A stretch of 27,772 nt of DNA from a virus, in IMG/VR virus record IMGVR_UViG_3300010412_000066, positions 1-27,772 of that record; one strand, 5' to 3'. Below, in pieces: positions 1-27,772 of the stretch (its first letter is position 1; every line of letters starts with the position of its first letter). The position numbers were made by a program, and so were the translations under genes. The notes beneath the pieces were generated by a model that was given only the letters and a program-made list of their open reading frames with translations, ran no database searches and was not told the origin of the DNA.

Positions 1-1965
1 GAGCTTAGAAATACTTTCAATGACGAATCTTCTATAGCTGGCAAACTAGACAGAGCGCTTTCAGGAAAATTGTTTACAGAGGGAGGCAAGGAAGTACTGA
101 CTAGACTTACAGATAAGATAACAGATTCACATGGCAATAAGAAGGGGATGGGGTGGCTCTTTGATGAGACATACAAGAAATATATGGTCGGCGAGGATGC
201 CATAACCGCTTTCTTGAAGAGCTATGGACAATATTGCATAAAGTGCGCTATGCAAGTGAAGCAGTGTAAATGTCCGTGTCCTAAGTGCAAGAGGATAGGT
301 GAGTCTTGTACATGCAAAGACACAGAAAGATTTACCAATGACTTAAGGCAATTTGCAGAGCAATATAATATGCTTGAGATTCGTGATAACATAGGTAATA
401 TTAAGGCAGAGATAGCAGAGCTGGAGGCCAAACCTACGGATCATTCTGAGTGGGCAGCTAACATCAGAGAGAGGGAAGAGGCAGAAAAGGAGAGGCGCCT
501 AGGATCTCTTAAAAAGCAATTGAAGTCATACGTTACGTCTTGGGCGTCTGCGTTCTTGGACGAGATAGAAAAGACAACGCCCCAAAAAGTAGAAAAGGAT
601 CTAGAAAAGCGTGCCAGCGCCATCGAGAGGCTCGAAAAGAGCATTGTATCTGCCACATCCGTAATGAAGAAGAGGCAGGAGAAAAAGCTGGATGTGGGCA
701 GTCTGCAGATGTCCATAGACACCAATAAGATAAAGTTAGAGCAGATGAAGGTTGATTTAAGTATAATGCAGAGATTCTACGATACTGTAAATAAATATTT
801 CGAGGCAAAGATTCAGGGGAAAGAGCCATTCAGTAATAGAGACGAATTAAATGACACTGCAGTTTCATTCGCGCCGCTTACTGCCGATAAGCATATGAAG
901 ATGATCAGGATGCGAACTGCTCTAGGTGAAAAAATGCGTCCCGGTAAGCTGGAAAGAATGGATACATTAGAGTCGCCCATTGAAAGAAAACTGTACGAAA
1001 TGGCACGCAAGAATCTATTGCTTATGGATTATTCTTCTGTCATTAACAGGTCTAGTATTCCAGGTGCGAATAAAGAGCGTCGTCGTCCTGGCAGTGTCAC
1101 TGTTGCATCAGACAACGTCGAAGAAATGATGAGCGAAGTTCAGGCAAAGGCAAATATACACAAGCACATCTCCATGTATTATGCTATGGGCAATATCTGG
1201 GTGCTATTGATGCGCGGTGCCGCTGGTAAGATCTCTGAAGACGATAGGCTGAAAGCTATCTCTTCGTATAAGCAGTTCCTAATTGCCGAGGCGCACGGCA
1301 TCGCTAAGTGGTACAACGATGCTTTCATCAAGAAGATCGACGCGCACGGATTAGCCAAGGCGTTTGCCGCCGGCATAAAGTCCGAAGAGACAAGCATTAT
1401 ACACGTCGATGAGGAAAAATTGGCAGCCAACGCAGAGGAAATAGCACTATCTGTTGCCACAGGGGAGGACGTGGGCGGGTTCAACTTTATGATCGGTCAG
1501 AACGCTGCGTACTATCTATTCCCACTACAGAATAGGGACCTGTTGAGAGAGCTGTTGAGCGGAGATGTGTTGTCTTGTACTAAGATAGAAAGTAACGAGG
1601 TCCTAAGAAAGGCTCTCGGTATGTCAGACACACAAATCGAATTCGCGCAGCGCAACATAAATAACAGCCTGTATTACGAGCTGTTTATGAGATCGCACCC
1701 AGAGGATGTCAATAGGGTTGGTGCCGCCCATACTGTCTCGTACACCAACCAGGGAGAGTTATCGCAGTCTCTATTCATCGACAGGGTAATCGCCGCATCA
1801 GACAACACCGACACTGGCGTAGCTATGGCACCAGATGAAGAGGATATTATAACAAGGCGTGGGAGTGTGGATCCATTTAACAGATTGATGTCACCCAGGT
1901 TTATGAGGCTGACTAAGCCTACGGGGAGTCGGAGGATACCGCTATGGGCAAAAGATACGAAGTAA
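1..1965 (+). CDS. Unrecognised coiled-coil protein with Cys-rich cluster (5'-truncated)
   Basis: The reading frame is open from base 1, so the gene starts upstream of the window; a TTG at 70 is only the first start-like codon inside it. About 654 residues are visible. A cysteine cluster (roughly bases 235-315, including CPCPKC and CTCK) resembles a small zinc-binding knuckle. It is followed by a long charged, Lys/Glu-rich stretch (roughly bases 330-830) that looks like coiled coil, then a mixed alpha-helical C-terminal half. No signal peptide or membrane segment is seen. Its end overlaps the next gene by 22 bases, and the pair lies directly before the large terminase, which suggests a packaging or virion role by position only. 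I do not recognise the family. Confidence 0.8.
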   Translation, partial: ELRNTFNDESSIAGKLDRALSGKLFTEGGKEVLTRLTDKITDSHGNKKGMGWLFDETYKKYMVGEDAITAFLKSYGQYCIKCAMQVKQCKCPCPKCKRIGESCTCKDTERFTNDLRQFAEQYNMLEIRDNIGNIKAEIAELEAKPTDHSEWAANIREREEAEKERRLGSLKKQLKSYVTSWASAFLDEIEKTTPQKVEKDLEKRASAIERLEKSIVSATSVMKKRQEKKLDVGSLQMSIDTNKIKLEQMKVDLSIMQRFYDTVNKYFEAKIQGKEPFSNRDELNDTAVSFAPLTADKHMKMIRMRTALGEKMRPGKLERMDTLESPIERKLYEMARKNLLLMDYSSVINRSSIPGANKERRRPGSVTVASDNVEEMMSEVQAKANIHKHISMYYAMGNIWVLLMRGAAGKISEDDRLKAISSYKQFLIAEAHGIAKWYNDAFIKKIDAHGLAKAFAAGIKSEETSIIHVDEEKLAANAEEIALSVATGEDVGGFNFMIGQNAAYYLFPLQNRDLLRELLSGDVLSCTKIESNEVLRKALGMSDTQIEFAQRNINNSLYYELFMRSHPEDVNRVGAAHTVSYTNQGELSQSLFIDRVIAASDNTDTGVAMAPDEEDIITRRGSVDPFNRLMSPRFMRLTKPTGSRRIPLWAKDTK

Positions 1966-2654
1966 CTGAACCTATTATAATCAATGTATTCGATGCACCA
2001 GTGGAGGATGTCGGTAAGGCTACGGCTCCAGGTGATGACGTTCAGTCTGCTCCCGGTGTGTTGCCAGGTTCTCCCACTGGCTCCTCCTCTAGGGCTGCTT
2101 CATTAAGCCTTATGAAAGCAGTGACATCGTCCGATCTAGAAAAGAAATTATTGATGCTTAAAATAGCGGTGTTTGAAAATGATGGTGAGTCTAGTAAGAA
2201 GATGAAGAACATACGGAAGGATTGGGTCAAGGAAATAGATGATGTCTCTGAGTTGTGCGAGCTGTCGGATAAAGATAGGAAAAAGCTTGCAGAGATGCTA
2301 TTCGATGATTTTGTCTCCTTTGTTTTTTCTCGCGATAATCTCCACAAAAACTCTGATGATCTTAGAGCACTATTGGATAAGCTATCAAGGATAGAGGCAG
2401 CTAGGGAAGCGTTCTTCGGAATAAATGGACTTCCTGGAGGCTTCATAGAAAAGGTTTTCAGTGCGTCGTCCCCAGTCTTTGGGCTGATGTCCGAGATAAT
2501 AGAGTTATACCATGACGATTCATTTAGAAATAGTATGAGGAGATATGTCGATGACGCGTTTAGTTCTGAGATGGCATCGCCAGAAATGGGGGCAGACGAT
2601 GATGTTTCTGACGCTCCAGCTGGATCTCTGCTGTCGCGCCAAGATATTACATAA
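1944..2654 (+). CDS. Unrecognised acidic protein upstream of terminase
   Basis: This is a 236-residue acidic protein. The ATG at 1944 is preceded by GGAGGA at 1931-1936 with normal spacing, which supports this start even though it lies inside the preceding gene. The first ~50 residues are rich in Pro, Ala, Gly and Ser and probably disordered. The rest is charged and predicted helical by composition, and the last ~25 residues are acidic and again low in complexity. The stop overlaps the terminase start by one base (TAATG), so the two are probably translationally coupled. Small terminase subunits are often encoded just before TerL, but I see no DNA-binding helix-turn-helix, so that role would be a guess. 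Confidence 0.75.
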   Translation: MGKRYEVTEPIIINVFDAPVEDVGKATAPGDDVQSAPGVLPGSPTGSSSRAASLSLMKAVTSSDLEKKLLMLKIAVFENDGESSKKMKNIRKDWVKEIDDVSELCELSDKDRKKLAEMLFDDFVSFVFSRDNLHKNSDDLRALLDKLSRIEAAREAFFGINGLPGGFIEKVFSASSPVFGLMSEIIELYHDDSFRNSMRRYVDDAFSSEMASPEMGADDDVSDAPAGSLLSRQDIT

Positions 2655-4642
2655 TGTCTAAGCTAATTAGATGTAGTATATGCAAAAAAGCACCACCAAT
2701 AGCTGGTTCGGACCTATGTCCGGACTGTGCTGCTTTTAAGTTTAACGACCCGAACGAAGCCCAGATAGTTACGGTTGAAGCCGATAGGGGTCTGCTATCA
2801 GATATAACTGCGTCTTTTGAAGATATAGACGCTATTACGTGGTGTGAGAAATATATACAGTTGCCAGATAGCGACAGGCCATTTAAGATTAGAGAGGTTG
2901 GTAGGGAATACCTCATCGAGCCCATCAAGTACATTACCACAGAGGCTTTGCAAAAGGACGGTCAGCCAGCAGTCATACTAAAGGGACGTCAGGTTGGTAT
3001 GTCTGTTTCGCTTGTGTCCACATATATGTATATGATTAGCTGTGGCCTCTATAGTAATCTTCGTATACTCCACGCATTTCCATCATTGCTGCCAACTTCC
3101 GAATTTCATAAGACTAAAATAGAGCCTATGATAAGCAAGTCTGACTTCATACGAAGAAGAAAATATACAGAAGATACAATGAATTATAGTGAAGAATCTA
3201 AGAAGTTAAATGCGAAACCCAAGAACGTGGGCACTTGGACTGACCACTTGAAAGAATTCCAAGGAAATAATATGTTAAGTATAAATGCTACTGCAAAAGA
3301 CGCTGGGCGCTTGCGCGCACAGACGTTTCATATTATATTCTTTGATGAAGTGCAAGATATGACGAGGAAAGCTATCGAAAACGTCGAAGAAACGCTAACT
3401 ACGTCTCCTTACGGCCCGCCAGGTCTTGGTGTGCGGGTGTATTTCGGTACACCATTCTTAGAGGGTAGTAACTTTCATTTACTGTGGGAAGACAGCGATA
3501 AGAGGTATTATCATCCTAGGTGCCACACATGCGGGAAAACCTATGAGTTCTATACCTACGGAAGCGATAGCTGGGAAAGCGTTTGGATAGAGGGCTTTAT
3601 GTTTAAGTGTCCTCACTGCGGTGCGCTAGAGGATAAGCGTGAGGCCATGAAAGACGGTGAGTGGGTCCCATCTAATCCGGATGGAAATAAGAGGGGCTAT
3701 CACTTTAACCAGTTATATACGCCGGACATACCAAAGGAAGCTATTATGATGAAGAAAAAAGATAAGCTTCCAGCGCAGTTTAAAAATGAGGTACTTGGTG
3801 AGTTCTATGGCGGTGTATTAAGTAGCGAGTCTTATCACGATCTAGTGTTGTCGTGTGCCAATGAAAACGAAACATATCTTGATTTTATAGAGCCATATGT
3901 CAATCCAGTTGTAGCTCTTGGGGTTGATTGGGGCGGCAAGGTTGACGAAAGGTCTTTAGACGGTTCGTGGACCGTAGCGCTAGTTATGACACAGAATGAA
4001 GGTAAGTATTATATAAGGCATATGGAAAGGTTAGAGACAAAAGATCCCCAGGAACAGATTGAAAGGATCAAGACGCTGTTCTCTAAATATGCCGTATTGC
4101 AAGGCGTCGGAGATATGGGATACGGCCAGGATAAGGTCTGGGACCTACAGGCCGAGTATGGTCGCAGGTTTATGGGATGCCACAGCGTTCAATCAAAGAA
4201 CGTATACACATTCAATGATACGGCCATTCCTCCATTTATTAGCGTCAATAAGGACATGGTAATTGATGAGATACTTGCAAACTTCCGTAGCGGGAAGTTT
4301 GTTCTTCCTTACAAAACAGATAAGGATCAAATGCTTACTGAAATGCTGGCAGCTGAGGTGGCCGGTATTATGCCCGCCGAGAAAATTGTTGGTGGCGCTA
4401 GAGTAAGAACATACGTTAGGCGTGGGTCTCAGACGATTGACTCGCTGATGTCCCTGATGTACGCATATGTGGCGCTGAGATTTAATGTGTCTGGCGGGTT
4501 CTCAAACGCACTCGTCCAGTCATATGGCGGCGATAGGCAGATGCCTATACCCCGCCGCGCCGGATCAGTTTCTAAGCAGATTATAAACAGGATGATTGGT
4601 TCCACTCGTGGCATGGGGCCGATTAGTAGACATAAGAGATAG
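2654..4642 (+). CDS. terL: Terminase large subunit (packaging ATPase-nuclease)
   Basis: This is the motor that translocates phage DNA into the prohead and cuts the concatemer. Of its 662 residues, an N-terminal C7-x2-C10/C22-x2-C25 zinc finger comes first. The Walker A-like KGRQVGMS (residues 110-117) and a hydrophobic strand ending in D231-E232 (Walker B) form the ATPase. A second zinc ribbon (C290, C293, C319, C322) sits between the ATPase and nuclease, as in lambda gpA-type terminases. The RNase H-like nuclease shows acidic residues D425 (GVDWGG), D487 (GDMGYG) and D596 (TIDSLM) in the expected order. Length and domain order fit a complete protein. The start overlaps the previous stop by one base, and the portal gene follows 9 bases after the stop. 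Confidence 0.95.
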   Translation: MSKLIRCSICKKAPPIAGSDLCPDCAAFKFNDPNEAQIVTVEADRGLLSDITASFEDIDAITWCEKYIQLPDSDRPFKIREVGREYLIEPIKYITTEALQKDGQPAVILKGRQVGMSVSLVSTYMYMISCGLYSNLRILHAFPSLLPTSEFHKTKIEPMISKSDFIRRRKYTEDTMNYSEESKKLNAKPKNVGTWTDHLKEFQGNNMLSINATAKDAGRLRAQTFHIIFFDEVQDMTRKAIENVEETLTTSPYGPPGLGVRVYFGTPFLEGSNFHLLWEDSDKRYYHPRCHTCGKTYEFYTYGSDSWESVWIEGFMFKCPHCGALEDKREAMKDGEWVPSNPDGNKRGYHFNQLYTPDIPKEAIMMKKKDKLPAQFKNEVLGEFYGGVLSSESYHDLVLSCANENETYLDFIEPYVNPVVALGVDWGGKVDERSLDGSWTVALVMTQNEGKYYIRHMERLETKDPQEQIERIKTLFSKYAVLQGVGDMGYGQDKVWDLQAEYGRRFMGCHSVQSKNVYTFNDTAIPPFISVNKDMVIDEILANFRSGKFVLPYKTDKDQMLTEMLAAEVAGIMPAEKIVGGARVRTYVRRGSQTIDSLMSLMYAYVALRFNVSGGFSNALVQSYGGDRQMPIPRRAGSVSKQIINRMIGSTRGMGPISRHKR

Positions 4643-4651
4643 GAGCATATA

Positions 4652-7486
4652 ATGTCTGATGACAAAAAAGATTTTGATGTAATGAGTGAGCTATCCCCGC
4701 ATAGGAGGGAGAAGCTGTCGGAGGAACGACAAACCATTCTGGTTAAACCCAAAAAGAATGCGACTGGCGCTGGGGATGACGATCACACCATGCCGAAGTC
4801 GGCTTCGGCAAGTACTGGTAAGCTTGCTTCTATCGGTGGTAACTACAAATTTGGTATCGCCGGTGGCGGCGATACTGTTTCTGCCACGTCTGTTAGGACT
4901 ATGCCAAGAGTATATTCTCCGCTGTTTGAGCTTTCTAATTTACAGCTCCCAAGAGATAGGAGAACACTCAACGCGTGGTGCAGGCACTTCTATGCAACGC
5001 ATCCACTAGTTAGAAATTGCATCAGCCTCCACGCCACGTTCCCAATATCCAGATTCCAGTTCTCTGTAGATGACTATCAGATCCTTAAAGAAACTGAGGA
5101 TTTAGCAGAAGAGATGCGCCTGACGTCGGTATTGTATTCTACGGCGCTTACTTACTGGCTCTTAGGAGAAGCTTTTCCCTACGGAGATTGGGACGAGAAT
5201 AACAAAAAATGGCGCCGGTGGGTTATTCATAATCCAGATTATATAGATGTGAAATATTCTACGGTAATGATGGAACCGATCATTACTTTGCAACCAGATG
5301 ATACTCTTAAGAGAATTGTACGTGGAGCTAATGCTAGAGATAGATATATTAGAGCCACGTTACCTAAAGAGATCATCTACTATATTTCGAGGGGTATGAA
5401 TATCCCCCTGGACAATTTCAACGTAACACACCTCAAGTCTTTGTCTGAGCCGTATGACCATCGCGGTACGTCCATTATCGCATCGTGCTTCAAAGATCTT
5501 ATGCTTTACGATCTATTGCGAGAGAGCGAATATGCCCAGGCCAGCAACATGATCAACCCTTTAACTTTGGTAAAGCTTGGTGATCCGCTCGGTAGGTGGC
5601 GCCCATCGGATGCAGACATAGCACAATTCCAAGATCTATTTGTCGATCTGCAGTTTGATCTTGATCCAAAGATCATCACCCACGGCGCAGTGTCAATCGA
5701 AAAGATTGGTAACACCGGAACTATAGTGGACACGGCAACTAAAATGGACCGTATCGAAAAGAACATCTTTAGCGGTCTTATGGTTCCACCTGCGCTGGTA
5801 ACCGGTGAGGGCCCCAACTATTGCTATGACGAAGAGACTGAGACGCTAACTGATGGCGGATTCAAAAGATATGACGAGATAGGCCCATCAGATAAAATCG
5901 CCACGTATAATCCTGATACTGGTGATTTAGAATATCACCACTACAAAGAAAAGATAGTGTCAAAGTATACCGGTAATATGGTTCGCTTTAAGACCCATTT
6001 TATAGACATGATGGTAACGCCAAACCATAAGATGTATGTCCAGGAGAGGTGTGATAATGGAGAGAAGCCTTGGATTATCAAGGAGGCTTCTCAGGTTCGC
6101 CTTAGAAGTAAGACCAAGGCGCACGTGAACTGGAAGGGGGAGACCCCTAAAGACATACGATTCGGAGGATTTAATTTTACCACCGATCAGTTCATCTCAC
6201 TTCTTCTATACACATGGACTAGGTCCAAGATAGTAGAGAAGGATGGAAAAGAATTATTAGCATTTTCTGCTCCTCCGTTAGGCCCATCCGTGGCATGGAG
6301 AGATGCCATGGAGCCACTAGGTGCTGTGTACTCTAAGGAGTTTAGGGCATATCTAGTGGATAGCCCAGAGCTAAAAGAGGCGTGTCTTAGCCAAATGTCT
6401 AATAGTTTTCATTCCTGGAAGATCCCAAGACTAATAGGTGATTGGGCAGTAGAGGATATAGAGCATGCCATAGAGCGTATCATGGCAGTGCTCGCGCGCC
6501 ATAAGTATGTGAAGACAGTGCGTGGCGGAGGCCAGCTTATTACCAAGGCGTGGTTCTCTTCTTATGACAAATCTTTGTTAGACAACATGAGTGAGCTGTT
6601 CTTTAAATGCGGCTACTACACAAGAGTCTATTCGGAGTTCAAGAAGCGCACCGAGCGTATTATTTACAAAATGGTGTTCTCTAGAAAATCTAAGAATCGT
6701 GAGCCAGTCATAGATAATCATGAGCACGACATGCTGGAGCGCGGTAACAGATGTAAGTCAGAAGTCCCCTATGACGGTATCGTTTATTGTTTTGACGTTC
6801 CACCCAACCATCTGTTTGTCACCCGCAGAAATGGATGCGTTGCTATCCAGGGAAATAGCACCGCCAGTGTAAGCCTAGAGGTGTTGAGACAGAGATATCT
6901 GATGTTTAGAGACGAGATGGAATACTTTGTCAGACAAAAGGTATTGAGGCCAATAGCCGAGGCCAGAGACTGGAGTAAGATGGAGGGCGGAAAGAAAGTA
7001 TTAGTAATTCCTAAGGTGCAGTGGAATAAGCTAAACCTTAAGGATATCGCAGATTATATGAGCAAGGTGGCCGATGCCGTAAGCAAGCAGGCCGCATCTA
7101 AGGAATCGTTGCTTAGAGTATTAGATATGGATCCAGAGGAAGAGTATCTCCGACGCAGAAAGGAAATGATAGAGGAGGCGCGTCTTGCCAAAGAAAAGGC
7201 ATCTCTTGCCAATTACACTTTGGCAGAATTGGCGTCTATGGATGAGAACTCGACTATCGAGGATAGAGCACCAGCTATCCCCGCCCAGCCAGCCCCAGGA
7301 GCACCTCCTGGTGGTATGCCTGATTTGGGCGGTGGTCTTGGTGGTGCTCCTGAACTTGGTGGCGGTTTAGGTGGTGGGCCTGAAATCGGCGCGCCACCGG
7401 CAGGAGGAGAGGTCGGGGCACCGGCTGGAGAGGCGCCGCCAGCTGGCGGTGGTGGTGAAGCACCAGGAGGAGCACCACCGGTATAG
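4652..7486 (+). CDS. Portal protein interrupted by an intein
   Basis: The portal forms the dodecameric DNA entry ring of the head. The ATG at 4652 has TAGGAG upstream at good spacing. The 944-residue precursor has a disordered N-terminus and then a portal core beginning around residue 90 (LPRDRRTLNAWCRHFYATHP). A 345-residue intein occupies residues 391-735. The extein continues with STASVSLEVLRQRY, a portal-like helix, so the spliced product would be about 599 residues. The last ~70 residues are Pro/Gly/Ala-rich with GGGLGG-type repeats and are probably disordered. Position directly after TerL is the classic terminase-portal order. Assignment rests on context plus portal-like sequence around the junction; the intein call is stronger than any subfamily placement. 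Confidence 0.88.
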   Translation: MSDDKKDFDVMSELSPHRREKLSEERQTILVKPKKNATGAGDDDHTMPKSASASTGKLASIGGNYKFGIAGGGDTVSATSVRTMPRVYSPLFELSNLQLPRDRRTLNAWCRHFYATHPLVRNCISLHATFPISRFQFSVDDYQILKETEDLAEEMRLTSVLYSTALTYWLLGEAFPYGDWDENNKKWRRWVIHNPDYIDVKYSTVMMEPIITLQPDDTLKRIVRGANARDRYIRATLPKEIIYYISRGMNIPLDNFNVTHLKSLSEPYDHRGTSIIASCFKDLMLYDLLRESEYAQASNMINPLTLVKLGDPLGRWRPSDADIAQFQDLFVDLQFDLDPKIITHGAVSIEKIGNTGTIVDTATKMDRIEKNIFSGLMVPPALVTGEGPNYCYDEETETLTDGGFKRYDEIGPSDKIATYNPDTGDLEYHHYKEKIVSKYTGNMVRFKTHFIDMMVTPNHKMYVQERCDNGEKPWIIKEASQVRLRSKTKAHVNWKGETPKDIRFGGFNFTTDQFISLLLYTWTRSKIVEKDGKELLAFSAPPLGPSVAWRDAMEPLGAVYSKEFRAYLVDSPELKEACLSQMSNSFHSWKIPRLIGDWAVEDIEHAIERIMAVLARHKYVKTVRGGGQLITKAWFSSYDKSLLDNMSELFFKCGYYTRVYSEFKKRTERIIYKMVFSRKSKNREPVIDNHEHDMLERGNRCKSEVPYDGIVYCFDVPPNHLFVTRRNGCVAIQGNSTASVSLEVLRQRYLMFRDEMEYFVRQKVLRPIAEARDWSKMEGGKKVLVIPKVQWNKLNLKDIADYMSKVADAVSKQAASKESLLRVLDMDPEEEYLRRRKEMIEEARLAKEKASLANYTLAELASMDENSTIEDRAPAIPAQPAPGAPPGGMPDLGGGLGGAPELGGGLGGGPEIGAPPAGGEVGAPAGEAPPAGGGGEAPGGAPPV
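5822..6856 (+). other. Intein inside the portal, with degenerate LAGLIDADG domain
   Basis: The in-frame insert excises itself from the portal by protein splicing. It begins at Cys391 (CYDEETETLT, a typical Hint block A) and has the block B TPNH (T456, H459). Block F is CFDVPPNHLFV (H720), and it ends in Asn735 followed by extein Ser736. The penultimate residue is Gly rather than the usual His, as in some active inteins. The central ~150 residues align with a DOD homing endonuclease, but both catalytic acidic positions are lost. The first motif reads LLLYTWTRSKI, with Thr523 where Asp is expected. The second reads RIMAVLARHKYV, with His617 where Asp is expected. Splicing is therefore likely intact and endonuclease activity likely dead. 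Confidence 0.9.
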
Positions 7487-7505
7487 TTCTAGAAAAATCG
7501 CCCTA

Positions 7506-7513
7506 TATTAATA
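7506..7513 (+). promoter_or_regulatory. TATTAATA element, candidate promoter
   Basis: The palindromic octamer TATTAATA lies in the 46-base gap between portal and the next gene, 19 bases before the ATG at 7533. The same octamer occurs in three other positions in intergenic gaps or leaders of this window. Promoter function is inferred from recurrence and position only. Confidence 0.35.
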
Positions 7514-7532
7514 TTCCTATTATCATTTAGGA

Positions 7533-8588
7533 ATGCTATGCCCATTGGGGGACTGTGTGTCTAAAACTGCAATGAAAAGAGTTAAATTATTTAAGGGCGC
7601 AGCTTTAGAGGAAGGCAAGTCTAAAAGGATGGCAGAGCTGTCCTCTGCGATGAGGTCTAGTCTGACCACAAAGATGTCTGACCTTGAGAATAAGGCTGCA
7701 TCTTATGACGCAGATGTTAAAAAACCATTGACGCAAGCCAAGCAAGAATTAGATTCACTGAAGCAAATGGTGGATAGCAATCCGACAGAGGCGGTTAAGA
7801 AACTGTCTACTCTTCTTGGCATATCATCACCAGAACCGCCAGCTCCGCCAAAGCCAGAGGCACCAGCAGCTCCAGCTATCCCTGGGGCTGAAAAAGTTAC
7901 TGGGCCTCCCTCTCCTTCCGCGCAAAAGGAAGTAAAAGAGATGGGCGGAGACGTAAAGAACCAGATGGGGGAATTGTCTAACATATTGGAGCAAGCTCCT
8001 CAGGGAGCGCCTGGAGGTGGTGAACAGATGTCAACTAGCCAATTATCTTTGCGAGATGTGATAAAACTAGCGATAAGCAAGTCCGCTCAGGATCCACCGC
8101 TGCCATCTCCCACTCCAGCTGCTCCCCCTGCACCCCCAACGCCGGGTGCTCCACCGGCTCCAGACGCACAGGCGACAGCAATGGACACGCTTAAAATTCA
8201 TAGTATACCTACAATTTTAGGTGACCCATCTTCTAGTAAAGATGACAAATCATTGGTCGGTATAACCAGAGATTCCCTCAATCTAATAGACACTTTAGTT
8301 AAAGAAGAGTTAGACAATGGTCTAGTAAAAGGCAAGGAAGCTCCGGTGATAAGGATTCGTGATGCGGCCGATAACATTACAGAGGGGTCTCTCACTATAA
8401 ATCAGGCCCTAGACAATGCAGTAGAGTCTCTCAGAAATTTATGCCAGGCAGTTGAGTCCAATAACATATCTTCTGATGCTAAGAGTTTAGCTACTGCTTT
8501 GGGCGGTTTGAAAGACTATTTAAATAATAACTGGCCTAAGACTGAGGATATCGAAACTCAGAGTGTCCCAGAAAATAGTGAGGAATAA
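7533..8588 (+). CDS. Unrecognised protein with helical N-terminus and Pro/Ala linkers
   Basis: The protein is up to 351 residues. The start is uncertain: the ATG at 7533 has only a closely spaced TTAGGA, and an in-frame ATG at 7572 (MKRVKLFKGA) is an alternative giving 338 residues. A basic, helical N-terminal half that looks coiled-coil prone is followed by a Pro/Ala-rich linker (about residues 98-120). A short helical patch and a second Pro/Ala-rich linker (about residues 185-215) come next, then a ~130-residue C-terminal helical domain. It sits between portal and protease genes, so a head-assembly role is plausible. I recognise no family. Confidence 0.8.
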   Translation: MLCPLGDCVSKTAMKRVKLFKGAALEEGKSKRMAELSSAMRSSLTTKMSDLENKAASYDADVKKPLTQAKQELDSLKQMVDSNPTEAVKKLSTLLGISSPEPPAPPKPEAPAAPAIPGAEKVTGPPSPSAQKEVKEMGGDVKNQMGELSNILEQAPQGAPGGGEQMSTSQLSLRDVIKLAISKSAQDPPLPSPTPAAPPAPPTPGAPPAPDAQATAMDTLKIHSIPTILGDPSSSKDDKSLVGITRDSLNLIDTLVKEELDNGLVKGKEAPVIRIRDAADNITEGSLTINQALDNAVESLRNLCQAVESNNISSDAKSLATALGGLKDYLNNNWPKTEDIETQSVPENSEE

Positions 8589-8589
8589 A

Positions 8590-8790
8590 ATGCTTATTAA
8601 GACTGCAGTTTGTGAAGAAGCAATTTTATGTAAGCAGTGCAGCAGATATCATGCGCCTAACGTCGACTGCACTAAGGTATTTACTGCATCTGATGAACCG
8701 TCCGTGAATGGCGATATGGGCGAGTCTATTAATAGGAACAGTTCAGATGTTACATCTTTTGGCGCAAAAGGAGTGTCAAATGAGGAATAA
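8590..8790 (+). CDS. Small protein with a possible zinc knuckle
   Basis: The start is placed at the ATG at 8590 (MLIKTAVCEE), which has GAGGA just upstream and is one base past the previous stop. An in-frame upstream ATG at 8563 lies inside the preceding gene and has no comparable ribosome site. The 66-residue product has C-x2-C and a further Cys (ILCKQCSRYH...DC), suggesting a minimal metal-binding site, then a polar tail. Its first residues MLIKT are identical to those of the protease/scaffold gene at 9250, which supports this start. The stop overlaps the next gene. The function is unknown. Confidence 0.65.
   Translation: MLIKTAVCEEAILCKQCSRYHAPNVDCTKVFTASDEPSVNGDMGESINRNSSDVTSFGAKGVSNEE
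8727..8734 (+). promoter_or_regulatory. TATTAATA element inside small gene, upstream of 8780 start
   Basis: CTATTAATA occurs 45 bases before the ATG at 8780. It is inside the coding region of the small preceding gene, so it may be coincidental, but it shares the leading C with three other copies in the window. Confidence 0.25.
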
Positions 8791-9238
8791 GTTTAGTTTT
8801 GGGGAGCTTAGCCATATTATAGATGCTTCCAAGAAGCCTGATGTTGTAAAGATTGCTTCTGGCGACGGTGATAATGCCCCACTAGCCGAAGCAATGGAAT
8901 CCGTCTGTAGAGTTGCAGATGCTCTAGACGAGATGGGTAAATCAGAGCTGGCCGATGAGCTTATGACATCCGCTCAGAGGTTGGTTGCTGAGAAGATTAA
9001 GATAGCAGAAGAGGAAGACGACGAAGAGACCGGCGAAGAGGGCGGCGAAGAGGTCGATGAGGTAGAGGAAGTTATGACTGTTAAGTGCCCCCATTGTGAG
9101 AAAGACTTTGAAGTCGTTGTCGAGTACGAGGACGGAGATCTAGAGGTAGAGACTAAGGAAGAAGAGAAGAAAGAGATAGAAGAGGGCAAGGAAGAGTCTG
9201 GCGAGGGACATTCTACAGAAGGTCTTGAGGGCCTATAA
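8780..9238 (+). CDS. Acidic protein with AD-LD hairpin motif and zinc-ribbon half
   Basis: The start is set at the ATG at 8780, with AAAGGAG at 8767-8773; an earlier in-frame start at 8708 has no such site and would extend through the previous gene. The product is 152 residues. Near residues 42-69 it carries one copy of the recurrent two-helix motif (VADALDEMGKSELADEL), followed by a very acidic Glu-rich run. Next come CPHCEKDF, a single CxxC pair resembling half a zinc ribbon, and a Glu/Lys-rich tail. The high acidity could mimic DNA or suit a scaffold-associated role, but no family is recognised. It lies immediately before the protease/scaffold gene. Confidence 0.8.
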   Translation: MRNKFSFGELSHIIDASKKPDVVKIASGDGDNAPLAEAMESVCRVADALDEMGKSELADELMTSAQRLVAEKIKIAEEEDDEETGEEGGEEVDEVEEVMTVKCPHCEKDFEVVVEYEDGDLEVETKEEEKKEIEEGKEESGEGHSTEGLEGL

Positions 9239-9249
9239 GAGAGTGAAAG

Positions 9250-12198
9250 ATGCTTATTAAAACAGGCGAAGCGGCTACTCCACAGCTAACCGTTATCAAT
9301 GCCGATGACGCTCTGAATAATCAGGCGATATCAGAGCGTTTCAGTGCGCTCGTTGAGAAGATAAAGTCTGTTGATGCTTCTGGCGGAGTACCGGTAGCCC
9401 CTTTCAAAAGCGATGATTTCCTCTACTTTAGAACGGCCATTATGCACGCCGCAGAAAAGTCCAATCTAGACGATAAAGGTGAAGTAGTAGGCGATGGCAA
9501 GTTCTTAGTAGAAAAGACAGCAGGAGACAAAGAAGTATGGAAGTGGGTATCCGATAAGGGCATTCATCCGTACATGAACTCAAACGGGGACATCTTCCCT
9601 GAAGACGAGCTAGTAAGGGCAGCTCCTACTTGGATTGGTAAGGGATTATATTGTAATCACCAGTCTTCCGACGTAGAGAAGCTGAGGGGAATTATTATTG
9701 ATACTCAGTACGATCCAAAGTCTAAAGCGCTATGGGCGTTAGTAGCTTTGGATAGGAAGAATTTCCCCATTTTGGCATCGCAAGTACAAAACGGTACCAT
9801 CCGCAATGTATCTATGGGCACCGCAGTAAAGCGGTCGTTTTGTACTCTGTGCGGCAATGAGGCGGTTATAGAAGCTGATTACTGTCCACACATTAAAGGC
9901 GGCATGAAGAATAAGATTGTGGACAATGGAACCGGCCGCAAGATTTTAGTTGGTGAAATTAACGTCGGTCTGAATGGGGTAGAGCTGTCCCTCGTATCCA
10001 TTCCAGCCGACGGTCAGGCGACTATAAGACACGTCTATGCCAGTCTTCAGTCGCAGTTCGACCAGATAAGAAAGGAAATCGACGACAACGGAACTAGTGG
10101 CGTTAAAGAGGCCACCCTTAAAGATATCAAGGAGACCCTGGACGCCGTGAAAGTTGCGATAGCACAGAAAGGCGATAATGAGATTATAGGAGGAACTTCT
10201 ATGGATAACAATTTGGAAAAGAGAGCTGCCGAGAGGCGCAAGGCGCTTTTGGCATATTTCCAGGGAACCGAGGAGCCCAAGCCTGGGCAGACTCAGTATC
10301 CCCCAGACCCGACAGAAATGCAGCTCAGAGACAAAGAGCTGGCTAAGGCCAAGAAAGAAGAGAATGAGACCGCCCCCAAGATGGGTGACAAGGGTACCGA
10401 TCAGAAGGTGCGTGAAGAGCAGCAGCGTGTAGTGGCTGAGCGCAAGGCAGAGCGCGAGCGCGTTCGTCAGGCTTACATGCAGGGCACTGAGGAGCCCAAG
10501 TCTCCTACTACCTATCCTCCAGACTCCATGGAGCAGGATCTTCGCAAGAAGGATGAGGCCAAGTTTACCTCTGAGGCTCGCGAGACTGGTGTTAAGCCCA
10601 CTGGTATGGCTGGTGATGATGAGACCATCAAGAAGAAGCTACAGCGTGCCAATTACATTGGTGCTAGGTTTACTTATGCCAAGAGCGAGGCTGGCGATGT
10701 AGACGCCGCCAACTCCTATTGGACTGTGTACGCCACCGATGAGGTAGATGCTCCGTTTAGTGATGATTCCGCTATCATGAAGGTAACTGCTGGTCAGGCG
10801 TATGGTTCCGATCTTCATAAGATTGCTTGCGACGAGGACGGTAATGAGGATCCCAATGGTCGTACTAACTGGGCATTTATGGCCAGCAAAGAGTACGGTC
10901 AGCAACTGATCGAGTTCATTAAGGCTAAGGGCGCTGACTATGCCATCGCTCAGTTTAAGAAGGTGGCTGAGATGCCTATGCCTGGCGCTACCGAGGGTCT
11001 TGGCGCAGAGCAGTCTGGTGCTGCCGAAGAGCCTCCTGCTGGTATCGAGGCTGGCCTTGGTGAGGAGCTTGGTGAGAAGACTGAGGAGTTCCCAGAGGAG
11101 CCCGGAGCGGATAAGTCCAAGGTAATGGAGCTCTTCGATGAGTTCGGTAAGGCCTTGAAAGAGTTTGTTGGCGGTGAAGAGCCGTTGACGGATGAGGATG
11201 CCGAGGCAGTCGATTCTGCTATCGAGGGAGCTGGCGAGGCCCCAGAGGCTCTTACTAATCCTCTCGCCCCGCCAGAAGAGAAGGAAGAGGCTATCGAGGG
11301 TCTTCCCAAGCCTGCATACGAGAAGATTGTCCAGTTTGTAAAGTATGCCAGGAAGAAGAAGGAAGACAAGAAGGAAGAGAAGGGTAAGAAGGAAGACAAG
11401 AAGGAAGAGAAGGGTAAGAAGGAAGACAAGAAGGAAGAAAAAGGTAAGAAGGAAGACAAGAAGGAAGAGAAGGCTGGGCCCAAGAAGGGTGTTTGCAAGG
11501 GCTGCGGTAAGCCTAACTTCCTTTGCAAGTGCAAAGATAAAGGTGCGGAGGCTGATATGGGTAATACTAAGATCGCAGAGCCTACGGGCAATGAGGTTAA
11601 GGACATTGCTGCTCCCGCCAACAACAGTGGCAAGCTAACTTCGCCCTCTGGCAATGAGATCAAGGATATCCCAGATGTCGTTGCTCCGTATCTCTCCGAT
11701 TCAGTAGAGAGTGATAATGTTGGCGGTCAGGATATGAAGGTCGAGTCTGTGACCGAGCAGCACAATAAGGATTTGGCTGCTGCCACTTCTAATCCTACTG
11801 GCGCCGAGGTTTCCGAGCAGAAGGCTGCTTCCGAGCAGTTCGCTGCTAAGGTCGGCGAGGCTATTACCGCAGAGGCACTTGAGCAGGCCAAGAACGTTGC
11901 GGTTGCCAAGATGAAGACTGCCTATGAGCTGGCTTCTGAGATGGCTGAGAAGGGCTATATCGGCGAGAACGATATCAAGTCAAAGGCTGAGGAATTCTAT
12001 GCTATGTCGGATGAGGCATTTAATTCCGTCAAGCGCGTTGTAGCTGGATTCCAGAGTGTGAAGAATGAGACCGTTAAGACTGCCAGTGCAGTTGCTTCTT
12101 TGGGCAACATCATCGGCGATCGCACTCTTCCATCTAAGGCGAGCGACAGCAAGACACTCGTCGATCATTTGTCTGACCCTAAGTTTGGGTGGCACTAA
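9250..12198 (+). CDS. Prohead maturation protease fused to scaffold
   Basis: This 982-residue fusion begins with a serine protease domain (about residues 90-265) of the phage prohead protease type. H137 (YCNH) and S188 (NVSMG) are the likely catalytic pair, and ELSLVSIPADGQATI is the conserved closing strand. A possible metal site (C198, C201, C212, H214) is inserted after the serine motif. From about residue 318 onward the protein becomes long, charged and scaffold-like, with two ~32-residue repeats, a globular segment near residues 460-575, acidic linkers, a Lys/Glu decapeptide repeat, a Cys knuckle (CKGCGKPNFLCKC) and a helical C-terminus. The protease would remove scaffold and trim capsid proteins during maturation. 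An internal start at 10201 probably also yields scaffold alone. A weak GAGAG site precedes the ATG. Confidence 0.88.
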   Translation: MLIKTGEAATPQLTVINADDALNNQAISERFSALVEKIKSVDASGGVPVAPFKSDDFLYFRTAIMHAAEKSNLDDKGEVVGDGKFLVEKTAGDKEVWKWVSDKGIHPYMNSNGDIFPEDELVRAAPTWIGKGLYCNHQSSDVEKLRGIIIDTQYDPKSKALWALVALDRKNFPILASQVQNGTIRNVSMGTAVKRSFCTLCGNEAVIEADYCPHIKGGMKNKIVDNGTGRKILVGEINVGLNGVELSLVSIPADGQATIRHVYASLQSQFDQIRKEIDDNGTSGVKEATLKDIKETLDAVKVAIAQKGDNEIIGGTSMDNNLEKRAAERRKALLAYFQGTEEPKPGQTQYPPDPTEMQLRDKELAKAKKEENETAPKMGDKGTDQKVREEQQRVVAERKAERERVRQAYMQGTEEPKSPTTYPPDSMEQDLRKKDEAKFTSEARETGVKPTGMAGDDETIKKKLQRANYIGARFTYAKSEAGDVDAANSYWTVYATDEVDAPFSDDSAIMKVTAGQAYGSDLHKIACDEDGNEDPNGRTNWAFMASKEYGQQLIEFIKAKGADYAIAQFKKVAEMPMPGATEGLGAEQSGAAEEPPAGIEAGLGEELGEKTEEFPEEPGADKSKVMELFDEFGKALKEFVGGEEPLTDEDAEAVDSAIEGAGEAPEALTNPLAPPEEKEEAIEGLPKPAYEKIVQFVKYARKKKEDKKEEKGKKEDKKEEKGKKEDKKEEKGKKEDKKEEKAGPKKGVCKGCGKPNFLCKCKDKGAEADMGNTKIAEPTGNEVKDIAAPANNSGKLTSPSGNEIKDIPDVVAPYLSDSVESDNVGGQDMKVESVTEQHNKDLAAATSNPTGAEVSEQKAASEQFAAKVGEAITAEALEQAKNVAVAKMKTAYELASEMAEKGYIGENDIKSKAEEFYAMSDEAFNSVKRVVAGFQSVKNETVKTASAVASLGNIIGDRTLPSKASDSKTLVDHLSDPKFGWH
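10201..12198 (+). CDS. Nested in-frame scaffold protein (internal start)
   Basis: The ATG at 10201 (residue 318 of the fusion, MDNNLEKRAAERRKA) has a near-ideal AGGAGG at 10188-10193, seven bases upstream. It falls exactly where the protease domain ends and the charged scaffold begins. The product would be 665 residues. The codon use supports separate high-level translation: soon after this point arginine is mostly CGT/CGC and Glu/Lys mostly GAG/AAG, unlike the protease half. A protease gene with a scaffold nested in frame is the arrangement known from lambda C/Nu3. Expression from this start is an inference. Confidence 0.72.
   Translation: MDNNLEKRAAERRKALLAYFQGTEEPKPGQTQYPPDPTEMQLRDKELAKAKKEENETAPKMGDKGTDQKVREEQQRVVAERKAERERVRQAYMQGTEEPKSPTTYPPDSMEQDLRKKDEAKFTSEARETGVKPTGMAGDDETIKKKLQRANYIGARFTYAKSEAGDVDAANSYWTVYATDEVDAPFSDDSAIMKVTAGQAYGSDLHKIACDEDGNEDPNGRTNWAFMASKEYGQQLIEFIKAKGADYAIAQFKKVAEMPMPGATEGLGAEQSGAAEEPPAGIEAGLGEELGEKTEEFPEEPGADKSKVMELFDEFGKALKEFVGGEEPLTDEDAEAVDSAIEGAGEAPEALTNPLAPPEEKEEAIEGLPKPAYEKIVQFVKYARKKKEDKKEEKGKKEDKKEEKGKKEDKKEEKGKKEDKKEEKAGPKKGVCKGCGKPNFLCKCKDKGAEADMGNTKIAEPTGNEVKDIAAPANNSGKLTSPSGNEIKDIPDVVAPYLSDSVESDNVGGQDMKVESVTEQHNKDLAAATSNPTGAEVSEQKAASEQFAAKVGEAITAEALEQAKNVAVAKMKTAYELASEMAEKGYIGENDIKSKAEEFYAMSDEAFNSVKRVVAGFQSVKNETVKTASAVASLGNIIGDRTLPSKASDSKTLVDHLSDPKFGWH
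10252..10563 (+). repeat. Two imperfect ~32-residue repeats in the scaffold
   Basis: Bases 10252-10347 and 10471-10563 encode related segments: AYFQGTEEPK..YPPDPTEMQLR and AYMQGTEEPK..TYPPDSMEQDLR. The repeats are conserved at protein level and diverged in codons. They lie at the start of the scaffold region and may be repeated docking sites; that role is inferred. Confidence 0.75.
11356..11475 (+). repeat. 4 x 30-bp tandem repeat (KKEDKKEEKG)
   Basis: Four consecutive 30-base units encode the decapeptide KKEDKKEEKG, with the last unit ending in Ala instead of Gly. The units are nearly identical at DNA level (a few silent changes in unit 3), which suggests recent expansion by slippage. The segment should form a highly charged helix or disordered spacer just before a Cys knuckle. 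Confidence 0.92.
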
Positions 12199-12212
12199 TT
12201 AGTATAGTGGCT

Positions 12213-12240
12213 GAGGGGAGGGGCTTAAGCCCCTCCCCTC
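12213..12240 (+). terminator. Perfect 28-base GC-rich palindrome after the scaffold gene
   Basis: The sequence is a perfect inverted repeat with 12-bp arms (GAGGGGAGGGGC) and a TTAA loop, in the 63-base gap after the scaffold stop. No T-run follows, so it is not a textbook intrinsic terminator. It may act as a partial terminator, an RNA-stability element or a processing site separating high scaffold expression from the genes downstream. Confidence 0.5.
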
Positions 12241-12261
12241 TCACAACTGCGGAGGATTATA

Positions 12262-12783
12262 ATGGATCTCTTAAAAGAGCTCGTCAAATTAGCGGATGAG
12301 CTGGATAAGCAGGGCCACACAGTGCTCGCAGACAAGATTGATTCTATTGTTAAGATGGCTGCGGAGAAGAAAGAGAAGGGCATGGGCGAACCAGTACTAA
12401 AGATGAAGGTGCGCAAGTCCGACGACGATGATGGTTCATATGACGTAACTGTATATGCTCCGTCTGGCCTTTCTCCGTATGATCCCGTTGTACACGCCTA
12501 TATCAAAAAGTATGGTCCATTCGGTGAGGACGGAGTTAATCTAGATTATTGTGAAACTCTAGCCAACTCTATGCCGCATGAGCCCAACATGTTTAGATAT
12601 AGGTTGCGCGGACCATCTGGACCAGGTAAGGGTCCTGCGATTGCCCTGCCCGCCGCCGCCGCTGCACTTCCAGCTATGTTAGGCGCGGATACAGTCGAGT
12701 CTTTACTCAAGATAGCAAATGAATTAGACAGCGCCGGGGCTTTAGACCTGGCAGATAAAATTGATTCTCTTTTGAAGCAGTAG
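12262..12783 (+). CDS. Protein with the AD-ID hairpin motif at both ends
   Basis: The product is 173 residues. The start is supported by GGAGG twelve bases or fewer upstream. Residues 3-33 (LVKLADELDKQG...LADKIDSIV) and the last 27 residues (LLKIANELDSAG...LADKIDSLL) are two copies of the same two-helix motif. Between them lies a ~75-residue apparently folded domain (about residues 45-118) with mixed charged and aromatic residues, then a Pro/Ala-rich linker. A protein with the same adhesive-looking element at both ends could act as a bivalent linker between capsid-associated components. That is inference; the family is not recognised. It follows the scaffold gene after a strong hairpin. Confidence 0.82.
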   Translation: MDLLKELVKLADELDKQGHTVLADKIDSIVKMAAEKKEKGMGEPVLKMKVRKSDDDDGSYDVTVYAPSGLSPYDPVVHAYIKKYGPFGEDGVNLDYCETLANSMPHEPNMFRYRLRGPSGPGKGPAIALPAAAAALPAMLGADTVESLLKIANELDSAGALDLADKIDSLLKQ

Positions 12784-12792
12784 GGAGATGAG

Positions 12793-13494
12793 ATGATCAG
12801 ACCTTTGGATGTCGAAGGTCTGCCGAGTGGATTGTGGAGTGTAGATCCAAACTGTCAGTTTCAGCCTGGACAAATACTCGGGCTGATCTCACTCGGCGGT
12901 GAAGTATTGATGAGCGTGTCAGACGGAACGACGATCCCTCCATACGGGATCGCCGACGACGTTAAGACGGTGGCGTTTACAAAGCCTTCGTTCAATGAGC
13001 GTGTCTTTGTCGTCCCGCCACCTCAGCTAGTAGCAGATGATGGCTATGGTCATCCTCAGCTAGTGTCCCCTGTGACCACTCGTTTAAAGGCATCCAGCAT
13101 CGTTTCTTCTTCATTTAGATCAGACGTAGATGTTATTCTTCATCCAATTAACGGTGTTGTAGAATTTCCAGCATTAACTCTTCTTAACTATGATACTCTA
13201 GGCGACGGTAATATGAATGCTTTGGTGGCCGTGGTATCATATACGTACGAGATAGCCGGTATACCTGGTGACGATACTACTAGGGGTAGTGGTAAGGTGA
13301 CTGTGTGGAATAGAAGAGGTGAGTATATAACCGATCAGTTTGATACGCTAGCTACTTACCCTCTTAATGCTCCTTTGTATTGCTGCAACGGTAAGTTCAC
13401 TACCACTCCTCCGTGTGAAAATGCTCCAGTAATCGCTATGGTAACCGGTCCGCCATCAACACTTACAGCTACTTTGCAGCTGTTGTGGTTCTAG
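12793..13494 (+). CDS. Candidate capsid decoration/accessory protein (paralogue 1)
   Basis: The product is 233 residues, with a GGGAGATGAG ribosome site before the ATG. The N-terminal part (PGQILGLISLGGEVL, then IPPYGIADD) has the look of a beta-rich phage virion surface protein. Residues 165-185 (GSGKVT, then W, G-Y-TD, F-DT) match the corresponding segment of the protein encoded at 16782. Both proteins end in an aromatic-rich strand (LLWF here). The composition is beta-strand-like, with few charged helices. Two adjacent cysteines (CC) and a CxxC-like pair lie near the C-terminus. Location upstream of the capsid gene fits a decoration or head-stabilising role; this is inferred from the paralogy and context. 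Confidence 0.75.
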   Translation: MIRPLDVEGLPSGLWSVDPNCQFQPGQILGLISLGGEVLMSVSDGTTIPPYGIADDVKTVAFTKPSFNERVFVVPPPQLVADDGYGHPQLVSPVTTRLKASSIVSSSFRSDVDVILHPINGVVEFPALTLLNYDTLGDGNMNALVAVVSYTYEIAGIPGDDTTRGSGKVTVWNRRGEYITDQFDTLATYPLNAPLYCCNGKFTTTPPCENAPVIAMVTGPPSTLTATLQLLWF

Positions 13495-13503
13495 GAGATT
13501 ATT

Positions 13504-14232
13504 ATGGCTGTAGATGCTAAAAAGCTAGCAGATGCCTTGGGTATAGCGCATATCCACGCCACTAATCTTGAGGATAATGTAGTTAATAATATCTTCGAGA
13601 CTCTTCGAAAGGCAGGGTTCAAGAAGGATAGCTTGTTGGCACAGGTAAAGAGATTCGTTGAGAGATGGCTTGGTGCAGTTGCTGAAAGGGCCCCGGCGTC
13701 AAATAGTCTAGACAAGACCAGGATCACTAGAATTATTAATAACAGGGATTATAGCCCTGCGACTCTTGGTGTTCTGTTGGACCAGGCACTATCTAGTTAT
13801 TTAGACCAAGATGATTTTTTGAAGAAAGATATAGCCGCCGCTGCAACCGGAAAGGGTCCGTCTGCTGAGGCCCCAAAGCCAACCGGCGGGGACAAGTATT
13901 CTGCCAAGATCGTAGTTACCCCAGCGTTCACAGGGGTGATGTCATCTGTTCTTAGTAGAGCATTGAGCACTTTAACCACGGCCATCAATGCAGAATTGAA
14001 GACTGGTATTATGGATTTCGTTACCTTTGACAAGTTGCTTCACAAAGTTGCGGCTCAGATGTCGGACGATTCAGCAAAGATATGGGATAGTGTTATAGAC
14101 GAATGGGCCAAGCGTGGTGAGAGAAGGGCTCAGATTGTAGACGCCTTAATCAAGTTGGCTAATGAACTAGACGATCGCGGCTTCAGTAAAGAGGCTGACG
14201 CAATCGATGACATTCTTAGGAAGGGGGTTTAA
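13504..14232 (+). CDS. Helical protein with C-terminal AD-ID hairpin motif
   Basis: The product is 242 residues; AGGAG lies upstream of the ATG. It is largely helical with a disordered Ala/Pro/Gly-rich linker around residues 110-130. The last 30 residues carry a clear copy of the recurrent motif (LIKLANELDDRG, SKEADAIDDIL). The gene ends two bases before the next start, and the next protein begins with the same motif, so the two genes carry motif copies at facing ends. A TATTAATA occurs inside this gene at 13734-13741. No known family is recognised; a virion assembly role is suggested by context. Confidence 0.8.
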   Translation: MAVDAKKLADALGIAHIHATNLEDNVVNNIFETLRKAGFKKDSLLAQVKRFVERWLGAVAERAPASNSLDKTRITRIINNRDYSPATLGVLLDQALSSYLDQDDFLKKDIAAAATGKGPSAEAPKPTGGDKYSAKIVVTPAFTGVMSSVLSRALSTLTTAINAELKTGIMDFVTFDKLLHKVAAQMSDDSAKIWDSVIDEWAKRGERRAQIVDALIKLANELDDRGFSKEADAIDDILRKGV

Positions 14233-14234
14233 TT

Positions 14235-16184
14235 ATGGCTCAAAGGGGCAATACTGCAGACTACGCAGACGCATTCGTGGAGCTATATAAAATAGCTGCC
14301 ATGCTAGATGTATGGGATAAGTGCAGGGAGGCTGAAGTCTTAACTGCCATATTGCATGACGACAACGATAAGTTGAAAAACTTATCTGTCAACAAGGCAG
14401 AGATGCTAGCGCTTCACAGCGAGATAATGTCTGCGTTAAAAGATGCCAACTGCCCCGATGGTGTCGTTTATGCGGTAGACGAGATCTTCAAAACCCCCCT
14501 TTCTACAGTAGGAGTCAAAGTAGGTCATCGTAAGTTGGCCGCGAAGACAAAGAAAAAGGAAGAGACGACCGTTGAAAAACTAAGTAGGGAAGTGAGTGAG
14601 AGGCCTAGAGAGTTGACCAGGCCGACCGAGACAGCTAAAATTAAACCAAAGCCGCCGGTTCCTTTCAGAACCAATCTGGATTACGGTGAGCCGATTCCTA
14701 AGTCTGAGACTTCAAGTGAGTATTTTGCCAAGCTTAATTTATCTTCCATGCCGGCCGAAGAACCACCAAAGACTGGTTATGACGGGCTGAACGATCTCTA
14801 TTCCAGAAAGCCAAATGAAGATGTAAATAAAAAGCGTTTCAGGCAGACTTCTCAGGGCCATAAAGAAGAGGGCGTACTCATAGTACCGGCGTATATGAAC
14901 AACGGCATTATGTACCGTGGCGATATGGTGCATATTATCTTAGAGAACATTGCTCGTCGCGATACCACCGGTTTATCTGTTTACGTCGGCGCCGTTCCTC
15001 TTAACAAAGAAGAGCTAAATAACATAGGCGACCTAGCTATGCGTCTCGTTATGAAGGATAACGATATGGTCGCGCAGAAGCTATCTGGTATTATCTTCTC
15101 ATCCATATACAAAATGGCATCAGACATGGATGCTGATCAAATTATGAAGCTACAAAAGACTGCGTATAATAACAATGCATTCGAGTCTTATGGCCAGGTT
15201 GACAGAGAAGTTCTTTATCCTGTCAGGCCAGAGTCTAATATTTTACAGTATGCTCATGATGATAAAATGATAAGCATCGATAGGCGCAGTCTATCAGGCG
15301 TTATTATGAGAGCAGACGTTAAAAACAAAGTGCTTACTAGACTATCTCTACAGCGTCCATTGGGAAAGACGGCTACAGAGTTGAAGGTTTATTACATCAA
15401 AATGATAGAGGCCGGCGGTGCGTACAAAGCAGCCCGTTTTAAGAAAGCCGTCAAAGAACTGTACAACGTTGATTGTGGCGAGTTAGATGACAAGATTATT
15501 GATATGGCCCATGAGAAGTCTGTTAAATTAGAAGATATTGAGAATGCCCTTTTCCCCACGCTCGATCATCAGCAGCAGATAGACGTTGATGCTGCTACCT
15601 CTCGTCCAGTAGGTGAGGTAAGTGATTCTCCAGTTCGTTTTGCATTTATTGATCGTGCCATTCTAATGGACAGGTATGTAACTGCAAAGCGTGAAAAGCA
15701 GAATACAGGAGATGAGGATTCAGACGATGGTGGTGAGGTACGAGAGAAATTCTTAGAGCTCCTCGGACCAGAATGTCCTCACGGGCAGCATGAAATTGAT
15801 GAGGAGTCAGAGGATGTTGGATCAGTCATCCCAGAGGGTGTACAGGTAGTCGAGCTGGGTGGGCCTAAGAGTAAGGAAGAGTCCAAGAATGTTTCCGTTA
15901 ATGTAAATACAGATCCGGACACAGGTAGGGTGAAGGTGTATCTTAATGGCTCTTTGGATAAGGAATTTGGTTCGATGGAAGAGGCCATTGAGTGGGCTAG
16001 TAAAGTGAGCCAGATCTTTAATAATGTGCTGGACTCATCTTCTAATGTGGTTGCATCTATAAGGTTCTCCGAGCTTTCTAAGCTTGCAACTGTATACAAT
16101 GGGTTCGTTTCATATCTAGTGAAGGTTGCGACATTCTCTCATAACATTAAAGAGATGTTGGGGTTGTTAAATGACATTGCATAA
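14235..16184 (+). CDS. Large unrecognised head-region protein with N-terminal hairpin motif
   Basis: The product is 649 residues. Residues 11-40 (DAFVELYKIAAMLDVWDKC, then REAEVLTAIL) match the recurrent motif. Residues 12-24 also align without gaps to the same residue numbers of the major capsid protein. A Lys/Pro-rich linker follows (about residues 105-150), then a mainly helical folded region (about residues 220-490). A strongly acidic segment with ECPHGQH (about residues 490-530) leads to a small alpha/beta segment near residues 555-590 and a helical C-terminus. It overlaps the next gene by 14 bases. The family is not recognised; a structural or scaffold-associated role is likely from context. 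Confidence 0.82.
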   Translation: MAQRGNTADYADAFVELYKIAAMLDVWDKCREAEVLTAILHDDNDKLKNLSVNKAEMLALHSEIMSALKDANCPDGVVYAVDEIFKTPLSTVGVKVGHRKLAAKTKKKEETTVEKLSREVSERPRELTRPTETAKIKPKPPVPFRTNLDYGEPIPKSETSSEYFAKLNLSSMPAEEPPKTGYDGLNDLYSRKPNEDVNKKRFRQTSQGHKEEGVLIVPAYMNNGIMYRGDMVHIILENIARRDTTGLSVYVGAVPLNKEELNNIGDLAMRLVMKDNDMVAQKLSGIIFSSIYKMASDMDADQIMKLQKTAYNNNAFESYGQVDREVLYPVRPESNILQYAHDDKMISIDRRSLSGVIMRADVKNKVLTRLSLQRPLGKTATELKVYYIKMIEAGGAYKAARFKKAVKELYNVDCGELDDKIIDMAHEKSVKLEDIENALFPTLDHQQQIDVDAATSRPVGEVSDSPVRFAFIDRAILMDRYVTAKREKQNTGDEDSDDGGEVREKFLELLGPECPHGQHEIDEESEDVGSVIPEGVQVVELGGPKSKEESKNVSVNVNTDPDTGRVKVYLNGSLDKEFGSMEEAIEWASKVSQIFNNVLDSSSNVVASIRFSELSKLATVYNGFVSYLVKVATFSHNIKEMLGLLNDIA

Positions 16185-16698
16185 GACCACGTCATCCCAA
16201 ATAGAGCGTGTGATATGCGGTGAGGAAGTAGAGGGTGGCAGTTATTTAGAGGAACCCAAAGAGCCAGGACTGCCAGGTATTTATGGCGAGATACGCGCAG
16301 TATACGCCATGTCAGTTAAGTATTCTGAAAATGTCGAAGTCTTTATCAAGCTAACAGAATCCATAAAAACAATTGTCGACCCACATATCAGAGCGGCCAT
16401 CTTAGAAAATATAAGCAGCGTTTTGAGCGAGATAGGTGTGTTGGCATCCCAAATCTTCCAGTCGGACGATGACATTCTAAAGGCGTCTGAGGTTGTTATC
16501 TCGGACAATATCATGTTGCCGACTATCAAATTGAGAAAAGCTGTAGTGGCTATGAAGCAGGAAGGCGGGGTTAGGCCCGCAGCCTTAGATAGGGCCGTAG
16601 CGATGATAGACAAGCTAATGGACGCTATGGATGTAAAGACACTCGGTATCGACGGTGACGCTCAGTATTCCGTCGTGGACAGAGATAGCACTAATTAG
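16171..16698 (+). CDS. Unrecognised helical protein
   Basis: The product is 175 residues. The ATG at 16171 lies inside the end of the preceding gene and has only a weak GGGG-type ribosome site, so translation is probably coupled. The N-terminal ~40 residues are polar and Pro/Gly-containing; the rest is amphipathic helices with regularly spaced hydrophobic residues, ending in a short polar tail. No motif or metal site is seen. It is the last gene before the 83-base gap preceding the capsid genes. Confidence 0.75.
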   Translation: MTLHKTTSSQIERVICGEEVEGGSYLEEPKEPGLPGIYGEIRAVYAMSVKYSENVEVFIKLTESIKTIVDPHIRAAILENISSVLSEIGVLASQIFQSDDDILKASEVVISDNIMLPTIKLRKAVVAMKQEGGVRPAALDRAVAMIDKLMDAMDVKTLGIDGDAQYSVVDRDSTN

Positions 16699-16705
16699 TG
16701 TTATC

Positions 16706-16713
16706 TATTAATA
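16706..16713 (+). promoter_or_regulatory. CTATTAATA element, candidate promoter for the capsid genes
   Basis: TATTAATA, preceded by C, sits near the start of the 83-base gap upstream of the two genes expected to be expressed most strongly. The distance from its end to the ATG at 16782 is 68 bases. The function is inferred from recurrence of the element in other gaps. Confidence 0.42.
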
Positions 16714-16734
16714 CTTTATGTTGTGTGTGATTTT

Positions 16735-16756
16735 GGGGATCACTTTGTTGATTCCC
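16735..16756 (+). promoter_or_regulatory. Leader hairpin before the capsid accessory gene
   Basis: GGGGATCA (16735-16742) pairs with TGATTCCC (16749-16756), giving an 8-bp stem with one G-U pair and a 6-base loop. It precedes a very strong ribosome site, AAAGGAGG at 16767-16774. It may stabilise the 5' end of the capsid transcript. Confidence 0.4.
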
Positions 16757-16781
16757 GGACTATTTCAAAGGAGGCAAACAC

Positions 16782-17474
16782 ATGCTGTATCTCTTCTACG
16801 AGGGAGCGCAGCCAATTGGGATCTTTGACTTCGATGTCGCATCGGAGCAGGTTCTTACTGTCGATGACGTGCAGGGCGGCATGATCGGCAAATTTGGCTC
16901 AGCTTCCGACACTTCATCCCCTACCATTCCCCTCGGTGATGGTTTCGATGAGTACGGGGCTAGTGCTGGTGCTTATGGCAACATCAAGACAACCATTATC
17001 CCAGCTACTACAGCCAACGATGTTTCTCCAGGCGTTGGTCCGTACTGCATTCTCGATGATGGTCACATTGGGTATGGTACGATGTTCGGTCACCAGTTTG
17101 GTCATGAGACTGGTAGCGATTTCAAGTATTATCATGCTTGGCGCGAAGGTAAGTTGGTAGGGCCCAACACCATCGCGGGAAGCGGTAAGGTAACCGGTTG
17201 GATTACTCCTGGTATCTATGGGACTGATTATTACGACACTTCCAGCATCACCGATACTGTAATCCAGGATCCTAACAACAACGGTCTAACCCCCGGTACT
17301 CCCCTTACGCTTAGTGCTGTAGCGACTTTAGGTCTAGGTGGCACTTCCTTCATAACTCAGGGCTGTTATTTTGTTTCGTTCCTTGGCGATCCTTCTTACG
17401 TATCTACCTCTTTCAATGGCGGCACGGTTGGTGGCGACACTGCTTACCCCGTTATGCTGTTCATGTGGAAGTAA
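16782..17474 (+). CDS. Candidate capsid decoration/accessory protein (paralogue 2)
   Basis: The product is 230 residues, preceded by AAAGGAGG seven bases before the ATG, the best ribosome site in the window and a sign of high expression. The protein is rich in Gly, Thr, Ser and aromatics, beta-like, with few Lys/Arg. Residues 133-153 (GSGKVT, then G-Y-TD, Y-DT) match the protein encoded at 12793 at the equivalent position, and both end in a hydrophobic aromatic strand (MLFMWK here). It is separated from the major capsid gene by only 20 bases, so the pair is probably co-transcribed and ends at the terminator at 18530. A shell decoration or cement protein is the most economical role. Confidence 0.75.
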   Translation: MLYLFYEGAQPIGIFDFDVASEQVLTVDDVQGGMIGKFGSASDTSSPTIPLGDGFDEYGASAGAYGNIKTTIIPATTANDVSPGVGPYCILDDGHIGYGTMFGHQFGHETGSDFKYYHAWREGKLVGPNTIAGSGKVTGWITPGIYGTDYYDTSSITDTVIQDPNNNGLTPGTPLTLSAVATLGLGGTSFITQGCYFVSFLGDPSYVSTSFNGGTVGGDTAYPVMLFMWK

Positions 17475-17494
17475 GGGATTAGGGAGAGAATACT

Positions 17495-18508
17495 ATGAAT
17501 AACAACATTAATGCTAACTCTCAGGTAGATGCGTTCAAGCAGTTGCTGAAATATGCAACCATGCTGTCCGAAGCCAAGGACAATCTTCCCAGCAATTTCG
17601 GTCTCCACGACGAGCCCACGTACTCTGAGTCAGAGAAGGAAGCCCTACTTAAAGAAGCCCTAGCCACTGATTCTGGCCGTGTCGCCCTCGGTCAGGCAAT
17701 GGCGAATCCTATCCGTCGTAACCTCGACTACCAAGGTGTTGGTCGTAAGGCCCTCATCGTTGATCCTCTTCCTCCTGGTGCTATCGCTGTGTACGATAAG
17801 GACATCGACGTTGCAGCTACGATTATCTCCAGCAACGGCGCTGCTCCAGAGTCCCGCGTATTTGGTGATAGGGTAAGCGTTCCCGAGTTCGAGGTTGTGT
17901 CCTATCCTACGGTTCGTATCGCTGAGGTCCGTAGGCGTCGTTTCAACGTTATTGACCGTGCGCAGCAGAAGGCACGTCAGGAAATCCAGGCTCAGGAAGA
18001 CGCTAACATCTTTGCCGCCCTGGATTTTGCTGCTGGCCAGGAGAACACCCCCGTTGCCATCACCACCGGCATCGAGGTGCCTGATCTCATCCAGATGAAG
18101 AAGCAGATCGATCGTTGGGACCTTTTGACGACTAAGTACTTCATGAACATCGAAGAGTTCACCGATATCCTCGGTTGGTACTCCCACAATGCTTCTGGGT
18201 ACGGCATCGACATGGTAACCCAGCGCGAGATCCTTCAGTCTGGTCTGTATGCCCGCATCTTCGGCGCTGACATCATCGTCAGCAAGATCGTTCCGAAGGG
18301 CACGCTATTCGCCACATCCGATCCAGAGTTCGTAGGCGTTATGCCCGTTCGTCAGGACATCGAGGTTCTTCCTGCCGACGAGCCTCGCCAGTTGAAGCTT
18401 GGTTGGGTTGTCAACGAGATCATCGGCGTTGGCATCGTGAATGGTCGCGCTGTTGCGAGCGGCACCAAGACCGGCGTGTATGATTATGCTGGTCAGGGCT
18501 CCATGTAA
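17495..18508 (+). CDS. Major capsid protein (HK97-type fold)
   Basis: This is the shell-building subunit. Of its 337 residues, the first ~65 are helical and polar and may be a scaffold-contacting arm. Residues 11-28 (VDAFKQLLKYATML) resemble the first helix of the recurrent two-helix motif. The core from about residue 70 (PIRRNLDYQG) has long Arg-rich and helical stretches (RIAEVRRRRFNVIDRAQQKA, then AQEDANIFAALD) typical of HK97-fold capsid proteins. Codons are strongly biased to C-ending and CGY forms, matching high expression. GGGAGAG precedes the start. A strong intrinsic terminator follows 21 bases after the stop. Processing by the protease at 9250 is expected, but the cleavage site is not evident. 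Confidence 0.9.
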   Translation: MNNNINANSQVDAFKQLLKYATMLSEAKDNLPSNFGLHDEPTYSESEKEALLKEALATDSGRVALGQAMANPIRRNLDYQGVGRKALIVDPLPPGAIAVYDKDIDVAATIISSNGAAPESRVFGDRVSVPEFEVVSYPTVRIAEVRRRRFNVIDRAQQKARQEIQAQEDANIFAALDFAAGQENTPVAITTGIEVPDLIQMKKQIDRWDLLTTKYFMNIEEFTDILGWYSHNASGYGIDMVTQREILQSGLYARIFGADIIVSKIVPKGTLFATSDPEFVGVMPVRQDIEVLPADEPRQLKLGWVVNEIIGVGIVNGRAVASGTKTGVYDYAGQGSM

Positions 18509-18529
18509 GTGAAGTCCGATTAGTAGCAC

Positions 18530-18562
18530 AAAGGCCGGGGCTTTGCCCCGGCCTTTTCTTTT
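18530..18562 (+). terminator. Strong intrinsic terminator after the capsid gene
   Basis: AAGGCCGGGGC and GCCCCGGCCTT form an 11-bp GC-rich stem with a TTT loop (18531-18555), followed by TTTTCTTTT. It lies just after the capsid stop. In the opposite direction only a short T-run follows, so it terminates mainly the plus-strand capsid transcript but could also affect the converging Nudix transcript. Confidence 0.95.
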
Positions 18563-18576
18563 AGCTCAATCAGTTT

Positions 18577-19101
18577 TTAGTCTAGATATTCAAGAAGGCG
18601 AATAAGGAGTGAATGAAGAATAGAGTTGTCACTCTTAACTATATCTCTCATAGATACAAACTTAGCATACGTTCCCTTCTCTCCGTCAGAGCCATCACCC
18701 TCTGCTTTTCCTGGGGTCTTGTCGCCTATGTCTACTGCAAATAGATGGCAAGTGGTATCCATTGCTTTAGACGGCCTAACTGTGCCGAGAGGTATAAGAT
18801 CTTCTGTGTCTATATCTATACCAGATTCCTCTTTCATCTCTCTAACTGCGGCTTCCCGTGGATCTTCTCCATCCTCGGCCATACCAGTCAGAGAAACTAA
18901 CTTTGTATCGTTATCTTGACATGGTACATTTTCAAATCTCCCGACGAATTTAATTCCGTCGTCAGTCTCAGTATATCCTAAGACAGCAACTAGAGTTCCA
19001 TTGCCACGTAATTCGCTGGCGAATATGTATCCGTCTTGCGTTTCAAACAACCCCAACCATTCATTGTCGCTATCATCTATCCTCTTCTTATTGCTGGCCA
19101 T
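18577..19101 (-). CDS. Nested in-frame Nudix-only product (internal start)
   Basis: An in-frame ATG at 19101 on the minus strand (residue 205, MASNKKRIDD) has AGGAG six bases upstream, at 19112-19108. It begins just before the catalytic domain and would make a 174-residue free Nudix hydrolase, a typical family length. This is the second case in the window of a good ribosome site exactly at a domain boundary. Use of the site is inferred. Confidence 0.55.
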   Translation of the reverse strand: MASNKKRIDDSDNEWLGLFETQDGYIFASELRGNGTLVAVLGYTETDDGIKFVGRFENVPCQDNDTKLVSLTGMAEDGEDPREAAVREMKEESGIDIDTEDLIPLGTVRPSKAMDTTCHLFAVDIGDKTPGKAEGDGSDGEKGTYAKFVSMRDIVKSDNSILHSLLIRLLEYLD

Positions 19102-19713
19102 TTTAGTCTCCTGTCGTTGTGATGCGGCTATTTCTTTAGCTGCTCCAGCTATTTCCTCTTGAGTAACTTGTGATGTTTGACCAGCCGGCTGGAATGGTTT
19201 TTCGGCTTCTCTGGCTTCCTGCCATTCGGCAGGGTTAACCGGAGCCATTAAGCTTTGCATTCTTTGTAGCCTTGGCCCCTTCAACTGCGTTGAAAATGGT
19301 TTTGTGGGTACCTTCATTACCGATCCAGGCTGAGGAGGCTTCGATGGTACAACGCCGACAGACTTGTTCCACTTGGCTATCTGATCTCCAAGAGTCTTTA
19401 CCTGGTTTAGCGCGTTGCCAATATCAGACGGTACATTGCCGCCAGCAGGCATTTTAGTGTTAATAATTGTAAGTATCTGCTTTAGCGGCATATCTATACG
19501 CTGGACGTAGTTCTTAATAGTGTCCAAATTTTGTGTGTTTTTGATCTGGTTTATTACGTTATATATCTGTTCGGTTTGTATACCCACACCAGTATTGGCC
19601 AATGCTGGGTTGTTTGCAAGCGTAGGCAAGAACTGAGATATCTGGTCTAAAAATGTGGGAACCGCAATATTGACTGGTTGTTTATCCGCTATAATAAATA
19701 ATCTATTGGGCAT
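18577..19713 (-). CDS. Nudix hydrolase with long N-terminal extension
   Basis: This is the only minus-strand gene. The product is 378 residues; GAGG lies 8 bases upstream of the ATG at 19713. The C-terminal domain has a complete Nudix box, G277-x5-E283-x7-R291-E292-M-x-E295-E296-x-G298-I299, which binds Mg and hydrolyses nucleoside-diphosphate-linked substrates. The substrate cannot be told from sequence. Residues 1-200 have no family I recognise: a helical region, then a Pro/Lys-rich linker (about residues 120-185), suggesting attachment to something else, possibly the virion. An internal start at residue 205 may give the Nudix domain alone. It converges on the capsid terminator and diverges from the gene at 19858. 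Confidence 0.93.
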   Translation of the reverse strand: MPNRLFIIADKQPVNIAVPTFLDQISQFLPTLANNPALANTGVGIQTEQIYNVINQIKNTQNLDTIKNYVQRIDMPLKQILTIINTKMPAGGNVPSDIGNALNQVKTLGDQIAKWNKSVGVVPSKPPQPGSVMKVPTKPFSTQLKGPRLQRMQSLMAPVNPAEWQEAREAEKPFQPAGQTSQVTQEEIAGAAKEIAASQRQETKMASNKKRIDDSDNEWLGLFETQDGYIFASELRGNGTLVAVLGYTETDDGIKFVGRFENVPCQDNDTKLVSLTGMAEDGEDPREAAVREMKEESGIDIDTEDLIPLGTVRPSKAMDTTCHLFAVDIGDKTPGKAEGDGSDGEKGTYAKFVSMRDIVKSDNSILHSLLIRLLEYLD

Positions 19714-19739
19714 AATAATACCTCATTTAAGTGAGATGG

Positions 19740-19747
19740 TATTAATA
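19740..19747 (-). promoter_or_regulatory. CTATTAATA element, candidate promoter for the Nudix gene
   Basis: Read on the minus strand the context is AACTATTAATACC, 26 bases before the Nudix ATG. Together with the copy at 19805 it forms a divergent pair in the 144-base gap between the oppositely oriented genes. Confidence 0.42.
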
Positions 19748-19804
19748 GTTACATATGAGTGGGAGACGTTGATTATTCTTTTAGCTTCCTAATTAACTTA
19801 CGAC

Positions 19805-19812
19805 TATTAATA
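19805..19812 (+). promoter_or_regulatory. CTATTAATA element, candidate promoter for the neck-region operon
   Basis: The context is CGACTATTAATAATC, 45 bases before the ATG at 19858. It is the first point after the capsid terminator where plus-strand transcription would need to restart. Confidence 0.42.
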
Positions 19813-19857
19813 ATCGGAGTTCAATATGACGGTAGTCTATCTGAAAGGAGAGAAGAC

Positions 19858-20406
19858 ATGAAACTGTATAAGAATGTAAGCAAGACACTATTATCTGTGA
19901 AGACGCCCAGACGTATGTACGTGGAACCTGGGATGATCATTGACGTGGATGCCTTGGGTGACATCAAGACGACAGACATCGCCATGTTCATTGATAGGGG
20001 AGCGCTGGTTTCTGTGCAGGCTACACACAGGAAGCCCGTCGATGAGAAGTCTAAGTTGGTTCCAAATAAGGGCAATGACCCGGTGACTAACGTTGTGGTT
20101 CAAGAGAACAAGACTGTTGTTGTTGAGGGTATTGTGCCGGACGATCCTGATTCTAGTATGAAGGTCGAGAAGGGTAGAGTATCAAAGTCTGGTTCGGCAG
20201 CTGCAGTTGTTTCCCCGCCACCAGATGATATGGCGGCCATCAACGCTACGCAGAATCAGAATGTAACTAAGGGCTCTGCATACGATGCCCTACCTCCGTC
20301 TGTCAAGGAAGACATTGCTAAGGCCGAGAAGGCGGTGGCTGCTAAAGAGAAGAAGGCAGAGGCTCCCAAGAAGAAAGCGACCAGAAAGCCGAAAGCTAAG
20401 AAGTAA
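19858..20406 (+). CDS. Unrecognised protein with Lys/Ala-rich histone-like tail
   Basis: The start is set at the ATG at 19858 with AAGGAG at 19845-19850. An upstream in-frame GTG at 19759 lacks a ribosome site and would read through the promoter-like region. The product is 182 residues. The N-terminal ~65 residues form a compact, beta-like domain (YVEPGMIIDVDALGD, then MFIDRGALVSVQ). A disordered middle leads to a Lys/Ala/Pro-rich tail (KKKATRKPKAKK) resembling histone H1-type nucleic-acid-binding tails. It opens the post-capsid operon; a head-completion or DNA-contacting virion role is plausible but not shown. Confidence 0.78.
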   Translation: MKLYKNVSKTLLSVKTPRRMYVEPGMIIDVDALGDIKTTDIAMFIDRGALVSVQATHRKPVDEKSKLVPNKGNDPVTNVVVQENKTVVVEGIVPDDPDSSMKVEKGRVSKSGSAAAVVSPPPDDMAAINATQNQNVTKGSAYDALPPSVKEDIAKAEKAVAAKEKKAEAPKKKATRKPKAKK

Positions 20407-20429
20407 GCCTCTAGTACTGGAGGTGTAAG

Positions 20430-21308
20430 TTGCCAATTTCTTTAGATCCAAAGCCTGGCGCTATAAGTGTTGAAAAAGTTACGTCTAAGCGCCGGAAGCT
20501 TGGGGACAACTGTGACCTGTCTAACGAGTATGTAGATGTAGGTCAAGTAAACTCATGCCCGACGTCCCCCTCCGGCCGCGATCATCAGATGCCAGGTTTC
20601 CAAAGAGATGTGTCTTGTAATAGTTGCGGTACAGTATTTTCTGTAACTCGCTATTACACCACTGGTGGCTTTAATACGGCTGTGTGCCCTACGTGTGGCA
20701 ACTCTGTCGGATATATGGGAGCCGATGGGACGTGCGGTTATCATACGTGCGGGGGTACTGGATGCCCGTCTCATAACGTCTGTCCCACAAAAAGAGTTAT
20801 AGATGAATGCGATCTGGAGATAATTAATGATCTAATATGCCAGATGCGAGCGGAGTTGAAAGACGGGAATACCCAGTGCTATGCGTTTTCAGCTGCTGAG
20901 CTTTCTGCTTTTCTAGACGCTTCTTTATCAAGGTTTAATGGTACTCCACATTTCACAAGCTTTACATGGAGAAATATAGACCTGCAAAAGTTTAGGTATA
21001 TCATAGTCGAGGGCGCTGTCTTATTGGCCATGAGCGCCCAGGTTCTCATAGAGGCTGGTAGGGAATTTACCATCAACGATAACGGGATAAGCTTTACTCC
21101 AGCCCAGGTATCCCAGGCATTAGCAGGGCAGTTCAGCGCAAGATATACTCAGTATAACACAGATTTGGATTTTATAAAGATTCATTTCAAGCCGTCCCCA
21201 GTTGGTGTTTTCTCGTATCAATCGTTGCTTGTGGGATCTGGTGATGCAGTTGGGGGCAATCCTGCGGTCTCAAAACTAAGACACCTTCGTGGTCGCAGAG
21301 TATTCTAA
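20430..21308 (+). CDS. Zinc-ribbon protein, possible head-tail connector
   Basis: It starts at TTG (20430) with GGAGG six bases upstream; no better start is in range. The product is 292 residues. A polar N-terminus leads to a cysteine-rich region: C63-x2-C66 and C86-x2-C89 form a zinc ribbon, and C102, C107, C112 and C118 could form a second site. The C-terminal domain from about residue 125 is helical and then mixed (AAELSAFLDASLSRFNGTPHFT, split here by position, residues ~148-170; later LLAMSAQVLIEAG). This resembles the style of small connector or neck proteins that follow capsid genes. Connector is a context-based guess; the metal site is clear. Confidence 0.8.
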   Translation: MPISLDPKPGAISVEKVTSKRRKLGDNCDLSNEYVDVGQVNSCPTSPSGRDHQMPGFQRDVSCNSCGTVFSVTRYYTTGGFNTAVCPTCGNSVGYMGADGTCGYHTCGGTGCPSHNVCPTKRVIDECDLEIINDLICQMRAELKDGNTQCYAFSAAELSAFLDASLSRFNGTPHFTSFTWRNIDLQKFRYIIVEGAVLLAMSAQVLIEAGREFTINDNGISFTPAQVSQALAGQFSARYTQYNTDLDFIKIHFKPSPVGVFSYQSLLVGSGDAVGGNPAVSKLRHLRGRRVF

Positions 21309-21318
21309 GGAGGGCGTA

Positions 21319-22314
21319 ATGTATGTAGTCGCCAAGAAAAAGAAATGGATGCAAGAAGCCGCTCCCAAAGGCAAGAAGAAGGGTTTATTGCACCGCAAGC
21401 TTAACGTGCCAGAGGGCGAGACCATTCCAAAGTCCAAGATACAATCGGAGATATCAAAGCTACAGAAAAAGCGCGACGCACGGAAAGACAAGAAGTTTAC
21501 TGAAGATGAGCTTACGTATTTTCGCCAGCTTCAGTATGCCATGAGAGGTCACAGCGGTAGCAAGAAAAAGAAGAGTGAAGTTATGGAGCTGATTATTAAG
21601 ACCGCTAATTCATTAGATGAGATGGGTCTTAGTAAAGAGGCAGACGTACTAGATGTCATACTCGATTATGTAACCGCTGGGCCTGTTGATGAAGGCATCG
21701 AGCGGATGGAGTCTTTGCCTGGGTATGGGCCGGTCGCCGATGTGGCTCGTGCAGTTTTGCCTGGGCAGGAGGAAAAATCTGAAGATCCCCTTAAGGGCAC
21801 AAAGAAGGACTTGGGTATTATAGGGGACGTAGCCAAAGTCCTTCTTACGACTAGACTTCCCAAGCCATCATGCAAGGAATGCGGTTCTAAATGCAAATGC
21901 ACTCCAGAAAAGAGTTGTAAATGTCAGACTTGCAAGAAGAAGATCGCTGGCGATTTTCCCAGACCAAACGAAACCAACTATCCGTCCGGCAGCGGTGATA
22001 CGCCAGAAAGCGCATCAAGAGATAATTTATTTGGTAAGGAAGTTGGAAAGGTGATGGCTGCTACTAATATTCCAGGACAGCCAGGCCAGCCCGGCGCTCA
22101 GCCGGCGGGATCTCAACAGCCTGGTGGCCAGCAGCAAGGGCAGCAGCCTGGTGGGCAGCAGGGTGGTCAAGAAAAGAAATGCCAGTGCGGACAGTCGTTC
22201 ACTTCATCTGATCCAAATCAGACAAAGTGTGATAAGTGCATGGGCAAGCAACCGCAGGGAAGCGCTCCTGCGGCTCAGGCTGAGGGCCAAGGTGGGAAGG
22301 CTGCAACGCAATGA
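21319..22314 (+). CDS. Basic multidomain protein with hairpin motif and zinc knuckles
   Basis: The start is at the ATG at 21319 with AAGGAGGG just upstream; a GTG at 21289 would begin inside the preceding gene. The product is 331 residues. The first ~75 residues are very basic (KKKKWMQEAAPKGKKKGLLH, then VPEGETIPKSKI), a peptide style I associate with environmental phage proteins. Bases 21580-21672 encode the recurrent motif (LIIKTANSLDEMG, SKEADVLDVIL). A Cys-rich knuckle (CKECGSKCKC, then CKCQTCKKK) follows. A Gln/Gly/Pro-rich disordered repeat and a last zinc ribbon (CQCG ... CDKC) end the protein. It may bind nucleic acid or bridge virion parts. The stop overlaps the next start (ATGA). 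Confidence 0.8.
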   Translation: MYVVAKKKKWMQEAAPKGKKKGLLHRKLNVPEGETIPKSKIQSEISKLQKKRDARKDKKFTEDELTYFRQLQYAMRGHSGSKKKKSEVMELIIKTANSLDEMGLSKEADVLDVILDYVTAGPVDEGIERMESLPGYGPVADVARAVLPGQEEKSEDPLKGTKKDLGIIGDVAKVLLTTRLPKPSCKECGSKCKCTPEKSCKCQTCKKKIAGDFPRPNETNYPSGSGDTPESASRDNLFGKEVGKVMAATNIPGQPGQPGAQPAGSQQPGGQQQGQQPGGQQGGQEKKCQCGQSFTSSDPNQTKCDKCMGKQPQGSAPAAQAEGQGGKAATQ

Positions 22315-22787
22315 GGAGAAACGGTGCTGTAGTAGTCAGTTCTCTGGGCAATGTTGGGTCTTATATCGATAGGGCCAGGATAGAATATTCGGTTGCAAGG
22401 CCGCAGAAGAAGAGGAAGGCAGTAAAATATAAAGGGCAGGAGCAGCTTACTAGAATCCTGGAATCTATATTCAGACTTAGCGCTGAGACGGAGAAGACAT
22501 TTCCATGGTTGATAAGTCCAAGGGGCGCTCGCTTAAGAATAGATATATTCTTTGCCACCCTAAATTTGGCTGTAGAATACCATGGTAAGCAGCATGCAGA
22601 ATTTCCCAACGCGTTCCATAAGACGGCTGAGGACTTCCGTTATGCCGCCATGTGTGATGCGTGGAAGGTAAAGACGCTACAACAGCACGGGATAAGAGTA
22701 ATAGAGTTTAATCATAAAGACAGGCTAACAAGACAACATATTATTAGCAAACTAAGGAAGTTGGATGTCTTGCCGAGAGGTAATTAA
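22311..22787 (+). CDS. PD-(D/E)XK-type (Vsr/DUF559-like) endonuclease
   Basis: The product is 158 residues. The pattern fits a small restriction-fold nuclease: E51 in a helix (QLTRILESIF), then D78 (LRIDIFF), then E89 with the QH pair (AVEYHGKQH), and a C-terminal D-x2-K/GIRVIEF helix-strand unit. It would cut DNA; the target is unknown. The start overlaps the previous stop (ATGA) and has no strong ribosome site, so expression is probably coupled. A nuclease inside a virion operon could be a free-standing homing enzyme, or an enzyme acting in DNA processing during packaging. I favour homing, with low certainty. Confidence 0.78.
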   Translation: MRRNGAVVVSSLGNVGSYIDRARIEYSVARPQKKRKAVKYKGQEQLTRILESIFRLSAETEKTFPWLISPRGARLRIDIFFATLNLAVEYHGKQHAEFPNAFHKTAEDFRYAAMCDAWKVKTLQQHGIRVIEFNHKDRLTRQHIISKLRKLDVLPRGN

Positions 22788-23264
22788 ATGGCTGATATAA
22801 ATGATGTATACGCTTTGCTTCAAGGTGTAGCCGACACCATCGGCACTGGTGAGGGTCTTGGGGCTGGCGATTCCGATGCCGATGGATATGCTGACGAGTA
22901 CGGTACGTATGGCCAAGGACCTACCTTCTCTCTGTACGCCGAGGTGGTTAGGCTTCAGAGAATGATCGCTCAGTATCTGGATGTGCCAGTCAGCTCTAGA
23001 GAGCCAGCTTTAAAGGAACCTGGACCAGGCAACTACATAGTCGGTAGAGTGGTCAAAGACGATACCGAGCAGCACTTACCAATATCTAATGCTTTGGTAG
23101 AGGCCAGATATAGTGGTTCTGGTGAAGTAATTAGATCGACCAGGACTAATGTTGACGGCAAGTTCGTTCTTTTCTTCACTTCGGATAGACCAGTTGATAT
23201 ATCCATAAGATCAGACGCCTATCAGGGCATTATGCTATACGGCGTTATTCCGCAAGCATACTAA
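22788..23264 (+). CDS. Virion protein with transthyretin/carboxypeptidase-regulatory-like domain
   Basis: The product is 158 residues; GAGAGG lies seven bases upstream of the ATG. The N-terminal half is acidic and helical. From about residue 84 the pattern IVGRVVKDD, PISNALVEAR, NVDGKFVLFF is that of a small beta-sandwich found as a surface or adhesion module (carboxypeptidase-regulatory-like or Ig-like). Such domains are common on phage capsids and tails and often bind carbohydrates. Its position ahead of fibre genes fits a surface virion protein. It follows the nuclease gene without a gap. Confidence 0.72.
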   Translation: MADINDVYALLQGVADTIGTGEGLGAGDSDADGYADEYGTYGQGPTFSLYAEVVRLQRMIAQYLDVPVSSREPALKEPGPGNYIVGRVVKDDTEQHLPISNALVEARYSGSGEVIRSTRTNVDGKFVLFFTSDRPVDISIRSDAYQGIMLYGVIPQAY

Positions 23265-23276
23265 TGGGGAGTTATA

Positions 23277-23951
23277 ATGGCTACTAATATTTATGTCGCT
23301 AATCCATCTGTAAATAGAATGGTCCGTCTACATGAATGTGATGTAGAAATAGGGCCAAGATCATATGTGCTCATATCGGATAAGCTCTCTATAGACGAGC
23401 TTATAAGAAGCGAAGAGCTAATGCGCTCTCTTGCTGCTGGGGAAATACTGATACAGGTGGCGCCGCTAGACGGAGCCTACACGCCACATCCTGGTGGTAC
23501 GTGGGTAGATTCTTTAACCGATATACCCACATATCTGGAAGCCAATGAACTAGCAATACTCGGGGCTGGTGCCGTAGGTGGTGGTGCTGCACCCCCAACG
23601 GAGGTTACTCTCGCAGCGCCAACCACTGCTGATGTAGAGATACTGTTCGAGGATGGCATTGCGACAGACGATGATTGGGTTCAAGTGTTTCCTGGAGTTT
23701 CGTGGATGGCAAAGGGGTTTGCAATTTTACACGATGGCGATACTTCTGAGCCAGATTTATTGTGGGTATTCTCTACCACTGATCCTGGCACAGGCGTAAC
23801 GACGCATACAGGTAGGGCGGTATCTGGAGAGGCCCATACTAGAGATAATTTTTATTTCGTTCCTCAAACTCTTTGGGTTCGCTCGGCCGCAGCCTCAAAC
23901 CCTCCAGACTTGGATATCTCGATGACGAGGATTCAGGCTTGGAGGGGATAA
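23277..23951 (+). CDS. Unrecognised virion protein
   Basis: The product is 224 residues with GGGGAG before the ATG. The N-terminal ~70 residues (VRLHECDVEIGPRSYVLISD, then IDELIRSEELMR) form a small alpha/beta unit. A Gly/Ala/Pro-rich hinge (about residues 95-110) separates it from a beta-rich C-terminal domain with many Thr, Val and Trp residues, of the kind seen in baseplate or fibre-attachment proteins. It ends at the base immediately before the peptidase start. No family is recognised. Confidence 0.75.
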   Translation: MATNIYVANPSVNRMVRLHECDVEIGPRSYVLISDKLSIDELIRSEELMRSLAAGEILIQVAPLDGAYTPHPGGTWVDSLTDIPTYLEANELAILGAGAVGGGAAPPTEVTLAAPTTADVEILFEDGIATDDDWVQVFPGVSWMAKGFAILHDGDTSEPDLLWVFSTTDPGTGVTTHTGRAVSGEAHTRDNFYFVPQTLWVRSAAASNPPDLDISMTRIQAWRG

Positions 23952-24533
23952 ATGATAATCAAGCTTAAGCCCGGAGATTTTGTGTTCTTTGAGACTTGCT
24001 CTGTCTCTGGAAGGGTCATACGTTGGTTTCAGAGACGGTTGTTTGGCAAGAGATGGAGTAATGTTAATCATGTGGCAGTTTGTGTATCGTCTCCGGACGA
24101 AGTTAGAGAGGCTGTTATCCCAAGAGTACAAATACATCCCTATACTAATGTAAAGGATAGGGAGATAGTAGCAATCGTTAGGCCAGCGTTTATGCAGCCC
24201 AACGAGGCGCTGTATAAATGGCTTAATAAACAGCACACCATCACCGGTCATTGGTATGGGATCTTGCAGATATTCGGAATGGCCTGGTGCGGGCTTATGG
24301 TTCTTCTAGGTCATAAGCCAAAGCGCAATCCTATCCGTGCAGGAAGAAATTGCACGGAGGACGCATATCATTTTAAAAAAGATGCCGAGAGAGAGTTCAA
24401 CGTGGTTGATGACGATGGGCTCCAGCCAGACTATATATATCCATCTCAGTTATTGATAGCGATGGAAGCATCGCCAAATTATAAGGTGTATAGAATTAGT
24501 CATGGCATCCTAGCCCTCGCGGAGGAAGTATAA
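23952..24533 (+). CDS. Permuted NlpC/P60-like (YiiX/YebB type) cysteine peptidase
   Basis: The product is 193 residues. LKPGDFVFF at the N-terminus, then WSNVNHVAVCV with catalytic-type H40, then RNCTEDAYHF with catalytic-type C134, give the His-before-Cys order of circularly permuted papain-like peptidases. Related enzymes cleave peptidoglycan peptides or lipids. A moderately hydrophobic stretch (about residues 100-120) lies between the two motifs. Position among baseplate/fibre genes suggests a virion-borne wall-degrading enzyme used at entry, rather than a lysis endolysin. The start directly follows the previous stop and the end overlaps the next start (TAATG). Confidence 0.82.
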   Translation: MIIKLKPGDFVFFETCSVSGRVIRWFQRRLFGKRWSNVNHVAVCVSSPDEVREAVIPRVQIHPYTNVKDREIVAIVRPAFMQPNEALYKWLNKQHTITGHWYGILQIFGMAWCGLMVLLGHKPKRNPIRAGRNCTEDAYHFKKDAEREFNVVDDDGLQPDYIYPSQLLIAMEASPNYKVYRISHGILALAEEV

Positions 24534-26170
24534 TGGCCAGTATAAGTCGTATTGCCACTGTAAGTAAATATTTTAGATACTTCAGAGAGATGCTAGACGC
24601 GAGTTTCACTGATTTAACGTCCGGAGACACTCTAGTCTACGATAAGGGAAGCTGGACAAACGTCCCATTTACTGGAGTAATGGAGTCGTATAACCCCGAC
24701 TTCTATGTGCCATACACTGATGCCACAAAAGATGTGGACCTAGGTGATTGGTCTCTTTACGCAAACACAGTTACGACAACGGACAAAGCGTCTTTTGGCG
24801 GCACAGTAGAGTTCCAGTACGGTTCCCCAGCGTTTGCCTTCACTCCTAGTGGTATAGAAAGAGCGGGAATGACGTTTTCTAGGCGTGGATTTCCGTTTAA
24901 TGATACCACAATGACGTGGTATGCAAACGATTTCGCTGGAGACCCATATACTATCTTCCAATATGTGTATACCCAGTTCGGTGGACTAGCAGTTTTTTAT
25001 GATGAGTTGAGGATTACACCTGGAGGCGGAGCACCTGGCGGTACATTAGATGTCAGCCATGGATATTTTACGTGTGGCAATATGATGGTTTACAATCAAG
25101 ACTGGCCACTAGTTTCTGCGTTGGAGATTCAGGTAAACGCATCGCAGACCGCCCCTGTACTTTCTGCATATGGCAACACATATCATATAGCGTACATCCC
25201 GTCGCATGGCGAGTGCATTAACTTTTCTACTGAGGTCACAGCGTTTGATCTTTTATGGGGCGATTGGAATACATTCAACTCTGCGTTTCTTACATCGGCC
25301 ATTAGTGGATATAAGCCGCTAGGTATGGGGTCTATCATACAGGACGCTACTGTTTCACCGACCGGGTATTCTATCGCCGAGATAGCTCCTGCTTATAATA
25401 GTGTTACGGATACTTACAGCGCATATGTGTATGCAGAAGCGTATTCAGACTATTCGTCAGATACATACTTTGAAGTCGCTTTATCTAGCAAGAACGCCGG
25501 TAAACCAGATGTACCCGCATCTGCCACTATGTTACTGAGATCCGACGGTGATGTGATGTTCACTATAGACGGAACCGGTTCTTCAACATATGAGGGGCCG
25601 TTCTTTGTGGTTAACGCACTCGGCAATCAAATTGTTAATGTAGATCACGACGCAATAAGACTTGGTGGCGCTCTTCCGACGTCCCCAGCCATAGCGGAGC
25701 CGGCTTTATATATCAAAAATAACAGGGTCGATCTAGGCGCTGCAGTATACATAAACTCTGCTGATGATCAGGGTCCAATGCTTGTGGCTGGATCTCCAGG
25801 ATCAATATATAATGCGACTATAGATCAATACGGCGGCATTCAGACCAGGTATTTGTCACTGTACGCAGTATCCGATGTCTCAGACACAGCAGTTCTAGAC
25901 GGCAAGGAATCTGTTATTTTACTTTCCACTAGCGGCAGCAGTTATTCTGTCACTTTACCCGCAGTAAGTACTGTACCAAGAGGCCGTCTATTTATTTTTA
26001 AAGTAGTAGCGAACTCTGGAGCAGATGTTGTGACTATTACTCCAGATGATCCAGGAGAGACAATAGACGGGGCTACTAGCTATGACATATCAACTGTATA
26101 TTCTGCATTAACTCTTATGGCCAACTCCGATGAGTGGTTAATCGTTGCAAGTAACTATGATATTCTATAA
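24533..26170 (+). CDS. Tail fibre-like protein
   Basis: The product is 545 residues with GGAGG shortly before the ATG. The N-terminus (DTLVYDKGSWTNVPF) is a common attachment-type segment of phage fibre proteins. The middle is beta-rich, with Thr, Ser, Tyr and Gly abundant and few charges. The last ~90 residues (SYSVTLPAVSTVPRGRLFIF, then TITPDDPGETIDG) match the style of fibre C-terminal domains that form trimeric beta structures. It would recognise the host surface or form part of a fibre. A free C-terminal receptor tip cannot be assigned. Confidence 0.82.
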   Translation: MASISRIATVSKYFRYFREMLDASFTDLTSGDTLVYDKGSWTNVPFTGVMESYNPDFYVPYTDATKDVDLGDWSLYANTVTTTDKASFGGTVEFQYGSPAFAFTPSGIERAGMTFSRRGFPFNDTTMTWYANDFAGDPYTIFQYVYTQFGGLAVFYDELRITPGGGAPGGTLDVSHGYFTCGNMMVYNQDWPLVSALEIQVNASQTAPVLSAYGNTYHIAYIPSHGECINFSTEVTAFDLLWGDWNTFNSAFLTSAISGYKPLGMGSIIQDATVSPTGYSIAEIAPAYNSVTDTYSAYVYAEAYSDYSSDTYFEVALSSKNAGKPDVPASATMLLRSDGDVMFTIDGTGSSTYEGPFFVVNALGNQIVNVDHDAIRLGGALPTSPAIAEPALYIKNNRVDLGAAVYINSADDQGPMLVAGSPGSIYNATIDQYGGIQTRYLSLYAVSDVSDTAVLDGKESVILLSTSGSSYSVTLPAVSTVPRGRLFIFKVVANSGADVVTITPDDPGETIDGATSYDISTVYSALTLMANSDEWLIVASNYDIL

Positions 26171-26181
26171 GGAGAACAGAG

Positions 26182-26544
26182 ATGCCTATTACTATTAATC
26201 CAAGCGTAGAGACTCCTCCGAGCACCGTCAGAGTGTTCAAGGTTTTATTCAATAACGGAGTCACTAAGAAGAATGAGAGTAACGAGATAGAGTGGGTTGA
26301 GAAGCCGTATGTAGAGGTTATTCTCATGCGCTGCTCGCCTATTCTAGACGGCGAAGGCGCGCCAATGAACAACAGCTTTGGCCTTCCAGCTTATCAGGAC
26401 TCCGGGTGGGTCTCTTCACTTAGAATTTCTGACCCCGCTAAGCTAGCCTCCTATCTTGATGGAGTTTGGGGCCCGACCATGACTGCGGCATACGCAGAGG
26501 CCGAGGCCGCTGGTGAAGCTCTGCAGTGGCGCAAAATTAGATAA
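26182..26544 (+). CDS. Unrecognised small protein between fibre genes
   Basis: The product is 120 residues with AAGGAGA before the ATG. A beta-like core (VRVFKVLFNNGVTKK, then PYVEVILMRC) is followed by an Ala/Glu-rich helical C-terminus. Position between two fibre genes suggests a fibre assembly factor, chaperone or minor fibre part; no motif settles this. Confidence 0.75.
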   Translation: MPITINPSVETPPSTVRVFKVLFNNGVTKKNESNEIEWVEKPYVEVILMRCSPILDGEGAPMNNSFGLPAYQDSGWVSSLRISDPAKLASYLDGVWGPTMTAAYAEAEAAGEALQWRKIR

Positions 26545-26570
26545 GTCAATTTTCTTAGGGGGTCGTATTT

Positions 26571-27635
26571 GTGGCTAAGCACATAGATACGCAAATACCA
26601 AGGGTGCCTAGGTGTAGTCCAAGTTCACCGTTGCCATCACCAACACCTCCCGGCCCATCGATAGACGACATTCTACGCAGTGTCGTCTTATCGGTTAACG
26701 GAAAGATTGGTCATGTAGTACTGCGCTCCGGCGATATCCCAGAATCTACCAATCTGTATTTTACAGATGAAAGAGTTATAAGCGCTCTTTCTGCTTTAGA
26801 CCCAATAGCCCTGAGTTCTTTGGGTGAGATTTCTCTTATCCAAGAGAATATCACCAGGCTTGGAACTATTGTATCTGGGGTATGGGAGGGATCGCCGGTA
26901 GATATATCGTTCGGTGGTACGGGGGCTACTTCTGCTGAAGGCGCCAGGACTAATATACTCCCGCTGCAAACAGGCCATGCTGGTGAGGTGCTTGCCACGG
27001 ATGGGGCAGATGTGTATTGGACTTCGTCTGCCCCATCTTTATGGGTTCTAACTGGGAATGCTGTACACCCGGTAGATCTCAACTATGCCGTTGGTATAGG
27101 AACCGATACTCCGACTGCGGACCTACACGTAGTCGGAGACGCATATATTACTGGCAAGTTAACAGTTGATGGCCTGATAGACCCCACTGGATTAATTCTC
27201 ACTCCGCAAAGCTCATCACCGTTGGGTACAGACTATGGTATCTGGATAGATTCAAGTAATGTACTGCGCTACCCGGGTATAATTAGATCTGGCCAGGGGC
27301 TTTCAGTATTTGATCCGACTTCTCCGTATTCTACAACCTTTGTAGCTTCTCCACAGATAGCCAATATCGTATATGCTCTGCCTTCAGCCCAGGGTGCCCC
27401 AGGCACCACTCTTATGAACGATGGAGCTGGCTCACTATATTGGGGCCCTGGCGGTGGTGGTAGCGGTACATCGGGTACGTCAGGTACTTCCGGTGTGGAC
27501 GGCACCTCTGGTACATCTGGTGTGGACGGTACCAGCGGTACGTCTGGTGTTGACGGGACGAGCGGTACTTCCGGTACGTCTGGTACATCTGGATCGTCTG
27601 GTACTTCTGGTGTCGATGGGTACGTCAGGTGTTGA
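26571..27635 (+). CDS. Fibre protein with collagen-like Gly-X-Y tract, frame broken near the end
   Basis: It starts at GTG (26571) with AGGGGG eight bases upstream. The 354-residue frame has a Pro-rich N-terminus and then recognisable fibre signatures: LYFTDERV, ISFGGTGATSAEGARTN and VGIGTDTPTADLHVVGDAYI. A Gly-X-Y collagen-like tract of GTS and GVD triplets starts at 27465. The frame stops at a TGA (27633-27635) after GVDGYVRC. Dropping one G from the GGG at 27618-27620 restores the Gly-X-Y frame to the end of the window. The true protein is therefore probably longer, either through a sequencing or assembly error, or a genuine frameshift. Confidence 0.85.
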   Translation: MAKHIDTQIPRVPRCSPSSPLPSPTPPGPSIDDILRSVVLSVNGKIGHVVLRSGDIPESTNLYFTDERVISALSALDPIALSSLGEISLIQENITRLGTIVSGVWEGSPVDISFGGTGATSAEGARTNILPLQTGHAGEVLATDGADVYWTSSAPSLWVLTGNAVHPVDLNYAVGIGTDTPTADLHVVGDAYITGKLTVDGLIDPTGLILTPQSSSPLGTDYGIWIDSSNVLRYPGIIRSGQGLSVFDPTSPYSTTFVASPQIANIVYALPSAQGAPGTTLMNDGAGSLYWGPGGGGSGTSGTSGTSGVDGTSGTSGVDGTSGTSGVDGTSGTSGTSGTSGSSGTSGVDGYVRC

Positions 27636-27772
27636 TGGCACTTCCGGTGTCGATGGTACATCTGGTGTGGACGGTACCAGCGGTACGTCTGGTGTTGACG
27701 GGACGAGCGGTACTTCCGGTACGTCTGGTACATCTGGATCGTCTGGTACTTCTGGTGTCGATGGCACCAGCG
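27465..27772 (+). repeat. Collagen-like GTS/GVD triplet tract
   Basis: Nine-base-scale repeats encode Gly-Thr-Ser and Gly-Val-Asp triplets and run off the window edge. Serine codons vary among TCG, TCA, TCC, TCT and AGC while the protein repeat stays constant, so it is conserved at protein level. Gly-X-Y triplets can form collagen-like trimer shafts. Confidence 0.9.
27509..27764 (+). repeat. Perfect 111-bp direct repeat, copies 145 bp apart
   Basis: Bases 27509-27619 recur identically at 27654-27764. The 145-base offset is not a multiple of three, so the second copy is read one base out of frame. This marks the one-base indel between the copies. The identity across varied synonymous codons points to recent duplication or to an assembly artefact. 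Confidence 0.92.

Follow-up and report, generated by a model that had tools for sequence, protein, structure and literature searches.

In phage T4, several different internal proteins of one phage have a short capsid targeting sequence (CTS) in common. This sequence is enough to bring foreign proteins into the head, and T4-like phages are inferred to vary their packaged cargo by means of it (PMC9026906). The CTS requires about 10 residues at the very N-terminal end, and the prohead protease gp21 cleaves it off (PMC9026906). In the phiKZ-type phage SPN3US, the gp245 substrates carry N-terminal propeptides, which are present on many head and ejection proteins and for which a core-targeting role has been suggested; the propeptides of giant phages mostly span 111-254 residues (two span 20-24) and are cleaved (PMC10052503).

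The element described here is a helical hairpin, uncatalogued in the protein-family libraries searched and found on hundreds of otherwise unrelated huge-phage proteins. By analogy, it may work most like the T4 CTS, being likewise common to unrelated proteins of one phage. It differs from the CTS in its length of about 24 residues, in its two helices, in its N-terminal, C-terminal or internal location, and apparently in having no clip site specific to its N-terminal copies. Because it is not bound to the N terminus and no tag-specific cleavage signal was found, the hairpin is not classed as a T4-type CTS. It is likewise distinct from the giant-phage propeptides, since the hairpin profile matches nothing in the whole genomes of SPN3US, phiKZ and Goslar.

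Encapsulin cargo-loading peptides are short portable tags that dock diverse cargo to an HK97-fold shell. Most of them are extended peptides at the C terminus, whereas the present tag, compared by description only, is a folded hairpin at any position. The TPR hairpin has a similar helix-turn-helix length and a similar spacing of small and hydrophobic residues, but the conserved acidic positions of the present motif fall outside the TPR signature. Of the 26 Pfam families that match 132 tagged proteins at E<=1e-3, the 25 listed include no TPR model, and the hairpin usually occurs singly instead of in a tandem array.

Head module and hairpin copies of the window

The window, the whole analysed stretch of 27,772 bases, is IMG/VR record IMGVR_UViG_3300010412_000066. 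It encodes a head module with terminase, portal, protease-scaffold fusion and major capsid protein (Table 1). The capsid core is 53% identical to gp27 of phage G, which lacks the N-terminal extension. This extension spans about 45 residues (17495-17630), and in most contigs of the clade its sequence includes the conserved helix xALxQIVKYASIIE. The insert in the portal, at residues ~386-740, matches phrog_85, phrog_36001 and phrog_32482 (residues 386-738). The N terminus of the protease fusion follows a recurrent M-x(1-2)-F/I-K-T-A/G-like pattern, seen at 9250 and in relatives on L415, L125 and L179. Just after the capsid gene, a NUDIX hydrolase gene (18577-19713, PF00293) lies on the opposite strand. 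Further downstream, 22311-22787 resembles a Vsr/DUF559 endonuclease by eye, with no Pfam match at E 0.01, and the last ORF (27440-27772), which runs nearly to the end of the contig, contains collagen-like GTSGTSGVD repeats, for which PF01391 scores below the cut-off.

Table 1. Head genes, tagged proteins and hairpin copies of the window, with the evidence for each
Feature	Position	Strand	Evidence
Terminase large subunit	2654-4642	+	phrog_675, E 2e-63
Portal with intein-like insert	4652-7486	+	phrog_16240, E 3e-50
Tagged protein 1; motif in N-terminal half, one CxxC ribbon, acidic tail	8780-9238	+	ORF; L001 homology for start
Hairpin copy 1, VCRVADALDEMGKSELADELMTSAQRL	8900-8983	+	Leave-one-out E 4.6e-5; window-excluded profile E 1e-5
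Head maturation protease fused to long scaffold-like region	9250-12198	+	phrog_18299, E 9e-16; phrog_2774, E 1e-21
Tagged protein 2; motif at both ends, beta-rich middle domain	12262-12783	+	AlphaFold2 model
Hairpin copy 2, ELVKLADELDKQGHTVLADKIDSIVKMA	12277-12360	+	Leave-one-out E 8e-8; predicted helices 3-16, 20-38
Hairpin copy 3, SLLKIANELDSAGALDLADKIDSLLKQ	12697-12780	+	Leave-one-out E 1e-6; predicted helices 142-158, 161-172
Tagged protein 3; C-terminal motif	13504-14232	+	Syntenic proteins of L001 and L004 match significantly only around motif
Hairpin copy 4, DALIKLANELDDRGFSKEADAIDDILRKGV	14140-14229	+	Leave-one-out E 3e-8; window-excluded profile E 3e-12
Doubtful degenerate copy near N terminus of 14235-16184	14265-14357	+	Missed by leave-one-out and by other-genome profile
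Major capsid protein	17495-18508	+	phrog_2522, E 2e-72; tblastn; alignment
Tagged protein 4; mid-protein motif, cysteine-rich and P/G/Q-rich downstream	21289-22314	+	ORF; CxxC pattern
Hairpin copy 6, VMELIIKTANSLDEMGLSKEADVLDVILDYV	21580-21672	+	Leave-one-out E 5e-8; window-excluded profile E 2e-9

The original prediction placed six copies of a two-helix motif in five proteins of this region. Strings of the expected form lie in frame at all six ranges. In a leave-one-out scan, in which a profile from five copies was sought in all 84 six-frame window ORFs of at least 60 aa, five copies are recovered at E 5e-5 to 3e-8, and the best stretch outside the copies reaches E about 5. The remaining copy, at 14265, is missed, so the secure tally is five copies in four proteins plus one doubtful copy, on which the fifth protein (14235-16184) depends. 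Its orthologues in L001 and L004 (LHKIATLLRKYDKNAEATALKAI and LHRIATVLKEYDKSVEADALKAV) are degenerate too, and it is at best a degenerate relic. At the DNA level, the window contains four matches to a pattern for A[DN]xLDxxGxxxxADx[hydrophobic]D, against none in 100 dinucleotide shuffles.

Structure prediction supports the two-helix form: an AlphaFold2 model of 12262-12783, built with only three sequences, gives a helix-turn-helix for both copies at a local pLDDT of about 70-80. A low-confidence model of L028:1199-2449, a tagged protein encoded two genes upstream of a capsid gene, likewise shows the motif as two helices beside a long low-confidence stretch. No significant Foldseek match to the 12262-12783 model was obtained, and no relatives in cultured phages were found for 12262-12783, 14235-16184, 12793-13494 or two tagged proteins of other contigs.

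The first tagged gene most likely starts at 8780, as judged from its opening MRNKFSFGEL, conserved in L001:1074-1484, and not at 8708; a Zn-ribbon hint in its product (PF23454) lies below the cut-off. Directly upstream of this gene, at 8726, sits CTATTAATA, which occurs five times in the window (0.27 expected; other sites include 16705, 19740 on the minus strand and 19804). In related contigs, the regions upstream of genes are about fivefold enriched in CTATTAATA or its variant TATTAATAT, and the element is possibly a phage promoter. It was rejected as a promoter particular to tagged genes, since the enrichment concerns genes generally, and the late-promoter candidate TATAAATA was set aside as well, showing no enrichment upstream of tagged genes.

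Spread, modularity and resemblance within genomes

On 80 contigs encoding relatives of the window capsid, the six-copy profile matches 22 stretches at E <0.005 and none in reversed or shuffled decoys. Iteration, seeded with the window copies only and extended to added regions around further matches, yields 301 copies in 271 non-redundant proteins from 101 phage contigs, and no reversed decoy falls below E 0.1 (best E 1.5). As the profile is trained iteratively on the same loci, statistical weight is placed on the decoys, the leave-one-out scan and the window-excluded profile. A handful of members with low scores are probably false positives, such as a weak match within an Erf protein on the GC-rich contig L207. 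The consensus reads [LI]-[IV]-K-[LI]-A-[ND]-x-L-D-x-x-G-[LF]-x-[KE]-[EL]-A-D-x-[LIV]-D-x-[ILV], with its A, L, D, G, A and D each at least 93% conserved. Of the 301 copies, 139 are N-terminal, 50 of which start exactly at residue 5; another 49 lie at the C terminus and 113 inside the protein. A single copy is present in 244 of the 271 proteins, two in 24 and three in 3.

The motif was also sought independently of the capsid. Searches with motif-only peptides or alignments were unsuccessful because these are too short or too variable; a degenerate DNA pattern, run through public viral and bacterial collections, worked instead. The profile confirms the motif in 73 of the 80 viral loci listed and in none of the 80 bacterial loci listed, most of which are GC-rich chance matches. 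A 76-sequence profile, which does match in viral records, finds nothing in 615 bacterial genomes (20 with chance pattern matches, and 296 and 299 of two phyla) and no hairpin in phage G, Rctr197k, Tunturi_5, LR745208, T4, phiKZ, SPN3US, PaBG or Goslar. The profile thus passes over random helical and bacterial proteins, as the prediction had required of a genuine family. The motif alone led to 44 contigs; the phrog_2522 capsid is encoded on 15 of them and the phrog_16240 portal or the phrog_675 terminase on 12 others, which, together with the phage specificity, ties the motif to one broad lineage of large phages. Its presence is patchy: two contigs of 87.6 and 95.9 kb carrying this capsid hold no copy in the profile scan.

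That the motif belongs to no named family, as first proposed, is borne out by searches of Pfam, PHROGs, NCBIfam and PDB. Among the 25 families listed for each of the three family libraries, none matches more than 2 of the 132 tagged proteins; in PDB, the top chain for the hairpin profile scores E 7.3. No description of the hairpin was found in the open-access literature searched, a body outside which most subscription papers and preprints lie.

The carriers differ widely. With the motif masked, single-linkage BLAST clustering gives at most 161 families, 133 with a single member; some would merge if remote homology were counted, and the numbers vary with BLAST thresholds, with ORFs called mechanically on contigs that are in many cases fragments. 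Several tagged proteins, unrelated after masking, share a contig (19 profile matches in G046, 11 in G012). In L120:1900-5445, L399:9674-13744 and L129:12389-18685, consecutive genes each open with the hairpin and are unlike one another downstream; the L399 and L120 runs, of seven and five closely successive tagged genes, are candidate cargo arrays. The C-terminal copy of 12262-12783 is missing from its L001 and L004 orthologues. For 13504-14232 and its syntenic partners, which lie between genes of 63% and about 40% identity, significant matching is confined to the hairpin region, which makes the tag more conserved than its carrier. Together with the up to 161 masked families and the free choice of position, these cases strongly support the proposed portable tag on unrelated proteins.

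Copies on unrelated proteins also resemble each other within a genome. The likeness at variable positions is 1.355 for pairs from the same contig vs 0.879 for pairs from different contigs, 11 SD above label permutation, and control stretches outside the motif in the same proteins show no within-contig difference. The synonymous-codon identity of the matched copies is near random (0.452 observed, 0.403 expected), and pairs whose codon identity does not exceed expectation still show the excess (1.15, 95% interval 1.05-1.24). Near-random codons combined with this likeness indicate that most copies are old and held by selection, although some are recent and near-identical (26/26 codons in L399). 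The simplest reading of both data sets is a shared partner fitted by all tags of one phage; duplication of intermediate age within genomes could explain part of the resemblance. A second recurrent element, a C-terminal tail (D/K)RIxKLAxLLSxEF...RR, occurs in seven proteins of L115, L117, L212 and L232, all of them also hairpin-tagged, and has no reversed-decoy matches.

A proposed docking tag and the destination of its carriers

The proposed explanation treats the self-contained hairpin as a portable docking tag, fused at the N terminus, at the C terminus or in a linker, all copies of which in one phage would bind a common partner. As the motif is in no bacterial genome tested, this partner is probably phage-encoded. 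While the head assembles, its portal, protease-scaffold core or shell would capture the tagged proteins, which would then travel inside the particle, to serve as minor structural parts or to be released as cargo at infection. That the hairpin is a portable docking tag is held with high confidence. Loading into the virion, which we infer from cargo and gene placement, has about an even chance, and the explanation as a whole, with docking tag, common phage partner and most likely head loading, is as apt to be right as wrong.

The prohead or virion destination, still a prediction, is consistent with the genomic data. Among the matches listed for 19 long contigs, with approximate capsid positions, 33 of 81 copies lie within 20 kb of the capsid gene against 15.9 expected, a roughly twofold enrichment, but more than half lie further off. 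Within the head cluster, some tagged genes lie between those for protease and capsid, and two tagged proteins upstream of a capsid gene (L034:3037-6684 and L049:3703-6819) contain endolysin-like regions. Elsewhere, the tag is found on HExxH proteins read as metallopeptidases, on a GDSL esterase with a peptidoglycan-binding region and, by eye, on an M15-peptidase-like protein (L399:9904-10935). The wall-active enzymes and the head-cluster placement favour particle loading. Other carriers include a CCA-adding enzyme with a C-terminal tag, a DnaJ protein and a 2H-phosphodiesterase-like protein (L193:9447-9998) with a weak Pfam match to tRNA_lig_CPD, reminiscent of the anti-CBASS enzyme Acb1. The tagged genes of L232 sit among NusG-like and deaminase-like genes, as judged by eye. 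The CCA enzyme, DnaJ and the remote accessory clusters leave room for a destination outside the virion.

The same hairpin could dock its carriers to something that the phage builds inside the infected cell but outside the virion, for instance an enzyme hub or a compartment for replication or assembly, a reading to which we give a lesser but appreciable probability. It would accommodate the many copies in accessory regions far from head genes, the neighbours in L232, and the CCA nucleotidyltransferase and DnaJ, which have no obvious virion role. The 88 and 96 kb contigs that carry the capsid without a copy, and the lack of the hairpin in phage G, the closest cultured capsid relative, weigh against the preferred explanation. 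The enrichment around capsid, portal and terminase genes, the tags between protease and capsid genes and the peptidoglycan-active cargo fit the virion better. Matching within genomes is equally expected if the tags must fit one another, and homotypic packing could knit heterogeneous proteins into a matrix with no separate receptor, as the 27 of 271 proteins with two or three copies might suggest. This is nevertheless unlikely, given the single copy in most carriers and a pattern of strongest conservation that includes the acidic D at profile columns 8, 17 and 20, in both helices, for which self-packing has no obvious need.

Patchy presence, free position and some near-identical recent copies would also result from a mobile module that behaves as a neutral domain insertion, passes between linkers by recombination and has little or no shared function. 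Its residues persist despite near-randomised codons, however, and the tag outlasts its carrier; both point to purifying selection on the tag and make a neutral module improbable. A chance likeness to ordinary amphipathic hairpins or TPR-like repeats is scarcely credible: the spacing L-A-x-x-L...G-x4-A does resemble that of a single TPR hairpin, but the Pfam families listed for the tagged proteins include no TPR, and chance is ruled out by the leave-one-out scan, the clean reversed decoys, the DNA shuffles and the empty bacterial loci and genomes.

For the preferred reading, a docking tag most likely serving the head, the capsid N-terminal extension was the best partner candidate. Its helix IVKYASIIE resembles helix 1 of the hairpin (hhalign P 0.002, probability 12%). 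The extension was rejected as a receptor or half-copy because extension and tag do not go together: G024 carries the extension without a tag, whereas G038 and G045 carry tags without the extension. A K-x-A protease site after the hairpin gained no support as a processing site of N-terminal tags. A pattern of this kind trails many copies, internal and C-terminal ones included, and so probably marks where helix 2 ends. In untagged proteins, N-terminal K-x-A is slightly above background (2.9% vs 2.0%), and we know of no cleavage consensus for this clade.

Meaning for huge phages

In a wider and more tentative reading, which we consider somewhat short of an even prospect, the folded hairpin on well over 100 kinds of protein would act as a general zip-code system in a lineage of uncultured huge phages, choosing the structural parts, cell-wall enzymes, proteases and other effectors that travel in the virion and reach the host, with the code tuned in each phage lineage. 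Even if the destination is not the virion, a tag on unrelated proteins, matched within genomes, points to an undescribed hub that the phage encodes. Should it be a loading tag, one profile could nominate the packaged and injected proteins of a whole uncultured group of huge phages, and hundreds of proteins of unknown function would become testable virion cargo. The hairpin would then also offer a modular, position-independent means to put chosen proteins into very large phage heads.
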